The translations under genes and the position numbers were made by a program. DNA of 64,000 nt from Bacteroidales bacterium (GTDB taxonomy: Bacteria > Bacteroidota > Bacteroidia > Bacteroidales > JAIOZK01), in the NCBI GenBank assembly GCA_021740625.1, contig JAIOZK010000022.1, forward strand, positions 1 to 64,000. Reading direction: 5' to 3'. The first letter of the stretch is position 1. Every line of letters starts with the position of its first letter. Shown piece by piece: positions 1 through 64,000 of the stretch. The notes beneath the pieces were generated by a model. It was not told where the DNA came from, ran no database searches, and was given only the letters and a program-made list of their open reading frames with translations.

Positions 1-20
1 AAACAGGTGTACGACCTTTT

Positions 21-38
21 GGGGTATAAATATACCCC
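21..38. repeat. 8-bp inverted repeat (hairpin)
   Basis: GGGGTATA and TATACCCC flank a two-base AA spacer, making a perfect 8-bp inverted repeat. No T-tract follows on either strand, so it is not a clear terminator. It may be a protein-binding palindrome upstream of the small gene that follows, or the 3' end of something outside the window. Function is unknown. Confidence 0.4.
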
Positions 39-128
39 GTTCACCAGAAAAAAATCCGTAGTCCCCCCTGGTAAAATTCTTAAAATGGACTCGTCTTGAC
101 ATCAGATAGTTATATTTTTCAACACGCA

Positions 129-422
129 ATGTGGGTTAATGATATATTCTTTATGAATGAATATGTATTCAAACGGCTGAAGGATGAGGACATTCTTTCG
201 ATCAATAAAAAAACACTTGAACTTGCTGGGATTAAAACTGAGAAACCACCCAAAGAATATTATATCAATGGGCCCAATAAGGAAATGCTTTTTTACCGGG
301 ATACAGCTTTTTCTCAAATAATCAGCTATGCCTCCTTCAACAATACAGAAGTTGGTTCCAGGCTTGAGAAAGTGATTAATGAAATTACAAAATTTCGTGA
401 AAAACTGAGTGAAGAAGAATAA
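129..422 (+). CDS. Small hypothetical protein
   Basis: This frame encodes about 97 residues from the first ATG. An upstream TTG at 96 is also in frame, but an in-frame stop at 81-83 limits further extension. The product is soluble and charged, with an aromatic N-terminal stretch (MWVNDIFFMNEY) and a lysine/glutamate-rich C-terminal helix. I recognise no domain. It is convergent with clpC, and its stop codon lies against the clpC terminator. It could be a real small gene or the surviving tail of a larger one, and the start is uncertain. Confidence 0.45.
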   Translation: MWVNDIFFMNEYVFKRLKDEDILSINKKTLELAGIKTEKPPKEYYINGPNKEMLFYRDTAFSQIISYASFNNTEVGSRLEKVINEITKFREKLSEEE

Positions 423-451
423 AAAAAGCTGCTTCCCAAGGAGGAAACAGC
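419..451 (-). terminator. Rho-independent terminator of clpC
   Basis: Read on the minus strand, a GCTGTTTCC / GGAAGCAGC stem (one internal mismatch, six-base loop) is followed by a run of T. It lies just beyond the clpC stop codon and overlaps the end of the convergent small gene. Confidence 0.6.
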
Positions 452-472
452 GTTATATCTTTAAAGCTATGC

Positions 473-3013
473 TTACTGGTTTTGTTTCACGATCTTTTCC
501 GATTTCTTGATCTTGATGGTAATCTCTTTTTTTCTTCCATCAAAATCAACTTTGATCATATCGCCGGGACCCAGTTTTGTTTTAATGATCTCCTCGGCCA
601 GGGGATCTTCCACATATTTCTGTATGGCTCTTTTCAGCGGCCGTGCACCATATTGCTCATCCCATCCTTTCTCTACAATGAAACCCTTGGCCTTTTTGGT
701 AACTTCTATTTCGTAGCCCAGGCCTTCGATTCTTTCATAAAGGCCTCTTAATTCAATATCGATGATCTTATGGATTGCTTCGATTTCAAGGGGATCAAAT
801 ATGACTACATCATCTATCCTGTTCAAAAATTCAGGAGCAAAAGCCTTTTTCAATGCACTTTCAATCACGCTCTGAGCGTAAGTGGCCTTTGCAGTTTTTT
901 TGGCTGTAGTTTCAAAACCAACTCCCTGTCCAAAATCTTTCAACTGTCGTGAACCAATATTAGACGTCATGATGATAATTGTATTCTTGAAATCCACTTT
1001 TCTGCCAAAGCTGTCGGTAAGCAAACCATCATCCATTACCTGCAACAAGAGGTGGAACACATCCGGATGTGCTTTTTCAATTTCATCCAGCAAAATGATG
1101 GAGTAGGGTTTGCGCCTAACTTTTTCTGTCAGTTGCCCGCCTTCTTCATATCCAACATAACCGGGAGGCGCGCCAACAAGCCTTGATACGGCAAATTTTT
1201 CCATATACTCGCTCATATCCACCCTGATCAAGGCATCTTCCGTATCAAAGAGGTATCTGGCCAGTACTTTGGCAAGGTAAGTTTTGCCAACTCCGGTCGG
1301 ACCCAGGAAAATAAAAGAGCCAATTGGTTTTTTGGGATCTTTAAGTCCGGCTCTGTTTCTCCGGATCGCTTTTACTACATTCTTGATGGCAGCATCCTGT
1401 CCAATCACGGAGCCTTTCAGCTCTTCTTCCATATTCAGCAACCTGTTGCTTTCGTTCTGGGCAATACGCTGCACGGGAATACCGGTCATCATAGCCACAA
1501 CTTCAGCCACATTTTCTTCCGATACTTTTTCCCGGTGGATCTTGGACTCCTCTTCCCAGCGCTTTTTAGCCGCTTCCAGCTCATTTTGCAGTTTTCTTTC
1601 CAGATCACGGAACTCTGCAGCTTCTTCAAACTTCTGACTGTTGATGGCTTTTGTTTTCTTATTCTTGGTTTCTTCGATTCTGTTTTCAATATCGATGATC
1701 TCAGCCGGAACATGAATATTGGTAATATGAACCCTCGAACCTGCCTCGTCCATGGCATCAATGGCCTTGTCTGGCAAATAGCGGTCGGACATATATCGGT
1801 TTGTAAGATTCACACATGCTTTGATGGCTGCATTATCATAATTGACAAGGTGATGGTCTTCGTATTTTTCCTTGATATTGTTTAAGATCTCAATGGTTTC
1901 ATCCGAAGATGTCGGATCCACCATGACCTTTTGAAAGCGGCGTTCCAGGGCACCATCTTTTTCGATGTATTGCCTGTATTCATCCAGTGTTGTGGCTCCG
2001 ATACATTGTATCTCACCCCTTGCCAATGCCGGTTTGAACATATTGGATGCATCCAGCGAACCGGATGCATTACCGGCACCAACGATGGTATGGATCTCAT
2101 CGATGAACAAAATGATATCAGGATTCTTTTCCAGTTCATTCAGCACGGCTTTCATGCGTTCCTCGAATTGCCCACGGTATTTGGTTCCAGCCACAAGAGA
2201 AGCCAGATCAAGAGTAACAATCCGCTTGTTGAACAAAGCTCGTGATACTTTTCTCTCTACAATTCTTAAGGCGAGGCCTTCTGCAATTGCTGATTTTCCG
2301 ACTCCCGGCTCTCCGATTAGGATGGGGTTGTTTTTCTTGCGTCTGCTGAGAATCTGTGCAATTCTTTCCAGTTCCTTTCCCCTGCCTACAATAGGATCGA
2401 GCCGGTCTTCCTCGGCCATCTTGGTAATGTCTCTTCCAAAATTATCCAGTACAGGTGTTTTGGACTTTGATTCTGTGAACTTCTTCGATCCGCCGGTAAA
2501 TCCCTGTGCTTCTTCCATGTCGCCGGCTGTATCGTCAGATAAATCACTTTTGGGTTTTATGATGCTGTCGTCATTACTTTTTATCATAGCTCTTAATTCC
2601 TCCTTAACTGATTCGTAGTTAACGCCCCGTTTTTCAAAAGACTTGGTCACAAAATTGTCCTCATCTTTTAAAATGGCGAGTAACAAATGTTCTGTACCGA
2701 TCAAGTCACTGTTAAAGACTTTTGCCTCCAGATAGGTAATCTTTAAGGCTCTTTCGGCTTGTTTTACCAGGGGAATGTTTTCAGGCTTTTCTTCTGCCTT
2801 CCCGGAATCTTTAACAGCTCTTTCGATGGTGGTTTTCAAATTATCAAGATCTATACCGAAGTACATGAGTATTTGAATCGCCAAGCCTTCGCCTTCCCGC
2901 AGTATCCCAAGCAACAGGTGCTCCAGGCCAATATAATCGTTGCCCAGCCGAATGGCCTCTTCACGACTATATGTCAGTACATTTTTTACCCTTTGCGAAA
3001 ATTTTGCTTCCAT
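473..3013 (-). CDS. clpC: ATP-dependent Clp protease ATPase subunit ClpC
   Basis: This is a Hsp100/Clp AAA+ unfoldase that forms a hexamer, threads substrates through its pore and delivers them to the ClpP peptidase in the cytoplasm. Counting from the MFNF frame start, two Clp-N repeats occupy about residues 5-150. The first AAA+ module has Walker A GEPGVGKS (about 238-245), pore loop KYRG and Walker B ILFIDE. A coiled UVR-like insertion (about 455-490) is typical of ClpC rather than ClpA or ClpB. The second AAA+ module has Walker A GPTGVGKT and ends in the D2-small domain. The total of about 846 residues is normal. I placed the start at MEAKFSQRV because a TAnnTTTG promoter element lies only 23 bases upstream. 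An ATG four codons earlier is possible. Confidence 0.95.
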   Translation of the reverse strand: MEAKFSQRVKNVLTYSREEAIRLGNDYIGLEHLLLGILREGEGLAIQILMYFGIDLDNLKTTIERAVKDSGKAEEKPENIPLVKQAERALKITYLEAKVFNSDLIGTEHLLLAILKDEDNFVTKSFEKRGVNYESVKEELRAMIKSNDDSIIKPKSDLSDDTAGDMEEAQGFTGGSKKFTESKSKTPVLDNFGRDITKMAEEDRLDPIVGRGKELERIAQILSRRKKNNPILIGEPGVGKSAIAEGLALRIVERKVSRALFNKRIVTLDLASLVAGTKYRGQFEERMKAVLNELEKNPDIILFIDEIHTIVGAGNASGSLDASNMFKPALARGEIQCIGATTLDEYRQYIEKDGALERRFQKVMVDPTSSDETIEILNNIKEKYEDHHLVNYDNAAIKACVNLTNRYMSDRYLPDKAIDAMDEAGSRVHITNIHVPAEIIDIENRIEETKNKKTKAINSQKFEEAAEFRDLERKLQNELEAAKKRWEEESKIHREKVSEENVAEVVAMMTGIPVQRIAQNESNRLLNMEEELKGSVIGQDAAIKNVVKAIRRNRAGLKDPKKPIGSFIFLGPTGVGKTYLAKVLARYLFDTEDALIRVDMSEYMEKFAVSRLVGAPPGYVGYEEGGQLTEKVRRKPYSIILLDEIEKAHPDVFHLLLQVMDDGLLTDSFGRKVDFKNTIIIMTSNIGSRQLKDFGQGVGFETTAKKTAKATYAQSVIESALKKAFAPEFLNRIDDVVIFDPLEIEAIHKIIDIELRGLYERIEGLGYEIEVTKKAKGFIVEKGWDEQYGARPLKRAIQKYVEDPLAEEIIKTKLGPGDMIKVDFDGRKKEITIKIKKSEKIVKQNQ

Positions 3014-3035
3014 AAAATTAAACAAGCTCCCATTT

Positions 3036-3043
3036 CAAATTTA
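3036..3043 (-). promoter_or_regulatory. Putative -7 promoter element of clpC
   Basis: Minus-strand TAAATTTG matches the Bacteroidota TAnnTTTG consensus. Transcription would start about 6 bases downstream, which favours the internal ATG at 3013 as the clpC start. No convincing -33 TTTG was seen. Confidence 0.4.
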
Positions 3044-3261
3044 CAAATATTTCTAACGATCTAAAAATCCAATTATTTCAGGACTTCGCCATGACTTGAA
3101 CACTTCTAATTTACATGGCATAAACAGCACGATTCAAAATTATGTTCATTGATCCGCTTCTGAATTTTGTCTTTGTTTATTTTTCAACATCCTGATGTTA
3201 GTAATAACCTGAATTATAAAGCAAAATAGCGGACTAATCTGGTGAAAATTTCGTAATTTCG

Positions 3262-3269
3262 TATCTTTT
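3262..3269 (+). promoter_or_regulatory. Possible -7 promoter element of gyrA
   Basis: TATCTTTT matches seven of eight positions of TAnnTTTG and would give a leader of about 45 bases before gyrA. The rest of the roughly 300-base divergent clpC-gyrA spacer shows no other feature I can support. Confidence 0.3.
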
Positions 3270-3319
3270 AGACTACATTTATAATTCATTGAAATATAAC
3301 ATTTTAACACATTTCCAAG

Positions 3320-5836
3320 ATGACGATGAATGGTGATGACAGAATTCTGAAAGTAAACATTGAAAACCAGATGAAATCAGCCTACATCGATTATTCGATG
3401 TCGGTTATTGTTTCCCGGGCTTTGCCGGACGCACGTGATGGCCTGAAACCCGTTCACAGAAGGGTGTTGTTTGGGATGCTCGAACTCGGAACCCTGCACA
3501 ACCGTCCGTATAAAAAATCTGCCAGGATCGTAGGGGAGGTGCTTGGAAAATATCACCCACACGGTGATTCCTCTGTTTATGATGCCATGGTGCGCATGGC
3601 ACAACCTTGGTCGCTGAGATACCCGCTTGTTGACGGTCAGGGTAACTTCGGTTCCATGGATGGAGATAATGCTGCGGCGATGCGTTATACCGAAGCAAGG
3701 ATGCAGAAACTGGCCGAGGAAATGGTTAAAGATATTGATAAAAACACGGTTGATTTTCAACTGAACTTTGATGATACACTAAAAGAACCGGTCGTGCTTC
3801 CTTCTGCCATTCCTGGTCTGCTCGTAAATGGTAGCTCAGGAATTGCTGTAGGAATGGCAACCAACATGCCTCCCCATAATCTCACGGAGGTGGTTGACGG
3901 AACCGTAGCCTATATCGATAATAATGAGATAAGTGTGCAGGAACTGATGGAATATATTAAAGGGCCTGACTTTCCGACAGGAGCCCAGATATATGGCTAC
4001 GAAGGAGTGCGGGAGGCATTTGAAACAGGTCGCGGACGTATTCTGATGCGGGGTACAACACAGATAGAAGAAGACAGCAACGGAAGGATAAAAATCATCG
4101 CAACTTCCATTCCTTACCAGGTAAATAAAGCCGAGATGATCAAGAAGACTGCCGATCTGGTAGTTGACAAAAAAATTGAGGGCATTTCCGATATCAGGGA
4201 TGAGTCTGATAAAAAAGGATTGCGTGTGGTATATGAATTGAAAAAAGACGCTGTTACAAATGTCGTACTGAACAAATTATACCAGTATACCGCCCTGCAA
4301 AGCTCTTTCAATGTAAACAACATCGCCCTGGTAAACGGAAAACCTGAAATGCTCAATCTTAAAGACCTGATCAGGCATTATGTGAATCACAGGCATGAAG
4401 TCCTCGTTCGCAAGACCCAGTATGAGCTTGACGAAGCTGAAAGAAAAGCCCATATACTGGAAGGAATTCTGATAGCCCTTGATCACCTGGACGAGGTAAT
4501 ATCCCTGATCCGGGCCAGCCAGACTCCCGATGAGGCTAGGACCGGACTGATGAACAAGTTTGAGCTGACTGAAGTCCAGGCCAAAGCTATTCTGGATATG
4601 CGCCTGCAAAAATTAACCGGGCTCGAACGAGAGAAGATCAAGGAAGACTATGAAGAACTGATGAAACTAATTGCTCATTTGAAGGAAATTCTCAATGACG
4701 AAAGCCTCAGAATGAAAATCATCAAAGATGACCTGCTTGAGATCAAAGAAAAGTACGGCGATGAAAACAGAAGCGAGATCATTTACTCCGCTGAAGATTT
4801 TAAAATTGAAGATACCATTCCGGACGATGAAGTCGTGATCACAATTTCTCACCTGGGTTATATTAAACGTACCCTTTTAACCGAGTACAGGCAACAGAAA
4901 AGAGGAGGCAAGGGTGCCAGGGGAAGCAATATCAGGGGTGAGGATTTCCTGGAGCACCTTTTTATAGCCACCAATCATAATTATCTATTGTTCTTTACGG
5001 AAAAAGGAAAATGTTTTTGGCTGAGGGTTTTCGAAATACCGGAAGGTAGCAAAATCTCCAAAGGAAGAGCCATCCAAAACCTCATCAATATTGAGCAGGA
5101 CGATAAAATCAGGGCCTTTATCAACGTGAAGAACCTTGATGACCAGGAATACCTGTACAACCATTTTATCGTTATGGGAACCCGGAGGGGACTCATCAAA
5201 AAAACATCCCTGGAGGCTTACTCACGGCCAAGGCAAAATGGCATCAATGCAATCAACATCAACGAAAACGATGAGCTGATTGAAGCCAGACTGACAAACG
5301 GGGACAGTGAGATCATCATGGCATGTAAGTCGGGCAGGGCTATCCGCTTCCACGAAAGCAAGGTACGCGCTATGGGACGGATCGCCACAGGTGTGAAGGG
5401 TATTGTGCTGGATGATGAAAAAGACGATATGATCGGAATGATATGCCTGCTGGATCAGGAGTCAGATATACTGGTCGTTTCTGAAAATGGTTATGGAAAA
5501 CGTTCTAAACTGGAAGATTACCGCATAACAAACAGAGGAGGTAAAGGGGTAAAAACCATGAATGTTACGAACAAAACGGGTAGTTTGATCGCCATCAAAG
5601 AGGTACTGGATGCCGACGATCTGATGATCATTACCAAAATGGGTGTCCTGATAAGACTTGGGATCAGCGATATGCGTGTCATGGGGCGTGCCACCCAGGG
5701 CGTCAGGTTAATTAAGCTTTATGATGATGACGCCATTGCATCCGTGGCAAAAGTTGAAATCAGCAACGGTGATGACGAACTGGATGAGCTTCATGATGAA
5801 ATTGAAGGAGCTGATGAAGAATTGACCGGCGAATAG
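3320..5836 (+). CDS. gyrA: DNA gyrase subunit A
   Basis: This is the breakage-reunion subunit of DNA gyrase, a type IIA topoisomerase that introduces negative supercoils together with GyrB, which is not in this window. The catalytic tyrosine is Tyr123 in AAMRYTEAR. The quinolone-resistance region reads [17 protein letters not shown], with Ser84 and Asp88 at the positions of E. coli Ser83 and Asp87, the usual sensitive-type residues. The C-terminal beta-pinwheel carries a GyrA box (QKRGGKG), which separates it from ParC. The 838 residues end in an acidic tail. The start is the first of two close ATGs (MTMNGDD). Confidence 0.97.
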
Positions 5837-5931
5837 GTGAGGGCCTAAAATGGGCAGAATGGCTCGAATTTTGTAAATTTGTGTGAAAATTTATTTAAAT
5901 TAATTCTGAATACATTTACCCGATATTAATA

Positions 5932-5939
5932 TATCTTTG
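5932..5939 (+). promoter_or_regulatory. -7 promoter element of the TPR protein gene
   Basis: TATCTTTG matches TAnnTTTG exactly and lies 33 bases before the ATG at 5973. A possible upstream TTG start at 5937 falls inside this element and can therefore be excluded. Confidence 0.6.
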
Positions 5940-5972
5940 CATAGGCTTTTAGAAAAACAAAACATATTGATC

Positions 5973-7151
5973 ATGAAAAAATTAACGATTATTCTCGGTC
6001 TTGTACTTGCAAGCACAATTGTATTTGGTCAGAAAAGAATGACCCAAACCGCAATCAATTACCTGAGGAACGGTAAGCTGGATAAAGCCATGGAGGCTAT
6101 CAATACCGCAATCGAACATGAAAAAACCATGAATGATGCGAAAACCTGGTTCTACAGGGGAGGGATTTATGTTGAAATCGGTATCACTGATAAAGAAGAA
6201 TATAAAAGTCTCGCAGAAGATCCTTTGATGGAATCATACAAATCATATAAGAAAGCAATGGAATATGACGAAGATGGTGAATATTCCAAAGACATTAAGC
6301 AAAACATGCAATACATCGCACAACAGTTTTACAATGATGCCGCAAATGCATACAACGACAGGAATTATGTGGATGCAGCACAGAATTTTATGACATCTTA
6401 TAAAGTTTACGAAGCAGTCGGAATCAATGATACGACTTCATTGCTGAACTATGCCACATCATCACAACTTGCCGGAAACAGTGAAGCTGCAATGCAAACC
6501 TATGAAAAGCTTATGGATATGGGGTATGAAGATGCAGCGCTTTATGAATCGCTGGCCAATATTTACAGGGAAGAAGGTGATTTCGAAAAAGCCGAAGAGA
6601 TTTTGCAGGAGGGAAGAGAGAAGTATCCCGAAAGTTACCCCATATTGCTGGCTGAAATTAACCTTTTCATGAGTTCAGGCCAGAATGAAAAAGCGATCAG
6701 CAGTCTGCAAAAGGCCACCGAAAAAGATCCTGAGAATTATACAATCTGGTTTGCGTTGGGCGATATGTATGACAAATTTGCTGCTGACACATCACTGACA
6801 GAAGAAGCAAGGAGTGAGTATTTCAACAGAGCCGAAAAGGCTTACAAAACTGCCATCGATGTAAAAGAAGACTATTTCGATGCATATTTTAACATGGGCG
6901 CACTTTACGTGAATAAAGCCGCCGAAATACAACAGATCGCCAATGATCTTCCTTTGGAAGCCGTTGAAGAATATGATAAACTCAAAGCAAAAGCGGATGA
7001 TTTGCTGGCCAAAGCATTGCCTTATCTCGAAAGCGCATACGAAATAAAAACGGATGACCGGGCAACCATGCTTTCATTGAAAGAAATTTATACCAGGCTC
7101 GGACAACTTGATAAAGCCAAAGAGATCAATATGAAATTACAACAGCAATAA
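5973..7151 (+). CDS. Periplasmic tetratricopeptide-repeat protein
   Basis: The product has about 392 residues. It begins with a cleavable signal peptide (MKKLTIILGLVLASTIVFGQ) and is then almost entirely helical TPR repeats. Recognisable units include the NGKLDKAMEAINTAI, EGDFEKAEEILQEG, NEKAISSLQKATEKDP and LGQLDKAKEINMKL segments. Such proteins are scaffolds in the Bacteroidota envelope, but no specific partner can be named. The start is set by the signal peptide and the promoter at 5932-5939. It stands alone, about 135 bases after gyrA, and is followed by a strong terminator. Confidence 0.8.
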   Translation: MKKLTIILGLVLASTIVFGQKRMTQTAINYLRNGKLDKAMEAINTAIEHEKTMNDAKTWFYRGGIYVEIGITDKEEYKSLAEDPLMESYKSYKKAMEYDEDGEYSKDIKQNMQYIAQQFYNDAANAYNDRNYVDAAQNFMTSYKVYEAVGINDTTSLLNYATSSQLAGNSEAAMQTYEKLMDMGYEDAALYESLANIYREEGDFEKAEEILQEGREKYPESYPILLAEINLFMSSGQNEKAISSLQKATEKDPENYTIWFALGDMYDKFAADTSLTEEARSEYFNRAEKAYKTAIDVKEDYFDAYFNMGALYVNKAAEIQQIANDLPLEAVEEYDKLKAKADDLLAKALPYLESAYEIKTDDRATMLSLKEIYTRLGQLDKAKEINMKLQQQ

Positions 7152-7173
7152 AAAACAATCACTTGAAAACAAA

Positions 7174-7205
7174 AAGGCTGTCCCTTGAACAGGGCAGCCT
7201 TTTTT
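7174..7205 (+). terminator. Rho-independent terminator (probably bidirectional)
   Basis: AAGGCTGTCCCT pairs with AGGGCAGCCTT (one bulged T, short loop) and a T-run follows. A-rich sequence on the left gives a T-run on the other strand too, so it can also stop the convergent deacetylase transcript. Confidence 0.8.
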
Positions 7206-7426
7206 ATTCCATATAACCCACTTTCTGTTTTAATATACAGCAAGCAAAAAAGGAGAGGATTACTTCATATAGCAGTATTTAGTAAATAAGTTATGGAGCA
7301 AAAATTTATAATTTAACATAATATTAATTATAGGACATTTGTATTGTCTAAAATTAGTCTTCTTTATTCGTTATACGAAATTAGAGCAGCCCATTCAAAA
7401 TGGTTTAATTTGTCTCACACAAAACA

Positions 7427-8485
7427 TTATTCTTTGATATCCGGTATAACCCATAAAAAACTCCACCAGTACCATTGCCACGAAACACTTGTCGATTGAC
7501 CTGTAATCGTATATAGTGTTCTCCTGTTTTCAAGTTTTGAATTTGCCTTCATGATAATAAGCTCTTTTTCCTGATCATACTCAATCCTACAGTCGCTGCT
7601 TCCCGCAACAAAACATTGTAAACTTTCTGTATTGATCAAATCAGGCTTCAGTAATTTAATTCTGAGTTCAGGTGGATTTTCAGTATCAACTATTGGATTA
7701 CCAAGCTTGTTTAGCAATTCAGCAGGCAGTGATTTCATATTAACCCTGTTTTGAAACTTCTCCAGGCTGGCATAAATGCCAGTCATCGGAAATCGTGGCA
7801 GATTAAACTTATCACTGTTTTCAGATATTACTCCTGAATGCTGTCCGACGGCCGCCAGGTAACCAAATTCCTTTAGAATCTCTTTCATTTCAGGGTTAAA
7901 CTCCCCAAAGGGATATGAAAAAATTTCAGGTACATAACCAAGCTTCTCTTTGAATATGCGATGAGATTTTTCCAGGTCATTACGAAACTCCGTTTTCAGT
8001 GTCTTGAGATCATAATTTACAAAATAATCATGCGAATGTGAATGGTTATGAATCTCAATCCCCCTGTCAATCAATTCATTCAATTCTTTCCAACCCATAA
8101 AGCCTGATGCTCCTACCTGACGGGTATTGATGAATACCGTTACCGGAAAACCATATTTTTCAAGCAAGGGAGCGCCATTTTCATAAAATGATCTGTATCC
8201 GTCGTCTATCGTGAGAACCACTGTTTTTTCGGGAGCACTCCTCCCCTGCTGAACATAAGCTAAAGCATCACTCAGGGTAACAACATTAAAATCATTATTA
8301 TTCAGATATTTAAGATGATTTTCAAACACCTCTTTACTCACATTGGTGGATGGAAAACGCGAATCCCCCACCCTGTGATATATAAAAACCGGTATGTCAT
8401 TGATATTCCTTGCAGACTTCACTTCCTGGGCCGGAAGAAATTGAGCGAACAAAAAACTCAGAAGGAGGCTTCGTAAAACAAACAT
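7427..8485 (-). CDS. Secreted polysaccharide deacetylase (NodB/CE4-like)
   Basis: This is a carbohydrate esterase family 4 protein, predicted to remove acetyl groups from an N-acetylated polysaccharide outside the cytoplasm. NodB motifs are visible: TIDDG (metal and general-base aspartates), HNHSHSH (metal-binding histidines) and YPFGEF. The C-terminal 100 or so residues look like a beta-sandwich and are not part of the catalytic fold. The start at MFVLRSLLL gives a signal peptide ending near FLPAQ. A 35-residue longer frame exists, but its beginning abuts the divergent promoter at 8591-8598. The substrate is unknown. Confidence 0.8.
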   Translation of the reverse strand: MFVLRSLLLSFLFAQFLPAQEVKSARNINDIPVFIYHRVGDSRFPSTNVSKEVFENHLKYLNNNDFNVVTLSDALAYVQQGRSAPEKTVVLTIDDGYRSFYENGAPLLEKYGFPVTVFINTRQVGASGFMGWKELNELIDRGIEIHNHSHSHDYFVNYDLKTLKTEFRNDLEKSHRIFKEKLGYVPEIFSYPFGEFNPEMKEILKEFGYLAAVGQHSGVISENSDKFNLPRFPMTGIYASLEKFQNRVNMKSLPAELLNKLGNPIVDTENPPELRIKLLKPDLINTESLQCFVAGSSDCRIEYDQEKELIIMKANSKLENRRTLYTITGQSTSVSWQWYWWSFLWVIPDIKE

Positions 8486-8590
8486 ATGGCGCAATTCATT
8501 ATAACTTTGGAGAATTAACGTAAAACCATCCCTACAGATTATATTCTTTAAAAATTGCAATATTCTCTGGTAAATTAGCAAAACATCCAT

Positions 8591-8598
8591 TACTTTTG
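8591..8598 (+). promoter_or_regulatory. -7 promoter element of the T9SS Ntn-hydrolase gene
   Basis: TACTTTTG matches TAnnTTTG and lies 26 bases before the ATG at 8624. Confidence 0.5.
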
Positions 8599-8623
8599 AT
8601 CTTAAACCATTACCATTTTAACT

Positions 8624-10153
8624 ATGAGAAAATTCATCATTTCTTTTTGCATTGCTTTATTTTCCCTGACAACTTTCTCAAATCCGATAACCGGTGGAGA
8701 CACCACCAATGTTGAAGGTAAGCTGGTGCTCTATCTTATGGCCGGCCATTATTATAATGGGGTTTATTATGGTCAATTTTTAGGAGACCGTATTATGGAT
8801 GTAATGGAAAACTATGTGATCACCCACACCTTTGGCGGAGCTTACGGATACCAGCAGATCCGTCAGGTGTTTGATCAGGATTTTGTGGTGGATCAAAAGT
8901 ATATCGATATTGCAGAAGGCATTATTGCCGGTATGCAGACAGGCGGATTCAGTATATATTCTCCCACCCTTGGCGAAGAACTAACGTATAAAGACATCCT
9001 CATCGCCAATACAATTCCCGATTTTCAATCGTACAAAGGAATGGTGCAAACCCACGGACCAGGCTGTTCTGATCTCAGCAGTTGGGGTGAAGCCACAGAA
9101 AATGATTCCTGGCTTGATGGCGAGACCGTTATTTCGCGTAACCTTGACTGGGAGAGCCATCCCGTTTTGATCAACAATCAATTGATCATCGTATGGGGGC
9201 AGTCTGATCTTTATACCCAGAATTTTATTACCATAGGATTTGCCGGCATGATCGGAGCTCTTTCGGGTTTCAATGAATCCGGAGTAGCCACTTTTCAGAA
9301 TATGGGCAATCATTATTTAAGTCCGGTGGGCAGCGGCTTTTACCCCATAAACCTTGCCCAGAGAAACGGTCTTGAAGCATCAGATTATAACGGAGATGGC
9401 ATATGCTCACCCAGGGATATTACGGATGCTGTAAGAGACAAAGCTGTAGCCAGTACATATATCGTTCATTCGGCAGGCAGAGCCAACCTTGACTTCCCGG
9501 CCGAGATACTTGAAATCCACAATTCGCTTGGAGATACTATCAGGATTCCTTCTTCCAGCACGCCTGCATTCACCGATAACCTGATTGCAACAAATCACTT
9601 CCGCTTACTTACTTCTCCCTCTTATTGTCCTCGATACAACAGAATATGTGATTCACTGGAATTATCGCAGCAAATGAGTGTTGCACGCAATTGGGATGTA
9701 CTAACAACTGCAGGCGTTACTTCCAATCTGCAAACCATACAATATACACCCAAAAATGAAATCTTCTGGCTATCCTTTGCGGAACCCGGCATACCAGCTT
9801 ATCAAATAGAACCAACTAAGATCTACGCAAATGACCTGTTTCTTCTCCTTGGAATTCATAATTCATTTGAAAAGCAGGAATTCAGGGCTTCAATTATTCC
9901 CAATCCCTGTAAAAGTGCAACAAACATCACTTTCAATGTTGATAACAAGGGATTTCTGGATTGCAAGATCATTGATATACAAGGTCATGTGGTCCATGAT
10001 TTCGGACGGATAACTTTGGATAGCCAGTCGTTTACATTGCAATGGAATACCACAAATATCTCTAAAGGTGTCTATTATTGTATAGCAGAGTATACAAATA
10101 CAACAAAGGACACAAGTAAAAAATCCTCACAGAAGATCATTGTATCCAGGTAA
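8624..10153 (+). CDS. T9SS-exported C45/phospholipase-B-like Ntn hydrolase
   Basis: The 509-residue protein has a signal peptide (first ~19 residues) and an Ntn-hydrolase-type domain related to peptidase C45 / acyl-CoA:6-APA acyltransferase or phospholipase-B-like enzymes. The likely nucleophile is Cys148 in HGPGCSDLSSWGEAT, followed by the typical VISRNLDWE strand. A calcium-loop-like segment (DYNGDG, near residue 257) interrupts the domain. The last ~85 residues form a type A T9SS sorting domain (IIPNPCKSATNITF to the end), so export to the cell surface by the type IX system is expected. The bond hydrolysed is unknown. The family call rests on motif pattern only. Confidence 0.7.
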   Translation: MRKFIISFCIALFSLTTFSNPITGGDTTNVEGKLVLYLMAGHYYNGVYYGQFLGDRIMDVMENYVITHTFGGAYGYQQIRQVFDQDFVVDQKYIDIAEGIIAGMQTGGFSIYSPTLGEELTYKDILIANTIPDFQSYKGMVQTHGPGCSDLSSWGEATENDSWLDGETVISRNLDWESHPVLINNQLIIVWGQSDLYTQNFITIGFAGMIGALSGFNESGVATFQNMGNHYLSPVGSGFYPINLAQRNGLEASDYNGDGICSPRDITDAVRDKAVASTYIVHSAGRANLDFPAEILEIHNSLGDTIRIPSSSTPAFTDNLIATNHFRLLTSPSYCPRYNRICDSLELSQQMSVARNWDVLTTAGVTSNLQTIQYTPKNEIFWLSFAEPGIPAYQIEPTKIYANDLFLLLGIHNSFEKQEFRASIIPNPCKSATNITFNVDNKGFLDCKIIDIQGHVVHDFGRITLDSQSFTLQWNTTNISKGVYYCIAEYTNTTKDTSKKSSQKIIVSR

Positions 10154-10179
10154 CCCAATCACTTTTTGATTATTTTTTT

Positions 10180-10992
10180 CTAATTTTTCAGATATCGCGG
10201 ATCAATCCGGTAGTTATCATATTTTAGAAGATCATTAAATTTGATCACATATTTAAGCCTGATGGCATAAATGCTGTCATTTTCACTGTATCTATTTAAC
10301 AACGGGATCAACTCATAAGGATTATCTGTTTTCATGTTTTTAATCCTGAAAGCACGATAGGGCCCACGTGCAATTGTTCTATAATAATCTTCTATTGAAG
10401 CTGAAAGATATTCATACTTTTTCAGATAAACATCGGTATCCCCTCTTGAGAAGCGTGACTTCATTCTTGGTTCCTTGCTGTCGAAGGACCATATCCCGAA
10501 TACATTATTGGCTTCTGTGAAAAAGCGTGAAGTTCCCCACCCGCTTTCCAGGGCAGCCTGGGCAAGCACCAAACTGTTGGGCGGGGGGGTCAGTTTTCGC
10601 ATCAACTGCCTGGTATTTTCCGCCCTGTAGGATTGCATCAAATCCAGGAGGATTTCTTTATCCTCCGGTACAAAGGAAGCCGTATCCTCATTGCTGATCC
10701 CCCCGACCCATTCACGCTTTTTTTTGATATGTTCTTTTGCAACAAGTATGGCCGGAAGCATCATGTGAATAAATTTTCGCTTCTTTTCCCCCACTGGTAG
10801 TTTTGCCAGGGATAACGCATTGGTATAATCCCAGGGTTTTACCAGTGAGCTGTCGATATTTTCAATATCTTGCGGACTTTGCAGTTTTTTACGAAGCACA
10901 GAAACATGCTCATCGTTAGCACCTTTCCGACAGGAGAATAGCAACAAAATGAACATGAATGTAAACAGGATGATCCGCGAATGTGAATGCAT
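10180..10992 (-). CDS. Glucosaminidase-domain lipoprotein (Bax-like)
   Basis: This is a predicted peptidoglycan N-acetylglucosaminidase anchored as a lipoprotein (lipobox LLLFSC near residue 21). The glucosaminidase signature LAQAALESGWGTSRF carries the catalytic glutamate. It is followed by NNVFGIWSF and the YLSASIEDYYRTI segment common to Bax/FlgJ-type domains. The length of 270 residues is usual. It starts 4 bases after the SPOR gene stop on the same strand, so the two are co-transcribed. Together they point to cell-wall remodelling. Confidence 0.82.
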   Translation of the reverse strand: MHSHSRIILFTFMFILLLFSCRKGANDEHVSVLRKKLQSPQDIENIDSSLVKPWDYTNALSLAKLPVGEKKRKFIHMMLPAILVAKEHIKKKREWVGGISNEDTASFVPEDKEILLDLMQSYRAENTRQLMRKLTPPPNSLVLAQAALESGWGTSRFFTEANNVFGIWSFDSKEPRMKSRFSRGDTDVYLKKYEYLSASIEDYYRTIARGPYRAFRIKNMKTDNPYELIPLLNRYSENDSIYAIRLKYVIKFNDLLKYDNYRIDPRYLKN

Positions 10993-10996
10993 AAAA

Positions 10997-11692
10997 TTAT
11001 TTCCTGATGGTATATTTTACAATCCAGGGAGAATCATCCATGAACATTTCCATTTCGTAAACTTCCGGTAAATGGTTCCACGCTGCATGAAGATCGGGAA
11101 AAGATTTGATGGTCACAGCAGTCAGCTCACCGTCGTACCTGGGAATCAGGTGTGAGCGATACCCCATCCCTTTTAGTTTTTCATGAAGAGCATTTGCATT
11201 GTGATCCTTACCAAAAGTTCCTACTATAATATGATATGGATTCTTTTCGGCTGCCAATTCTACCTGCTGTTCAGCAAGAATATTAGCAATTTCACTGATC
11301 TTTTGCTTTGGGTAAGACTCCTGTGGTTTCAAAGAGGATGACTTTTGATATTCTACCTTGGCTTCCTGGTAATTTCCTGCATCAAAAAGATTGTCGGCCC
11401 GGTTGATCGCCTCTGTGTATTTCCGATCAGTTTCCTGCTGACGGAGGATCTGCTCAACCTTCTGTATCTGCTGATCAGGATAAGTTTCCTTTGGTTTAAT
11501 TACCTTGGCATCCTTGTACAATGTTTTTGCTTTTGCGTATTGCCCGGCATTGAATGCGCTGTCGGCTGATACAATAATCTTGTTGTAATCGGCTGTTTTA
11601 TTATCACAAGAAGGCATCGTAAGAACGGCACCTGCCAGCATGGAAATGATAAAAAGATTGCCGATCACTGATTTTAAAACCTTAGCTTTCAT
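10997..11692 (-). CDS. SPOR-domain lipoprotein with repeat region
   Basis: The ~231-residue envelope protein starts with a lipoprotein signal (LTMPSC). It then has two similar helical repeats (FNAGQYAKAKTLYKDAKVIK and FDAGNYQEAKVEYQKSSSLK), each followed by a PxxxYP-containing linker. A C-terminal SPOR domain begins near NPYHIIVGTFGKD. SPOR domains bind denuded peptidoglycan glycans, often at division sites. The neighbouring glucosaminidase, 4 bases downstream, could produce such glycans. The start MKAKVLKSV is chosen for the signal peptide; a 22-residue longer frame lacks one. Confidence 0.8.
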   Translation of the reverse strand: MKAKVLKSVIGNLFIISMLAGAVLTMPSCDNKTADYNKIIVSADSAFNAGQYAKAKTLYKDAKVIKPKETYPDQQIQKVEQILRQQETDRKYTEAINRADNLFDAGNYQEAKVEYQKSSSLKPQESYPKQKISEIANILAEQQVELAAEKNPYHIIVGTFGKDHNANALHEKLKGMGYRSHLIPRYDGELTAVTIKSFPDLHAAWNHLPEVYEMEMFMDDSPWIVKYTIRK

Positions 11693-11799
11693 GTTATTTG
11701 ATCTTTTGTTTTTATGAAAATACGAATAATTTTTCAATCTTCCATCCGGTTTGCTCATTTTCTCAACTTTTCGGTTGATTTTGATAAAAAACGGCTGCG

Positions 11800-12657
11800 T
11801 TAACGACCGATCCGGCGGAGTATTTCTTCCTGTACAATTTTATTGATCAGGGTTTTTATCAGTTTGTCCAAATCTGAATTCTCTGTATAATCTGCCGGGG
11901 CAATATAATCTGCCCTGTTTTGCTCAATCAGCTCCTCGCATACATTTTTTGCGGAAAAAACACCGGGCTTTTCGGCTTCATCGGGATCGTATACAGCAAT
12001 AGCTGTTCCGCCCTGGTGTTTGATCATTTTCATGGCAGGTACATCCGTCAGTCCATCACCTATGTATACCATTTTTGAAAATGGCATTGGCTTTTCATCC
12101 TGTTTCAGGTATTTATTGATCTTTGTATTGTCCCAGGAATTATAGATCCCTTTGTTGATCCGAAAAAGATATTGTGTTTTGTTGGTATAATTGATAGCAA
12201 GTGCCGGCCAGATGGCAATATCATTATTATCGAAAACATAACCGGATGCAAATATACTTTTGAAATGATGTGCAATCGGAGTTCCTTTCACAATATCCCG
12301 GACACCGGAAGAAATAATATAGTGCTCAATATAAGTATTATACTGTGCAGCATAAGCATTGATCCTGTTGAAAAAAGTTTCTACCCCCTTGAAAAATACG
12401 ATTTCCTTTCCATGTTCCAGGAATGAACTTCTGGTGATAGGAATGTTTTTATTATTTGCCTTCTGAAGCATGAGTTGCATATAAGCAAGGATATCGTCCA
12501 TATCATGTTTCCTGGCATAAGTATTGGCTTCCTGCCAGAAGTCCATCTTATCAATTCCAAGTTTCGGTATAAAGGAATGTTCCTGCATATTGCCGGGTGC
12601 GAGCGTACCATCAAAATCATATGCAATGGCAAGTTTGATTTTATCTTTTGCTTTCAT
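11800..12657 (-). CDS. HAD-superfamily phosphatase
   Basis: This is a haloacid-dehalogenase-type phosphohydrolase. Motif I is AYDFDGTLAP (nucleophile Asp plus general acid), motif II is IISSG, and the acidic motif is GDGLTDVPAM. The cap lies between motifs I and II. The 285 residues show no signal peptide. Its ATG overlaps the stop of the upstream RES toxin gene by four bases (ATGA), so translation is probably coupled to the toxin-antitoxin operon. The natural substrate is unknown. Confidence 0.8.
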   Translation of the reverse strand: MKAKDKIKLAIAYDFDGTLAPGNMQEHSFIPKLGIDKMDFWQEANTYARKHDMDDILAYMQLMLQKANNKNIPITRSSFLEHGKEIVFFKGVETFFNRINAYAAQYNTYIEHYIISSGVRDIVKGTPIAHHFKSIFASGYVFDNNDIAIWPALAINYTNKTQYLFRINKGIYNSWDNTKINKYLKQDEKPMPFSKMVYIGDGLTDVPAMKMIKHQGGTAIAVYDPDEAEKPGVFSAKNVCEELIEQNRADYIAPADYTENSDLDKLIKTLINKIVQEEILRRIGR

Positions 12658-13103
12658 AATCTCTCATCCCAAAAGTACGCTTCTTTTTTGATCAGGCGTA
12701 TGTTTGACTGAAATTCCGTATGTTTTGTGTTGATGATATAATTTGATTCACGGGGAATAATTACAGAAGGTACTTGCAAAACAAGGCTTCTCCTATTTCG
12801 GTACCAGCTACTTCCAAGTTGTTGCAATACAGGATAGGCAGCAATCTCCCTCCAGTTTCGAGGCAACATTTTCTCGTTCAGTTTTTCAACAACTCCTTGT
12901 TTTCTGTTAACCGAGATGACCAATACTTTGTACTGTGATGCTGTTTTTATGTTTCCCAGGTGTACCAATAATTCCAGGGTAGCAAGCGACCTGCTGGCTG
13001 AAGCATAAATAACATGTTGCCCTTCCTCATTCCACCGGGCAGCGCGACCGGAAGATAAAAGGGATGCAGCATATTTTTCCTGTACAATTCTGAAAATATC
13101 CAT
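12654..13103 (-). CDS. RES-domain toxin (NAD+-degrading type)
   Basis: This is the toxin half of a RES-Xre type II toxin-antitoxin pair. Characterised RES toxins deplete NAD+ or transfer ADP-ribose. The full 149-residue domain is present: GRAARWNEEGQHVIYASAS (Arg and Tyr of the active site), the SLATLELLVHLG helix, LGSSWYRNRRSLVLQVPS, and the VIIPRESNYIINTKH end. The gene overlaps the antitoxin stop by one base (TGATG) and the HAD start by four, giving a tight three-gene operon. Confidence 0.88.
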   Translation of the reverse strand: MDIFRIVQEKYAASLLSSGRAARWNEEGQHVIYASASRSLATLELLVHLGNIKTASQYKVLVISVNRKQGVVEKLNEKMLPRNWREIAAYPVLQQLGSSWYRNRRSLVLQVPSVIIPRESNYIINTKHTEFQSNIRLIKKEAYFWDERL

Positions 13104-13501
13104 CAGGCATTGTCTCCGAATTCTATCCCGCTGATTTGATCATCGATGAATTTGATGCCACTGATAGTATTTAGAAAATTGGCAGGTTTTTTCCCATCCA
13201 GGTGAAAGTTTTCCTGATGAAGCCATTTTGAAAAAGTATCCGAACTCCCAAAAACCTGTACACCATGCTTAATCAATGAAAGCAACATAACAGTGTGCTC
13301 TTGTATCCCGGGACCAATGGATACACTGCCTTTCTTGTAGGCCCTAAATGTTTTTACATTGATATTCAACCATTTCGACAAAATATCATCTTTAAATCTT
13401 CCCATACGTTTCAAAACATCCAGATAACGAAAATCTATTTTGCCGCTGTGAATAAGGTTTAATATTTCCGGCATCCTGGCATATGCTGGAATGGGTTCCA
13501 T
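13103..13501 (-). CDS. Xre/MbcA/ParS-type antitoxin (DUF2384)
   Basis: This antitoxin is predicted to neutralise the RES toxin and repress its own operon. The N-terminal half (LNINVKTFRAYKKG region) resembles the Xre-like helix-turn-helix of this family. The C-terminal ParS/DUF2384 region ends in the characteristic GIKFIDDQISGIEFGDNA toxin-binding tail. I chose the ATG at 13501 (about 132 residues). An upstream GTG at 13525 is in frame but sits essentially at the predicted transcription start. Confidence 0.85.
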   Translation of the reverse strand: MEPIPAYARMPEILNLIHSGKIDFRYLDVLKRMGRFKDDILSKWLNINVKTFRAYKKGSVSIGPGIQEHTVMLLSLIKHGVQVFGSSDTFSKWLHQENFHLDGKKPANFLNTISGIKFIDDQISGIEFGDNA

Positions 13502-13529
13502 TAGTATTTGATCATTTATTTCCACACAA

Positions 13530-13537
13530 CAAATATA
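13530..13537 (-). promoter_or_regulatory. -7 promoter element of the RES-Xre operon
   Basis: Minus-strand TATATTTG is an exact TAnnTTTG match, 29 bases upstream of the antitoxin ATG at 13501. It abuts the palindromic operator candidates. Confidence 0.55.
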
Positions 13538-13572
13538 GGTATATTTACCTTCGATTACAAGTATTATTACCT
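13537..13572. promoter_or_regulatory. Two operator-like boxes in the toxin-antitoxin promoter
   Basis: AGGTATATTTACCT (13537-13550) and AAGTATTATTACCT (13559-13572) agree at 11 of 14 positions. Both are roughly palindromic (GTA...TAC), and their centres are 22 bp apart, about two helical turns. They cover the interval where the -33 element would lie. Autorepression by the antitoxin is inferred from the usual behaviour of this family. Confidence 0.5.
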
Positions 13573-13677
13573 TTTTTTTTATATATTAGCAGAATGATTG
13601 ACACCAATGAGGCATGATCATTGATCCCTGATGCTGGAAACTGTTAATTAAAAGCTTGTTGGAAAATTTTTCAAGTT

Positions 13678-14079
13678 TCAGGTGTTTTGATGCATAGCAA
13701 TGGTCCAGGTTGGATGGTGGATAGGAAGAAACGGAAACATTGTTCCATGTTTTGAGATATTTTTTTGCAGGCGTATCATGTCATAATAACGCGAAGCGTA
13801 GATATCGGACTTCCTCAATTCTGCATGAGCAGGAATATCCCGGTCGAAATAATAATTCAACCCCAGGGTGTTCAGATCACAAATAAAAAGGTAATTGGCC
13901 GGCTTATCTCCGTTCTTGAGCACACCGGCAAACTTAATGGCTTTGCTCAGCAATTCATCTCTTAATCCAAATCCCCTGGGATTACTGAAACTTTTGAGAT
14001 GAAGAAAAAGAATCGGATATTCTTCTCCGTCTATCTACATTGTTAACAAGGCTCCCGGGCGCAGAAATGCACTCCTGAT
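13678..14079 (-). pseudogene. Remnant of an endonuclease/exonuclease/phosphatase-family gene
   Basis: One minus-strand frame encodes SAFLRPGALLTM, then an in-frame TAG (14037-14035), then about 118 residues with EEP-family character. These are the FLHLKS strand, the NPRGFGLRDELL helix and ICDLNTLGLNYY, which resembles the (G)DLN/GDFN metal-site motif of Mg-dependent EEP nucleases/phosphatases. The first half of the domain is missing, and a further TAA closes the frame at 14082-14080. I infer a truncated, decayed gene. Family assignment is by motif reading only. Confidence 0.5.
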
Positions 14080-14163
14080 TTAAACTCAATCTTTTGTGTA
14101 AGAAGGAAGTTAAACCAACACTGACACCAATCAGATAGAACACACAAGCACAAATTACAAAAC

Positions 14164-14206
14164 TAAAAAAAATAAAAAAAGCTGCCACAAAACACTTGCG
14201 GCAGCC
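14164..14206 (-). terminator. Rho-independent terminator of the dps-peroxiredoxin unit
   Basis: On the minus strand, GGCTGCC pairs with GGCAGC(T) around a loop and is followed by a long T-rich tract. It lies 26 bases after the peroxiredoxin stop. Confidence 0.8.
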
Positions 14207-14232
14207 TTTGGGAAAATAAAATTAAAATCAAC

Positions 14233-14913
14233 CTACAGGCTTTTCTTTGCCAGGTAAAAATCAGTCAACTCAACACTTTTATCTTTCAGTCGTTCTTCCA
14301 TAGCTTCCAGTGTTACCGGAGGAGGCACAATCACCTTGTCCCCTTTCCTCCAGTTCAGCGGTAAGGCAACTTTATGCTTATCAGCAGTTTGCAATGCTTC
14401 CAGTGCTCTCAGGATCTCGTCCATATTACGCCCCACATTCAAAGGATAGTACATGATCAAACGCACTTTCCGTTCCGGATCAATAAAAAATACGGCCCTA
14501 ACTGCTGCTGTTTCGTGCTCATTGGGCTGCAGCATTCCATAAAGCTTGGAAACCTTCATATCCAGATCGGCAATGATCGGAAAATCAAAGTATACACCAG
14601 TGTTCTTTCTCACATTGTCAACCCAGGCCAGGTGTGAATGAATGCTGTCGATACTCAAACCCATTAGTTTGGTATTCAGGGCATCAAACTCATCTTTCTT
14701 TTCTGCAAACCCACTCATTTCAGTTGTACAAACCGGAGTAAAATCAGCAGGGTGAGAAAACATCACTACCCAGCTATCTTTTGCATACTCAGAGAATTTC
14801 TGTTTTCCCCAGGTTGTTACTGCCTCAAAATCAGGTGCCAAATCACCGATTTTGGGCATACTGATCATTTCATTTTCTTTTTCTTCCATCTTGTTCATTT
14901 TTTCTTCATTCAT
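14233..14913 (-). CDS. 1-Cys peroxiredoxin, Prx6 type
   Basis: This cytoplasmic thiol peroxidase reduces hydrogen peroxide and organic hydroperoxides. The peroxidatic Cys62 lies in HPADFTPVCTTEM. No other cysteine occurs in the 226 residues, so it is a true 1-Cys enzyme needing an external reductant. The long C-terminal extension after MYYPLNVGRN is typical of the Prx6 subfamily. The N-terminus is preceded by a charged, methionine-rich stretch with several possible starts. It lies 46 bases downstream of dps with no terminator between them, so the two are probably co-transcribed and under the divergent OxyR. Confidence 0.9.
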   Translation of the reverse strand: MNEEKMNKMEEKENEMISMPKIGDLAPDFEAVTTWGKQKFSEYAKDSWVVMFSHPADFTPVCTTEMSGFAEKKDEFDALNTKLMGLSIDSIHSHLAWVDNVRKNTGVYFDFPIIADLDMKVSKLYGMLQPNEHETAAVRAVFFIDPERKVRLIMYYPLNVGRNMDEILRALEALQTADKHKVALPLNWRKGDKVIVPPPVTLEAMEERLKDKSVELTDFYLAKKSL

Positions 14914-14959
14914 GATTTTTTGATTTAATAGTTATTAATTTGATTGATTTAAGTACTTT

Positions 14960-15424
14960 CTATTTAAGGTAAGCTGCATACATCCACACAAGTTTTTCCT
15001 GTTCACGGATATAATCGCTCATCAATGCATTTGTGCCTTCATCTTCGGCTTCATCAGACAATTGCAGGATGTTCCGCTGAATCTTCAGTAATTTCTGAAA
15101 CCCTTCCAGCAATAACTTAACTGACTTTTTATCTTCACTCACTGATTTGGCTTCCTCGATTTCTGCATTTTCCAGGTAATCGCTGAAGGTGTGAACCGGC
15201 TCATCACCAAGTGTAAGTATCCTTTCCGCAACTTCATCAATTTTAACCAGAAGATCATCATACAACTCTTCAAACTTGGCATGAAGCTCAAAAAAGTTTT
15301 CACCCTTTATGTTCCAGTGGAAACCACGAACATTCATATAAAAAACCTGGTAATTTGCCAGCAAGATATTAAGTTCTTTAATCAATGCCTGTGTTTTATT
15401 TTTATCCAATCCTATAATATTCAT
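14960..15424 (-). CDS. dps: Dps-family ferritin (DNA protection during starvation)
   Basis: Dps forms a dodecamer that oxidises and stores iron using hydrogen peroxide, protecting DNA from Fenton chemistry. The inter-subunit ferroxidase ligands are all present with correct spacing: His36 in GFHWN, His48 in ELHAKFE, Asp63 and Glu67 in KIDEVAERI. At 154 residues it is full length. It is divergent from oxyR across a 102-base promoter region and upstream of the peroxiredoxin gene. Confidence 0.92.
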   Translation of the reverse strand: MNIIGLDKNKTQALIKELNILLANYQVFYMNVRGFHWNIKGENFFELHAKFEELYDDLLVKIDEVAERILTLGDEPVHTFSDYLENAEIEEAKSVSEDKKSVKLLLEGFQKLLKIQRNILQLSDEAEDEGTNALMSDYIREQEKLVWMYAAYLK

Positions 15425-15455
15425 AATTATTTGTTTTTTGATTTTTAATTTGATA

Positions 15456-15463
15456 CAAAGATC
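15456..15463 (-). promoter_or_regulatory. Putative -7 element of dps
   Basis: Minus-strand GATCTTTG matches TAnnTTTG at six of the eight positions' constrained core (TTTG and spacing) and lies 31 bases before the dps ATG. A weaker -7 fits an activator-dependent promoter. Confidence 0.4.
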
Positions 15464-15474
15464 AGATTAATTTA

Positions 15475-15502
15475 GATATATGTCAAATCAATAATATTTA
15501 TC
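15475..15502. promoter_or_regulatory. Candidate OxyR-binding dyad between dps and oxyR
   Basis: GATATAT and ATTTATC (six of seven complementary) lie 14 bases apart and span 28 bp in the middle of the divergent promoter region. They sit just upstream of the dps -7 and over the oxyR -7. An OxyR site is expected here from family behaviour, but the match to any defined OxyR motif is not established. Confidence 0.3.
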
Positions 15503-15506
15503 TTTG
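15499..15506 (+). promoter_or_regulatory. -7 promoter element of oxyR
   Basis: TATCTTTG is an exact TAnnTTTG match, 20 bases before the oxyR ATG. It overlaps the candidate dyad, consistent with autorepression. Confidence 0.55.
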
Positions 15507-15526
15507 TATAAACAAAACTTATCAAG

Positions 15527-16459
15527 ATGACGCTACAACAATTGGAATATGTTATTGCACTCGACAATTACAAGAACTTTGTAAAAGCGGCTAAAAGCAT
15601 TTTTGTAACGCAACCAACACTTACCATGCAGTTGAAAAAGCTGGAAGATGAAGTTGGATTTCAGATCTTTGACCGAAGCAAAAAACCTTTAACACCATCG
15701 CATCTTGGTTTGCAGTTTATCCGGAAGACAAGGCAAATTCTGCGCGAGGTGAATGAACTGAAAGTAATGGTCAGCAATGAAATTGAAAGCACCATGGGTG
15801 AATATAAAATCGGAATCATCCCCACCCTGGCACCCTATCTGCTACCCCTGTTCCTGCCCGATTTCATCAGCAATCATAAAGAAACAAAGCTTCACATAGA
15901 AGAAATGCAAAGTGAAGCCATTATCTCCGCTCTAAAAAATGATATTATCCACATAGGCATACTGGCGACACCTGTGCAGGAAATTCAGTTGAGAGAAATT
16001 CCGGTTTTCAATGAAGCTTTTCTCGGGCTTTTCCCTAAAAACCATCCCCTCTTAAAAAAGAAGGAAGTCATAACCGGTGATCTTGAATTCGATCAGCTTC
16101 TGCTGCTTTCCGAAGGTCACTGTTTCAGGAGTCAGGCCATAAACCTCTGTCATTCGGAAGAATACAAAAGTAATAAGGCATTTAATTACGAAAGCGGATC
16201 AATTGAAACTCTCAAAAAGCTGGTGGAAAAAGGCGTGGGATATACCCTGGTGCCCGAATTGTCGGTAAGGGATGAACTGGGAAAAAATCCTTACCTGAAG
16301 CGATTTTCCCATCCGGAGCCCAGTCGGGAGGTTAGCCTGGTTGTTCACAAAAGCTTTTCAAAAGAAAAACTGATTGAAATACTCAGGCAGGCTATCCTTG
16401 ATAACATTCCAGAAGGATTCAATAAAAATGAACGCTTTTTCAGGGTGAAATGGAGATAA
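15527..16459 (+). CDS. oxyR: Hydrogen-peroxide-inducible regulator OxyR (LysR family)
   Basis: This is a LysR-type regulator with an N-terminal winged helix-turn-helix (about residues 1-60, including FVTQPTLTMQLKKLEDEVG) and a periplasmic-binding-like sensor domain. The redox pair is intact: Cys199 and Cys208 in EGHCFRSQAINLC, matching the spacing and numbering of E. coli OxyR. Peroxide should form a disulfide between them and switch the regulator to activation. The divergent dps and downstream peroxiredoxin are its obvious targets. The 310 residues are full length. Confidence 0.93.
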   Translation: MTLQQLEYVIALDNYKNFVKAAKSIFVTQPTLTMQLKKLEDEVGFQIFDRSKKPLTPSHLGLQFIRKTRQILREVNELKVMVSNEIESTMGEYKIGIIPTLAPYLLPLFLPDFISNHKETKLHIEEMQSEAIISALKNDIIHIGILATPVQEIQLREIPVFNEAFLGLFPKNHPLLKKKEVITGDLEFDQLLLLSEGHCFRSQAINLCHSEEYKSNKAFNYESGSIETLKKLVEKGVGYTLVPELSVRDELGKNPYLKRFSHPEPSREVSLVVHKSFSKEKLIEILRQAILDNIPEGFNKNERFFRVKWR

Positions 16460-16515
16460 AATCAGTAAAAAAGCATTTTAGGATTTAATTAACGTACGGG
16501 TATACAATATTTTCT

Positions 16516-16523
16516 TAGTTTAG
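16516..16523 (+). promoter_or_regulatory. Possible -7 promoter element
   Basis: TAGTTTAG fits TAnnTTTG at seven of eight positions and lies 24 bases before the ATG at 16547. Confidence 0.3.
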
Positions 16524-16546
16524 GGATTTCTATTTAAAAATACACG

Positions 16547-18562
16547 ATGACCTGGATCAAAATATGGCTGCTTCTGCTTTTGCCAGTAGTTAGCAATAGC
16601 CTCACTGCACAAAACGATATTGCATATACTTATTATTTTGCCCAAGACATTCTCCAAACAAGAGAGAATATCGACTTAATCCTTCCCCCGGCCAGCAAAC
16701 CTGATAAAAAACAGCACAATCCAGCAGACACCCTTTATGCTGTATTCAATCCCGGGGTTGCAATTGTTTTTCTTGTTACCAATGAAAATGCTTCGTTTGC
16801 ATCCAGTGAAGCCGTTTACACGAATGATTCAACGGCATATATTCACTTTGAATCAGGTAATTATGATGCATTCGGAACGAAAAACCTGGACACAACAAAA
16901 TATTTCTTCTTCCAGGAAAATGTCCAATTGCAAAATAATGACACCCTGTATTTCCTGGATGAACATGCTGAGCATGAAATAAAACTAATTGCAACAGATG
17001 TGAACGGAACTCCCCTGAGCACATACCAGGGAGTTAAAATGCAACAATTTAAAATATTTTTTCCGGAGGAAACACAAACAGATCTGATCTCATTTAAGAT
17101 GGATGAATCAAAGGCAGCACTTTTTAGCCAGGTCTCCGGGCGGTATACCATCTTTCCCGCCTTTGTGCAACGTGATATCATTAACGAGAAAATCTTCCAC
17201 ATCATACAATATGAGCCACTGAGAGGATTGGATACAAGCATGCAGCTTGATTTTGATGTATCCGATTACCTGGAACAGAAATTCAGGATACATTTTGATC
17301 CGAATTCAACTTTATTCCGCTTTGGGTTTTTAGATGGTACCAAATGGAAGAATGCATCAGGTGAATGGGAGGCCAGATTCAGTGGTGTGATCAGCAGCGT
17401 AACAACGACTCCCTGGGAAGTAGATTTCTTTTATATGAAGGATCCTGTAATAGATACAGGAACAAGCTTTCTGTTCAATATTAACAATGATGGTCCTTTC
17501 AGTTATTTTCAGACCAGGCCTTTCAGCATCATCAACGACAGCTTGCTGAATGATTTCGACGACTCATCTGCCATTACTGTCAGATCAGTGGATGGTGACC
17601 TGCTGGATTATGGCGTTGGTGTGGTGAATCCTGAAATTGTGTTCGACAACTTCATTAGTTTCAATGATTATGTCATTGGCAAGCTTGGTAAATCCTTGAT
17701 CAAAGGTATGTTTGGAGAAGACCGCATATCCGAAAATCTTCAAGGTCAATACCTGATCAGGGATACGATGGGCAATGTGCTGGATTTTGGTCCATTTGGG
17801 AGTTTTACAAATTATATCCTGGACAGCCCGGTTTGTAGTTTTGAAGTAAACCATGAATACCTTATTATTGGAGAAACCGGCCAAGGAACGATGCATACAC
17901 GAATTGATTTCATGAAGGATGATAAAAATCCCCCTGCCCTTACCAGTATAAAAACAATCGATGCAGGAAGGTTGCCCAGACAGGAGTTCAGGACCGGTAA
18001 TCCTGCCAGTCTGATGATTTCTGCCAAAGACTCTCCCTATCCGGGAAACATCAAAGGAATTCTGATGGATTCCACCTACGCCATGATCTCCGTACACCAG
18101 CAAAACAACTGGGAAAGGCTGGATTTGTTTAAAACAGGATCAGACAGGGAAGCCGGGATAATTTTAGAATCAGATATATCAGCTTACACTGATCAAAAAG
18201 CATCTTATGATCTTAAAATTCTGATCCGGGATTCTTCCTTGAACAAAACCGAATATTTGCTAAAACCCGCATTTTCCGTGTCCGATTTTTTGAGTGGAAA
18301 CTTTTCGAGAAAACCATCCATGAACGATTTCTCACTTCGTGCTTATCCGAATCCCTTTAGTAGAATTTTGCATCTTGAGTTTGAAAAGACACCGGAAAAG
18401 GCAAAAATCAACATATACACACTTAACGGGAAACCAATTATGCAGAAACGGATTTTTGACAAAGCCAGCACCCTGGATCTACAAAATCTAAAATCAGGGC
18501 CATACCTTTTGAAAGTATTCAATGAACATTTTCAGTTCCTGAAAAGAATCATCAAAGAATAG
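16547..18562 (+). CDS. T9SS-exported surface protein of unknown function
   Basis: The 671-residue protein has a signal peptide (cleavage near SLTAQ) and a C-terminal type A T9SS sorting domain. That domain begins at LRAYPNPFSRILHLEFEK and ends with LKSGPYLLKVFNEHFQFLKRIIKE-type strands. The middle is beta-rich with many aspartates, and I recognise no catalytic motif. It is likely a cell-surface or released protein delivered by the type IX system. It stands alone, between oxyR and the FemAB gene. Confidence 0.75.
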   Translation: MTWIKIWLLLLLPVVSNSLTAQNDIAYTYYFAQDILQTRENIDLILPPASKPDKKQHNPADTLYAVFNPGVAIVFLVTNENASFASSEAVYTNDSTAYIHFESGNYDAFGTKNLDTTKYFFFQENVQLQNNDTLYFLDEHAEHEIKLIATDVNGTPLSTYQGVKMQQFKIFFPEETQTDLISFKMDESKAALFSQVSGRYTIFPAFVQRDIINEKIFHIIQYEPLRGLDTSMQLDFDVSDYLEQKFRIHFDPNSTLFRFGFLDGTKWKNASGEWEARFSGVISSVTTTPWEVDFFYMKDPVIDTGTSFLFNINNDGPFSYFQTRPFSIINDSLLNDFDDSSAITVRSVDGDLLDYGVGVVNPEIVFDNFISFNDYVIGKLGKSLIKGMFGEDRISENLQGQYLIRDTMGNVLDFGPFGSFTNYILDSPVCSFEVNHEYLIIGETGQGTMHTRIDFMKDDKNPPALTSIKTIDAGRLPRQEFRTGNPASLMISAKDSPYPGNIKGILMDSTYAMISVHQQNNWERLDLFKTGSDREAGIILESDISAYTDQKASYDLKILIRDSSLNKTEYLLKPAFSVSDFLSGNFSRKPSMNDFSLRAYPNPFSRILHLEFEKTPEKAKINIYTLNGKPIMQKRIFDKASTLDLQNLKSGPYLLKVFNEHFQFLKRIIKE

Positions 18563-18665
18563 CATCGCTTTTGACTACCGGAAAGTTCCCGGCTAAAAAC
18601 TGATGCTATGATCAAAACTTAATATATTGATTGCCAATACTCTTTTCTTCCTCCGGCATCTTTTA

Positions 18666-18673
18666 TATTTTTG
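18666..18673 (+). promoter_or_regulatory. -7 promoter element of the FemAB-like gene
   Basis: TATTTTTG is an exact TAnnTTTG match. A TTG at 18671 that could extend the gene lies inside this element, so the ATG at 18701 is the better start. Confidence 0.5.
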
Positions 18674-18700
18674 CCCACCCAGCAAAAACAGGATGAAAAC

Positions 18701-19825
18701 ATGAAGCTTGACATCAATCCCAAAGAAACTGAAGCGATCAGGCCTGGTCCTATACTACCACAGACAGCTTACTGGGCCAGGCTGAAAGAAAAGCATGGTT
18801 ACAAAACCATTGCATTTGATATTAAGAGCGGTTTGCCGGAGAGGAATTTAACAAAATGGAAATCTCACCATCAATTGTTCGACGACCTCTTGGTTGTGAT
18901 TCGCAGGATCAGCCCGTATAAATCCATAGCCTATGTACCTTACGGCCCTACAACCGAACCAAGGGATGATTTGCGGGGTCCATTGCTGGAGGCTTTGTCT
19001 GAAACAATCCGCCCATTCCTGCCCGATGATTGTATCATGATACGTTATGACCTGCCATGGCAATCCCCATGGATGGAAGATGAAAATACTTATAATGATC
19101 ATGGAAACTGGACCGGTCCTCCCGAACCCCGCATACAGGAAATGCGGATGAACTTCGATACAAGAAACTGGAACCTGCAGAAAGCTCCATCGGATGTTTT
19201 GCCAGCGCATACGATCTTTCTTGACCTGAAGCAGGAGGAGGAAAGCATATTGAAAAAAATGAAATCCAAAACCCGCTATAATATCAGGCTTTCCGGCCGT
19301 AGGGGCGTAAAAGTGAAAAAAGCTGGAATCAATGACCTGCCTGCTTGGTATTCTATTTACCTGGAGACTACCAGGCGCAACGGCATCATACGGGATGAAA
19401 TAAAATATTTTGATGCTGTAATCAACACACAGGCTGCTGAAAGCGCCTCTCCAGCGAGGACCATCCTTTTGATGGCCGAAGATGATAACAGGAAACTTGC
19501 AGGTATGCTGATGACCATTTCCGGAGGCAGGGCAACTTACCTTTATGGTGCTTCAAGTTCAAACAATCGGAATAAAATGGCAACTTACGCATTGCAATGG
19601 AAAGCCATTACTCTTGCCAAGGAAACCGGATGCAAAGAATACGACATGTTTGGTGTGGCAGGTCACCCCCACCCTTCTCATCCCATGTATGGACTGTACA
19701 GATTTAAAAGTGGTTTCGGCGGAGAACTTTTTCACAGACAAGGTTGCTGGGATTATCCTTTCAACCCGGATAAGTACAATCAATACAGAATGGCAGAAAT
19801 GAATCAGGGTGGGTATCATAATTAA
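18701..19825 (+). CDS. FemAB-family aminoacyltransferase-like protein
   Basis: The ~374-residue cytoplasmic protein has two GNAT-like subdomains typical of the FemX/FemAB family, which transfer amino acids from aminoacyl-tRNA to peptidoglycan precursors. Diagnostic segments are KMKSKTRYNIRLSGRRGV, then WYSIYLETTRRNG, the glycine-rich ATYLYGASSSNNR segment, and the C-terminal YGLYRFKSGFGGE. Many Bacteroidota carry such genes without known interpeptide bridges, so the actual acceptor may be another lipid or peptide. It stands alone and is followed by a terminator shared with the cold-shock gene. Confidence 0.72.
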   Translation: MKLDINPKETEAIRPGPILPQTAYWARLKEKHGYKTIAFDIKSGLPERNLTKWKSHHQLFDDLLVVIRRISPYKSIAYVPYGPTTEPRDDLRGPLLEALSETIRPFLPDDCIMIRYDLPWQSPWMEDENTYNDHGNWTGPPEPRIQEMRMNFDTRNWNLQKAPSDVLPAHTIFLDLKQEEESILKKMKSKTRYNIRLSGRRGVKVKKAGINDLPAWYSIYLETTRRNGIIRDEIKYFDAVINTQAAESASPARTILLMAEDDNRKLAGMLMTISGGRATYLYGASSSNNRNKMATYALQWKAITLAKETGCKEYDMFGVAGHPHPSHPMYGLYRFKSGFGGELFHRQGCWDYPFNPDKYNQYRMAEMNQGGYHN

Positions 19826-19840
19826 ATTACGCTATAACAT

Positions 19841-19868
19841 AAAAAAGCCTCCCCGAACGGAGAGGCTT
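19841..19868 (-). terminator. Rho-independent terminator of the cold-shock gene
   Basis: On the minus strand, AAGCCTCTCC and GGGGAGGCTT form a 10-bp stem with a GTTC loop, followed by six T. It may also slow the convergent FemAB-like transcript. Confidence 0.85.
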
Positions 19869-19895
19869 AATTAGGAATAATACTATATCTTAAAT

Positions 19896-20087
19896 CTAAG
19901 CCAATTTAACGTCAACAGCATTTAATCCTTTACGGCCTTCACGAAGTTCAAATGTTACATCATCATCCTGCGTGATCTCGTCAATCAGGCCACTAACATG
20001 TACAAAATACTCTTCCTGAGTATCTGCATCCTTAATGAATCCATAACCTTTTGATTCATTAAAGAATTTTACTTTACCTTGTTTCAT
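19896..20087 (-). CDS. Cold-shock domain protein (CspA family)
   Basis: This 63-residue single-domain OB-fold RNA chaperone has both RNA-binding motifs, KGYGFI (RNP1) and YFVHVS (RNP2). It binds single-stranded RNA and DNA in the cytoplasm. It is monocistronic, with its own promoter element 28 bases upstream and a strong terminator. Confidence 0.93.
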   Translation of the reverse strand: MKQGKVKFFNESKGYGFIKDADTQEEYFVHVSGLIDEITQDDDVTFELREGRKGLNAVDVKLA

Positions 20088-20115
20088 ACTAAAAATAAAA
20101 TTAAAATTGATGCGA

Positions 20116-20123
20116 CAAAAATA
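20116..20123 (-). promoter_or_regulatory. -7 promoter element of the cold-shock gene
   Basis: Minus-strand TATTTTTG matches TAnnTTTG and leaves a leader of roughly 20 bases. Confidence 0.5.
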
Positions 20124-20226
20124 GGAGAAATATTGATACAGACAGGATTTCTTTCAATATTTTAATTGAATTCTCTTCAAAACCAACCGATTTTTACATT
20201 TCCTTGCTATTTACCTGCTTAATTAT

Positions 20227-20234
20227 TAATTTCG
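20227..20234 (+). promoter_or_regulatory. Possible -7 promoter element of norZ
   Basis: TAATTTCG fits seven of eight positions of TAnnTTTG and lies about 55 bases before the norZ ATG. I see no clear FNR-type or NsrR-type palindrome in this spacer. Confidence 0.25.
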
Positions 20235-20288
20235 GCATTTAAGAAAACAATTACCTATTTAATTAAATAAAACCTAAATTTATTGATT

Positions 20289-22550
20289 ATGAAGCGTACA
20301 TACAAAAATCTATGGTTTGGATTCGCGGCTGTCATGGTGATATCATTTGCAGTCCTGATTTATTATGGAACTGAAATATATAAAAAAGCGCCGCCTCTTC
20401 CGGATAAAGTAGTAATTAGTAACGGGAGTAAATTATTTACAGGCGAAGATATCAGAAATGGACAAAATGTTTGGCAATCGATTGGGGGGCATGAACTGGG
20501 TACCATTTGGGGTCATGGTTCTTATGTTGCCCCCGACTGGTCGGCCGACTGGTTACACCGGGAATCCATGTATATTTTAAACACATGGTCTGAGGAAGAA
20601 TACGGTAAAAAGTTCGACAAGATACCCGACGAAGCCAAAGCTGCTTTAAAAGTCAGACTCCAGAAAGATTTGAGAAAGAACACCTATGATCAATCAACTG
20701 GCATAATAACAATATCGCCCATCCGTGCAGAGGCAATACGTCATAACATGGATTATTACGAAAGGCTATTTACAGATGATCCTGAATTTGATCAACTTCG
20801 TAATGATTATGCCATGAAAACCAATACCATCAATGACCCAGAGAGAATGGATCAGATGAACGCATTCTTTTTCTGGGCGTCATGGGCAACTGTAACACAG
20901 CGACCCGGAAAAGAAATCACCTATTCGAATAACTGGCCACCAGAAGAACTTGTTGGCAACAAGCCCACCAGCTCACTCATCCTCTGGACAGGATTCAGTG
21001 TAATCTTGTTGCTGGCCGGTATCGGATTGCTGGCATATTATTATGCCCGCACAAGAGATGATGAATTTGAAGGTATTCCCGAAAGAAATCCCATCATCGG
21101 TAATCAGCCAACACCCTCCATGAAGGCTACCCTCAAATACTTCTGGATAGTAACCGGTTTAATCCTCGTGCAAATACTCATGGGGATCATTACAGCGCAC
21201 TATGGGGTTGAAGGGCAGGCTTTTTATGGAATTCCACTTGCCGAGATCCTTCCCTACTCCGTTTCCAGGACATGGCACGGACAATTGGCGATCTTCTGGA
21301 TCGCAACGTCCTGGCTGGCAACGGGCCTTTATATTGCACCGGCTGTTTCGGGATATGAACCAAAATACCAGAAACTGGGTGTTAATGTACTTTTTGGTGC
21401 CCTGCTTGTCATCGTAGTAGGATCACTGGCCGGACAATGGATGGGTGTAATGCAGAAACTCGGCCTGACAGAGAACTTCTGGTTCGGTCACCAGGGTTAT
21501 GAATATGTCGACCTGGGGAGGTTCTGGCAAATCTTTCTTTTTGCAGGTTTGTTCATCTGGCTGTTTCTCATGGGAAGAGCACTGATGCCGGCATTCAGGA
21601 AAAACAAAGAACACAAGCATCTCCTGCTGATGTTCCTGATCGCATCCATTGCCATCGCTCTGTTTTATGGCGCCGGTCTTATGTGGGGACAACAAACCAA
21701 CCTGGCCATTGCAGAATACTGGAGATGGTGGGTGGTTCACCTCTGGGTAGAAGGCTTCTTCGAAGTCTTTGCAACTGTGGCCATCGCTTTTCTTTTTGTG
21801 CGGCTGGGACTCCTCCGCGCAAATATTGCGACGGCTACGGTTTTATTTTCTACCATCATCTTTCTTTCCGGAGGGATCATTGGAACTTTCCATCACCTGT
21901 ACTTTACAGGTACACCCACAGCAGTGATGGCCCTGGGAGCAACTTTCAGCGCACTGGAGGTCGTCCCCCTGGTGTTGATCGGCTTTGAGGCTTATCACAA
22001 TTTAAAGCTCAGCCGATCCACCGAATGGGTGAAACAGTACAAATGGCCAATCTATTCTTTCATTGCCGTGGCCTTCTGGAACCTGGTGGGCGCAGGAATC
22101 TTCGGATTTCTTATCAATCCTCCCATCGCATTGTATTACATGCAGGGACTGAATACTACGCCTGTTCACGGGCATACGGCACTCTTTGGTGTTTACGGAA
22201 TGCTGGGGATTGGACTGATGCTGTTTACCATGAAAGATATGGAACCCAATAAGATCTGGAAAAACAAGACCATTGGATTTGCCTTCTGGTCGATCAACAT
22301 CGGATTGGCCCTGATGGTATTGCTCAGTGTTCTGCCGGTAGGCCTTGCCCAGACCTGGGTCAGTGTAAAACATGGCTTATGGTATGCACGTTCTGCAGAA
22401 TTCCTGCAGGATCCAACACTGGACTTCTTCCGCTGGCTGAGAGTCATTGGAGATACCCTTTTCGCCATTGGCGCAATTGCACTGGCCTGGTTCATTTTCG
22501 GATTGAAAGGAGGATGGTCGGTGAAACGAATCGAAGAATCCAGAGAATAA
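20289..22550 (+). CDS. norZ: Quinol-dependent nitric oxide reductase (qNOR)
   Basis: This single-subunit respiratory enzyme of the inner membrane reduces two NO to N2O with electrons from quinol. The N-terminal extension (one TM plus a periplasmic domain with GGHELGTIWGHGSYVAPDW) is the fused NorC-like part without a haem c site. The C-terminal ~12-TM haem-copper core has the expected ligands: SRTWHGQLAIFW (haem b), VVHLWVEGFFEVFA (FeB His plus glutamates), GTFHHLYFTG (two FeB His) and TPVHGHTALFGVYG (haem ligands). At 753 residues it is full length. The start is the ATG at 20289; a TTG two codons earlier is less likely. No other denitrification gene is nearby, which suggests NO detoxification or partial denitrification. 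Confidence 0.93.
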   Translation: MKRTYKNLWFGFAAVMVISFAVLIYYGTEIYKKAPPLPDKVVISNGSKLFTGEDIRNGQNVWQSIGGHELGTIWGHGSYVAPDWSADWLHRESMYILNTWSEEEYGKKFDKIPDEAKAALKVRLQKDLRKNTYDQSTGIITISPIRAEAIRHNMDYYERLFTDDPEFDQLRNDYAMKTNTINDPERMDQMNAFFFWASWATVTQRPGKEITYSNNWPPEELVGNKPTSSLILWTGFSVILLLAGIGLLAYYYARTRDDEFEGIPERNPIIGNQPTPSMKATLKYFWIVTGLILVQILMGIITAHYGVEGQAFYGIPLAEILPYSVSRTWHGQLAIFWIATSWLATGLYIAPAVSGYEPKYQKLGVNVLFGALLVIVVGSLAGQWMGVMQKLGLTENFWFGHQGYEYVDLGRFWQIFLFAGLFIWLFLMGRALMPAFRKNKEHKHLLLMFLIASIAIALFYGAGLMWGQQTNLAIAEYWRWWVVHLWVEGFFEVFATVAIAFLFVRLGLLRANIATATVLFSTIIFLSGGIIGTFHHLYFTGTPTAVMALGATFSALEVVPLVLIGFEAYHNLKLSRSTEWVKQYKWPIYSFIAVAFWNLVGAGIFGFLINPPIALYYMQGLNTTPVHGHTALFGVYGMLGIGLMLFTMKDMEPNKIWKNKTIGFAFWSINIGLALMVLLSVLPVGLAQTWVSVKHGLWYARSAEFLQDPTLDFFRWLRVIGDTLFAIGAIALAWFIFGLKGGWSVKRIEESRE

Positions 22551-22640
22551 AGGACAAGCTTTTTAAACAGCCTCATTTTTTTGCCTGCATGTATGATTCT
22601 GTGATTGAAGATCAGGAATTAAGCATGGAATATAGAGAAT

Positions 22641-23798
22641 TCAGGCGGTCCTGAATTTCGCCTGATCTGCTTTCAGCATCAGGTTGCGAACGGGACGGAA
22701 CTCGCGGCGGATCACTTCCCATTTGTCAGGATATCTTGCAAATAAATTGAGGATCTTGGTTTTATGTTTCTTCAGTGCATCGGTAATTGCCGGAGCAGAA
22801 ATTGGTGTTGGGCAGGCTTCACCAACATTACCCGAAGTGAGGGATTGCCGCTTTCCCAAGACAGTCCTTGCTGCATTTTCGAGCTTGTCTAGCAACAAGA
22901 TGGTTTTCCTGTATTTTTCCATTCTGCCATTGCCAGATTCCTGCTCAACCGTTTCTGTATCATAGGATTCAAGATTGATATGATGATCTTTGATTAGAAT
23001 CTCATCATCTCCGTGGCCCATATACATATTTTCAGCAAATACCACTGAATTCCTGATAATTGGATATAGATACTTAATGTTACCCTTGAAGGTTCTGACC
23101 TTATTCCTGGCCTCGTCATTCAAAAGATATTCCCGCCCATTTTCCTGTGAGAAATCCTTTAGATATTCCAGGCATAAATTAACCAGACTCTCCCCATAAT
23201 CAGAACGTGTGCGTTGTAATTCCTTTTGCAAGTGCTCCATCTCCCCCATCAGAGCATTGGTATGGGTTTTAATATTTTGCAGGATCCCACGGTTCTGCTT
23301 ATTTTGCTGGATTTGCGCCTGGAAGGAATTATAGAGTAATGTGGCTATAATTTGCTTATTATCTGTACTCAGCGCTTTATCAGCATGACTTAAACCAAAG
23401 CTGCCAAAATTTTTGTTAAAATAAATAAACAACAGATCATTGAGTTCATCACTTTCATTCTTAAACCGCAGCAACAACACAACATTGTCCAGTTCACTAA
23501 AAATACTGGTTTCACGTTTGCTTTTCTTTTCAAGCAGAAATGGCAGGTCATCCCTGTTGTACCAGTTAAAACGTGTTTTATTAATCCTGAAGCTGCCGAT
23601 GACATCCCTGCTTTCCTCCAGGTTCAGGGACTCAATTCTACGCTCATTTCCTGAATTACTCAACATTTTAGCTTTCAGCATATCCGCATGATCATCGAAA
23701 TAAACAGCAATCATCCGCTCAATGCCTGGCAACAATTGATGGGCATGGAGAATAAATGACTCCAGATTGTTTTCGCTGAAAGTAAACTTCCTGATCAT
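22641..23798 (-). CDS. Conserved protein of unknown function, possible regulator
   Basis: The ~385-residue soluble protein has no signal peptide. The N-terminal ~170 residues alternate strands and helices in a GAF-like pattern (ERMIAVYFDDHADM, DNVVLLLRFKNESDELNDLLFIYFN). A glutamine/lysine-rich coiled-coil stretch follows (HLQKELQRTRSDYG). The C-terminus is helical and basic (ITDALKKHKTKILNLFARYPDKW), reminiscent of a small DNA-binding helical domain. The start MIRKFTFSENN follows an exact -7 element; a 21-residue longer frame would start inside it. It is convergent with norZ and divergent from a small gene across a phased TTAAG array. The function is unknown. Confidence 0.6.
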   Translation of the reverse strand: MIRKFTFSENNLESFILHAHQLLPGIERMIAVYFDDHADMLKAKMLSNSGNERRIESLNLEESRDVIGSFRINKTRFNWYNRDDLPFLLEKKSKRETSIFSELDNVVLLLRFKNESDELNDLLFIYFNKNFGSFGLSHADKALSTDNKQIIATLLYNSFQAQIQQNKQNRGILQNIKTHTNALMGEMEHLQKELQRTRSDYGESLVNLCLEYLKDFSQENGREYLLNDEARNKVRTFKGNIKYLYPIIRNSVVFAENMYMGHGDDEILIKDHHINLESYDTETVEQESGNGRMEKYRKTILLLDKLENAARTVLGKRQSLTSGNVGEACPTPISAPAITDALKKHKTKILNLFARYPDKWEVIRREFRPVRNLMLKADQAKFRTA

Positions 23799-23811
23799 CG
23801 ATTGCAACTTG

Positions 23812-23943
23812 TTTAAGCAAATATAAGCAATATTTAAGTCATTCAAAACATAATTAAGCAATTATTTAAGCAGCAAAAACCCCATTAAGGTAATTCAGTT
23901 AAGTGACTTAAGTACTGAATTCAGTTAAATTTATTCGCTTAAA
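23812..23943. repeat. Phased array of TTAAG(C/T) motifs
   Basis: TTAAG-type words occur at 23813, 23834, 23854, 23866, 23885, 23899 and 23908. There is a TAAGCA at 23824 and related TTAAA/CTTAAAT words to 23943. Another TTAAG lies at 24031, just before the divergent gene. Successive intervals are mostly near 10, 20 or multiples of a helical turn. The array covers the promoter of the minus-strand gene and fills the divergent spacer, suggesting a multi-site operator or curved DNA. Confidence 0.55.
23818..23825 (-). promoter_or_regulatory. -7 promoter element of the unknown regulator-like gene
   Basis: Minus-strand TATATTTG is an exact TAnnTTTG match, 20 bases upstream of the ATG at 23798, and is embedded in the TTAAG array. 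Confidence 0.55.
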
Positions 23944-24038
23944 TATCTTGTTATATGATACTTACAGCAATAATATTGCACTCAAACCTTTGACATAAAT
24001 TCAATTTCGGATAGAATACCTAAAAAGATATTTAAGTT

Positions 24039-24299
24039 ATGAGAAAGGATTCAAAAGATCATCAAAGTGATGCCCTGGATAGATATCCCGGCGTCAGGGC
24101 ATTGCGCGCTAAAAACAGATTAAAAACCAATTATTTTATTGGAGACAATCAGGATTCTGAGATAAAGCACATCCAAGAAAAACTATCCAGGTACAGGCAG
24201 AATAGACTTAAAAACTGGATTCACAATAAGTTCGACAATCTGGTGGATGAAGCCATTGATTTTTTCAACCGGGGAGAATATGTCAAAGATAAGGCGTGA
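24039..24299 (+). CDS. Small hypothetical basic protein
   Basis: This frame encodes 86 residues rich in lysine, arginine and asparagine, with predicted helices (KHIQEKLSRYRQNRLKNWIHNKF and LVDEAIDFFNRG). There is no signal peptide or known motif. It is divergently transcribed from the regulator-like gene and shares the TTAAG-rich spacer, which ends directly at its start codon. It could be a small nucleic-acid-binding protein, but nothing proves that. Confidence 0.5.
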   Translation: MRKDSKDHQSDALDRYPGVRALRAKNRLKTNYFIGDNQDSEIKHIQEKLSRYRQNRLKNWIHNKFDNLVDEAIDFFNRGEYVKDKA

Positions 24300-24302
24300 A
24301 AC

Positions 24303-24350
24303 AAGAAACAAAAACTGCCCAACAATTCTTTTAAGAACTGTCAGGCAGTT
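24303..24350 (-). terminator. Rho-independent terminator
   Basis: Minus-strand AACTGCC and GGCAGTT (7 bp), with an inner AGTTCTT/AAGAATT stem, are followed by TTTTTGTTTC. It terminates the minus-strand gene at 24375-24953. Confidence 0.7.
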
Positions 24351-24374
24351 GCTGCAACCCAATTCAATCTGCCA

Positions 24375-24953
24375 TTATCTTCTTTCGCTTTTCGTATCCT
24401 TTTTGGGGGCTTTTCCTTTATCATCCTTCATTATGTCTAATTCAGGAGCTTGCTTGCCGCCCCTCCCCGACATCAATTGCATCGGGTTTTGGTTGGTATT
24501 CCAGGTTTCTATCCTGATTTTCAAGGATCCATCCTTGCCTTTTTCCCATACGGTTAAATAATTCCCATAATCGTTGATCGATTGCTGCATACCGGGCATT
24601 GTCAGTTGCAGGTTGTATTTCCCGATCTCGATGATCATATTACCGGCGCCGAATACTTCCAGTGTTTCTGTATTGAAAGAATTGAATTTCATCCCCTGTT
24701 CCATCATTGCCTGGTTTTCTTTCTTGACGGCATCGATCCCGCGCATCATAGGCGACCAGTTGGGCATAGATATGACATCATCGTCATAATATTCCAATCC
24801 CTTGTTCATATCCCCGGCAACAACGGCTTCATTTAGTTCATTGTTAATCTTTTCAATCTCAGCTTTGATCTTTCCAAGATTCTGTGAATTCGCAGAAAAG
24901 GCAAAAACAAAAACGATCAACATTGATAACAAACTTATTTTTATTGATTTCAT
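24375..24953 (-). CDS. Secreted SnoaL/DUF4440-like NTF2-fold protein
   Basis: The ~192-residue protein has a signal peptide (cleavage near SANSQ). Its single domain resembles DUF4440/SnoaL-like NTF2 folds: an N-terminal helix pair (INNELNEAVVAGDMNKGLEYYDDDVISMPN), GIDAVKKENQAMME, then strands IIEIGKYNL and YLTVWEKGKDGSLKIRIETWN. The C-terminus is a charged low-complexity tail. Such proteins bind small ligands or have minor enzymatic roles, and no active site can be assigned. The start MKSIKIS was chosen over an upstream in-frame codon because it begins the signal peptide. Confidence 0.65.
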   Translation of the reverse strand: MKSIKISLLSMLIVFVFAFSANSQNLGKIKAEIEKINNELNEAVVAGDMNKGLEYYDDDVISMPNWSPMMRGIDAVKKENQAMMEQGMKFNSFNTETLEVFGAGNMIIEIGKYNLQLTMPGMQQSINDYGNYLTVWEKGKDGSLKIRIETWNTNQNPMQLMSGRGGKQAPELDIMKDDKGKAPKKDTKSERR

Positions 24954-25284
24954 AATATTTAGGTTTTGGTTAGTCAAACAAAATAACTATAAAAACAAAT
25001 TGAACAAGTTAAAATTATGTTAAAAGTTCATAAAGTAAAACAGAAACAAAGCGATGAAGGTTGCCCGGTGTTCATAATCTGTTATGAAGTCTGCAGCATG
25101 ATCAAACAGATCATCCCAATTTGGTCTTGATTTTATTGACTGACCAACTGAATCCAGGCTGGGTGTTAGCGATCATACAGCTTTTTCGATGAATAGAATC
25201 GATAAAGGCAGAGAGGCAAAAGACTTCCTATACCTTTACATTATTACCTTATACCCTTTAAACGTTAAACCAAATCGTGCAAAC
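24954..25284. other. Intergenic stretch without a recognisable gene
   Basis: These 331 bases separate two minus-strand genes. I find no good reading frame, RNA gene or strong hairpin here. The first part is AT-rich and probably holds the promoter of the DUF4440-like gene. Confidence 0.5.
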
Positions 25285-25923
25285 TTACTTCAACTGCTCC
25301 TGAAAAACCTTACGGAACTTTTTCATCTTGGGACCAATCACAAACTGGCAATAACCTTCATAAGGATTTTTTTCAAAATAATCCTGGTGGTGTTCTTCGG
25401 CAGGATAGAATTTATCCAGCGGGACTATTTCGGTTACAATGGGATTATCCCAGGCACCCGATTCATCAAGTTCTTTTTTAATCCTCTCGGCGATTTGTTT
25501 TTGGTTCTCACTGGTATAAAAGATAACCGACCTGTACTGGGTGCCCACATCAGCCCCCTGCCGGTTGAGCGTTGTTGGATTGTGCGTTTTCCAGAAAATT
25601 TCAAGCAATTCTTCGAAGCCAACTTCCTCAGGATCGTAAAGTACCCTGACAACCTCGGCATGACCCGTCGCCCCCGAACACACTTCCCTGTATGTAGGAT
25701 TTGAGACCTCCCCGCCAGCATAACCGGATTCTGCCTTTTTTACACCCTTCACCTCTTCAAAAATTGCTTCCGTGCACCAGAAGCAACCTGAACCGAAAAC
25801 CGCTGTATCTAATTTTTCCATATCCTTTTTTTTACTCATTATTTTTTCTTTATTCTGTGAGATTCCCATGCAGGAACTGAACAGGATAACACCAACAATC
25901 AAAATATGTTTACTTATCTTCAT
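25285..25923 (-). CDS. msrA: Peptide methionine sulfoxide reductase MsrA (exported lipoprotein form)
   Basis: MsrA reduces the S-epimer of methionine sulfoxide in proteins. The catalytic Cys47 is in GSGCFWC, and GYAGG, GHAEVV and the THNPTTLNRQGADVGTQYRS block are all canonical. A C-terminal cysteine (EGYCQF) can serve as a resolving residue. Unlike cytoplasmic MsrA, it starts with a lipoprotein signal (ILFSSC, Cys18), so it should act in the periplasm. The 212 residues are full length. With OxyR, Dps and Prx it adds to the window's oxidative-stress content, but it is a separate unit. Confidence 0.92.
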   Translation of the reverse strand: MKISKHILIVGVILFSSCMGISQNKEKIMSKKKDMEKLDTAVFGSGCFWCTEAIFEEVKGVKKAESGYAGGEVSNPTYREVCSGATGHAEVVRVLYDPEEVGFEELLEIFWKTHNPTTLNRQGADVGTQYRSVIFYTSENQKQIAERIKKELDESGAWDNPIVTEIVPLDKFYPAEEHHQDYFEKNPYEGYCQFVIGPKMKKFRKVFQEQLK

Positions 25924-26108
25924 TATTATTAAATCTTATCATGCAAACGAAAAGATTTACCCCTTGCGTATTCATTATGAAATATTTAACATATATCAAG
26001 ATGCGGCAGGATTTCATCTGCAGAATTAGGGTATTCATCGAAAAAGTTTTAAAATTCAATAGCAGTATTCTTTCTTTGTTAGCGAAATTGATAACTTTAA
26101 AACTGAAA

Positions 26109-26672
26109 ATGATGAAAACACAAAAGATCTTATTCGCAATTGCAGCTTTCATGCTGATCATCAGTGGATGTATTCCCTCTTTACATCCCCTCTATACCGA
26201 GGGTGACCTTCTTTTTGACAAAGAATTGCTGGGTACCTGGAAAAATGGAGATGAAACATGGGTTTTTACTGCGGAAGACGAAAACACCTACCACCTGAAA
26301 ATCCTTAACCAGGAAGATACTACGAACCTTTTTGTTCACATGATTGAGCTGGGAGGCTTTCGCTTCCTGGATTTCTACCCTGCCGACAATGACCATGTGG
26401 ACATACCCGATAACCTGATCATGAACTTGCTACCGGTTCATACCTTTGCCAGATTCCAATACGATAAAAAGAATTTTGAAGTCGGCTATTTCGATCCCGA
26501 ATGGCTGCAAAAGCTCTTTGAACAAAATCGTATCAGGATCAGGCATGAAGTAGTGGAAGACGGAAATATCGTATTAACCGCCCCAACGGAAGAACTGCAA
26601 AAATTCGTGGCAAAATATGCTGATGACAAAAATGCCTATACCGGTTCTGACCAATACACCAAAGTGTTATGA
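26109..26672 (+). CDS. Lipoprotein of unknown function upstream of a LytS/LytTR pair
   Basis: The ~187-residue protein has a lipobox (LIISGC) followed by PSLHPLYTEGDLLFDKELLGTW, a segment seen in many small Bacteroidota lipoproteins. The rest is beta-rich with no catalytic motif. The start is the first of two adjacent ATGs after the AT-rich leader; a 56-residue longer frame has no signal peptide. Its stop overlaps the histidine kinase ATG (ATGA), so the three genes are one operon and this protein may be a sensory partner or target of the system. Confidence 0.7.
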   Translation: MMKTQKILFAIAAFMLIISGCIPSLHPLYTEGDLLFDKELLGTWKNGDETWVFTAEDENTYHLKILNQEDTTNLFVHMIELGGFRFLDFYPADNDHVDIPDNLIMNLLPVHTFARFQYDKKNFEVGYFDPEWLQKLFEQNRIRIRHEVVEDGNIVLTAPTEELQKFVAKYADDKNAYTGSDQYTKVL

Positions 26673-27712
26673 TATTCATCAGCAGAAACAGGTATGCAAG
26701 AATCACCCAGCACCTTATTTTCTGGGCGGTTTCTTTCCTGGTTTTGTCATTGTATTTTAAAACCGGCAACAAGATCACCCAGGTTGATTTGATCTATACA
26801 CTCTGGTTTCACCTGAGTTTACTGGGTGTGGTATACATGAACACCGCCTTTCTGATCCCGGTTTTCCTGTCCGGGAAAAAAGACCTTGTTTATGCATTTC
26901 TATTCTGTGTCAACATCTTTTTATTTGCCGCACTGAACCATTTTCTTTTCAGCTACCTGATTGATTTTATATTCCCGGGTTATTATTTTATTTCCTATTA
27001 CAACTATGCGGATTTGCTGCTGTTTCATTTCATTTATGCATCGCTCGCAACTTTGCTTAAACTAAGCAAGGCTTGGTTCAGTCTGATGGATACCAAAAAC
27101 AAAATAAATGCGCTGGAAAAGGAAAAGAAGATAACCGAACTCCAGGCCTTGAAAGCCCAGGTTAATCCTCATTTTATGTTCAACTCCCTCAACAATATCT
27201 ATGCACTGTCTTTGAAAAAATCCTCCCGGACTCCGGAAATGATCCTTTTATTATCGGACTTGTTGCGTTATATCATTTATGAAGCTACTGTTGATTATGT
27301 GCCCCTGAAAAATGAGCTGAAAGTGATTGAAGACTACATCCAATTGCAACGGATCAGGTCTGATGAGCAATTAAATATCGGTTATACCGTGGAAGGAGAT
27401 AGCGGAGAAAAAGAAATCGCCCCCCTGCTGTTCCTGCCCCTGGTTGAAAACATCTTCAAACATGGCATCAAGGCTTCGGTTGGTAGTCCCAGTGCCAGCA
27501 TTCGGATCAAAATTGAAGGCAAGATACTTACTGCAGAAATGAGAAATACCATGGATAAAGACCAGAAAAAAGAGGAAACAAAAGGGATCGGACTGGTAAA
27601 CCTGCGCAAACGCTTACAACTCATATATCCTGAACAACATGAAATGAGAATTCAAAATGATAATCAGGAATATTTTCTATTTTTAAAGATCAACAATCTG
27701 AAAGATGCATAA
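26669..27712 (+). CDS. LytS/YehU-type sensor histidine kinase
   Basis: The 347-residue inner-membrane kinase has four predicted TM helices (about residues 12-135). A His_kinase domain follows, with phospho-acceptor His168 in LKAQVNPHFMFNSLNNI, and a degenerate HATPase (LVENIFKHGI, GIGLVNLRKRL). It lacks a periplasmic sensor domain. Its 3' end overlaps the response regulator by eight bases, and its start overlaps the lipoprotein stop. It phosphorylates the LytTR regulator encoded next. Confidence 0.9.
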   Translation: MIFISRNRYARITQHLIFWAVSFLVLSLYFKTGNKITQVDLIYTLWFHLSLLGVVYMNTAFLIPVFLSGKKDLVYAFLFCVNIFLFAALNHFLFSYLIDFIFPGYYFISYYNYADLLLFHFIYASLATLLKLSKAWFSLMDTKNKINALEKEKKITELQALKAQVNPHFMFNSLNNIYALSLKKSSRTPEMILLLSDLLRYIIYEATVDYVPLKNELKVIEDYIQLQRIRSDEQLNIGYTVEGDSGEKEIAPLLFLPLVENIFKHGIKASVGSPSASIRIKIEGKILTAEMRNTMDKDQKKEETKGIGLVNLRKRLQLIYPEQHEMRIQNDNQEYFLFLKINNLKDA

Positions 27713-28415
27713 ACAAGAGATAACGCTTCACTGCCTGGCTGTGGATGATGAACCTCTTTCATTGGAGGTAATTGAAAAATATATTTCGGAGATCAGTTTT
27801 TTAAAACTTGATGCAAAAGCACAGAATGCCATCGAGGCAAGCGAAAAGCTGCATCAATATCCATTCGACCTGATTTTCTTGGATATCAACATGCCTAAAA
27901 TCAGTGGAATAGAATTTCTGAAATCATTGCAGGAAAACCACTTGATTATATTTACGACAGCTTATCCGGAATTTGCCCTTGAAGGATTTGAGCTGGATGT
28001 AGTGGATTACCTTCTAAAACCCTTTTCTTTTGCCCGCTTCCTGAAAGCTGTAAATAAAGCCTATACGCTTATTGAGCAAAAGGAGCTTGCAAGCGGACCT
28101 GCTCAAAGCTTCATCCTTGTCAAATCGGATAAAAGGCTCCACAAGATCATGCGAAACGATATTGTTTACGTAGAATCAGCAGGAGATTATGTCAAAGTAG
28201 TTGGCCTGCAAAAAACCATCGTTACCCATGAAACCATGAAGAACATGGGAAAAAAACTTGATGATAACTTTATCAGGATCCATAAGTCTTTTATCATCAA
28301 CAAAAATAAAATTGAATTCATCGAAGGAAGACAGGTCAAAATTGCAGGGGAATATGTTCCTGTCGGTGATTCCTATAAAAAAACCTTTTTTAATAATATT
28401 GGATACAAATCCTGA
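27705..28415 (+). CDS. LytTR-family response regulator
   Basis: The 236-residue protein has a receiver domain (acidic pair VDDE at 14-16, phospho-acceptor Asp60 in FLDINMP, TTAYPEFALEGF, KPF) and a C-terminal LytTR DNA-binding domain (VKSDKRLHKI, VYVESAGDYVKV, FIRIHKSFIIN). It is the partner of the kinase encoded just upstream. Its likely target is nearby, possibly the lipoprotein gene that follows, but no direct-repeat LytTR site was identified. Confidence 0.9.
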   Translation: MHKQEITLHCLAVDDEPLSLEVIEKYISEISFLKLDAKAQNAIEASEKLHQYPFDLIFLDINMPKISGIEFLKSLQENHLIIFTTAYPEFALEGFELDVVDYLLKPFSFARFLKAVNKAYTLIEQKELASGPAQSFILVKSDKRLHKIMRNDIVYVESAGDYVKVVGLQKTIVTHETMKNMGKKLDDNFIRIHKSFIINKNKIEFIEGRQVKIAGEYVPVGDSYKKTFFNNIGYKS

Positions 28416-28472
28416 TCCTGAATTCCGTTTATAAAACAATAATTTTGTATTAACTTTATCGTGCAAAAACTG

Positions 28473-29216
28473 ATGAGCAAAAGACTGTATACCGGAATAA
28501 TAGCCTCATTTATGATCATTTTACTGATCACTTCATGCCTTTCTTTTGATTCGGTGATACAGCCTACGGATGCCATACCCAACTCATCATTCCAGGTAGA
28601 GATTGCTGTGAGAAGTAGCGGCGGACTGATCCCTTCATCCGCTTATTTTGGTGTTGCTTTGCCGGAAGGATGGCTTGTACAGAACAACCGCTTTCCTTTC
28701 ACCGGAGATTTTCAGGGAAATATATATTATAGTTCTGCCCTGACCTACCAGATGGAACAATTGCAGCCTGCTGCTTCCGGATATTACTGGTGGGTAGGAG
28801 AAAGCGCTGCCACAACTTCTGCCACAGATGACCGCTATATAGGCACCATGACCGTACTGACGGATGAAAAAGAAGGCAGCTTTTACCTGGATTATATGAT
28901 CGGCAACAGCAACGACGGGCTGAACCAGGATCAAAGCAATAACCACAGGGTTACCGTAGTTGCAACAGATCTTGACGAGCTTGCAAAAGAAAACATCCGA
29001 ATTTATGCAGCACAAAATCACCTGAATATCAAAACTCCGTCCATGAATAAAGCCAAAGAAGTCATGATCTACACCTTAACCGGAAAACTTATCAGTTATC
29101 ACAGAAACGGGAACCTTACTTCATTGCCATGCGGACATATTCGTGAAAAGCTCGTTATCGTGAAGCTGAAAATGGAAAATGATAGTTTTGTTATGCGTAA
29201 AGTCCTGTTACAATGA
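28473..29216 (+). CDS. Lipoprotein with beta-sandwich domain and degenerate sorting-like tail
   Basis: The ~247-residue protein has a lipobox (LLITSC). A beta-rich domain (SFQVEIAVRSSGG, FGVALPEGWLV, YYWWVGESAATTS) is followed by a C-terminal ~75 residues shaped like a T9SS type A sorting module (IRIYAAQNHLNIKTP, KEVMIYTLTGKLI, VMRKVLLQ) but without the YPNP motif. A lipoprotein anchor and a T9SS-like tail together are unusual. The start ATG follows a weak TAACTTTA -7 element at 28451. It lies 57 bases downstream of the LytTR gene and may be regulated by it. Confidence 0.6.
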   Translation: MSKRLYTGIIASFMIILLITSCLSFDSVIQPTDAIPNSSFQVEIAVRSSGGLIPSSAYFGVALPEGWLVQNNRFPFTGDFQGNIYYSSALTYQMEQLQPAASGYYWWVGESAATTSATDDRYIGTMTVLTDEKEGSFYLDYMIGNSNDGLNQDQSNNHRVTVVATDLDELAKENIRIYAAQNHLNIKTPSMNKAKEVMIYTLTGKLISYHRNGNLTSLPCGHIREKLVIVKLKMENDSFVMRKVLLQ

Positions 29217-29313
29217 AAGCCTGAATACCATCTAAATTTTTAAGCAAAGATGACAAGATTCCACACAAATACTGCTTATGGTTTATCATCAGTTACCTCG
29301 TGAGTAGTTGGTG

Positions 29314-30456
29314 TTATGCAGTTTTAGCCGGTATTATAATGGAAAAAGTAGTTCCCTTGTTTACTTCCGAATCTACTTCTATCCTAAAATCATGAGCATC
29401 CAGAATGCGTTTAACGATGCCCAAACCGAGCCCAGTTCCCATTTCACCGTTCGTACCGCTTTTATGTTCCTTTACATAACCTGAAAACAACTTGCTCAGT
29501 ACCTCAGCTTTTATTCCGACCCCGTTATCCGAAATTTCCACAAACTTATTGTTTGCGTCCATTTTTGATCTGATCTCAATGCGACCATTGGGTGGTGTGA
29601 ATTTTATCGCGTTAACCACAAGATTTGTCAGGGCCTGCATAATCAGCGATTCATCGGCCCGGAAGCTGAAATTATCATCAATCTTAATGACCAGACTGAT
29701 ATTTTTTTCACTGGTTTTTTTCTCAAGCCTGCTTCTAATGAGACTAATCATTTCTTTCAGATTCAACATTTTAAGATCAAGGTTAAATTTACCCAACTGA
29801 AGATTTGACCAGTAATACAACTTTTCATTGTATTCCAGCAAAAGCTTCATGTCTTTGTTAACATTCTCAACAAAATCTAAGTAGATTTCCCCTACATTCT
29901 CTTTGAACTCCTCATCAGCCAGCATCATATTGGTAATGGAAACCACAGAAGAAACAGGTGATCTCAGGTCGTGAGAGACGATTGAAACAAATTGATTTTT
30001 AAATTTCAGCAATCGTTCCAGTTCTTCTTTGGCCCTTTTGATCTTTTCTGTTGCAAGTTTATTTTCACGGCCAATTTGCAAAAGTTCTTTGTGTTTATAA
30101 AGACTACCTTCATGAGAAATGATCAGCAAGTACAGATCTTCCTTGAGATTCAGGCCGATGGCCTGCAGATATTTTTCCTCACCCGCTTCATTCTTTTCAG
30201 TCCATATGTCGGAATAGATCCTGACATTTTTAACCGCATCCGTTTCCTGCAATTGTGGTATAAAAATCTCAAGATATGGGAAATATTGACTGATATCAAT
30301 TTTCTCAGATAATAAAGTAGGTTGAATAAAGGCGTTAATCCAATCTGGTGCCGGATTGATCAGCCGGAAAATATTCCCTTCTTCGCATTCAAAGGCCGCA
30401 ATATCCATTTGCTGCAGAAGAACAGCATGAAGATCTCGCTTATCTTTATATATCAT
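29314..30456 (-). CDS. Cytosolic sensor histidine kinase (PAS-like + HisKA + HATPase)
   Basis: The 380-residue kinase has no TM segment. The N-terminal ~115 residues are PAS-like, and a coiled-coil linker follows (LLQIGRENKLATEKIKRAKEELERL). The HisKA H-box has His162 in SIVSHDLRSPVSS. The ATPase has the N-box NLVVNAIKFT, G1 DNGVGI and G2 GTGLGLGIV. It is the last gene of the GTPase operon and overlaps the preceding PAS-like gene by 11 bases. There is no response regulator adjacent, so the phosphate acceptor must be elsewhere. Confidence 0.88.
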   Translation of the reverse strand: MIYKDKRDLHAVLLQQMDIAAFECEEGNIFRLINPAPDWINAFIQPTLLSEKIDISQYFPYLEIFIPQLQETDAVKNVRIYSDIWTEKNEAGEEKYLQAIGLNLKEDLYLLIISHEGSLYKHKELLQIGRENKLATEKIKRAKEELERLLKFKNQFVSIVSHDLRSPVSSVVSITNMMLADEEFKENVGEIYLDFVENVNKDMKLLLEYNEKLYYWSNLQLGKFNLDLKMLNLKEMISLIRSRLEKKTSEKNISLVIKIDDNFSFRADESLIMQALTNLVVNAIKFTPPNGRIEIRSKMDANNKFVEISDNGVGIKAEVLSKLFSGYVKEHKSGTNGEMGTGLGLGIVKRILDAHDFRIEVDSEVNKGTTFSIIIPAKTA

Positions 30457-30778
30457 TGCTCTTGGGGTTGTTTAAATATTCCTGATTTCTCTCCTGGGAC
30501 TTCTTCTTCAATTCCAGGGCATTTTTAGTATTATCGATCATCAAGGCAAAAATATGTGAAGCATAATGTTCAAGATAAATATTTACCCAGATACCTGTTT
30601 CCGTTTGTATGTTTGGCAGAAAGATATTCTTTCTCGACAGCGGAAATAAAGCAGCAAAAGGAGGCAGGTATTCCAGGAGATCACCTTTTTTCAGTTCTCT
30701 TCCGAAGAATTTTACCGGATCTCCCAAGATAACCAGTATCTCGCCTTTGTTTGTCCCCCTGATATAAAGTGATTCCAT
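30446..30778 (-). CDS. Stand-alone PAS-like small protein
   Basis: This ~110-residue soluble protein resembles the N-terminal sensor part of the kinase encoded next (LPPFAALFPLSR then TETGIWVNIYLEHYASHIFALMID, compared with FPYLEIFIPQLQ then YLQAIGLNLKEDLYLLIIS). I infer a PAS-like fold without an output domain. The ATG at 30778 is 20 bases after the GTPase stop; a TTG three codons earlier is less likely. Its 3' end overlaps the kinase gene by 11 bases. It may link the GTPase to the kinase. The fold is inferred from pattern only. Confidence 0.55.
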   Translation of the reverse strand: MESLYIRGTNKGEILVILGDPVKFFGRELKKGDLLEYLPPFAALFPLSRKNIFLPNIQTETGIWVNIYLEHYASHIFALMIDNTKNALELKKKSQERNQEYLNNPKSNDI

Positions 30779-30798
30779 ATTGTTCAAGTATTCATGCT

Positions 30799-31314
30799 TC
30801 AGGCGGGATTTTTTCCTTGTTGCCCCAGCATTTTACGGGCTATTTCATCGAAAGCCTCTTCAACCCGGTAATCTTCCTTTGCACTGGTCTCGATGATATG
30901 CCATCCGTTTTCGCTCAATTGCTTGATCTCGCTTTGTGTGAGCTCCCATTCCTTCTTAAGGTCTGATTTATTGATCAAAGCAATCCAGGGGGCATTTTGT
31001 GTTGCATCAGAAGCCATTTCCTGGATCTTTTTCCCAACTTCCAGTGTATTTTTTCTCGTACCGTCGATCACAATGAAGTATCCCGAGGCCCCCATCAGGT
31101 AACTCGATTTTATTTTCTGGAATTCGTCCTCTCCATGGATGTCCCAGAGGATCATATTGACCTCCCTGCCATTTACTTCCACTTTTCTCTGGTCGATCTT
31201 CACCCCGATGGTTGTCTGGTATTTTTCTGAGAAAATACTGTTTACATAGCGCTGCACCAGACTGGTTTTTCCAACTGCAAAAGCTCCAAGCATGCATATT
31301 TTTTTCTTGATCAT
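30799..31314 (-). CDS. Rab/Rup-like small Ras-superfamily GTPase
   Basis: The 171-residue eukaryote-like small GTPase has all G motifs: G1 GAFAVGKTSL (10-19), G2 Thr35 in YQTTIGVKI, G3 WDIHGEDEF (57-65), G4 NKSDL (115-119) and G5 ETSAKE (142-147). The position of Ras Gln61 is Glu62, and Ras Gly12 and Gly13 are Phe12 and Ala13, so intrinsic GTP hydrolysis is probably low. There is no C-terminal prenylation motif. It resembles prokaryotic Rup/Rab-like GTPases, not MglA. It overlaps the upstream gene by four bases, the core of a five-gene signalling operon. Confidence 0.88.
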   Translation of the reverse strand: MIKKKICMLGAFAVGKTSLVQRYVNSIFSEKYQTTIGVKIDQRKVEVNGREVNMILWDIHGEDEFQKIKSSYLMGASGYFIVIDGTRKNTLEVGKKIQEMASDATQNAPWIALINKSDLKKEWELTQSEIKQLSENGWHIIETSAKEDYRVEEAFDEIARKMLGQQGKNPA

Positions 31315-33035
31315 TTTTCCTCCACATTTATTTGCATATCAATAGATACCGACCTTGGAGATAATTCGGAAGAAGCTTCATCTTCATAAAGACGAACGTC
31401 TGTACTGATCAGTTCGGGACGAATACCCATATCGATCAGATAATCCCTGATGATATTGGCCCTTCTCAAAATAAATTCTTTGTTGCTTTCCACATTGCCT
31501 GCACTCAGGGTGTAACCGATCAGTTGTACTGTAAAATCGTGGTAATCGGCTCCTTTTTCCAGCATTTCCCTGATGATGTCTCTCAATTTTTCAAGCTTTT
31601 GCATTTTTACCGCATCGAGATCAGTGATTCCGTATTCATAATTAAAAACAAACTGATCGATGTTTTTTTTATATGACTGATAATTAACTCCTCCTGTAAT
31701 TTCCAGGCTGTCGGCGTTCAGTTTATCTACTCCCAGAATTTCATAATATGACGCCCTGGCCTGATCCAGCCATGCCTCTTTGCTCTTCCCTTTCAGAAAA
31801 AGCACACCATTTTCGTAGGAAAGTTTCACGGCCTTGGGCGGATTCAGTTTCAGAATAGCCCGCTTTATGATGAAAGCCGGTTGCAAAGAATAATAGTACT
31901 GCCAGTTGGAATTTATGTCGCCAGCCTCAAATCCATAATCGGCAGTGAATTTATCCGGATTTTTGGCAAGCGGGTCGCGCATTCCGACAATCGTGCGCAT
32001 TCCTTCTTTTTTTCCTTCATTCGTAATTACGACACCCTGCATTTGTTTTACCTTGTCCAGGTATGAGTTCCACCTGATCTCCTCATCGATATATAAAAAC
32101 AGCCAGTATCCTAACAAAACAAACAGAATTGCAAAAATTATAATTACAATTACAGGTTTTTTCTTTTTCGTCCGGCTTTGTTTTTTCAGGCAACTTTCGA
32201 TATGCGAGTGATCCTTGTCAAAAACTTCGGTATCTCCATCGAAATGGACCAGTGCCCGGCGAAAGTCAAGGTGTATATTTTCAAGAGCCTGCTGAAACAA
32301 TTCCCTCAATTCGGCAGGGGGATTTCCCTCCACAATACCGGCAAGAATGGCATGGGGACCTTGCTCCACCCATACCGTAAATTCTCCCACCTGGACGGTT
32401 TGTATTTCCTGATCCTTTTTCACATCAAAGGAATCCCGGACAAAATCATTAATAGCCGTAAGCATGGCTCCAACCATGTCGGGATCTTTGTGGGATACCG
32501 ATTCGTCTATTTCATGTTGCAACAATATTCCGGTGCGCCGGTGAATCAGGAATACCTGACGAACACGGTATACAAGGATATGAGACAAAACGATATCACT
32601 GTATGTGCGCCTGGAAAATGCTGCCTGCAAGCGCCAACTCAGCCTTTTGGGTGAAAAACTATTTTCCAGGGCCGTATTCAGCGACTGGATCATTTTTTTC
32701 AGGTCTTCACTGACAGCCTTTCGAATGGCAGGGCCCATGATGGGAAAAAGCGCATCGGCCAGCTTGTGGGGATTCTTCAGAACACTAGATTCTATGGCTT
32801 CCTCAACGATGGGCAGCAAGGTTTCGGGCAATATAATCCTTTTCTCAACCAGTTGCTTGATTGAAAGCGGGATTACAGTACTAATGTCTTCTGCAAAGGC
32901 ATCAACATCATGCAGCCAGCGCCTGACCTTTTCCAGTTCACGCGATTCCATCCCTGTAAGCAATTCACGCAATTCATCCAAATCAAGATCAGGATGCTGC
33001 CCAGGTATACCATATTCTTCGTTTCCTTCAAGCAT
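31311..33035 (-). CDS. One-TM protein: longin/roadblock-like cytosolic part, OmpA-like periplasmic part
   Basis: The 574-residue protein has three parts. A helical N-terminus (~residues 15-130) leads into a segment (~155-265) with the pattern of longin/roadblock domains: VYRVRQVFLIHRRTGILLQH, then MVGAMLTAINDFVRDSF, VGEFTVWVEQGPHAILAGIVEG, and LENIHLDFRRAL. A single TM (~294-316) follows a KKKK stop-transfer. The periplasmic part has a BON-like stretch (VKLSYENGVLFLKG) and an OmpA-like end (ILRRANIIRDYLIDMGIRPELIS) that may bind peptidoglycan. Longin/roadblock domains commonly regulate small GTPases, so it is the likely partner of the GTPase it overlaps by four bases. Confidence 0.75.
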   Translation of the reverse strand: MLEGNEEYGIPGQHPDLDLDELRELLTGMESRELEKVRRWLHDVDAFAEDISTVIPLSIKQLVEKRIILPETLLPIVEEAIESSVLKNPHKLADALFPIMGPAIRKAVSEDLKKMIQSLNTALENSFSPKRLSWRLQAAFSRRTYSDIVLSHILVYRVRQVFLIHRRTGILLQHEIDESVSHKDPDMVGAMLTAINDFVRDSFDVKKDQEIQTVQVGEFTVWVEQGPHAILAGIVEGNPPAELRELFQQALENIHLDFRRALVHFDGDTEVFDKDHSHIESCLKKQSRTKKKKPVIVIIIFAILFVLLGYWLFLYIDEEIRWNSYLDKVKQMQGVVITNEGKKEGMRTIVGMRDPLAKNPDKFTADYGFEAGDINSNWQYYYSLQPAFIIKRAILKLNPPKAVKLSYENGVLFLKGKSKEAWLDQARASYYEILGVDKLNADSLEITGGVNYQSYKKNIDQFVFNYEYGITDLDAVKMQKLEKLRDIIREMLEKGADYHDFTVQLIGYTLSAGNVESNKEFILRRANIIRDYLIDMGIRPELISTDVRLYEDEASSELSPRSVSIDMQINVEEK

Positions 33036-33061
33036 GCTTAATGGATATTAATTTACCGGCA

Positions 33062-33586
33062 TCATTCGGTTTTGTTTAATTCATCGGATAGCTGACTGAG
33101 CAAAGTAGCCAGGTTATTTTTAACCACCATTTTCTCCTGCAGCTCACTTACCTGCTTGTCTAATTTTGCATTAAACTCTTTGGATAATACATCAATATTT
33201 TTTTGCAGCTCATTTTTATACTTTTCATTGTTTTGAACGGCCTTCTCAACTTTCTGATCAATTTCTTCGAACTGTTTATCAACCTTGGCCCTGAATTGTT
33301 CAAGTTTTTCTTCAAGCCTGCTGTTCGAATTGTCGAGTTCGTGCTTCAGTTGGGTGATCTTTTGGTTTAATTGTTCTGTCTTCTCATCCGTAAAAGACTC
33401 AAAGTAAACTTTAAGCCTTGTTAGGTCAGCACTTGCCTTTACATGGTTATCTCTGATATTCTGCTGGAGATCATTCAGGCGGGTTTCAATTTCTTTAAAT
33501 TCCCGCCCCATCAGAATTTCTCTTACACGCTTAATTTTTTGTTCCCCACTCTGACTGGTTTTCCTTTTCGAACCTGTAAATGCCAT
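33062..33586 (-). CDS. Coiled-coil protein of the GTPase operon
   Basis: This 174-residue protein is soluble and almost entirely helical. The first 30 residues are basic (GSKRKTSQSGEQKIKR). Long heptad-rich stretches follow (DLQQNIRDNHVKAS, QLNQKITQLKHELDNSNSRLEEKLEQ, QNNEKYKNELQKNIDVLSKE). No enzymatic motif is visible. It is the first gene of the operon, 26 bases before the OmpA-like gene. A scaffold or effector role for the GTPase is inferred from context. Confidence 0.75.
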   Translation of the reverse strand: MAFTGSKRKTSQSGEQKIKRVREILMGREFKEIETRLNDLQQNIRDNHVKASADLTRLKVYFESFTDEKTEQLNQKITQLKHELDNSNSRLEEKLEQFRAKVDKQFEEIDQKVEKAVQNNEKYKNELQKNIDVLSKEFNAKLDKQVSELQEKMVVKNNLATLLSQLSDELNKTE

Positions 33587-33621
33587 ATGTTCCCCTTCAA
33601 TTATATTGATGCTTGAGAAAA

Positions 33622-33629
33622 TAAAGATA
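33622..33629 (-). promoter_or_regulatory. Possible -7 promoter element of the GTPase operon
   Basis: Minus-strand TATCTTTA fits seven of eight positions of TAnnTTTG, 36 bases before the first ATG of the operon. Confidence 0.35.
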
Positions 33630-33663
33630 TAAAAATACGAATTTATTCATACAAAAGAGCTTG

Positions 33664-33711
33664 CCCAAAATGACTGCCATGGAAGTATTTCGACAAGCTC
33701 CATGTTTTGGG
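33664..33711. repeat. Imperfect inverted repeat between two minus-strand genes
   Basis: CCCAAAA ... CATGG and CCATG ... TTTTGGG form a nested dyad with an asymmetric internal loop, 12 bases beyond the SRPBCC gene stop. It lacks a clear T-tract, so a terminator role is only possible. Confidence 0.3.
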
Positions 33712-33722
33712 GTTAAGAATGA

Positions 33723-34709
33723 TTATTTCACCGGAAAATAAATATTTGTGGTCCATTTGGAGGTATCAGGCTCCTGCATGGGGTCGGTGACATACATTTC
33801 CATGGGTGCACCATTCATTTGCAGGCCAAATTCGGCAATGTATTCCTCCAGCGCTGTATAAGTTGATTCCATTTTGTCATAAGGACCTTTGTATACAGAC
33901 ATTACAGCTTTTTTAGGCTCGATGACATAATAATCAATTTCCTCATTGCCCTGTACTTCCCTGTCAACCGGAAAGCCACACCTTGTATATGTATAGCCCT
34001 TTTCAGGATCCCAGGATAGATATATGCAAAAAGGATAGCCCGACATTTTCAGTCTTTTGGCTTTGGCAAACTTCTCCATTTTGCCGAAAAAAAGATCCAT
34101 CTTTTCAGCCATCTCACTGAAGTAGACAGTATCTGTCATCGTGATGGTTTTCATTTCCTCAATTTTTGTAAGGATTACTTCAGGATAAGGAGGAAGTCCT
34201 TCGGCATATTTTTTCAGTTGTTCGAGTCCATTCTGCAAGGAAGATTCCATCATCATTTTAAAAACGATTCCCAGGTAACGTTCCATGGGATAAGACAGGT
34301 TCTGAAACCTGATCCCCCAGCTCACCTCCGTGTACCCATTTTCCTCAACAAAAGTCCAGTTACCATTCACTTCATCATCTTCCATCAAATCAACATTGGT
34401 TTTAATACTTTGATAGGGCACACTTTCTATAATGGTCAGGCTGCCGCTGTCTCCTTCCATATTCCAGGTTTGCATGGCACCAACTCCTGTTTTCTCACCC
34501 ATGTAAACGATTTCCATGGCCGGATCCTGAAAAGGAGACCAGTGATCCCAGTTTTCCATGGTATTTACCTGCTTGAATACCGTATTGGCCGGGGCATTTA
34601 CCCTAACACTTGCTTTCACTTCTGTATTTTTTGGGAGGAAAAGAGCAACAATAAAAAACAATACAATCAGTATAAGAATGATAATTCCAATAACTTTCAG
34701 TGCTTTCAT
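33723..34709 (-). CDS. Membrane-anchored SRPBCC + GyrI-like ligand-binding protein
   Basis: The ~328-residue protein begins with one TM segment (VIGIIILILIVLFFIVALFL). A START/SRPBCC polyketide-cyclase-like domain follows (VRVNAPANTVFKQVNTMENWDHWSPF, GDSGSLTIIES, TEVSWGIRF). The C-terminal part is GyrI/AraC-effector-like (YTYTRCGFPVDRE, MSVYKGPYDKMESTYTALEEYIAE, MEMYVTDP). Such proteins bind hydrophobic small molecules, and the ligand is unknown. The start MKALKVIG is set by an exact -7 element at 34742-34749. A 51-residue longer frame would begin upstream of it. Confidence 0.75.
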   Translation of the reverse strand: MKALKVIGIIILILIVLFFIVALFLPKNTEVKASVRVNAPANTVFKQVNTMENWDHWSPFQDPAMEIVYMGEKTGVGAMQTWNMEGDSGSLTIIESVPYQSIKTNVDLMEDDEVNGNWTFVEENGYTEVSWGIRFQNLSYPMERYLGIVFKMMMESSLQNGLEQLKKYAEGLPPYPEVILTKIEEMKTITMTDTVYFSEMAEKMDLFFGKMEKFAKAKRLKMSGYPFCIYLSWDPEKGYTYTRCGFPVDREVQGNEEIDYYVIEPKKAVMSVYKGPYDKMESTYTALEEYIAEFGLQMNGAPMEMYVTDPMQEPDTSKWTTNIYFPVK

Positions 34710-34741
34710 AATAAAGATTTTTGGTTTTGATTGATATACAA

Positions 34742-34749
34742 CAAAGATA
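34742..34749 (-). promoter_or_regulatory. -7 promoter element of the SRPBCC gene
   Basis: Minus-strand TATCTTTG is an exact TAnnTTTG match, 33 bases upstream of the ATG at 34709. Confidence 0.6.
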
Positions 34750-34782
34750 CTAAGCTGTGGAGGGGAAATGCAAAAAAAGTTT

Positions 34783-35472
34783 TCAATACAATGAATATGA
34801 TATGCCAACCGTACAGGCCATATATGATACCTGTTTTTCTGCTGACCCGCTTTTGCGGTCATTTATATAATGGAATTTAAAACGTGATCCGGTGTAATCC
34901 ATATTCAACTTCAACGACAAACGTTTGCTCATTTCAATTCGCCAACCCACACCATAGTATAGTGCAAACCTTGACTGGTTTTCAGAGGGCTGATGTGCCA
35001 TCCCGGAGGCTACACCGGAATATTCAAAATCAAAATTTATGGTGGGATTCCTGGCCCATATAAACCCTGCCATCAATTTGGAAGTGAAAGATATATAAGT
35101 ATTTGTGATGGGCAGGTCGAAATAAAATCCAAACATGCTTGCTGTATTCACATAAGGTTCAGAATCAATGTATACACTTGAGAACCTCTCATTATTTATA
35201 ACAAACTGGCTTCCGTATCGTTGTTTATCGACAGGATTGATGTTAAATGAAAAAAGCCCTCCTACGCCAACATGCCTGTTGTAAAAATATGCAGCTTCAA
35301 CAATGCTAACCGACCCGGGCAGTGCAAATCCATTTTCAACTGTGGAAATCCCGCCCACAAAGTCCTTTGCAGGTAAACTAACACCAGTGCGTATGCTGAC
35401 AAATGTGGGGTACCTCTGGGAAAAGGTGCTGACCGACAGGAGGATCGTTATGAATAACAGTGCTTTTTTCAA
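34783..35472 (-). CDS. Outer-membrane beta-barrel protein
   Basis: The ~229-residue protein has a signal peptide (KKALLFITILLSVSTFSQ) and alternating amphipathic strands ending in SYMACTVGISYSLY, a typical C-terminal barrel strand with terminal aromatic residue. It resembles small porin-family/OmpW-like barrels of Bacteroidota. No ATG exists near the signal peptide. The TTG at 35472 directly precedes KKALLF and is the most natural start; an in-frame TTG at 35511 would add 13 residues. The ligand is unknown. Confidence 0.65.
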   Translation of the reverse strand: MKKALLFITILLSVSTFSQRYPTFVSIRTGVSLPAKDFVGGISTVENGFALPGSVSIVEAAYFYNRHVGVGGLFSFNINPVDKQRYGSQFVINNERFSSVYIDSEPYVNTASMFGFYFDLPITNTYISFTSKLMAGFIWARNPTINFDFEYSGVASGMAHQPSENQSRFALYYGVGWRIEMSKRLSLKLNMDYTGSRFKFHYINDRKSGSAEKQVSYMACTVGISYSLY

Positions 35473-35574
35473 TGATATTTCAGGTGAATATTTCAAGGTG
35501 AAAAAATACAAAATTTATGGGATTCTCAAAACAGGGATGCAAGTAGTTATCGACTCCAAATTGTTAAAATCGGC

Positions 35575-36420
35575 TTATTTGTTTTGTTTAATCAGGATAT
35601 TTACAAAATCATTTTTATTTTCTAGCCGGATTAGATTGTTTTTGTTATCTAAAAAAAGCTCAATCCCTTCTCTCTTAACCAACGAAAATTTCTGCATTTC
35701 CAGCATCCGATTTTGTATGAAGCCAGTCATTGTTTTGGCTATGGCCTGGTTCGGGTATTTCAACTTTATCAGGATATCATGATCATTTTTAAATACAATG
35801 CCCTGCTTAATTTTGAAAATATCTTCACGACCAAAATAATAATGATTGTGCAGTGCAATCATGCCCCCGATCAGATAGAACTCCTCATGGGTTTTTCCTT
35901 GTTTCAGAATAACTTCTCTTATCCAGGGACTGATCGCAGAGGGCGCTTTTATTTGCTGAAGCAGGATCTCCGCAAACCACAGCATATCATTTTTGTTGGC
36001 ATTTTTTATCTTGCGGATCATAACAAAATACCGCCCCTGACGCAGAAATATATATTCTTCACCGATCCAACGGTTGCTTCCATCTGCATGCATATTGAAC
36101 TTGTTTGAAAAAAGAGAATAAATCCCAAAAGCTGCATCTGGATCTTGCATCAAATAGATTTCAACATGAATTGCCGTATCACCAGATTTTTGGTATTCCA
36201 GGGCGGCCACTTCTTCAAACCCAAACTCAAAATAAAGTTCGGCTCCACCATTGATCAGATAAAAGAGATCATCCCCGAGATAAATCGTCTTCTCATAAAG
36301 TTGCCATGATTTCAAAATGGCGCTGTCAGGTATTACTTCAGATACGGTAGTATCAGACATTGCACGGGTGGTGCCGCACAGGACTACCAGGATTAGTGAA
36401 CAAAAGAACAGTCTAATCAT
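35575..36420 (-). CDS. Secreted DUF6599-like protein
   Basis: The 281-residue protein has a signal peptide (IRLFFCSLILVVLCG). Its conserved start (LYEKTIYLGDDLFYLINGGAELYFEFGFEEV) is the hallmark of the DUF6599-type family that accompanies DUF362 proteins in Bacteroidota. The remainder is mixed alpha/beta without a known active site. Its start overlaps the DUF362 gene by eight bases, so both are translated from one transcript. The function is unknown. Confidence 0.65.
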   Translation of the reverse strand: MIRLFFCSLILVVLCGTTRAMSDTTVSEVIPDSAILKSWQLYEKTIYLGDDLFYLINGGAELYFEFGFEEVAALEYQKSGDTAIHVEIYLMQDPDAAFGIYSLFSNKFNMHADGSNRWIGEEYIFLRQGRYFVMIRKIKNANKNDMLWFAEILLQQIKAPSAISPWIREVILKQGKTHEEFYLIGGMIALHNHYYFGREDIFKIKQGIVFKNDHDILIKLKYPNQAIAKTMTGFIQNRMLEMQKFSLVKREGIELFLDNKNNLIRLENKNDFVNILIKQNK

Positions 36421-37369
36421 GGATTTCTTTGATTTTTAAAGAAGAAAGATCGGATGTTCCCAGCCCGCAGGCTTCTGCCTTTTTGATCATAACAATTTCC
36501 TCCGGCTGATATCCCAGGGTTTCCGCACCCAGGCAATCCATGGCCACCAGGTCGGTGCCTGCAAAGATTTTGTCGGCGATTTTTGTTTCTCCCGGACCCA
36601 CAGGTCCATTGGTGGTGATGAACTCTGTCCCGTCGATCAGGATCAAGTCGGGCTGGCGCAGCATGTTGATATCTGCAATACACTGCCCAAGAAAATCAGG
36701 ATCATTCCGCTTCTCCGATCCCAGGTGGTAATATACATTGTTTTCACGCGTGCCCACGCCCATCATATTTTTGAGGGCACCCGTATAGAGCGTAAGTGCA
36801 TGGTGTTTGGCAATGGAAATGCTGATGAACTTATCGCACTCCAGGATGGCTTTTGTGATTTCAACTTTTTTAAGGCATTTGGCGCCATCAATTTTATCCA
36901 GTCTGGTAAAAGTTTTGGGATTGTATTTTGATGGAAATGTATTATCTGGGTTATTGATGATTCGGGAAACATAATCTTTGTTTTCCTGGTAATGATCTCC
37001 TCTCTTCCAGTACTCAGGTTTGATGTTCTGAATACATGCTATCTGTGATGCTTCTTGTTCATAACACTCCTTCAGAACGGCCAGTACTATATCGGCATGT
37101 GGATAAGCCCCCAGGATCTCAAAATCCGAATTCACCAGCAACCCCACTTTATCGCCACTGTCAATAAACTTTTTGATCCCCCCAAGTTTCTCAATTGCCC
37201 TCAAGGTTCCGGTATAGTGGTTTTTTCCGTGATAAATACATATATCCGGCCTTCCAAACAAACCCGCTGCTTCAATACTTCTGGGAACAATCAAAGATGA
37301 AAAAAAAGCCCCTGCACCAATGAGGGAACTTTTCTGAATGAATTTTCTCCTGCTGATCTGATTTGTCAT
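36413..37369 (-). CDS. Tat-exported DUF362 protein
   Basis: The 318-residue protein has a twin-arginine signal (SRRKFIQKSSLIGAGAFFSSL). The domain resembles DUF362, with GDKVGLLVNSDF, a central SIAKHHALTLYTGALKNMMG block (typical DUF362 KxH...GALKN motif) and LILIDGTEFITTNGPVGPG. DUF362 domains often sit next to Fe-S domains, but none is present here. Tat export suggests it folds before leaving the cytoplasm, perhaps around a cofactor. It pairs with the DUF6599-like gene it overlaps. Confidence 0.78.
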   Translation of the reverse strand: MTNQISRRKFIQKSSLIGAGAFFSSLIVPRSIEAAGLFGRPDICIYHGKNHYTGTLRAIEKLGGIKKFIDSGDKVGLLVNSDFEILGAYPHADIVLAVLKECYEQEASQIACIQNIKPEYWKRGDHYQENKDYVSRIINNPDNTFPSKYNPKTFTRLDKIDGAKCLKKVEITKAILECDKFISISIAKHHALTLYTGALKNMMGVGTRENNVYYHLGSEKRNDPDFLGQCIADINMLRQPDLILIDGTEFITTNGPVGPGETKIADKIFAGTDLVAMDCLGAETLGYQPEEIVMIKKAEACGLGTSDLSSLKIKEIHD

Positions 37370-37391
37370 TTCCGTTAGCGTTAAGCAACGA

Positions 37392-37399
37392 CAAATATA
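37392..37399 (-). promoter_or_regulatory. -7 promoter element of the DUF362 operon
   Basis: Minus-strand TATATTTG is an exact TAnnTTTG match, 23 bases before the ATG at 37369. Confidence 0.55.
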
Positions 37400-37433
37400 T
37401 CCAAAAAAGGATTTATGTTAATTGATTAACACT

Positions 37434-38627
37434 TTACTTTTTACGAGCGGCATTCATATGACAATCAATTGCATATTTTATTCTACCAAGTGCCCGCTTA
37501 ATTGTTTTTCGGGGACATGCCAGGTTCATACGCATAAACCCTTCACCACCTTCTCCAAAGCTTTCCCCTTTGTTCATACCAACACCCGCTTCTTCAACAA
37601 AGAACTTCCATAACTGCTCATCATCCAACTCCATTTTCCTGCAATCCAACCAAAGCATATAGGTAGCTTCAGGCCTAATGGCTTTGATCCCGGGAATATT
37701 TTTTTCGAAGAAATCCAGAGCAAACCTAACATTTCCATCAATGTACGCTATCAATTCTTCAAGCCAGCGCTCACCTTTGGCGTAGGCAGCTTCCGAAGCC
37801 ACCGCCCCAAAAAGGTTACCCATACCCACATGCAGTTGTTCCATCAGGGTATCAAATTTCTCCTGAAGTGTTTTGTTGGATATAATGACCGAGGAAGTAG
37901 CCATACCTGCGAGATTAAATGTTTTGGATGGTGCAATGCAAGTAATGGTAATATCTGCTGCAGCTTCTGACAAAGTTGCTGTTGGTTTGTGATTGTAGCC
38001 GGGCAGTACAAGATCACAATGAATTTCATCGGATACGATCAGAATATTATAATCAAGGCATATGTTTACCATTTCGGTAAGTTCTTTTTGGGTCCATACA
38101 GATCCCCCGGGATTGTGCGGGCTGCAAAGGAACAACATTTTTGCACCCTCGGCCGCCTTTTTCCGCAGGTTATCAAAATCCATATTAAGTCTGCCTTTCT
38201 CCAATTTCAGGGGATTATTCACTTGCACCCTGCCATGATTTCTGATCGCTGAAAAGAATGGAAAATACACAGGAGGTTGCACGATGATCTTGTCACCCGG
38301 ATCCGTATATGCCATCACGCAAAAATTCAGTGCGGGCACGATTCCGGGGCTGTACCTGACCCATTCCTTTTCAATGACCCAGTTGTGATTTCTTTTCTGC
38401 CAGTTTATGATTGATCGAAAATAATCATCTGAACGAAATGAATAGCCAAATACCGGATGTTTTGCACGTTCCCTTACAGCATCCACAATGAAATCGGGTG
38501 TGGCAAAATCCATATCGGCTACCCACATGGGAATAACATCCTCCTTACCGAATATTTTTTTCCGCAAATCATATTTTACACTGTTTGTAGAAGCACGGGG
38601 AATTATCTCATCAAAATTGTAATGCAT
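37434..38627 (-). CDS. MalY/PatB-family PLP-dependent C-S lyase
   Basis: This is a fold-type I PLP enzyme of the aminotransferase class I/II MalY/PatB branch, typically a cystathionine beta-lyase. The PLP-binding Lys235 is in APSKTFNLAG, and Asp200 in IVSDEIHCDLV binds the pyridine nitrogen. The N-terminal RASTNSVKYD and PMWVADMDF motifs are characteristic of PatB. The 397 residues are full length. It lies 164 bases downstream of egtD on the same strand, which raises the possibility of a role in sulfur chemistry linked to ergothioneine-like compounds. Confidence 0.88.
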   Translation of the reverse strand: MHYNFDEIIPRASTNSVKYDLRKKIFGKEDVIPMWVADMDFATPDFIVDAVRERAKHPVFGYSFRSDDYFRSIINWQKRNHNWVIEKEWVRYSPGIVPALNFCVMAYTDPGDKIIVQPPVYFPFFSAIRNHGRVQVNNPLKLEKGRLNMDFDNLRKKAAEGAKMLFLCSPHNPGGSVWTQKELTEMVNICLDYNILIVSDEIHCDLVLPGYNHKPTATLSEAAADITITCIAPSKTFNLAGMATSSVIISNKTLQEKFDTLMEQLHVGMGNLFGAVASEAAYAKGERWLEELIAYIDGNVRFALDFFEKNIPGIKAIRPEATYMLWLDCRKMELDDEQLWKFFVEEAGVGMNKGESFGEGGEGFMRMNLACPRKTIKRALGRIKYAIDCHMNAARKK

Positions 38628-38631
38628 GCGA

Positions 38632-38639
38632 CAAAATTA
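38632..38639 (-). promoter_or_regulatory. -7 element abutting the MalY/PatB start codon
   Basis: Minus-strand TAATTTTG is an exact TAnnTTTG match only four bases before the ATG at 38627. This would give a leaderless or almost leaderless transcript. Confidence 0.4.
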
Positions 38640-38791
38640 GTTTTCTTTCTTTTAAATAATTTTTATTAACATCTTGCGGGTGAAAATCGTGATTCCCTTC
38701 CACGATTCTTGTTTGATCACTTTCTGCGATGGTAGTATTGTTCCAGATTGTTTTTACTATTATTTTTTCTTTTTTTATGCAACTGCCTGGT

Positions 38792-39736
38792 TCAAACTTT
38801 ACGCCAAATAACATTCGTAAAATACCTGCTGTTGTCGTAGAAATACTGTTCAACCCTAAATCCTGTTTCAGCAGCAAGTTGTTCGATTGAGTATCCATCA
38901 AATTTTTTTGAAACTTCCATAAAGATTGCTTCATTCTTATCGAATACAAAGGTCTGATCCAATGCCCCGATATACACCTCATGTTTGCATTTGCTTACCA
39001 GGAAGCTTTTGGCCTCACCACTTTCCTGGTCATAAACTGCCTTGTGGAAAAAATGCTCAGGAAGGAACTCGCCCCTGAGTTCCCGGTTGATGCGTTCCAG
39101 GTAATTGAGGTTAAAATCCCGGGTAATGCCCTTTTTGTCATCGTAAGCTGCCAGGATAAGCTTTGCATCCTTTTTCAGGTCCATACCAATTAAAAGGCGG
39201 TCGTCATCATCAATTTTCTCATGCAGGGCTTTCAGGAAATTCACAGATTCCTGATGTTTGAAATTCCCGATGTTGGATCCCAGGAATAAGACTATGCTGG
39301 GTTTGTGGGTAAAACGATGCAATTCATCCAGGGCTTTGAAGTAATCCATGTTCATGGAATGAATTTTCAGACCGGGCAATTTTCTTGAAAGGTTTTTCTC
39401 CAGCAGGGATAATACATTATCAGATATATCTATGGGAAAATACTCAAAATCGACCTGGTGTTTTTTTAAATATTCCAGCAATATTCTGCTTTTGAGGCCA
39501 TCACCCGGGCCCAGTTCGATCAGATTGAAACCCGCTCCGTCAGGAGAAAAACATTGTAGCATTTTCTCTTTCTGATTGTTCAGTATTTCTTCTTCACATC
39601 TTGTCAGGTAATATTCTTCAAGCTTTGTAATCTCCTTAAAGAGTCGGTCTCCCGCTTCATCATAAAAATACATGGAAGGTAAATACCTTGGATTTGCCGA
39701 AAGTCCCTTCAAAACATCCTCTGCAAATGAATTCAT
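38792..39736 (-). CDS. egtD: L-histidine N(alpha)-methyltransferase EgtD
   Basis: EgtD uses three S-adenosylmethionine to convert histidine to hercynine, the first step of ergothioneine synthesis. Family motifs are YFYDEAGDRLFKEITKLEEYYLTRCEEEIL, the SAM-binding ELGPGDGLKS, LFLGSNIGNF, and the RDFNLNYLERINRELRGEF segment. Near the C-terminus FMEVSKKF carries the Glu and Ser that contact the substrate amino group in characterised EgtD. I see no EgtB in this window. The start ATG at 39736 was chosen because an exact -7 element covers the alternative TTG at 39763. The length of ~314 residues is normal. Confidence 0.9.
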   Translation of the reverse strand: MNSFAEDVLKGLSANPRYLPSMYFYDEAGDRLFKEITKLEEYYLTRCEEEILNNQKEKMLQCFSPDGAGFNLIELGPGDGLKSRILLEYLKKHQVDFEYFPIDISDNVLSLLEKNLSRKLPGLKIHSMNMDYFKALDELHRFTHKPSIVLFLGSNIGNFKHQESVNFLKALHEKIDDDDRLLIGMDLKKDAKLILAAYDDKKGITRDFNLNYLERINRELRGEFLPEHFFHKAVYDQESGEAKSFLVSKCKHEVYIGALDQTFVFDKNEAIFMEVSKKFDGYSIEQLAAETGFRVEQYFYDNSRYFTNVIWRKV

Positions 39737-39760
39737 TCTATTGGTTTTGATCAAGGAAGT

Positions 39761-39768
39761 CAAAGGTA
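39761..39768 (-). promoter_or_regulatory. -7 promoter element of egtD
   Basis: Minus-strand TACCTTTG is an exact TAnnTTTG match, 25 bases before the ATG at 39736. Confidence 0.5.
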
Positions 39769-39790
39769 AGGATTATATGCCTGGGGAGGA

Positions 39791-39821
39791 AATAAAAAGC
39801 CGGTTTGCAGCAAACCGGCTT
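39791..39821 (-). terminator. Rho-independent terminator of the BlaI/M56 operon
   Basis: AAGCCGGTTTG and CAAACCGGCTT form a perfect 11-bp stem with a three-base loop. On the minus strand a T-run (TTTTTATTTCC) follows, 20 bases after the M56 gene stop. Confidence 0.9.
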
Positions 39822-39840
39822 ACAATCAACAAAAACCAAA

Positions 39841-41763
39841 TTAATATAAGTCAAATATTACTTCATCTTTCAGGACTTTACCCGTGAGAGCTTCATAAAG
39901 ATTCGAATATTTTTTCCCGTATTTCCGGCGCTGCTTCTCTCCATCAATGTATATTTTATTTTTAGACAATTCGATCAAACTGTTTTCATGCCTGCCGATC
40001 AATCCATCTTCAAGCAGTTCTTCGCGGATTCTTTTCTTCATATGAAATTCATTTGAATACCAATGATCATAATCCTTTGCCCGGGCGGCATAATCCCTGG
40101 CTTTGTTCTTATATACCATGAGCATGTCATTGTTTTTTTCAAGTTCTTCTGCAATTCTGGCATGTTGCAATTTGCTCATTTTTTCTGCATTTTCCCAGAT
40201 CTGCTTCTGGACTTCTTTCCATTCATCTGACTGATAATATTCCTGCATTTCCTTATTCCATTCCTCCATTTCCGGCATTTCCGGCATTTCCGGAAGTTCA
40301 GGCATCTCTGGCATTTCTGGCATTTCAAACTCCACATCATAATCGAAGTCAAAATCATAATCCTGTAAGAGAATGTTCGAGTCAGACCTGGAGAAATATG
40401 GATGTCTCACCCAATCCTGATGTTTCATTTTTTCTAGGAGTTCAGCATGTTTGTCCATTTGTTTTATCAGCTTTTCCTTTTGGAGTTCCTGCATTTGTTC
40501 CAGGTATTCCTGATGCTTATGCTGCCATTGCTTCATAGCTTTATCATACGCTTCATTGGGAAATTCCTCGCGGATTTTTTCCGTCAACTTTTGCAGTTCT
40601 TTCTGAATGATCTTTTTTTCTTTTACAGACCTGTTGGTGTCCTGGCCTGGCATGAAAGGAGTATTGGGACTGGTGTTTATTGTTCCATCTTCAGAATACT
40701 GATCATAAAATACATGCTCACCATTGGAATTAAATATTTTTCCTTTTGCGGTGAACACGATTAAGGTTCCGAATACCAGGATCACTGCAAGCAATCCTGA
40801 TAAATAATTATTATTTCTGTGCTTTTTCATTGTTAATCGTTTTATTCTGTTCATCAAATAATTCCTGTTGCCCGTGAAGGCAGCAGCACATACCGGTATA
40901 TTTTGTCTGAACTCTTCCACATTGGCCAGGGCCTTTGCGTAAGAGATTTTATCCTGATAATATTCCATGGCTATTTCATCACAAGTGCTTTCTCGCTCTT
41001 TGCGAACAATCCCGGAAATCCACCAGACAGCCGGATTGAAAAAGAAAATGATTTCCATCAGCCGCTGAAACAAATTGATAAGGTTGTCATGACGTTTGAG
41101 GTGAATAAGTTCGTGTATCAGGATTGCTTCGATCTGCTCATAAGGAACATGCGACATGATACTGGCAGGCAGCAGGATTACAGGACGGAAATAACCGGCC
41201 AGCATGGGTACTCTCGCAAGTTTTGAATATAATAGGTCTACCCTTTTTCGAACGGATAATTTCTGCTTTATGCTATCGAATTTATCCTGTAATATCCCCG
41301 AAGTTTTTTCCACTGCAAAATATTTCAGGCGCTGTGTATAGACCAGTCCACCCAGAAAGCGAAAGCTGAAAAGCAGCATGCCGATAAACCAGAGGGTGAA
41401 AACCAAACTGAGGTTTGAACCAAAGATTTCGCCCAGGCCTGAGAAAAATCCCGTACTGTTTTCAATATGATCCCCCAGAGAATTAGTTTCTGCCAGTGCA
41501 AAAGCTTTTCCTGCAAAACTTTTATTTACTGCATTTGATTCTGACCTGTAACACTGTAAAAAAGTAAATATGCTGCCTGCAAGAAACAATACAAATGCTG
41601 TAATTAAAAAATAGTATCTTTTAAGGGAAACAGCTTTCCTGAGAATCAATAAGACCAGTACCAGCATCAATGCTATTACCAGGCCCTGCCACAGGGAGTG
41701 TAAGAGGGTCCATGCGATGGCTTCCATGAGTCCTTCGGGCAAAAGATCAAGTATGCTTTCCAT
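39841..41763 (-). CDS. BlaR1-like M56 metallopeptidase
   Basis: The ~640-residue membrane protease has several N-terminal TM helices and a zinc motif HELIH (about residues 217-221) with the downstream ESTCDE glutamate. It belongs to peptidase family M56, the BlaR1/MecR1 signal transducers that trigger cleavage of a BlaI repressor. After the last TM the protein lacks a penicillin-binding sensor. Instead it has a long, charged, helical region with repeated EMP triplets (about 485-507). The ligand sensed is therefore probably not a beta-lactam. The start is the ATG that shares one base with the blaI-like stop (TGATG). Confidence 0.85.
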   Translation of the reverse strand: MESILDLLPEGLMEAIAWTLLHSLWQGLVIALMLVLVLLILRKAVSLKRYYFLITAFVLFLAGSIFTFLQCYRSESNAVNKSFAGKAFALAETNSLGDHIENSTGFFSGLGEIFGSNLSLVFTLWFIGMLLFSFRFLGGLVYTQRLKYFAVEKTSGILQDKFDSIKQKLSVRKRVDLLYSKLARVPMLAGYFRPVILLPASIMSHVPYEQIEAILIHELIHLKRHDNLINLFQRLMEIIFFFNPAVWWISGIVRKERESTCDEIAMEYYQDKISYAKALANVEEFRQNIPVCAAAFTGNRNYLMNRIKRLTMKKHRNNNYLSGLLAVILVFGTLIVFTAKGKIFNSNGEHVFYDQYSEDGTINTSPNTPFMPGQDTNRSVKEKKIIQKELQKLTEKIREEFPNEAYDKAMKQWQHKHQEYLEQMQELQKEKLIKQMDKHAELLEKMKHQDWVRHPYFSRSDSNILLQDYDFDFDYDVEFEMPEMPEMPELPEMPEMPEMEEWNKEMQEYYQSDEWKEVQKQIWENAEKMSKLQHARIAEELEKNNDMLMVYKNKARDYAARAKDYDHWYSNEFHMKKRIREELLEDGLIGRHENSLIELSKNKIYIDGEKQRRKYGKKYSNLYEALTGKVLKDEVIFDLY

Positions 41764-42146
41764 CACGCACCTCCCTCCAGTTTTTCAATGTATCTTCTTA
41801 TCTCCTCCAGTTCCTTTTTGCTCGACTTATGATTTCCAAGGGCCTGCATCACCAGACTCTGCGCTGAGCCGCCAAAGGCAGTTTCCAGTAAGCTGTCGAG
41901 CAATTGGCGTTGTGTATCTTCCTTTTGGATGGCAGATGAATAAACATGCGTCCTTGTTTTCGTATTCCGTTTCAACAATTTCTTTTCTACCATGATCTGC
42001 ATCAATTTCAGGCTTGTTGTATATCCAACCTCCCTCCTTTCGTTGAGTTTTTCATTTACCTGTCGCACAGTGCTGGGACCGTTTTCCCAGATCACCTTTA
42101 AAATTTCCAGTTCTGATTCTGTGGGATGCTTTGATTTTTTTGCCAT
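41763..42146 (-). CDS. BlaI/MecI/CopY-family repressor
   Basis: The 127-residue winged-helix repressor has LTESELEILKVIWENGPSTVRQV-type helices and the YTTSLKLMQIMVEKKLLKR recognition region. The C-terminal half is for dimerisation. Family members bind inverted repeats and are inactivated by the partner M56 protease, here encoded in the same operon. Three palindromes with TACGAA/TTCGTA arms surround its promoter, indicating autorepression. Confidence 0.92.
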   Translation of the reverse strand: MAKKSKHPTESELEILKVIWENGPSTVRQVNEKLNERREVGYTTSLKLMQIMVEKKLLKRNTKTRTHVYSSAIQKEDTQRQLLDSLLETAFGGSAQSLVMQALGNHKSSKKELEEIRRYIEKLEGGA

Positions 42147-42153
42147 GACTTAT

Positions 42154-42169
42154 TACGAATAATTTCGTA
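42154..42169. promoter_or_regulatory. BlaI-type operator 1
   Basis: TACGAATAATTTCGTA has perfect 6-bp arms around a four-base centre, between the -7 element and the start codon of the repressor gene. Confidence 0.75.
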
Positions 42170-42177
42170 CAAATATA
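42170..42177 (-). promoter_or_regulatory. Promoter (-7) of the BlaI/M56 operon
   Basis: Minus-strand TATATTTG is an exact TAnnTTTG match. A TTTG at 42202-42199, 21 bases upstream, fits the -33 element. The core promoter is flanked by operators 1 and 2. Confidence 0.65.
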
Positions 42178-42193
42178 TACGAAGCTATTCGTA
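42178..42193. promoter_or_regulatory. BlaI-type operator 2
   Basis: TACGAAGCTATTCGTA has the same perfect arms and lies between the -33 and -7 elements. Confidence 0.75.
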
Positions 42194-42208
42194 ATATCCA
42201 AATTTAAT

Positions 42209-42224
42209 TACGAATAATTTCGTA
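42209..42224. promoter_or_regulatory. BlaI-type operator 3
   Basis: TACGAATAATTTCGTA is identical to operator 1 and lies just upstream of the -33 element. Confidence 0.75.
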
Positions 42225-42484
42225 TTAGTTTGCAAAAGGCACTTTTTATTTATTCATATACATTTGACGAACAGCAACTTATAATGCAACAGTAAGCAGT
42301 GTTAAAAATTGTTAATACAATTTGGATTCTGGAAAAACATTGTGATTTTTATATGGATAATGAAAGGATAAATGATTGGATCATGCAAAACTCAAAATAA
42401 CAATAATTCCTGACTACATTCTGCCTGACCAATAGATGGAATGACCATTGACCAATGACCAAATCCTGGTCAATCATGACTCCA
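42225..42484. other. Intergenic stretch upstream of the BlaI operators
   Basis: No gene is evident here. With the operators it makes a 338-base gap. Near 42441-42480 the words TGACCATTGACCAATGACC and CCTGGTCAATCATGAC form short direct and inverted repetitions of TGACC/GGTCA, of unknown role. Confidence 0.4.
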
Positions 42485-44083
42485 CTAAAAAAGCCTCTTC
42501 CGGATATCACCTGAAACCTTGTAATATACCCCATTTAGGATAAGCAATCCGTAAATGTTTTCATCATTCTCGTGAAAAGGGGCAGAAAGAGCAATGATCT
42601 TTTGATCAAACAACAACTGGATTTGATCGGTAATCGTATGTCCGACAATGATGTGGTTAACATGGTAGAAATTCAAAATGCTGTCGAGGCTGGTCCTGGT
42701 GATCTTTTCAAAATCCTTTCCCTTCCAGAGGTAACCCCGGTACCAGAAAGGGCCGTTCATGGAAAAAAGCGGGTCTTCATTTGCAATCTGGTAATTGTTC
42801 AGTTTGTAACGGACTTCCTTATTGATCTGCTCCACACGCAGCTTTTCTTTATAAAACACAGACGAAATTCCCCCATGCACAAAGAGGTTGTCGTTGATTA
42901 CAATCATAGAATTATGTTTTCTGAGCCACTCTCCGAGAAAAGTGTTTCTGGTAAAAAAAGCTGCATAATTCCAGCCGAAGTGATTGGCAAAGAATTGATA
43001 TTTTTTCGATTTGTATCGATCATCATTATCGAGGATCATGATCTCGTGGTTGCCCAACAGAAAATGAACCCTGCCCCCGCTTTGCCGGGCTTGTTTTTCA
43101 AGTTTATAAATCAACCATAAAGTCTCCGTCACTTTTCCTCCCCTGTCAAAAACATCCCCGTTGATCACCAGATGTCCTGCGCCAAATTGCCAGTTGCGTT
43201 TGCTGTTGATAATGTTATTCCTGGTCAGGCAATCCACGAATGAATCATAATGGCCATGCACATCATTGATGGCAAAAATCTTTTCTACACGCTCATACCT
43301 GGATTTTTGTATATCGAGTGGAAATTGAAGATCATAGGTATTGGTATCAAAAACAAACCCCCTAAAGGAAAAGCTCTTCTCATCAGCAGCAAACAAGCTG
43401 TCGATCCTGCGAACAATACTGTCGTAATTATCGTAATAAAAGTAACTCACCCGTGCCAATGAATCACTCAGGTAATCAACATATGGGCCGTCTACATAAT
43501 CATACCTGGGTGGGATCTGTTTTCGCATAAAAATGCGTGTATCCATTTCAAAACCTGTGCTTTCTTCACATTCATAAACTGCCAGTTCAACGGCATTCTT
43601 TCCGGATCTGTCCTCCAGGTAGATATTAGCACCATATTCAATGAGTATTTCAAAATCAGATGTTCTGTTCATCCATGCAGCCATCATGAGAGCCGTAACG
43701 CCCCTGTCATCCTGCGCATCCACACTGGCGCCATAATCCAGCAGCAAGCGCAAGGCAGTTGGTCTGTTGAACCTTACCGCCCACATCAGCATATTTTTAT
43801 CCCTGTAATACATATCAGGATCGGCACCAAACTCCAGTAAGTATTTAATGACTGTGGCATTGTCATAACGAATCCCCAGGTACAGAAGAGGTGTGTCAGA
43901 AGTTTTGTAATGATTGGCAAGACCTCTCTCAAGTAACGACAGGAATTTTTCATTCTGCTCTTTCCGGATGATCTTCCGGATATCCCTTTCATCAGGAAAA
44001 TTTTCCTGGCCTTGCACATTTGGTGCGATCATCAAGAAAACAATGAAGTAAAGCAGATATTTAAGCCTGTGGATGTCAATCAT
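42485..44083 (-). CDS. Secreted ankyrin-repeat / metallophosphatase fusion
   Basis: The ~532-residue protein has a signal peptide (YLLYFIVFLMIAPNVQG). About four ankyrin repeats follow (TPLLYLGIRYDNATVIKYLL, NMLMWAVRFNRPTALRLLL, VTALMMAAWMNRTSDFEILI). A C-terminal calcineurin-like phosphatase domain has NDVHGHY (usual GDxHG), NGDVFDRGG, LLGNHE, FVHGG and IVGHT, so all metal ligands are present. The predicted location is the periplasm or outer surface. The start at MIDIHRLKY is supported by an eight-base overlap with the CotH-like gene; the longer frame lacks a signal peptide. Confidence 0.82.
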   Translation of the reverse strand: MIDIHRLKYLLYFIVFLMIAPNVQGQENFPDERDIRKIIRKEQNEKFLSLLERGLANHYKTSDTPLLYLGIRYDNATVIKYLLEFGADPDMYYRDKNMLMWAVRFNRPTALRLLLDYGASVDAQDDRGVTALMMAAWMNRTSDFEILIEYGANIYLEDRSGKNAVELAVYECEESTGFEMDTRIFMRKQIPPRYDYVDGPYVDYLSDSLARVSYFYYDNYDSIVRRIDSLFAADEKSFSFRGFVFDTNTYDLQFPLDIQKSRYERVEKIFAINDVHGHYDSFVDCLTRNNIINSKRNWQFGAGHLVINGDVFDRGGKVTETLWLIYKLEKQARQSGGRVHFLLGNHEIMILDNDDRYKSKKYQFFANHFGWNYAAFFTRNTFLGEWLRKHNSMIVINDNLFVHGGISSVFYKEKLRVEQINKEVRYKLNNYQIANEDPLFSMNGPFWYRGYLWKGKDFEKITRTSLDSILNFYHVNHIIVGHTITDQIQLLFDQKIIALSAPFHENDENIYGLLILNGVYYKVSGDIRKRLF

Positions 44084-45110
44084 AACAAATCTCCTCAAAG
44101 TATCCGTCCAGAGATTCCGGGTCCTCCAGCTTATCAAACTGGGCTTTTAAAACCTCCAAAACATGTCTCTTTTGCCTGCGGTCGAGCAGATCGAAATCCT
44201 GTACCAGTTTCAATATGGAATTGCGTTTCTCAGCAATAAACTGAATTACAGAAGAGAACTCATCTAACGATTGACAATAGGATTTTATTTTGGCCATATT
44301 CCTCTCGGGATTGATGCCGGGATTTTTTGTGATGTATGATGGTTTTACCAGATATGAAAGATCAAAGTCGTAGGGAACGACAATTACCTGTGAAGTGTCT
44401 TCCTTGTTCAAAACTGTTATGTTTTTTGGCAGAAGGACCGACCAGTCGGTATTGCCGATGAGAAACTGGAATACAGAAAAAAGTTGATAATAATCCATAT
44501 TGAGTTGTTTGTAACTCAATTTCTCAATATCATCCAGGCAATGCATTTCCGTCCTTTCTGCCAACTGCTCATCTTTCTCAACAAAAAAAGCGTAACGTGT
44601 AATGTCTGGATAAACCTCCAGTATGTCATGATAACGTATACGTGCCAACCGTACCCTGTGACTGATATTGTTGATCTGGTTAAAGATTTTATAGGCAAGG
44701 TACTCACTGAAAAGATAATCCTCAGCATTGCGGTCGTTACTATTGCAGTGCGTAACAAGCTTGATCTTATCGGCTCCTTCAAAAATGCTGTTTTCGATCT
44801 GATCTTTTTCAAAGTTCACCTTGATGGGAGGAAATGGGCATACATCCGGTTTCCTTCTGAAATTGCCACGGGTCCTGAGCTTAATATCAAATTTATATTT
44901 TTTATCCGCTGCATCGGTGTATACAAGCAGGCCATTGTGATATTCCCTTTCTTCTCCTATATCTTCAGTCAGTCCCTGCATATCAATATAGATATCGATC
45001 TCAAGGACCGACTCATTTACAAACATGCTGTTATTTTGGGCATGCAGGCAGGATACCATCAAAAAGAAAAAGCCAGCAAACAAGTATTTGGGAATAATGA
45101 CAGTTTGCAT
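44076..45110 (-). CDS. CotH-kinase-like secreted protein
   Basis: The ~344-residue protein has a signal peptide (YLFAGFFFLMVSCLHAQ). Its domain resembles the CotH family: LRTRGNFRRKPDVCPFPPIKVNF near the start, SEYLAYKIFNQI, RYAFFVE, a QFLIGNTDW catalytic-loop-like segment with the following KNI, and PYDFDLS in place of the DFG-like metal motif. CotH proteins are atypical kinases that phosphorylate exported proteins. It starts four bases after the DUF4956 stop and overlaps the ankyrin-phosphatase gene. Confidence 0.7.
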   Translation of the reverse strand: MQTVIIPKYLFAGFFFLMVSCLHAQNNSMFVNESVLEIDIYIDMQGLTEDIGEEREYHNGLLVYTDAADKKYKFDIKLRTRGNFRRKPDVCPFPPIKVNFEKDQIENSIFEGADKIKLVTHCNSNDRNAEDYLFSEYLAYKIFNQINNISHRVRLARIRYHDILEVYPDITRYAFFVEKDEQLAERTEMHCLDDIEKLSYKQLNMDYYQLFSVFQFLIGNTDWSVLLPKNITVLNKEDTSQVIVVPYDFDLSYLVKPSYITKNPGINPERNMAKIKSYCQSLDEFSSVIQFIAEKRNSILKLVQDFDLLDRRQKRHVLEVLKAQFDKLEDPESLDGYFEEICYD

Positions 45111-45114
45111 TTCT

Positions 45115-45777
45115 TTACAATTGGGAATCTTTGTCAAGCGCTTTTTCAGTGTAGAACTGGGATGCAGTTTCATCATCAAAATAATAGATTGTTACCTCAG
45201 CGGTGTTCCGGTAAAAATTAATTTCTCCAACCTCCACCCTTCTGATCTTAAGCCCCGTCCGTTTTTCCATATCTTCCAGGAACAATTGCTCATTCTCAGG
45301 TTTCAGCAATTCCAGTTTATCATACACCAGCTTTTTGCTCGATTCATGCTTGAACATCCAGAAAAACTCACCTGCCTTGGTAATGGCGATCACAAAAACA
45401 TTGGTGATGATCAACTCAGCGTAGCTGATGTTTTCGTTGGTAAGTGCATTGATGATGGAAATACCGATGATCACGAAAAGATAGGTCATCTCCTTGATGG
45501 GAATGGTGCTGGTCCGGTATCGTATGATACCGAAAATCGCGAATAAACCCAGGGCAAAGCCCAGTTCCAGAGTGACATTCTCCAGCAGGTATGCCAGCAG
45601 GAAAACTGTAGTACTGATCAGGATATAGGTGAACAAGTAATCCTTCCGCTGAGCTGCCTGATAATATATGTAGCGCACAATGATAATGATCACAAGGAAA
45701 TTGAAGGCAAAGCGGAACAACAACTCCAAAAAATTATCCTGGTTCAGAAAGGCAATATCGAACAATGATAATATCAT
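45115..45777 (-). CDS. DUF4956 membrane protein
   Basis: The 220-residue protein has four or five TM segments and the family core LGLFAIFGIIRYRT...IPIKEMTYLFVIIG. A cytosolic C-terminal alpha/beta domain follows (LKIRRVEVGEINFYRNTAEVTIYYFDD). DUF4956 genes are commonly found with CotH-like and VTC-type polyphosphate polymerase genes. Here the CotH-like gene follows by four bases, but no VTC gene is present. It is the first gene of the operon. Confidence 0.82.
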   Translation of the reverse strand: MILSLFDIAFLNQDNFLELLFRFAFNFLVIIIIVRYIYYQAAQRKDYLFTYILISTTVFLLAYLLENVTLELGFALGLFAIFGIIRYRTSTIPIKEMTYLFVIIGISIINALTNENISYAELIITNVFVIAITKAGEFFWMFKHESSKKLVYDKLELLKPENEQLFLEDMEKRTGLKIRRVEVGEINFYRNTAEVTIYYFDDETASQFYTEKALDKDSQL

Positions 45778-45998
45778 GTTTGCAAATATACGTTAAGAGA
45801 TTGAAATGGAAGTGTGGCTGCCTTCACAAAAGTTTCCACCTTGGAAATATTGAATTTCAGGCATAGACATCGCTTAATTCTTAAATCCTCAATCATTCAT
45901 GGGTGTTCGGATATCTGTTTTATTGTTCGATTGTTTTTTTAGCTGTTGATCCGGCTTTTGTCAAAGAATCCAAATCGGAGATCCAACAGGAATGAAAC

Positions 45999-47870
45999 TC
46001 ATTGATCCATATACTGCTTAAACACCATTTGTAAAAAAGCTTTTCCTTCCCGTATGATCTTTTGCTGATACAGGCTGTCGGGAATATCCTTTGTATAAAA
46101 ATGATTGATCTTCTTGTCCCAGAAAAAACTTGCATTTGGCCGAATCCAGCCAATTCCCTCTTCAAAAGCAACATAGGCAAACTCCGGTGTTTCTGGACTT
46201 AAGAGGTTTTTGCTCCATTGAAAAGGAAAGTCACTCAATTGAAGCTGACTGAACAATGTTGAAACAATGTCTACCTGGGAACCCAGTTTGCCGACCTTCA
46301 CATCCCGGTATTCGGGCTTGATTACATTGCCAAAAAACAAGAGGGGAATGTGGTGGTATTCTTTCGAATGATAACCCCAGTTATAGTATGCATGATGACT
46401 GTGATCGGCCACAATAATAAAAAGCGTGGAATCGTACCAGGACTTTGATTTCGCCTGTTGAATATATGCATAAAGACAACTGTCGGTGTACCAGGCCGAA
46501 TTCAGATACATATTCACATGCCCACCCCAATCCACTTTCAGTTCAGGCAAAGGCATATCAAAGGGAGAATGGGTACTCATCGTAAAAACAGATGAGAAAA
46601 AGGGTTGGGGATCATTGCTGACTTCTTCCAGTTGCCGTTCGAAAACAAATTCATCATGCACGCCCAGCTTGCCCTGCGGAACATCATCATCAAAATCACT
46701 GATCTCGATGATCCTGTCGAAACCATTGTACATGATATAGCTTTTTATATTTCCATAGATCAATTGCCCACCAAAATAAAAGGATGTGGAATAGCCTTCT
46801 TCTTCAAGCTTGCCTGTCAGGGTTGGCAATCCCTGGAATTTATCCGGTTGCACCGTGATGGAAGATATGGGATGTGCCGGGAATCCGCTGAAGATAGAAG
46901 CCATACCTTGTTCGGAGCGGGTTCCTGCAGAATATATATTTGTAAAAAGAATGCCATTCTTTTCCAGTTTTCTGAATCCCGGGGTGATGCCGGGCTTTCC
47001 ACCCAGGGATTCTATCAGATCGGCCGACCAGCTTTCCAGCATGATCAGAACGATATTGGGCCTGGTAGTAGCCAGGACCTGGAGGGTAGAATCTCCCCGG
47101 GGCTCATAGATCCTTTCCACGATCTCAATGGCTTCATCTTGGGGAAATGATAGAAAGGGATTTTTTCCTTTAAGACTCCAGTTCTCATAAAGACTCACGA
47201 AAATATTAAAACCGGAATTCATGCTTGCCAGGTTGAGTATCTGGTGTTCCGAATAATAGGATTGACTCTGGTTGATCGGGATCTCCTGCAGACCTCCCCT
47301 GCCACCGATGATCCCAAGGACAGGGAAAATGATCAGATATACGGCGGTAAAGAAATAATTGCGCTTTACAATCCTGACCTGCGTAAAAAACAGCCTTCTG
47401 AATATCCAATAAGCCAGCAGAGTTTGGGCAAATAAAATGACAAGCAATACAAAAAAGGTAGCAGTTTCGGCAGACTCATAAATTTCTGCCGGATGCGTCA
47501 GGTACATCAGCGCTTTATAATGCAGCTTGGTTTTCCATTCGGAATAGATTCCCAGCTCTGCTGTTGTGAGCAATGAATAAACAATGATGACCAGCAGCAC
47601 ATAATACTTTACGATCTTATTCCAGAAATTCCCCCTGAAAAGGCTCATCAGCAAATAAACCAGGAATGGGAATCCGATCAGGTAAAGCGCAGTTGACACA
47701 TCCAGTTCAAAGCCATGGTAAAAAGACTGCATGCTTTCCCAGAACCCGATACCTTCCATGCGGATATACCTGAGATTATAAAGCAGGTATATGCTCCTGG
47801 TAAAGGCAAAAAATACAATCCAGAAAATGAACTGCAGCACAAGCGCCCTGATGATCCTGAGTTTATCCAT
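45999..47870 (-). CDS. LTA-synthase-family membrane phosphotransferase/sulfatase-like protein
   Basis: The 623-residue protein has five N-terminal TM helices and a large extracytoplasmic alkaline-phosphatase-fold domain. Metal and catalytic residues are visible: IVLIMLES (Glu279), SAGTRSEQG (nucleophile Thr317) and VADHSHHAYY. LtaS enzymes polymerise glycerol phosphate. In Gram-negative Bacteroidota such proteins are more likely to transfer phospho-head groups such as phosphoglycerol or phosphoethanolamine to glycans or lipids. It lies 221 bases upstream of the DUF4956 operon on the same strand. Confidence 0.85.
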   Translation of the reverse strand: MDKLRIIRALVLQFIFWIVFFAFTRSIYLLYNLRYIRMEGIGFWESMQSFYHGFELDVSTALYLIGFPFLVYLLMSLFRGNFWNKIVKYYVLLVIIVYSLLTTAELGIYSEWKTKLHYKALMYLTHPAEIYESAETATFFVLLVILFAQTLLAYWIFRRLFFTQVRIVKRNYFFTAVYLIIFPVLGIIGGRGGLQEIPINQSQSYYSEHQILNLASMNSGFNIFVSLYENWSLKGKNPFLSFPQDEAIEIVERIYEPRGDSTLQVLATTRPNIVLIMLESWSADLIESLGGKPGITPGFRKLEKNGILFTNIYSAGTRSEQGMASIFSGFPAHPISSITVQPDKFQGLPTLTGKLEEEGYSTSFYFGGQLIYGNIKSYIMYNGFDRIIEISDFDDDVPQGKLGVHDEFVFERQLEEVSNDPQPFFSSVFTMSTHSPFDMPLPELKVDWGGHVNMYLNSAWYTDSCLYAYIQQAKSKSWYDSTLFIIVADHSHHAYYNWGYHSKEYHHIPLLFFGNVIKPEYRDVKVGKLGSQVDIVSTLFSQLQLSDFPFQWSKNLLSPETPEFAYVAFEEGIGWIRPNASFFWDKKINHFYTKDIPDSLYQQKIIREGKAFLQMVFKQYMDQ

Positions 47871-47955
47871 TTTGGCGCAAATGTAATTATTTTTCCAGTG
47901 TTAAGTGCTTGATAAGGAAAACCTGAAAATTCCTAGCCAATTGATCCGTATTTCA

Positions 47956-47963
47956 TAATTTTG
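47956..47963 (+). promoter_or_regulatory. -7 promoter element of yggS
   Basis: TAATTTTG is an exact TAnnTTTG match, 26 bases before the ATG at 47982. It overlaps the TTG at 47961 that could otherwise be taken as a start. Confidence 0.5.
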
Positions 47964-47981
47964 TATCAAAAGGGATTTGTT

Positions 47982-48650
47982 ATGGATATCAGGGATAATC
48001 TTAGGAAAATAAAGGAAGAACTACCCGGCCATGTTAAGCTCATCGCGATTTCCAAAACCAAACCGGAAGCGGATATCATGCAGGCCTACAATAGTGATCA
48101 CAGAATGTTCGGGGAGAACAAAGCCCAGGAACTTATTCAAAAACAGCCGGATTTGCCGGAAGACATCGCATGGCATTTTGTAGGTCACCTGCAAAGCAAC
48201 AAGGTAAAGTACCTGGCTCCTTTTGTTAGCATGATACATTCTGTGGATAAATTAAAACTGCTGAAAGAAATCAACAAGCGTGCAAAGAATGAAGGACGTG
48301 TAATCGATTGCTTGTTGCAATTTCACATTGCAGAAGAAGAATCCAAATTCGGCCTCGACCTGGAAGAAGCCAAAAACCTGATCAACAGTGAAGTTTTCCC
48401 GGAACTGAAAAATGTAAGGATTTGTGGTGTGATGGGCATGGCCACTTTCACAGAAGATAAAGAGCAAATCCGCAAGGAATTCAGAATGCTCAAAAACACC
48501 TTTGATTTTCTCAAACACGGATACTTCGAAGATCAGGATCATTTTAAAGAGATCAGCATGGGCATGACCAATGATTATAAAATCGCCATCGAGGAAGGAT
48601 CGACGATGGTAAGGATTGGATCGGCGATTTTCGGGGAGAGGAATTATTAG
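47982..48650 (+). CDS. yggS: YggS/PLPBP-family PLP homeostasis protein
   Basis: The ~222-residue cytoplasmic protein has the alanine-racemase-like TIM barrel of the YggS family. The PLP-binding lysine is in LIAISKTKP, with FGENKAQEL, WHFVGHLQSNKV, IHSVDKLKL, VMGMATF and the phosphate-binding SMGMTNDYKIAIEEGSTMVRIGSAIFG. The family buffers and supplies PLP and has no proven enzymatic activity. It is monocistronic and followed by a tandem repeat. Confidence 0.92.
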   Translation: MDIRDNLRKIKEELPGHVKLIAISKTKPEADIMQAYNSDHRMFGENKAQELIQKQPDLPEDIAWHFVGHLQSNKVKYLAPFVSMIHSVDKLKLLKEINKRAKNEGRVIDCLLQFHIAEEESKFGLDLEEAKNLINSEVFPELKNVRICGVMGMATFTEDKEQIRKEFRMLKNTFDFLKHGYFEDQDHFKEISMGMTNDYKIAIEEGSTMVRIGSAIFGERNY

Positions 48651-48685
48651 ATTGTCGATTGTCGATTGTCGATTGTCGATTTTCG
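48651..48685. repeat. 7-bp tandem repeat (ATTGTCG)n
   Basis: Four perfect ATTGTCG copies and a degenerate fifth begin directly after the yggS stop codon. Confidence 0.85.
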
Positions 48686-48710
48686 ATTTGTCTATTGATG
48701 CAGCCCCAAC

Positions 48711-48755
48711 TTCGAAATTCGACATTGGGCGTTCGAAATTCGAAATTCAAAAAAA
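48711..48755. repeat. TTCGAAATTC-type direct and inverted repeats
   Basis: TTCGAAATTCGA (from 48711) and TTCGAAATTCGAAATTC (from 48733) are near-palindromic repeats. Together with the ATTGTCG array and a further GTCGATTGTCGAA copy they fill the yggS-galK spacer. A reading frame crossing them looks like low-complexity translation, not a gene. Confidence 0.6.
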
Positions 48756-48789
48756 ATGTCGATTGTCGAATAATGAATGTCGAAGTATA

Positions 48790-49950
48790 TCATAAACTCC
48801 TCACCCCATCACCAATCTCTGGCAAATAAAAATCGGCGTGCAATCCGGTCTTTTTATGGTATTGCTCCCCCACCCTTTTCCTGAATTCTTCTACTGCATT
48901 CCGATGCACAATATTGACCGTACATCCCCCAAAACCGGCGCCTGTCATGCGTGCACCCAATACACCATCGATCTCCCAGGCAGCTTCGGCCAAAGCATCC
49001 AGTTCCGGACCCGTAACTTCATAATAATCCCGCAATGAATTATGGGAAGCATTCATCAGCTTACCCAGCAGTTTCAAATCATGGGCCTTCAGTGCATGTA
49101 CACTCTGTTTTACCCTGTAATTTTCATTGATAACATGGTAAGCCCTTTTCTTAACATCCGGGTGACTGATCAGATGCTCAACCATCCGGAATTCCTCCAG
49201 CGTAATCTCGCCCAGATCTTTTGTTGTCAGGCTTTTGTTGATATTGACAACGGCTTCCTGACATTCCATAACCCGCTCATTATAAGCTGATGCTGAAAGG
49301 CCCCTGGGCTTATTAGAATTTACAATTACCAGTTTATATTCTCCCAGTTTGAAAGGGATTTCTTCATAATCAAGATTCTTACAATTCAAATAAATTGCAT
49401 GCTCTTTCCTGCCCATGGCCACGGCAAACTGATCCATGATGCCACATTTTACACCAATAAATTCATGCTCGCATTGCTGTGAAAGCTGGATTAGCTCCAT
49501 CCGGTCCATACCAAAATGAAATAACGCATTCAGGGCAAAGGCAGTTACCAGTTCAATGGAAGCAGAACTTGACAATCCTGCTTCGGGAGGAATGTCACCC
49601 GAATAAAGCATTTCAAATCCATCGGGATTCATTCCCCGCTTTCTGAATTGATCAATGATCCCGAGAGGATAATTCACCCAGGCAGTTTTCCCCTGTTTTC
49701 CCAGTGCATTCAACCTTAGATTCCAGGTACCCTCAAAATTCTCAGAGGCAAAACGCAGCTGATCATCCCCGGTTTTCCGGATCAAAAGGTAAGTGCCAAA
49801 GCTCAATGCACATGGCAGTACATAGCCACCGTTGTAATCGGTATGCTCGCCTATGATGTTCACCCGGCCGGGTGCAAAAAAAACAGCAACCTGCTCACTG
49901 TTTTCACCAAATCGACTCAAAAAATTTTCTTTCAGAAAACCAATATCCAT
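48790..49950 (-). CDS. galK: Galactokinase
   Basis: Galactokinase phosphorylates alpha-D-galactose at C1 in the Leloir pathway. All GHMP-kinase motifs are present: GRVNIIGEHTDYNGGYVLP (galactokinase signature), GLSSSASIE (ATP-binding loop), CGIMDQF (catalytic Asp) and ARMTGAGFGGC. The length of 386 residues is typical. No other Leloir genes are adjacent. It is convergent with yggS across the repeat-rich spacer. Confidence 0.95.
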   Translation of the reverse strand: MDIGFLKENFLSRFGENSEQVAVFFAPGRVNIIGEHTDYNGGYVLPCALSFGTYLLIRKTGDDQLRFASENFEGTWNLRLNALGKQGKTAWVNYPLGIIDQFRKRGMNPDGFEMLYSGDIPPEAGLSSSASIELVTAFALNALFHFGMDRMELIQLSQQCEHEFIGVKCGIMDQFAVAMGRKEHAIYLNCKNLDYEEIPFKLGEYKLVIVNSNKPRGLSASAYNERVMECQEAVVNINKSLTTKDLGEITLEEFRMVEHLISHPDVKKRAYHVINENYRVKQSVHALKAHDLKLLGKLMNASHNSLRDYYEVTGPELDALAEAAWEIDGVLGARMTGAGFGGCTVNIVHRNAVEEFRKRVGEQYHKKTGLHADFYLPEIGDGVRSL

Positions 49951-50140
49951 CGTTTTTTAAGGCAAGATACAAAAAATGTATCCCCGTAAACCATTGAACA
50001 ATATAAATGGAACAGATATTTCTATTGACCATTATCAGAGCATTCAATCAAATCAGGTACGATAAACTTTGGCCAGCAATTTCAGCGAATCTCTCTTTTC
50101 AGAAAGGCAAACCACAATGCTGGAATTCATCAAATATTTA

Positions 50141-50148
50141 TATCTTTG
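50141..50148 (+). promoter_or_regulatory. -7 promoter element of tRNA-Arg
   Basis: TATCTTTG is an exact TAnnTTTG match ending 10 bases before the mature 5' end of the tRNA. Confidence 0.65.
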
Positions 50149-50158
50149 CATGTGCTAA

Positions 50159-50232
50159 GGCTCCGTAGCTTAACTGGATAGAGCATCTGACTACGGATCA
50201 GAAGGTTCGGGGTTCGAATCCCTGCGGAGTCA
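50159..50232 (+). tRNA. tRNA-Arg (anticodon ACG)
   Basis: The 74-base cloverleaf has acceptor arms GGCTCCG and CGGAGTC (one G-T pair), and an anticodon stem TCTGA/TCAGA around the loop CTACGGA, giving anticodon ACG (arginine, CGN). The T-arm contains GGTTCGAATCC, and the discriminator is A. CCA is not encoded. It is transcribed alone and followed by a strong terminator. Confidence 0.96.
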
Positions 50233-50234
50233 CA

Positions 50235-50270
50235 AAAACCGGCTTTCACTTTTCAGCCGGTTTTTATTTT
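50235..50270 (+). terminator. Rho-independent terminator of tRNA-Arg
   Basis: AAAACCGGCT pairs with AGCCGGTTTT around a 10-base loop, followed by a T-rich tail. Confidence 0.9.
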
Positions 50271-50370
50271 TCTTTCCCACGACTTTTCAATTGCGCCAAT
50301 AAATTATTATTATTGTAGGAAGAAAGTAAATCAAAACTGCATTCTTAATATCAATCCAAATTAACTTCAA

Positions 50371-51393
50371 ATGAAACGATTATCCATCGTCATCTTGATT
50401 TTGATCATCCTTCAGGCCTGCAGTTCAAAGGATAAACAAGCAAAAAAAACAGTATCCTTTCCTGTTAAGGTCATGGCAATCAAGGCAGATAAAAACCCCT
50501 TGACAATTAGCTTCAGCGGAAGCATCCTCGCCCATAAAACAGTGAATACCGGTTTCATGGTTTCTGGAAAAATTCAGTCTGTGCATGTAAAAAAGGGTGA
50601 TTATGTCGAAAAGGGTGAAATGCTCGCAAAGCTTGACCCCACCGATTATCAATATGCCGTAGATGCTGCAAGCGCCCAGTTTGATAGAGCAAAAAGCGAA
50701 TACAATCGCTTGAAAAGCTTATATGAGAAAGGCAGTTTGACAGCAAGTGATTATGAAAAGATCCAGGCCCTGTATAAAGAAGCAAAAGCTGACCTGAAGT
50801 TCAAAGAAAGACAATTAAGAGAAACCAGACTGGAAGCTCCTTCGGAAGGATGGATATCATTTGACAGATTGGAGCCGGGAGAGATTGTTAAGCAGGGTAT
50901 TCCCATTTTCAGGATCATCCGGACAAAGAAAGTATATGCCAGGTTCATGGTACCGGAAAATGAGATCGGACTTATTGCAAAGGATATGGAAGTTATGGTT
51001 AAAGTGCATTCCCTGGGTGATACAGTCTTTCCTGCCAGGGTGGAGCATATTGCACCAAATGCAGAAAGCTTTTCAAGGTCTTTTGAAGTAAGAGCACTGA
51101 TGAATAATGATGATTCCATGATCAGGCCCGGCATGATCGCCCGCATTGAAATTGAAAGCCCCTCGAATAAATCACAAATATTGATTCCTGCCGAAGCTGT
51201 TTTAAGAAATGCGGATGGCAAAACCTATGTTTACCTGATCCGGAACAACAAAGCAAGAAAACAAAATGTATTGCTTGGAGAGGTCGGCGGTAAGCAGGTA
51301 ATGGTCAATGAAGGTCTGGACCCTGCCGATACCGTGGTTGTTGAGGGGCAGCAAAAGTTGTATGAAAAAGCCAATATAAATATCATTCACTGA
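50371..51393 (+). CDS. RND efflux periplasmic adaptor (MFP) lipoprotein
   Basis: The 340-residue membrane-fusion protein has a lipobox (ILQACSS). A biotinyl-lipoyl-like half motif (VSGKIQSVHVKKGDYVEKGEMLAKLDP), an alpha-hairpin (~residues 88-150), the second lipoyl half (RLEAPSEGWISFDRLEPGEIV) and the beta-barrel and membrane-proximal domains follow in order. It links the RND pump to the TolC-type channel encoded downstream. It is first in a three-gene operon. Confidence 0.9.
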   Translation: MKRLSIVILILIILQACSSKDKQAKKTVSFPVKVMAIKADKNPLTISFSGSILAHKTVNTGFMVSGKIQSVHVKKGDYVEKGEMLAKLDPTDYQYAVDAASAQFDRAKSEYNRLKSLYEKGSLTASDYEKIQALYKEAKADLKFKERQLRETRLEAPSEGWISFDRLEPGEIVKQGIPIFRIIRTKKVYARFMVPENEIGLIAKDMEVMVKVHSLGDTVFPARVEHIAPNAESFSRSFEVRALMNNDDSMIRPGMIARIEIESPSNKSQILIPAEAVLRNADGKTYVYLIRNNKARKQNVLLGEVGGKQVMVNEGLDPADTVVVEGQQKLYEKANINIIH

Positions 51394-51409
51394 AAACATC
51401 AATGATAAA

Positions 51410-54400
51410 ATGAACCTGATCCGATCATCCTTAAAATACAAGCAGGTTTCCCTGATCATCATATTGATGGTCTTTGTCATCGGTATATATTCCCTGATGA
51501 CCATGCCACGCAGGTCTTCCCCTGAAATTACGGTCCGGCAGGCACTGATCGTAGCCTTTTATCCGGGTGCCACCGCTTCCCAGGTGCAGGAGCAAGTGAC
51601 CAAAAACATAGAGGAGAAGCTTTTTACTTATAAAGAAGTTGATAAGTCCGAAACTTACTCTACTACAACCGATGGCCTGCTAACCATAACCGTCAGCCTG
51701 GAAGATTGGGTCGAATTGCCTGATCTGTTCTGGGAAAGACTTGGCCAGGGGCTGTTCCAGTTAAAAGAAACCTCATTGCCACAGGGTGTTATCGGGCCGA
51801 TCGTTGATTCTGATTTCGGTGATGTAGTATCGCAATTGATTGCACTGGAGACAAAGGAACATTCTTACAGTGAATTAAAAGACTATGTCGAGATTATTGA
51901 GAACAATCTGCGCCAGTTGAAGGAAGTTTCCAAGATTTCCCACCTGGGATACCAGGCCGAGGAGATACATGTTTTATTTGATTCGGAAAAACTCGCTCGC
52001 TATGATGTTAGCCTGCTGCAAATCATAGAAGCCCTGAAAACGCAAAACAGTATCAAATATGCCGGCTACCTTGATACGGAGCAAATGCGGGTAAAAATCC
52101 ATGCTTCGGGATTATATTCCCAGTTGGAATCTGTCAAAAATCAAATGGTGGGCACCTCACCCGAAGGAGCCGTAATCAGGATAAAAGACATTGCAAAAGT
52201 TAAACGAAAGCTGCAGGATATTTCCCAACTGATCAGGATCAATGGAAACGAAAGCAAAGTGATGCTAATATCCCTGCAGATGCAATCTGGCTATAATATC
52301 GTTGAATTCGGGACTAAAGTGAACCAAATCCTGGAAGACAGCAAACAACAGATCCCTGATGAAGTAAACATGGTGATCATCAATGACCAGCCTGCTGTGG
52401 TAAAAAGCGCTGTGAATGATTTTATGCGGGAATTTATCATTGCGGTCGTGGCGGTCATCATCGTGATTATGTTGCTACTTCCTTTCCGGGTGGCACTGAT
52501 CGCCGCTTTTTCCATTCCCGTATCCATCGGCATGACCTTCACTTTCCTGAACCTCTTTGGTTATGAGTTGCAACAGGTTTCCCTCGCCTCCCTGATCGTG
52601 GTCCTGGGCATGGTGGTCGACAATGCCGTGGTGGTGATCGACAATTACATCGACAAGCTCGATAGCGGCATGAAACGTTTTGATGCAGCCTGGAAGAGTG
52701 CCACCGAATTCTCAATATCACTCTTCTCCTCTACCCTTTCCATCATTGTGGCTTTTCTGCCCCTGGTATTCATGCTAAGTGGTGCCACGGGTCAATTCCT
52801 GATCACTTTGCCGGTAACAGTTGCCATATCCATGAGTTGTTCGCTGGTAGTGGCATTTTTCATGACGCCTTTCCTGGCCTATGTTTTTATCAGAAAAGGA
52901 TTAAAGAAAGATGATGCAAAGGCAAAGAAAAAATTCAATGTGCTGGATGCGATTCAATATATCTTTAACCGGGCCATCGACCGGGCCATGAACCACAAAG
53001 CCATAACAGTAATCTTGGGTGTATTGCTTGTAGTTGGCGGCGCCCTGATGTTCAGCATTCCCAAACAACAATTCTTTCCGGATGCACAGCGCAACCAGTT
53101 CATCATACAGGTTTTCGAACCCATGGGAACACGATATCATGTGACAAAATCAGATGTTCAGAAAATTGAGGATATCCTGGTAAAAGACAGCAACATTACG
53201 GCATTTGCTTCCTTTATTGGTACTTCGGCGCCCAGGGTATATTACAGCTTTGCCCCGGTATTCCCGCAGGAAAGCTATGCACAGATCCTGGTCAACACCA
53301 GCAGCACAGAAATTACAGAAGAGCTTGCTCCTTATTACCTGGAAAAGCTTCAGCACTTTCTGCCCAATGCACATGTTGATGTCATGCAGTTTGCACAGGG
53401 CGTGCCAACTGTTTCTCCCGTGGAGGTCAGGGTTTATGGAAACAATATTGACAGGCTGAACAACATTGGCGACACCATCAAAGAAATTTTCCGGAAAACG
53501 GAAGGCAGCCGGCTGATCCGCCAGGACTTTGATGAAAACTTCATCCTGGAGCTGAACATTGATGAAGAAGTGTCGAACCGTCTGGGATTTACCACCAGCA
53601 CCATAGCTGAAATGCTGGGGGCCGGATTGCATGGAGCGCCGGTTTCCAGGTTGTGGGAGGGTGATGATCCCCTGAACATCGTGTTCAAACTGGAAAAAGA
53701 AAAGAGGGATGATTATTCGGATGTCCTGAATACTTACATTTCCAATCCCTTCTTCCCGAAATTTATTCCGATCAGGCAATTTGCAGATGCTACACCACGC
53801 TGGCAGGTAGGCAAGATCACACGCAGGAACGGAATTCCCGCCCTAACCACAGGATGCAAGCCTGAAAACGGGTACCTGGCTTCCGAGGTACTCCAGGAGG
53901 CCAAACCTGCGATTGACAAATTGACACTTCCCCCAGGTTATCGCCTGGAATATGGCGGAGATTATAAAAACCAGGGCGAAACATTCGGGCACATGATCGC
54001 CGCTCTTATCATTTCACTGGTCAGTATATTTATCATCTTACTGGTTCAGTTCAGGGATGTTGCCCGACCGCTGATCATCATGGTATCCATTCCCCTGACT
54101 TTGTTCGGTGCCATCCTGGGCCTGATCATTACCGGAAATGTTTTCAGTTTTACTGCTTTTGTGGGACTGATCGCCCTGGTCGGTATCGTGATCAGGAATG
54201 CCCTGATCATTGTTGATTTCTCAGACAGCCTGGTAAAAAAGGAAAACATCAGTTTTGCAGAAGCTGCCCGGGAATCGGCCAAAAGAAGGTTGCGGCCCAT
54301 TTTCCTGACAACCATGGCAGCAGCCATTGGCGTGGTACCCATGATCGTTTTAAAGGACCCGCTTTGGGCCCCCCTTGCAAGTGTTTTCGCATTTGGTATT

Positions 54401-54484
54401 GTGATTTCTATGATTTTAACACTCATGGTGATCCCGGCATTGTACGCTATAATAATTCGAAAAAGAAATACAATTGGTGATTAA
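51410..54484 (+). CDS. RND-family efflux transporter (AcrB-like)
   Basis: The 1024-residue inner-membrane proton-driven pump has the classical two-fold arrangement of 12 TM helices and two large periplasmic loops. In TM4 the proton-relay segment reads GMVVDNAVVVIDNY, so only the first of the two AcrB aspartates (Asp407/Asp408) is kept and the second is Asn. In TM10 the segment VGIVIRNALIIVDF has Arg at the position of AcrB Lys940. The substrates are unknown. The ATG is 17 bases after the adaptor stop, and its own stop is one base before the TolC start. Confidence 0.92.
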   Translation: MNLIRSSLKYKQVSLIIILMVFVIGIYSLMTMPRRSSPEITVRQALIVAFYPGATASQVQEQVTKNIEEKLFTYKEVDKSETYSTTTDGLLTITVSLEDWVELPDLFWERLGQGLFQLKETSLPQGVIGPIVDSDFGDVVSQLIALETKEHSYSELKDYVEIIENNLRQLKEVSKISHLGYQAEEIHVLFDSEKLARYDVSLLQIIEALKTQNSIKYAGYLDTEQMRVKIHASGLYSQLESVKNQMVGTSPEGAVIRIKDIAKVKRKLQDISQLIRINGNESKVMLISLQMQSGYNIVEFGTKVNQILEDSKQQIPDEVNMVIINDQPAVVKSAVNDFMREFIIAVVAVIIVIMLLLPFRVALIAAFSIPVSIGMTFTFLNLFGYELQQVSLASLIVVLGMVVDNAVVVIDNYIDKLDSGMKRFDAAWKSATEFSISLFSSTLSIIVAFLPLVFMLSGATGQFLITLPVTVAISMSCSLVVAFFMTPFLAYVFIRKGLKKDDAKAKKKFNVLDAIQYIFNRAIDRAMNHKAITVILGVLLVVGGALMFSIPKQQFFPDAQRNQFIIQVFEPMGTRYHVTKSDVQKIEDILVKDSNITAFASFIGTSAPRVYYSFAPVFPQESYAQILVNTSSTEITEELAPYYLEKLQHFLPNAHVDVMQFAQGVPTVSPVEVRVYGNNIDRLNNIGDTIKEIFRKTEGSRLIRQDFDENFILELNIDEEVSNRLGFTTSTIAEMLGAGLHGAPVSRLWEGDDPLNIVFKLEKEKRDDYSDVLNTYISNPFFPKFIPIRQFADATPRWQVGKITRRNGIPALTTGCKPENGYLASEVLQEAKPAIDKLTLPPGYRLEYGGDYKNQGETFGHMIAALIISLVSIFIILLVQFRDVARPLIIMVSIPLTLFGAILGLIITGNVFSFTAFVGLIALVGIVIRNALIIVDFSDSLVKKENISFAEAARESAKRRLRPIFLTTMAAAIGVVPMIVLKDPLWAPLASVFAFGIVISMILTLMVIPALYAIIIRKRNTIGD

Positions 54485-54485
54485 G

Positions 54486-55850
54486 ATGATCCATAAAAGC
54501 TTGAATATAATACTCCTGATATTGCTGGGTCTTGAGCTTTCAGCCCAGAAAAACACTGTGATCAGTCTGGAAGAAGCACATACCATCGCAGAAAAGAATA
54601 ACAGGCTGATCAAAATCCTGGAATATAAAGTAAAACAAGCTGAAGGCAAGCTTGCCGAAATGAAAAGCAATTTTTACCCCCGCCTGAGCGCCAGCGGAAC
54701 AATTGCCTATAACAGTGATCCAAATATTTACGTTTATAAAGGAGAGTTCAATCACATTTATCGCGATCTCGTGGATATCGAATGGATCGATGAACTGCTG
54801 GAGAAATACATCCCCCTACCCCCAAAAGATATGACCCTGATCCATGGAGACCATTACCTGTATAAAACATCGGTAAACCTGATCCAGCCGATTACCCAGC
54901 TTACACAAGTAAATAGCGGTAAAAAAGTTGCCGAAACCGATGTGAGCATTGAAGCCTTGGAAAAACAAAAAGCGATCAATGAAATCAAGCTCGGGATCAC
55001 AGAATTGTATTATGGGATTCTGCTGGAACAAAAAATGGAAGCGGCAACTCTTGCCCGACTCAAATACAAAAGATCAGAATACAGGGATGCACTGAATGCC
55101 AGCGAGGAAGGAGAATTGTTGAAGGTGGATGCAATGGGATTGAAAGCTGAAATAAACGAAACAGAACATCAACTGATAAAGCATCAGAACCAGCAGCAAA
55201 ATTATTTATTAAAATTGAAACAGCTTTTGGGTGTGGAATATCCGGTAGAACCCGTGATGAATCTTGACAGCCTTTATTTGACAGAGCCCGAACCCATGAA
55301 TGAATTTATCACCGCAGTATCGGGAGAAAATTTTTCCATCCAACAGGCCGGACTGATGGTGAGAAAGGCAGAATTTGGCGTAGATGCGGCCAGAAAGGAG
55401 TATATTCCCGGATTGGCCCTCTTTGGTCAATACAACTACAATCATGGTATCCCGCTTACACCCCGTTCCTATTTCCTGACCGGTTTGAACCTGGAATGGG
55501 AGATATTTGCTTCCGGAGAGCGAGCTGCTGTTATCCGGCAAAGGGAGGCTTTACTCGGAGAAGCTACAGAAGATTTCTCTTATCAGAAAGAAAGCATGCG
55601 CAATGAAGCGGAACAACTCTACCTGCAAACCCAGAATGCAAAACGCCTGTCTACCGCAGCCCAGGATGCTTATGATGCACGCCAGGAAGAACATCGCCTG
55701 ATGAAAGATGCTTTTGAGGCAGGGCAAAAGCTGAAAACCGACCTCCTGAAGTCAGAAGCTGACCTGGCAGAATCAGAAGCCGAGCTGCTGGCTTCCAGGG
55801 TAAACTACTTGATCCTGTTGTCCAAAATGCAATACTTAAAAGGCAACTAA
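54486..55850 (+). CDS. TolC-family outer-membrane efflux channel
   Basis: The ~454-residue protein has a signal peptide (NIILLILLGLELSAQ) and two outer-membrane efflux repeats with long helices (ISLEEAHTIAEKNNRLIKILEYKVKQAEGKLAEMKSNFYPRLS, and the second LMVRKAEFGVDAARKEYIPGLALFG). It forms the trimeric exit duct for the RND pump. The ATG at 54486 is one base after the pump stop codon, so translation is likely coupled. Confidence 0.9.
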   Translation: MIHKSLNIILLILLGLELSAQKNTVISLEEAHTIAEKNNRLIKILEYKVKQAEGKLAEMKSNFYPRLSASGTIAYNSDPNIYVYKGEFNHIYRDLVDIEWIDELLEKYIPLPPKDMTLIHGDHYLYKTSVNLIQPITQLTQVNSGKKVAETDVSIEALEKQKAINEIKLGITELYYGILLEQKMEAATLARLKYKRSEYRDALNASEEGELLKVDAMGLKAEINETEHQLIKHQNQQQNYLLKLKQLLGVEYPVEPVMNLDSLYLTEPEPMNEFITAVSGENFSIQQAGLMVRKAEFGVDAARKEYIPGLALFGQYNYNHGIPLTPRSYFLTGLNLEWEIFASGERAAVIRQREALLGEATEDFSYQKESMRNEAEQLYLQTQNAKRLSTAAQDAYDARQEEHRLMKDAFEAGQKLKTDLLKSEADLAESEAELLASRVNYLILLSKMQYLKGN

Positions 55851-55902
55851 CACCCAAACAATATCCAATAGTAACTGCCAAGTGCCGACTGCAAACTGCG
55901 GA
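55851..55902. repeat. Short ACTGC-rich degenerate repeat
   Basis: Between the convergent tolC-like and malQ genes, ACTGCCAAGTGCCGACTGC and AAACTGCGGACT reiterate an (A/G)CTGC(C/G) word. No terminator hairpin is obvious. Confidence 0.35.
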
Positions 55903-57393
55903 CTACCGCCCATACAACTCATTCATCTCCTGAAGCCACAGCAGCTTATCTTCATCAATATCATTCCATGAAAAACGGTACATCCAGTTATTTCCGGCTG
56001 TTCCGGGTTTGTTCATGCGGTAAGTTTCATCCTGGCTCAGAAGATCCTGCAAAGGAAAGATCACCAGTTTTGCCGTTGATTGCAGCAAGAGACATATCAT
56101 TCTCCGGGCTATATTCTCCTCCGTAATTTCCTGGTCAAAATATTTTTGCAGCCACTTCCGCTGCTGATCATCAAGCTCCTGCCGGAACCAACCCCTGCTC
56201 GTATTATTGTCATGGGTTCCGGTGTAAGCAACACAATTTTTTTCGAAGTTGTGGGGCAGATATTCATTAACGGAATCCATGGACTGAAAGCCAAACTGCA
56301 GGACCTGCATGCCCGGAATTCCATGTTCCTCCAAAAACTCATTTACCTCCGGGGTAATAATGCCCAGGTTTTCAGCCACCAGGGGTAATTTTGGGAATGC
56401 CTTCCGGATATGCCGGTAAAAATCCTGCGCAGAAGCATCGACCCATTCTCCGTTTCTGGCAGTATCCTCCCCGGCTTCTATTTCCCAATAGGAGAGAAAT
56501 GCCCGAAAGTGATCAATGCGCAACAGGTCAAAATACCTGAAGTTCTGCTTCAGCCTTTCTACCCACCAGCGAAATCCGTCCATCTGCATATGTTTCCAGT
56601 TAAAAACAGGATTTCCCCATAATTGTCCGTCTTCGCTGAAATAATCAGGGGGCACACCGGCAACATGCGTTGGCTTCTTATCCCTGCCCAGCTTGAAATT
56701 TTCAGGATGTGCCCAAACATCTGCGCTATCGTGCTGCACATAGATGGGAAGATCTCCAAAGATCATCAACTGCATCTCATTGCAATATTTTCGCAACTCT
56801 TTCCATTGTTTCCATAAAATGAACTGGGTAAATTTCTCCTGCCGGATACCTTCTTCCAGAAGTGAGCGATACCTGTTCAATTCCCCTTGATTTCGATCAC
56901 GAATACCGGCAGGCCAATTATCCCAGGACTTGCCTTTGAAATAAAATTTCAATGATCTGAATAAAGCATAATCCTCAATCCAGTAAAGGTTTTCTTTAAT
57001 AAACTGATGGAAATCAGAATATTTGTCTGATTCAAAATTCAGGAAGGCTTTGTACAGCAAATTCTTTTTACAAGCATAGGCAGCCTCATAATTGACTTTG
57101 GAAGGTTTTCCAGGGATTTGCATCAGGTCTTTCTGCTCGATCAGGCCTTCTGAATACAATCCCTCCGGGTCGAGGAAAAGCGGATTAAGGGCAAAAGCCG
57201 AATCACTGCTGTAAGGAGAGTTCCCTATTGCTGCATCGGTCGGGTTCAGTGGTAATATTTGCCAGTATTTTATCCTGTATTTTCTCAGGAATTTGGCAAA
57301 CTTAAATGCATTTTTCCCGAAGTCTCCAGCGCCAAACGCTGAAGGCAGGGATGAAATATGCAGAAGCACCCCGGTAGCTCTTTCTCCGATCAT
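55903..57393 (-). CDS. malQ: 4-alpha-glucanotransferase (GH77, amylomaltase)
   Basis: This enzyme transfers alpha-1,4-glucan segments between maltodextrins. GH77 features include GVLLHISSLPSAFGAGDFG, the YWQILPLNPTD segment, GDLPIYVQHDSADVW, LLRIDHFRAF (nucleophile Asp), LVAENLGIITPEV (acid/base Glu) and YTGTHDNNT. The 496 residues correspond to a bacterial-type single-domain enzyme. Its ATG overlaps the stop of the GH57-like gene by four bases, so the two act in one glycogen or maltodextrin operon. Confidence 0.95.
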   Translation of the reverse strand: MIGERATGVLLHISSLPSAFGAGDFGKNAFKFAKFLRKYRIKYWQILPLNPTDAAIGNSPYSSDSAFALNPLFLDPEGLYSEGLIEQKDLMQIPGKPSKVNYEAAYACKKNLLYKAFLNFESDKYSDFHQFIKENLYWIEDYALFRSLKFYFKGKSWDNWPAGIRDRNQGELNRYRSLLEEGIRQEKFTQFILWKQWKELRKYCNEMQLMIFGDLPIYVQHDSADVWAHPENFKLGRDKKPTHVAGVPPDYFSEDGQLWGNPVFNWKHMQMDGFRWWVERLKQNFRYFDLLRIDHFRAFLSYWEIEAGEDTARNGEWVDASAQDFYRHIRKAFPKLPLVAENLGIITPEVNEFLEEHGIPGMQVLQFGFQSMDSVNEYLPHNFEKNCVAYTGTHDNNTSRGWFRQELDDQQRKWLQKYFDQEITEENIARRMICLLLQSTAKLVIFPLQDLLSQDETYRMNKPGTAGNNWMYRFSWNDIDEDKLLWLQEMNELYGR

Positions 57394-58922
57394 AATGCAA
57401 ACACATCAATATCTATTATCCTTGGTTTTACCAGCTTTTCAAACAATACCCGGGCATCAGGATAATCCCTAAAGTTCCCTTTCGCTTTGGCGAGTTTGGT
57501 CAGAAAAGCGGGGAACAATTTCCTTTTCGTGAATTTTTCAGCCAGTTGGCATGCCCTGGTGGCATAGGCAATAATCTGGACAGTACCTGTATCGCTGATA
57601 TCATCGAAAAACCAGGCGCAACTTGTATACATGAACATGGCATGTTTTTGCATTTCCAGCAACTCCAGCATCCTGATCATTTCTTCCCTGCCAGTTTCAA
57701 TACCTGCATATTTTTTTAGAAACTCCAGGATATTCTCTTCGGACCTGTCCAGTATCACACTGATATATTTATTTCTCAAATCCCAGGGATCAGCATGAGT
57801 GAGCTTTTTCATCTGTACAACAAAGATATTGTCGATGTCATCGCGTAAAAAATCAAAAGCATCCCGGAGCGGTTTTCTCCACTTCTGGTGTATATGGGAT
57901 TCATTTGTGCCTTTGCATCCGCAATTGCTTCGCCAGCGTTCTATGCCGTGTGAGCAGCTCCAGGAAGTATTTTCCCTGATCTGTACTTCGTGATCAGCCG
58001 GCTTCATATTCAGAAAAAAGGCATAATTGCTGAGCCGGGCTTTCTTGTATTTTTCAATATAATACAGGCAAAAGGCCAGTGCCATATCCCCATGACGGTG
58101 ATGATGGCCATAGGTTTCGCCATCCGTGGCAATGTGTGATAATTCCAATCCAATGTTATTGTTATCAAAAGCTTCCAGCAGATGATCGGCAAACATTTTC
58201 CCATCCTTCAACAAACCGTTAAAAGCTACATCATGCGAAACTTTTCCATTGTAGAAAAACAGGATAATGCTCCTGCCCGATGGCAGCTTGCAACAATATG
58301 GCCGACTTTTGTCCAGGCTGTTTGTATTTACTTTGATCCAGGAATCTGAACCGGACTTTCTCACTGCACCGGCCTGTTCAGGGGAAAGAATGGTAAAACG
58401 TATTTCCTGTTTGGCAAGTTCTTCGAGTGTGGCAGTATCGACAGCGGTTTCGGGTAACCACATGCCAAGTGGTTTCCTTTTGAAACGAAACTCAAAATCA
58501 CGTATCCCCCAGTAAACCTGTGTTTCCTTATCTTTATGATTGGCCAGGGGCATGATCATGTGATTGTAAGCCTGGGCAATGGCTGATCCATATCCTTCAT
58601 TTTTATCAGCAGAAATCTTATCTGCATCGATAATTTTCCGGTATGTTTCAGGATGTTTCCTGGAAAGCCAGGTGAAAAGCGTTGGTCCGAAATTAAAGCT
58701 GATCTTCTCGAAATTATTGACTACATCCACGATCCTCTCCTCTTCCAGGATGCGCGAAGATGTATTGGGCTCATAGCATTCGTATGTGATCCTTTCGTTC
58801 CAGTCGTGGAAAGGGGCAGCATCTTTTTGTTCTTCTATTTTTTCAGTCCAGGGGTCTTCACGGGGGGGCTGGTAAAAATGCCCGTGAATGCATATGTATT
58901 TCTCCATCTCAGTTCCTTCCAT
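57390..58922 (-). CDS. GH57-like glycosidase, short form of the DUF3536 type
   Basis: The 510-residue cytoplasmic protein starts with KYICIHGHFYQPPREDPW, the entry strand of GH57 enzymes. It has ITYECYEPNTSSRIL, GPTLFTWL, GMWLPETAVD (the glutamate region) and SHIATDGETYGHHH. The second half (ENTSWSCSHGIERWRSNCGC, MYTSCAWFFDDI) matches the DUF3536-associated type. It stops after LFEKLVKPRIIDIDVFAL, where I expect longer homologues to continue. Co-translation with malQ implies alpha-glucan metabolism. The start could also be the ATG five codons later. Confidence 0.8.
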   Translation of the reverse strand: MEGTEMEKYICIHGHFYQPPREDPWTEKIEEQKDAAPFHDWNERITYECYEPNTSSRILEEERIVDVVNNFEKISFNFGPTLFTWLSRKHPETYRKIIDADKISADKNEGYGSAIAQAYNHMIMPLANHKDKETQVYWGIRDFEFRFKRKPLGMWLPETAVDTATLEELAKQEIRFTILSPEQAGAVRKSGSDSWIKVNTNSLDKSRPYCCKLPSGRSIILFFYNGKVSHDVAFNGLLKDGKMFADHLLEAFDNNNIGLELSHIATDGETYGHHHRHGDMALAFCLYYIEKYKKARLSNYAFFLNMKPADHEVQIRENTSWSCSHGIERWRSNCGCKGTNESHIHQKWRKPLRDAFDFLRDDIDNIFVVQMKKLTHADPWDLRNKYISVILDRSEENILEFLKKYAGIETGREEMIRMLELLEMQKHAMFMYTSCAWFFDDISDTGTVQIIAYATRACQLAEKFTKRKLFPAFLTKLAKAKGNFRDYPDARVLFEKLVKPRIIDIDVFAL

Positions 58923-59051
58923 TCACAAAAAATTTCTTGACAAAATTAGAAGAAAAGCATGAATCAAATATCAAAATGCAAAGAAAATCCCGAAGCCGAA
59001 ATCCGTATTGAATCCAAAATCAATTGAATTTTCATCAAAATAATTTTAAGA

Positions 59052-60713
59052 TTAGTACTGAAAGGAAGTATCATGGTATACAAGCTCACCATCCAGGTAG
59101 GTTCTCGCAATCCGGGTTTCCGGAACTTCATCGATCGGGATTTCCATAATATCTTTTTCCAGAATAACAAAGTCGGCATCTTTGCCAACTTCCAGGCTGC
59201 CTTTTCGGTTTTCTTCAAAACTACCTTTAGCCGCCCAGATGGTCATGGACTTCAGGGTCTCTTCCCGGTTCAATGCATTGTCCGTTAGAAATCCATTTTC
59301 CGGATACCCCTGAAGGTCCTTCCTGGCAACCGTTGCATAAAATGTATGCAAAGGATTGATATTTTCTATTGGAAAATCCGTTCCACTGATGATCCATCCG
59401 TTCTGTTGCAGCATCTCCTTAAAAGCATAAGCCCGGTCCATCCTTTCTTCACCCAATCTGTCGGGTGCCCAGTACATATCCGAAGTAGCATGTGTTCCCT
59501 GCACAGAAGGAATGATTGAGAATTTGCCAAATTTCTTCATATCATCGGGATGAATGGTCTGGGCATGCTCGATGCGCCACCTTTTATCATTTTTTCCTTC
59601 CAGTACTTCGCCGTAGAGATCGAGCATGATACGCGCTCCCGAATCCCCGATGGTGTGTGTGCAGACCTGATATCCATGATCAATGGCTTTTCGGATCCAT
59701 TCACGATAGTAATCGAGATCTTTCATCAACAGACCAAAGTTATCCGGATCATCAGAATAGGGCTCCAGCAGAAGCGCTCCCCGGGAACCGAGCGCCCCAT
59801 CGGCATAAAGCTTGATCGACCTGACCGCTAACCTGTCGGTAATATAAGGGCCATTTTTAATGAAATATTCAAAATTCTCTTTTGTCGGGCTCAGCATTTG
59901 ATTGATTTTCATTTTAAGCTCACCGGACTGATGCAAGCTGTCGGTAAGCAGTACCATGTCTTTATCGTGTCCTGCATCAACAACGGAAGTCAACCCGACC
60001 GCAAAACAGTTTTTTTCGGCTTCCCGGAAAGCTTTTACTTTCTGTTGATCGTTGGGTCTGGGGATGATCTCTTTTAACTTATCAGCGGCATTATCAATCA
60101 AAACACCGGTGGGTTGCCCGTCCTCGCCCAGAATCACATCACCTCCTTCGACTTTTGTTTTTGCTGTGATGCCGGCACGCTTAAGGGCTTCCGAATTGGC
60201 CAGGACCGCGTGACCATCAATCCTGGTCAGCACGACAGGCCGGTCGGGAAACAGTTCATCCAGTTTTTCTTTGGTCGGATATTGCTTCACTTCCCAATCG
60301 TTTTGATCCCAGCCACGGCCGAGGATCCATTCAGCCGGATTCTCCTGCTGGTGTTCCACAACTTTTTGCACAACCTCATCAAAAGACTTCGTTCCCACCA
60401 GGTCGGCATTCCTGATCAGGTTTTCACCGTACCAGTAAAAATGACAGTGCCCGTCGATAAAGCCAGGGTAAACGAATTTATTCAGGCCATTGTATACTTT
60501 TTCGGCAGTGTAATTGTCAAAAATATCATCATTGCTGCCAATGGCGATGATCTTTCCGTCACGCACTGCCATGGCCTGCGCTGTTGAGAAACTGCTGTCA
60601 ACCGTATATATTTTCGTACTATAGATGATTAGATCTACTTTTTTCTCCATGTTACTACAATTTACCATGATCAGATTCAGACTGATCATTGCTATAAAAT
60701 ATTTTAATTTCAT
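59052..60713 (-). CDS. Lipoprotein YtcJ-like amidohydrolase
   Basis: The ~553-residue metal-dependent amidohydrolase belongs to the amidohydrolase_3/YtcJ family. FIDGHCHFYW carries the HxH metal site. VEHAQTIHPDD, the central TSVVDAGHD and KLYADGALGSRGA blocks, and ISGTDFPIENINPL (catalytic Asp) follow. The N-terminus has a lipobox (LIMVNCSN), so it acts outside the cytoplasm. The substrate is unknown. The start at MKLKYFIAM lies after an exact -7 element at 60735-60742; the 13-residue longer frame begins upstream of it. Confidence 0.88.
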   Translation of the reverse strand: MKLKYFIAMISLNLIMVNCSNMEKKVDLIIYSTKIYTVDSSFSTAQAMAVRDGKIIAIGSNDDIFDNYTAEKVYNGLNKFVYPGFIDGHCHFYWYGENLIRNADLVGTKSFDEVVQKVVEHQQENPAEWILGRGWDQNDWEVKQYPTKEKLDELFPDRPVVLTRIDGHAVLANSEALKRAGITAKTKVEGGDVILGEDGQPTGVLIDNAADKLKEIIPRPNDQQKVKAFREAEKNCFAVGLTSVVDAGHDKDMVLLTDSLHQSGELKMKINQMLSPTKENFEYFIKNGPYITDRLAVRSIKLYADGALGSRGALLLEPYSDDPDNFGLLMKDLDYYREWIRKAIDHGYQVCTHTIGDSGARIMLDLYGEVLEGKNDKRWRIEHAQTIHPDDMKKFGKFSIIPSVQGTHATSDMYWAPDRLGEERMDRAYAFKEMLQQNGWIISGTDFPIENINPLHTFYATVARKDLQGYPENGFLTDNALNREETLKSMTIWAAKGSFEENRKGSLEVGKDADFVILEKDIMEIPIDEVPETRIARTYLDGELVYHDTSFQY

Positions 60714-60734
60714 CTGTTCATCATTAGGTTCAAA

Positions 60735-60742
60735 CAAAAGTA
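60735..60742 (-). promoter_or_regulatory. -7 promoter element of the amidohydrolase gene
   Basis: Minus-strand TACTTTTG is an exact TAnnTTTG match, 22 bases before the ATG at 60713. Confidence 0.5.
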
Positions 60743-60798
60743 ACAATTGCATGTTTATAAAAAAACAACTTATGCAATTTCAAATAAAAGCTTTTTCA

Positions 60799-60806
60799 TA
60801 CTTTTG
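60799..60806 (+). promoter_or_regulatory. -7 promoter element of the DUF6580-like gene
   Basis: TACTTTTG, identical to the element of the divergent amidohydrolase gene, lies 26 bases before the ATG at 60832. Confidence 0.5.
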
Positions 60807-60831
60807 CCATGAGAAACAAAAATCATAGATC

Positions 60832-61386
60832 ATGAAGGATAAACTTTTGACACCACGATTTATAGCCATCATTACCATCATTTTATTTGGTGCATTCATG
60901 CGCCTGATCCCCCATTGGCCCAATTTCACGCCCATTGCGGCCATGGCCTTGTTTGGAGGAACCTACCTCAGCCGCAAGTATCTTGCATTCCTGTTACCCA
61001 TTGCCGCCATGTTCGTCAGCGATCTCCTGCTAGGATTTCACTCATATATGCTTGCTGTATATATTGCATTTGCCATTACAGTAATGATCGGTTTTGTACT
61101 GCGCCGAAAAGTCAATGTAGGTAACGTGATTGGAGCTTCCCTTGCCTCATCCGTCATATTCTTCCTCATTACCAATTTTGCAGCCTGGCTGGCTTCTCCC
61201 ATCTATCCCGCCAATGCAGTAGGTTTGATGGAAGCCTACATTGCCGGACTGGCCTTTTTCAATGACGGATCATACGGCATCTCATTTTTCCTGAATACGG
61301 TACTGGGCGGTCTTTTTTATAACGGATTATTTTTTGGTGTTTTTTACCTGGCCCGACAAAGGTTCCCGGTGCTGGCCAAAGCTTAG
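60832..61386 (+). CDS. DUF6580-like membrane protein, possible transport component
   Basis: The 184-residue integral membrane protein has about five TM helices. Its N-terminal motif RLIPHWPNFTPIAAMALFGGTYLSRK and the SDLLLGFHSYML segment resemble the DUF6580 family, small proteins annotated elsewhere as putative transport proteins with similarity to ECF S-components. No energising ATPase is nearby. It is monocistronic, with its own promoter element and terminator. Confidence 0.7.
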   Translation: MKDKLLTPRFIAIITIILFGAFMRLIPHWPNFTPIAAMALFGGTYLSRKYLAFLLPIAAMFVSDLLLGFHSYMLAVYIAFAITVMIGFVLRRKVNVGNVIGASLASSVIFFLITNFAAWLASPIYPANAVGLMEAYIAGLAFFNDGSYGISFFLNTVLGGLFYNGLFFGVFYLARQRFPVLAKA

Positions 61387-61411
61387 GCTATTTAGAAATT
61401 CAAAATATTGG

Positions 61412-61442
61412 AAAGTCCCTGTCAATCCAGGGACTTTTTTTT
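61412..61442 (+). terminator. Rho-independent terminator
   Basis: AAAGTCCCTG and CAGGGACTTT form a 10-bp stem with a six-base loop, followed by a T-run. Confidence 0.9.
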
Positions 61443-61507
61443 ATTTCATAGCCTTGAATCTGATTTTCTCTAATTACAAAACAGTAAAAATCAAACTTCG
61501 GATCAAC

Positions 61508-61891
61508 CTAATCGAATAAATCTTCATCCCTTTCGAGCAGAAGTATGGAATGTTGAGGAACGATAAAATACTTATCACCATGAAAAACGATTTCAACGGC
61601 ACCCTTTTGGATAAAGAGCGCCAGGTCACCAACTTTGGCCTGCAAGGGAACATATTTCACTTTTTCATCCTGATTTTTCCAGGGCTCTTCCATATCCTCC
61701 GTTGGCAAAGGGATGGGATATCCCGGACCGGTTTTGACCACATAACCCGAACGGACTTCTTCTTTTTCTTTATAACCGGGAGGTAAATACAACCCGCTTT
61801 TTGTTTTGTTATTTTCGGTTTTGGGTTTAACCAGCACGCGGTCACCAACCACAATCAGTTTGCTGAGTTTGCTTTCTCTATGCTCTGTCAT
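61508..61891 (-). CDS. GroES-like co-chaperonin family protein
   Basis: The ~127-residue protein has a GroES/Cpn10 fold: LIVVGDRVLVKPKTENNKTKSGLYLPPG (first strand and mobile loop region), SGYVVKTGPG, VGDLALFIQKGAVEIVFHGDKYFIVPQHSILLL. It is longer than standard GroES (about 95 residues) because of an N-terminal extension and an insert (YPIPLPTEDMEEPWKNQDEKV) between strands. No groEL is adjacent, so it may be a divergent paralogue. The ATG at 61891 was chosen; a TTG four codons upstream is possible. Confidence 0.8.
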   Translation of the reverse strand: MTEHRESKLSKLIVVGDRVLVKPKTENNKTKSGLYLPPGYKEKEEVRSGYVVKTGPGYPIPLPTEDMEEPWKNQDEKVKYVPLQAKVGDLALFIQKGAVEIVFHGDKYFIVPQHSILLLERDEDLFD

Positions 61892-61968
61892 ACTATGATC
61901 CAATTAAATCAGTTCAAAGATACAGATTCACGGCTTAAGTTTTGATTGCCTCAGCCCAAAATATTAGA

Positions 61969-61976
61969 TACATTTG
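61969..61976 (+). promoter_or_regulatory. -7 promoter element of the mutL operon
   Basis: TACATTTG is an exact TAnnTTTG match, 26 bases before the ATG at 61995. It covers a TTG at 61974 that could extend the gene. Confidence 0.55.
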
Positions 61977-61994
61977 TATCAGAAACAGACAAAC

Positions 61995-62297
61995 ATGAAG
62001 ATCGTATTTTTTAAAAGACCCAGGCCCAAACAGTTTAATTATCAGCCTTTGTATTACGACAAGGAGAAGGATGAACGCGAGCAAAGAAAGAAAGATTTGG
62101 GTTATACCGACAGCAAAGATAAATCGGAACAGTTCAGGGCCGAACTCAGGCGAAAATGGCGCCATGAACGTGAGGCAAAAAAAAGAAGGTCCTCCGAACT
62201 GAGAACCGTCCTCTATCTTGCCATTGCAGGTATGGCCATTTATTTTATTTTCTTTACCGATTTTTTTGATAACCTTGTAAGAGTCTTTACGCAATAA
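61995..62297 (+). CDS. Small tail-anchored membrane protein upstream of mutL
   Basis: The ~100-residue protein has a highly charged cytosolic part (YYDKEKDEREQRKKDLGY, RRKWRHEREAKKRRSSELR) and a single C-terminal TM segment (TVLYLAIAGMAIYFIFFTDFF). There is no enzymatic motif. Its stop codon is immediately followed by the mutL ATG, so the two are co-transcribed. The function is unknown. Confidence 0.65.
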   Translation: MKIVFFKRPRPKQFNYQPLYYDKEKDEREQRKKDLGYTDSKDKSEQFRAELRRKWRHEREAKKRRSSELRTVLYLAIAGMAIYFIFFTDFFDNLVRVFTQ

Positions 62298-64000
62298 ATG
62301 GCTGATATCATAAAACTTTTACCGGATGCTGTGGCCAACCAGATTGCAGCGGGGGAAGTTATTCAACGTCCTGCATCTGCCGTCAAGGAGCTGCTTGAGA
62401 ATTCAGTAGATGCAGGAAGTACGGAAATCAACCTGGTGATCAAAGATGCAGGCAAAACCCTGATCCAGGTTAGTGATAATGGTTGCGGCATGTCGGAAAC
62501 CGATGCCAGAATGAGCCTGGAAAGGCATGCAACATCGAAGATACAAAATGCAGAAGATCTTTTTGCCATCCGAACCATGGGATTCAGGGGTGAAGCACTT
62601 GCTTCCATAGCTGCCATAGCCCAGGTAGAACTGAAAACCAAAATGCAGGACGTGGAACTGGGCAGCCTGATCGAAGTGGAAGGAACCAAAGTCAGGCGAC
62701 AGGAAGCAACCAGTTGCCAGGCAGGAACCAGCATACAGATCAAGAACCTGTTTTTCAATGTGCCGGCCAGAAGAAAGTTTCTTAAAAGTGATTCAGCCGA
62801 ACTCAGGCACATCATTGAGGAGTTTACCCGCGTAGCTTTGGCATATCCGCAAATCAGCATGTCGATGACGAGCAACAAGCGCTATTTGTTCAAACTGAAG
62901 GCATCCAACCAGAAACAAAGGATCGTAAACATCCTGGGTAATCAATACGGCGAGCGCTTGGTCCCTGTTGAACAAAGTACAGATAAACTCAAGATCAGTG
63001 GCTTTATCGGTAAACCACAGTTTGCAAAGAAAACACGCGGTGAACAGTATTTCTTTGCCAACAAAAGATATATCAGGCATGCTTACCTGAACCATGCGGT
63101 AGACAGTGCTTTCCAGGAATTGCTTCCCAGCGATGCATTTCCTACTTATTTTATCTTTATTGAAATTGACCCAAAACTGTTGGATGTAAATATACACCCC
63201 ACAAAAACAGAGGTGAATTTTCAGGATAATCAGTATGTTTATGCCATACTGCGCTCTGCAATCAAGCAATCGTTGGGAAAGTTCAATGTTACGCCCAGCA
63301 TTGATTTTGATGTGGAACAAAGTTTTGATATAGAAGATAAGCCAGAAAAGCAGGAGATCAGAAATCCGTTTTATCGCGAAAAATCAGATTACAATCCATT
63401 TGATGACCTACAAAAATCCCGGTTTGCCGGAACAGGCAAAAGCAATATAAAACCCGACAACTGGGAAAAACTCTATGAAGTAACAAAAGATTTCCGCCAA
63501 CCGGAAGATAAGAAAAAAATTGCTTCTACAGCTGAGGATGACGCCAGCTCCAATGAACTTGCTAGCGATATTGCCAGCAAGTTTTTCCAGATGCAGCAAA
63601 AATATATTCTCACATTGATAAAATCAGGGATGATGGTCATTCATCAGCGCAATGCCCATTACAGGATCCTTTATGAACAATTCCTGGAGAGCATTGAACA
63701 CAAAAAGGCCATTTCTCAAAAAGAGCTCTTCCCCCAAAATATTTCCTTCAGCAGGGAGGATGCAGAAATCCTGAAAGAAATACAGGGCGACCTGGAACTG
63801 ATCGGATTCAGCATAAAAAAGTTTGGCAGCAACACCTTTGTTGTCGACGGAACTCCGGCCGGTTACCAGAATAATAATATTCAGGAACTCATCGAATCAA
63901 GCATAGAGAATTATAAAAAAAACCTGCAGGACATCAACATTGACAAGAAAATACTACTGGCCCGCGCAATGGCCCAGAATATGGCAATAAAGACAAGCAC
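62298..64000 (+). CDS. mutL: DNA mismatch repair protein MutL (3' end outside the window)
   Basis: MutL links mismatch recognition by MutS to strand removal. The open frame runs to the window end (about 567 codons) without a stop. The GHKL ATPase domain has all motifs: ELLENSVDAG (Glu34 general base), DNGCGM, and TMGFRGEALASIAAI. The transducer domain follows (FFNVPARRKFLKS, RYIRHAYLNHAV, DVNIHPTKTEV). A linker leads into the C-terminal dimerisation domain, and the last visible residues (LLARAMAQNMAIKTS) lie within it. The start directly follows the small membrane-protein gene. Confidence 0.95.
   Translation, partial: MADIIKLLPDAVANQIAAGEVIQRPASAVKELLENSVDAGSTEINLVIKDAGKTLIQVSDNGCGMSETDARMSLERHATSKIQNAEDLFAIRTMGFRGEALASIAAIAQVELKTKMQDVELGSLIEVEGTKVRRQEATSCQAGTSIQIKNLFFNVPARRKFLKSDSAELRHIIEEFTRVALAYPQISMSMTSNKRYLFKLKASNQKQRIVNILGNQYGERLVPVEQSTDKLKISGFIGKPQFAKKTRGEQYFFANKRYIRHAYLNHAVDSAFQELLPSDAFPTYFIFIEIDPKLLDVNIHPTKTEVNFQDNQYVYAILRSAIKQSLGKFNVTPSIDFDVEQSFDIEDKPEKQEIRNPFYREKSDYNPFDDLQKSRFAGTGKSNIKPDNWEKLYEVTKDFRQPEDKKKIASTAEDDASSNELASDIASKFFQMQQKYILTLIKSGMMVIHQRNAHYRILYEQFLESIEHKKAISQKELFPQNISFSREDAEILKEIQGDLELIGFSIKKFGSNTFVVDGTPAGYQNNNIQELIESSIENYKKNLQDINIDKKILLARAMAQNMAIKTS

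Follow-up and report, generated by a model that had tools for sequence, protein, structure and literature searches.

The window, a 64,000-nucleotide stretch of a Bacteroidales contig, carries on its minus strand three genes that, by their ORF coordinates, lie head to tail and code in order for a DUF4956 protein, a CotH-like protein and a protein combining ankyrin repeats with a phosphatase domain (Table 1). An earlier note, made from the DNA letters, had described the three as closely packed, and the ORF coordinates confirm this: a gap of 4 bases (45111-45114) parts the DUF4956 gene from the CotH-like gene, and the latter overlaps the ankyrin-phosphatase gene by 8 bases (44076-44083). The window's genome (95% complete) has a single DUF4956 match and a single match to CotH of the trio's type; a profile search of it for VTC (PF09359) gave zero matches, in agreement with that note's statement that this usual partner is absent, and a PPK1 gene was found. 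A sulfatase-family membrane protein (45999-47870) is encoded next to the operon; in the same-genus relative, inspection by eye found the operon without a sulfatase-type neighbor.

Table 1. Genes and domains of the trio, in window coordinates
Feature	Coordinates	Strand	Length or residues	Basis and remarks
DUF4956	45115-45777	minus	220 aa	ORF and Pfam PF16316
CotH-like putative kinase	44076-45110	minus	344 aa	ATG at 45110, stop ends at 44076
Ankyrin + Shelph fusion	42485-44083	minus	532 aa	ATG at 44083, stop ends at 42485
Ankyrin-repeat core	43610-43873	minus	residues 71-158	Best Ank_2 stretch; matches span about 59-171
PPP metallophosphatase domain	42635-43282	minus	residues 268-483	Pfam and motifs

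The CotH-like protein scores above the curated Pfam cut-off for CotH (PF08757, 31.0 bits against 23.8), and only 13 of 66 members of its subfamily match that family at an E-value of 0.01. A six-frame family search of the window's genome missed the gene, a scan of genome contigs with the single protein as query returned zero relatives, and PDB sequence searches with A1 (the relatives found with the whole protein) and A3 did not retrieve CotH; an hhalign comparison with canonical CotH is weak (E 0.062), yet in register at the kinase motifs. Its structural model (pLDDT 88.4) aligns with Bacillus cereus CotH (5jd9) at Z 20.5 and rmsd 3.0 over 268 residues, and Foldseek places it in the CotH fold at E 2.7e-10; the next fold families follow at Z about 12.5, with lipid kinases at about 12. 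The residues K117, E136, E178, D222, N230, D248 and D250 expected of a kinase are all present, and the model sets them out in the order K117 on a strand, E136 on a helix, a helix at 205-217, D222 and N230 in a loop, a strand pair and D248. An alignment finds all seven invariant in 66/66 subfamily members, where the invariance of F214, I218, N220 and D222 is built in because these four belonged to the search pattern behind the set; all seven likewise occur in 17/17 members of A1. A degenerate pseudokinase is thus ruled out at the residue level, and the model bears out the kinase assignment of the earlier note: alignment and model together support a CotH-fold putative kinase with intact signature residues, which by sequence is a divergent CotH subfamily. 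Cys91 and Cys122 are also conserved. Hydropathy indicates an export-like N-terminus, and by hydropathy alone a comparable hydrophobic segment is seen in 73 of 79 CotH ORFs, those starting at a locus edge having been left out.

The product of the third gene matches Ank_2 (105.9 bits) and Metallophos (56.8 bits) in Pfam. Its three best solved relatives (2z72, 1v73 and 2zbm, E about 1e-59 over residues 258-503; 2z72 to the phosphatase domain, E 2.7e-59) are all Shewanella-type, and it has all five PPP motifs, namely NDVHG, GDVFDRG, GNHE, HGGIS and GHT. Among 25 Shewanella-like phosphatases (Shelphs) the corresponding counts are 22 for the GDxHG-type motif, 25 for GDxxDRG, 24 for GNHE, 21 for HxGxS and 20 for GHT. 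By its relatives and its PPP metal-site motifs, then, the phosphatase foreseen in the earlier note is classified as a Shelph. An ApaH-type enzyme was considered and set aside, the NCBIfam model scoring 38 bits where its cut-off is 176. The ankyrin-Shelph protein and the uncut Shelphs of its relatives have, as judged by eye, an export-like N-terminus.

DUF4956 (PF16316, 170.7 bits against a cut-off of 30.6) belongs to a family named for its unknown function. Its model (pLDDT 76.3) has five predicted helices (residues 13-143) followed by a C-terminal α/β domain (about 144-213) that positive-inside loop charges place on the cytoplasmic side, and R22, R86 and R88 are invariant in 12/12 DUF4956 proteins. 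A Foldseek search with this model found no solved relative at E 1e-3 and the fold comparison gave no Z of 8 or more, a result that does not imply a new fold. Within the order, 32 of 60 genomes code for the domain, and wherever these 60 bear VTC it directly adjoins DUF4956 (27/27). In all, 35 DUF4956 matches from the order exceed the cut-off, 27 with VTC alongside and 8 without; the latter adjoin a CotH of the trio's type in G000, G001, G021 and G008:C56 and a canonical CotH in G017, and those of G010, G046:C130 and G015:C344 have no VTC or CotH neighbor within the stretch that their contigs hold. G000, G001 and G021 keep the trio, and VTC was not found in them.

The grouping of CotH with Shelph recurs in other lineages and in several gene orders, among them divergent pairs and the order Shelph-DUF4956-CotH seen in Labilibaculum and Ancylomarina records, and the earlier note's arrangement is accordingly not peculiar to this genome. 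Of 80 related CotH loci, 16 have a Shelph no more than two genes away, with one more cut at a contig end; counted by position, there are 16 Shelphs among the 291 ORFs up to two genes from CotH and 0 among the 487 ORFs further off. Across the 60 genomes of the order, the nine with a Shelph all fall inside the 11 with a trio-type CotH, as against 0 of the 49 without (Fisher p=3.7e-9). Here G047 was counted by its ankyrin part, because its contig ends inside the gene, and G028 and G030, whose matches to the catalytic domain are weak (E about 1e-11), were scored as having no Shelph; p becomes 1.2e-7 once G047 and G001, a same-genus genome, are set aside. Metallophosphatase-motif genes adjoining CotH in L043 are of another type and did not enter the counts. 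A tree of 72 CotH rows, with those cut at contig ends entered as unpaired, implies no fewer than 11 changes in pairing, of which 3 are forced by starred branches. Further, one locus (L040) has VTC, DUF4956, CotH and ankyrin-Shelph genes in a row, and another (L107) codes for a 606 aa protein, read from its sequence as a real fusion, that joins a secreted metallophosphatase (Metallophos, 48.3 bits; the purple-acid C-terminal model is below cut-off) to a trio-type kinase, a point in favor of pairing. In L061 and L099 the long CotH ORFs appear to be reading frames that extend too far, and a Pfam scan of L061 found no domain. Recurring neighbors in the Pontibacter loci are an ABC ATPase (by eye) and a sulfatase-like gene, mostly because these loci represent one genus with shared synteny. 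Against pairing, 63 of the 80 CotH loci show no Shelph, 48 of them with at least 1.5 kb on both sides, and in G044, G018 and G007 the two genes lie on different contigs. Class-wide (149 genomes), a Shelph is present in 1 of 9 genomes with a trio-type CotH, this one being the window's own, and in 1 of 140 without (G125; p=0.12). The CotH-Shelph link is hence strong in the order and weak class-wide: co-occurrence, position counts and the tree reject chance neighborhood in the order and among the 80 loci, and class-wide the counts stay compatible with it.

We consider it somewhat probable that the trio is an operon for reversible extracytoplasmic phosphorylation, comprising a writer-eraser pair and a membrane partner. 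The CotH-like protein, with the fold and residues seen in model and alignment, would be exported and phosphorylate one or more envelope proteins; the ankyrin-Shelph protein, with its observed motifs and linkage, would be exported to the same side and remove the phosphate, its ankyrin repeats perhaps holding the substrate or the kinase. As the weakest step, DUF4956, with five predicted membrane helices and a domain placed on the cytoplasmic side, might link the two enzymes to the cytoplasm, through regulation or through outward passage of a phosphate-bearing compound. ATP is scarce outside the cytoplasm, which counts against such a pair. The envelope kinase-phosphatase module proposed in the earlier note survives in part: kinase fold and residues, PPP motifs, export-like N-termini, the lack of VTC and recurrent linkage in Bacteroidota speak for it, and against it stand the many kinase relatives without a phosphatase and the differing prototypes, the Shewanella phosphatase being described as Tyr-specific (PMC535813, accessible part) and B. 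subtilis CotH as a Ser/Thr kinase (PMC7821199, accessible part).

The pair might instead act on a non-protein envelope component (a glycan, lipid or teichoic-like polymer) that the CotH-fold enzyme would phosphorylate and the Shelph trim. We hold this to be unlikely: Gram-positive Pel exopolysaccharide clusters have CotH, polyphosphate-polymerase and DUF4956 genes as neighbors (PMC7112168, accessible part), the sulfatase-family gene flanks the operon and the fold is common to lipid kinases, yet the protein kinase CotH surpasses the lipid kinases as the top fold match, the phosphatase is of the PPP protein-phosphatase family and, by eye, no sulfatase-type gene adjoins the operon of the same-genus relative. 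Polyphosphate traffic, with DUF4956 exporting polyphosphate or another donor, the CotH-like enzyme using it and the phosphatase recovering phosphate, appears quite unlikely, although it is consistent with the invariable adjacency of VTC and DUF4956 in the order, the four-gene row, PPK1 in the window's genome and the three invariant arginines, the yeast VTC channel being lined by basic residues (PMC9911596, accessible part); retention of the trio where VTC was not found, and the negative fold search for a solved relative of DUF4956 at E 1e-3, argue against it. A fuller form of our preferred reading strikes us as distinctly improbable: an exported kinase and a dedicated exported phosphatase would form a self-contained switch acting on proteins of the envelope, and DUF4956 would give a polyphosphate or nucleotide donor its route across the inner membrane, a route that another polyphosphate source would keep working after VTC loss. 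That the genes are operon mates without a common substrate, the phosphatase being a general phosphate scavenger, would fit the CotH loci and the 8/9 class-wide CotH genomes without a Shelph and the Shelphs found away from CotH; we rate it very improbable in view of the co-occurrence in the order, the several gene orders, the divergent pairs and the kinase-phosphatase fusions.

Extracytoplasmic protein phosphorylation is known from animal secretory pathways and Bacillus spore coats. If the writer-eraser reading is right, the pairing of a kinase with an exported phosphatase of its own would amount to a reversible switch in the Gram-negative envelope, and the trio would offer a testable handle on DUF4956 function and on the way an extracytoplasmic kinase obtains its phosphate donor. 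None of the listed matches of a literature search, whose range left most subscription journals outside, described a CotH-Shelph pair, and no match was found for a CotH kinase with periplasm; the accessible text of PMC8250860 concerns a CotH domain protein, and DUF4956 and VTC are absent from that text.

Among known systems, the Bacillus spore-coat kinase CotH (PF08757; 5jd9, 5jda) shares with the trio's kinase the fold, the RGN motif and the positions of the catalytic and metal-site Asp residues, whereas the latter, of its divergent subfamily, has invariant cysteines and often adjoins a phosphatase gene. The B. subtilis CotB/CotG/CotH module (PMC7821199, accessible part) similarly has a CotH-fold kinase in a conserved cluster, but there the kinase is clustered with its substrates, and here with a phosphatase. 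The Shelph prototype (2z72/1v73; PMC535813, accessible part) resembles the window's enzyme in catalytic domain and metal-site motifs, unlike it in lacking the fusion to ankyrin repeats and the linkage to a kinase gene. A fungal (Phycomyces) ApaH-like PPP phosphatase with a CotH domain, mentioned in the accessible part of PMC8220851 and counted in favor of the pair, likewise joins CotH to a PPP-family phosphatase, differing in its PPP group, its single chain and its eukaryotic host. The VTC-DUF4956-CotH loci beside Pel clusters (PMC7112168, accessible part) also have DUF4956 adjoining a CotH-type gene, and L040 has all four genes; the window's genome, where VTC was not found, differs in its CotH subfamily and its extra ankyrin-Shelph. 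The trio, with its CotH from a divergent subfamily, is a variant of these known loci.

The DUF4956, CotH-like and ankyrin-phosphatase genes of the window are arranged head to tail on the minus strand (see table), and the ORF coordinates confirm the 4-base gap and 8-base overlap claimed by the earlier note. Their order, whose uniqueness to this genome would by that note have refuted its proposal, recurs as DUF4956-CotH-ankyrin-Shelph (Shewanella-like PPP phosphatase) in the same-genus genome G001 (locus L033), in genome G021 and at CotH loci L040 and L074; three Marinifilaceae loci (L053, L064, L088) have the order Shelph-DUF4956-CotH. CotH also adjoins ankyrin-Shelph in genomes G015 and G025, and at ten further loci of 80 (L036, L038, L044, L055, L057, L075, L077, L085, L089, L110) it stands beside Shelph with DUF4956 neither between nor adjoining, the CotH and Shelph genes being divergent in L044, L057, L077 and L085. 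An additional CotH-Shelph locus lacking DUF4956, L096, is cut at a contig end.

Coordinates of the window features and of related loci (L handles)
Source	Feature	Position	Strand	Remark
Window	DUF4956	45115-45777	minus	Pfam
Window	CotH-like protein	44076-45110	minus	Pfam score 31.0 bits, cut-off 23.8 (narrowly above)
Window	Ankyrin-phosphatase fusion	42485-44083	minus	Pfam
Window	Sulfatase-family gene	45999-47870	minus	~220 bases upstream of DUF4956
Window	Histidine-specific SAM methyltransferase	38792-39763	minus	PF10017
Window	PLP aminotransferase-family gene	37434-38627	minus	adjoins the methyltransferase gene
Window	PLP-enzyme and DUF362 genes	36413-38627		after operon
L019 (same genus)	PLP-enzyme and DUF362 genes	12062-14292		after operon
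L107 (Flammeovirgaceae)	Metallophosphatase-CotH chain	257-2077		606 aa
L045	Ankyrin-only protein	885-2336		~480 aa
L109	Ankyrin-only protein	5116-6558		~480 aa
L117	ABC genes and ankyrin-Shelph	1464-7455		by eye
L021	ABC genes and ankyrin-Shelph	3603-9375		by eye
L070	Two CotH-family genes	5563-7978
L083	Two CotH-family genes	2685-4790
L111	Two CotH-family genes	5322-7978
L029	Two CotH-family genes	11426-15173		ankyrin-Shelph between them

When the near neighbors of CotH at the 80 loci were clustered without preselected families, the ankyrin/Shelph group ranked first (19/80, including the ankyrin-only L045 and L109 and the cut L096) and DUF4956 was recovered in 11/80, the intervening ranks being due mostly to Pontibacter synteny. 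All 16 Shelphs fall among the 291 ORFs at most two genes from CotH, with none among the 487 ORFs further out. No Shelph is visible at 63 of the 80 loci, 48 of which have at least 1.5 kb on each side of CotH; the other 15 have less on a side or, as L080, yielded no CotH ORF. By a quick tree of CotH (72 rows), no fewer than 11 changes are required to explain the pairing (shuffled mean 18.8), three of them forced by starred branches; 11 may be too many, since rows cut at contig ends were scored as unpaired. In a sample of 60 genomes from the order (a single one per family, apart from G001), this divergent CotH occurs in 11 and Shelph in nine, every Shelph genome also having this CotH (Fisher p=3.7e-9, or 1.2e-7 leaving out G001 and G047, both uncorrected for descent; G047 was counted as having Shelph although the gene is cut), with the two genes on separate contigs in G044, G018 and G007. 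Nine of the 149 genomes sampled class-wide have this CotH, and two have a Shelph with its catalytic part. One of the two is the window's genome, which has both; the second, G125, yielded no such CotH, and no Shelph turned up in the remaining eight CotH genomes (p=0.12). Overall, the pairing holds closely within the order and in some scattered lineages outside it, without being general.

The structure model of the CotH-like protein (mean pLDDT 88.4, built on 66 sequences) finds its best solved matches in the two CotH structures from Bacillus cereus (Z 20.5 and Z 20.1), ahead of HipT, CtkA and PI4K (Z ~12.5). The kinase residues on which the earlier proposal depended are present: K117, E136, E178, D222, N230, D248 and D250 are identical in 66/66 sequences and in all 17 sequences retrieved with the whole protein. 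The search pattern behind 65 of the 66 fixed F214, I218, N220 and D222, so that the invariance of these four in that set is built in. In the model the seven occupy positions that a kinase requires: K117 lies in a strand and E136 in the next helix, the loop following helix 205-217 contains D222 and N230, and D248 comes just past a strand. D222 and D248 are likely the counterparts of D228 and D251 of B. subtilis CotH, whose D228Q and D251A mutants are described as inactive (PMC7821199); we infer this from motif and fold, as the profile alignment to canonical CotH, in register at the kinase motifs, is weak (E 0.062). The subfamily is divergent: PF08757 at E 0.01 matches 13/66 members, and a six-frame search of the window's genome with it misses the gene. 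Canonical CotH genes occur in 33/60 genomes of the order, but none was found in the window's genome or G001. Four loci carry two CotH-family genes close to each other (see table).

Over its catalytic part, residues 258-503, the phosphatase aligns with the cold-active enzyme of Shewanella (E 2.7e-59), for which reason we call it a Shelph, and it retains all five metal-site motifs. Among 25 Shelphs these number 22 (GDxHG-type), 25 (GDxxDRG), 24 (GNHE), 21 (HxGxS) and 20 (GHT), so that a few relatives may be altered. A hydrophobic export-like segment precedes the kinase domain in 73 of the 79 CotH ORFs not beginning at a locus edge; of the remaining six, five resemble weaker signals by eye, and in L107 the signal lies at the N-terminus of the chain itself. 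Shelphs that are not cut, whether or not they have ankyrins, begin with similar segments by eye, and the invariant Cys91 and Cys122 of the CotH-like protein would suit an exported protein. L045 and L109 encode export-like ankyrin-only proteins, divergent from the CotH gene and without a phosphatase domain; ankyrins may be of importance for the kinase itself. In L117 and L021 ankyrin-Shelph follows genes that by eye resemble ABC permease and ATPase genes, together with one for a 390-aa protein without Pfam match, a possible second context. L107 encodes a secreted metallophosphatase of another kind, weakly purple-acid-like, in a single chain with a CotH-fold kinase; this and a fungal protein mentioned in PMC8220851, in which an ApaH-like PPP phosphatase carries a CotH domain, are separate joinings of kinase and phosphatase.

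The absence of the polyphosphate polymerase VTC (PF09359) was borne out: none was found in the window's genome (4.0 Mb, 52 contigs, rated 95% complete), nor in G001 or G021, all three having DUF4956, CotH and Shelph. VTC occurs in 27/60 genomes of the order, always adjoining DUF4956 on the same contig, with a canonical CotH within ~2.5 kb by coordinates in nine (G005, G008, G027, G028, G033, G040, G046, G051, G055). L040, with VTC, DUF4956, CotH and ankyrin-Shelph in one row, connects the two locus types. Five long helices make up the model of DUF4956 (pLDDT 76.3) together with a C-terminal alpha/beta domain, which is predicted from loop charges to be cytoplasmic; R22, R86 and R88 are invariant in 12/12. 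By analogy with the basic residues lining the yeast VTC channel (PMC9911596), an anion path through DUF4956 is at most conceivable.

Around the operon, the upstream sulfatase-family protein has an N-terminal membrane part by eye and, we assume, resembles phosphoglycerol transferases; the same-genus relative has an ACP-synthase-III-type gene there instead. Downstream is a BlaI/M56-peptidase pair, which with the methyltransferase gene intervenes before the PLP-enzyme and DUF362 genes in the window but not in the same-genus relative. The methyltransferase, which we take to be EgtD-type, could with its PLP-enzyme neighbor presumably belong to ergothioneine- or ovothiol-like synthesis.

The earlier note had read the trio as a kinase-phosphatase switch with a membrane component. 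The analysis shows the gene order, predicted fold, residues, linkage and co-occurrence in the order. The simplest account is a phosphate writer and eraser outside the inner membrane: both enzymes would be exported, the CotH-like kinase would add phosphate on the membrane's outer side and Shelph would remove it from a common substrate, with DUF4956 as presumed membrane partner and a putative role for the ankyrins. A strict pair is disfavored by several points: the prototypes mismatch (Tyr specificity is given for the Shewanella enzyme in PMC535813, against Ser for CotH), many CotH loci and genomes lack Shelph, and some Shelphs stand away from CotH. We found no description of the CotH-Shelph pair among the open-access papers searched. 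Loci with CotH, polyphosphate polymerase and DUF4956 beside Pel clusters are already described (PMC7112168); the present operon likewise joins DUF4956 to CotH, but VTC was not found and Shelph is added, and it is this CotH-Shelph pairing that appears to be new.
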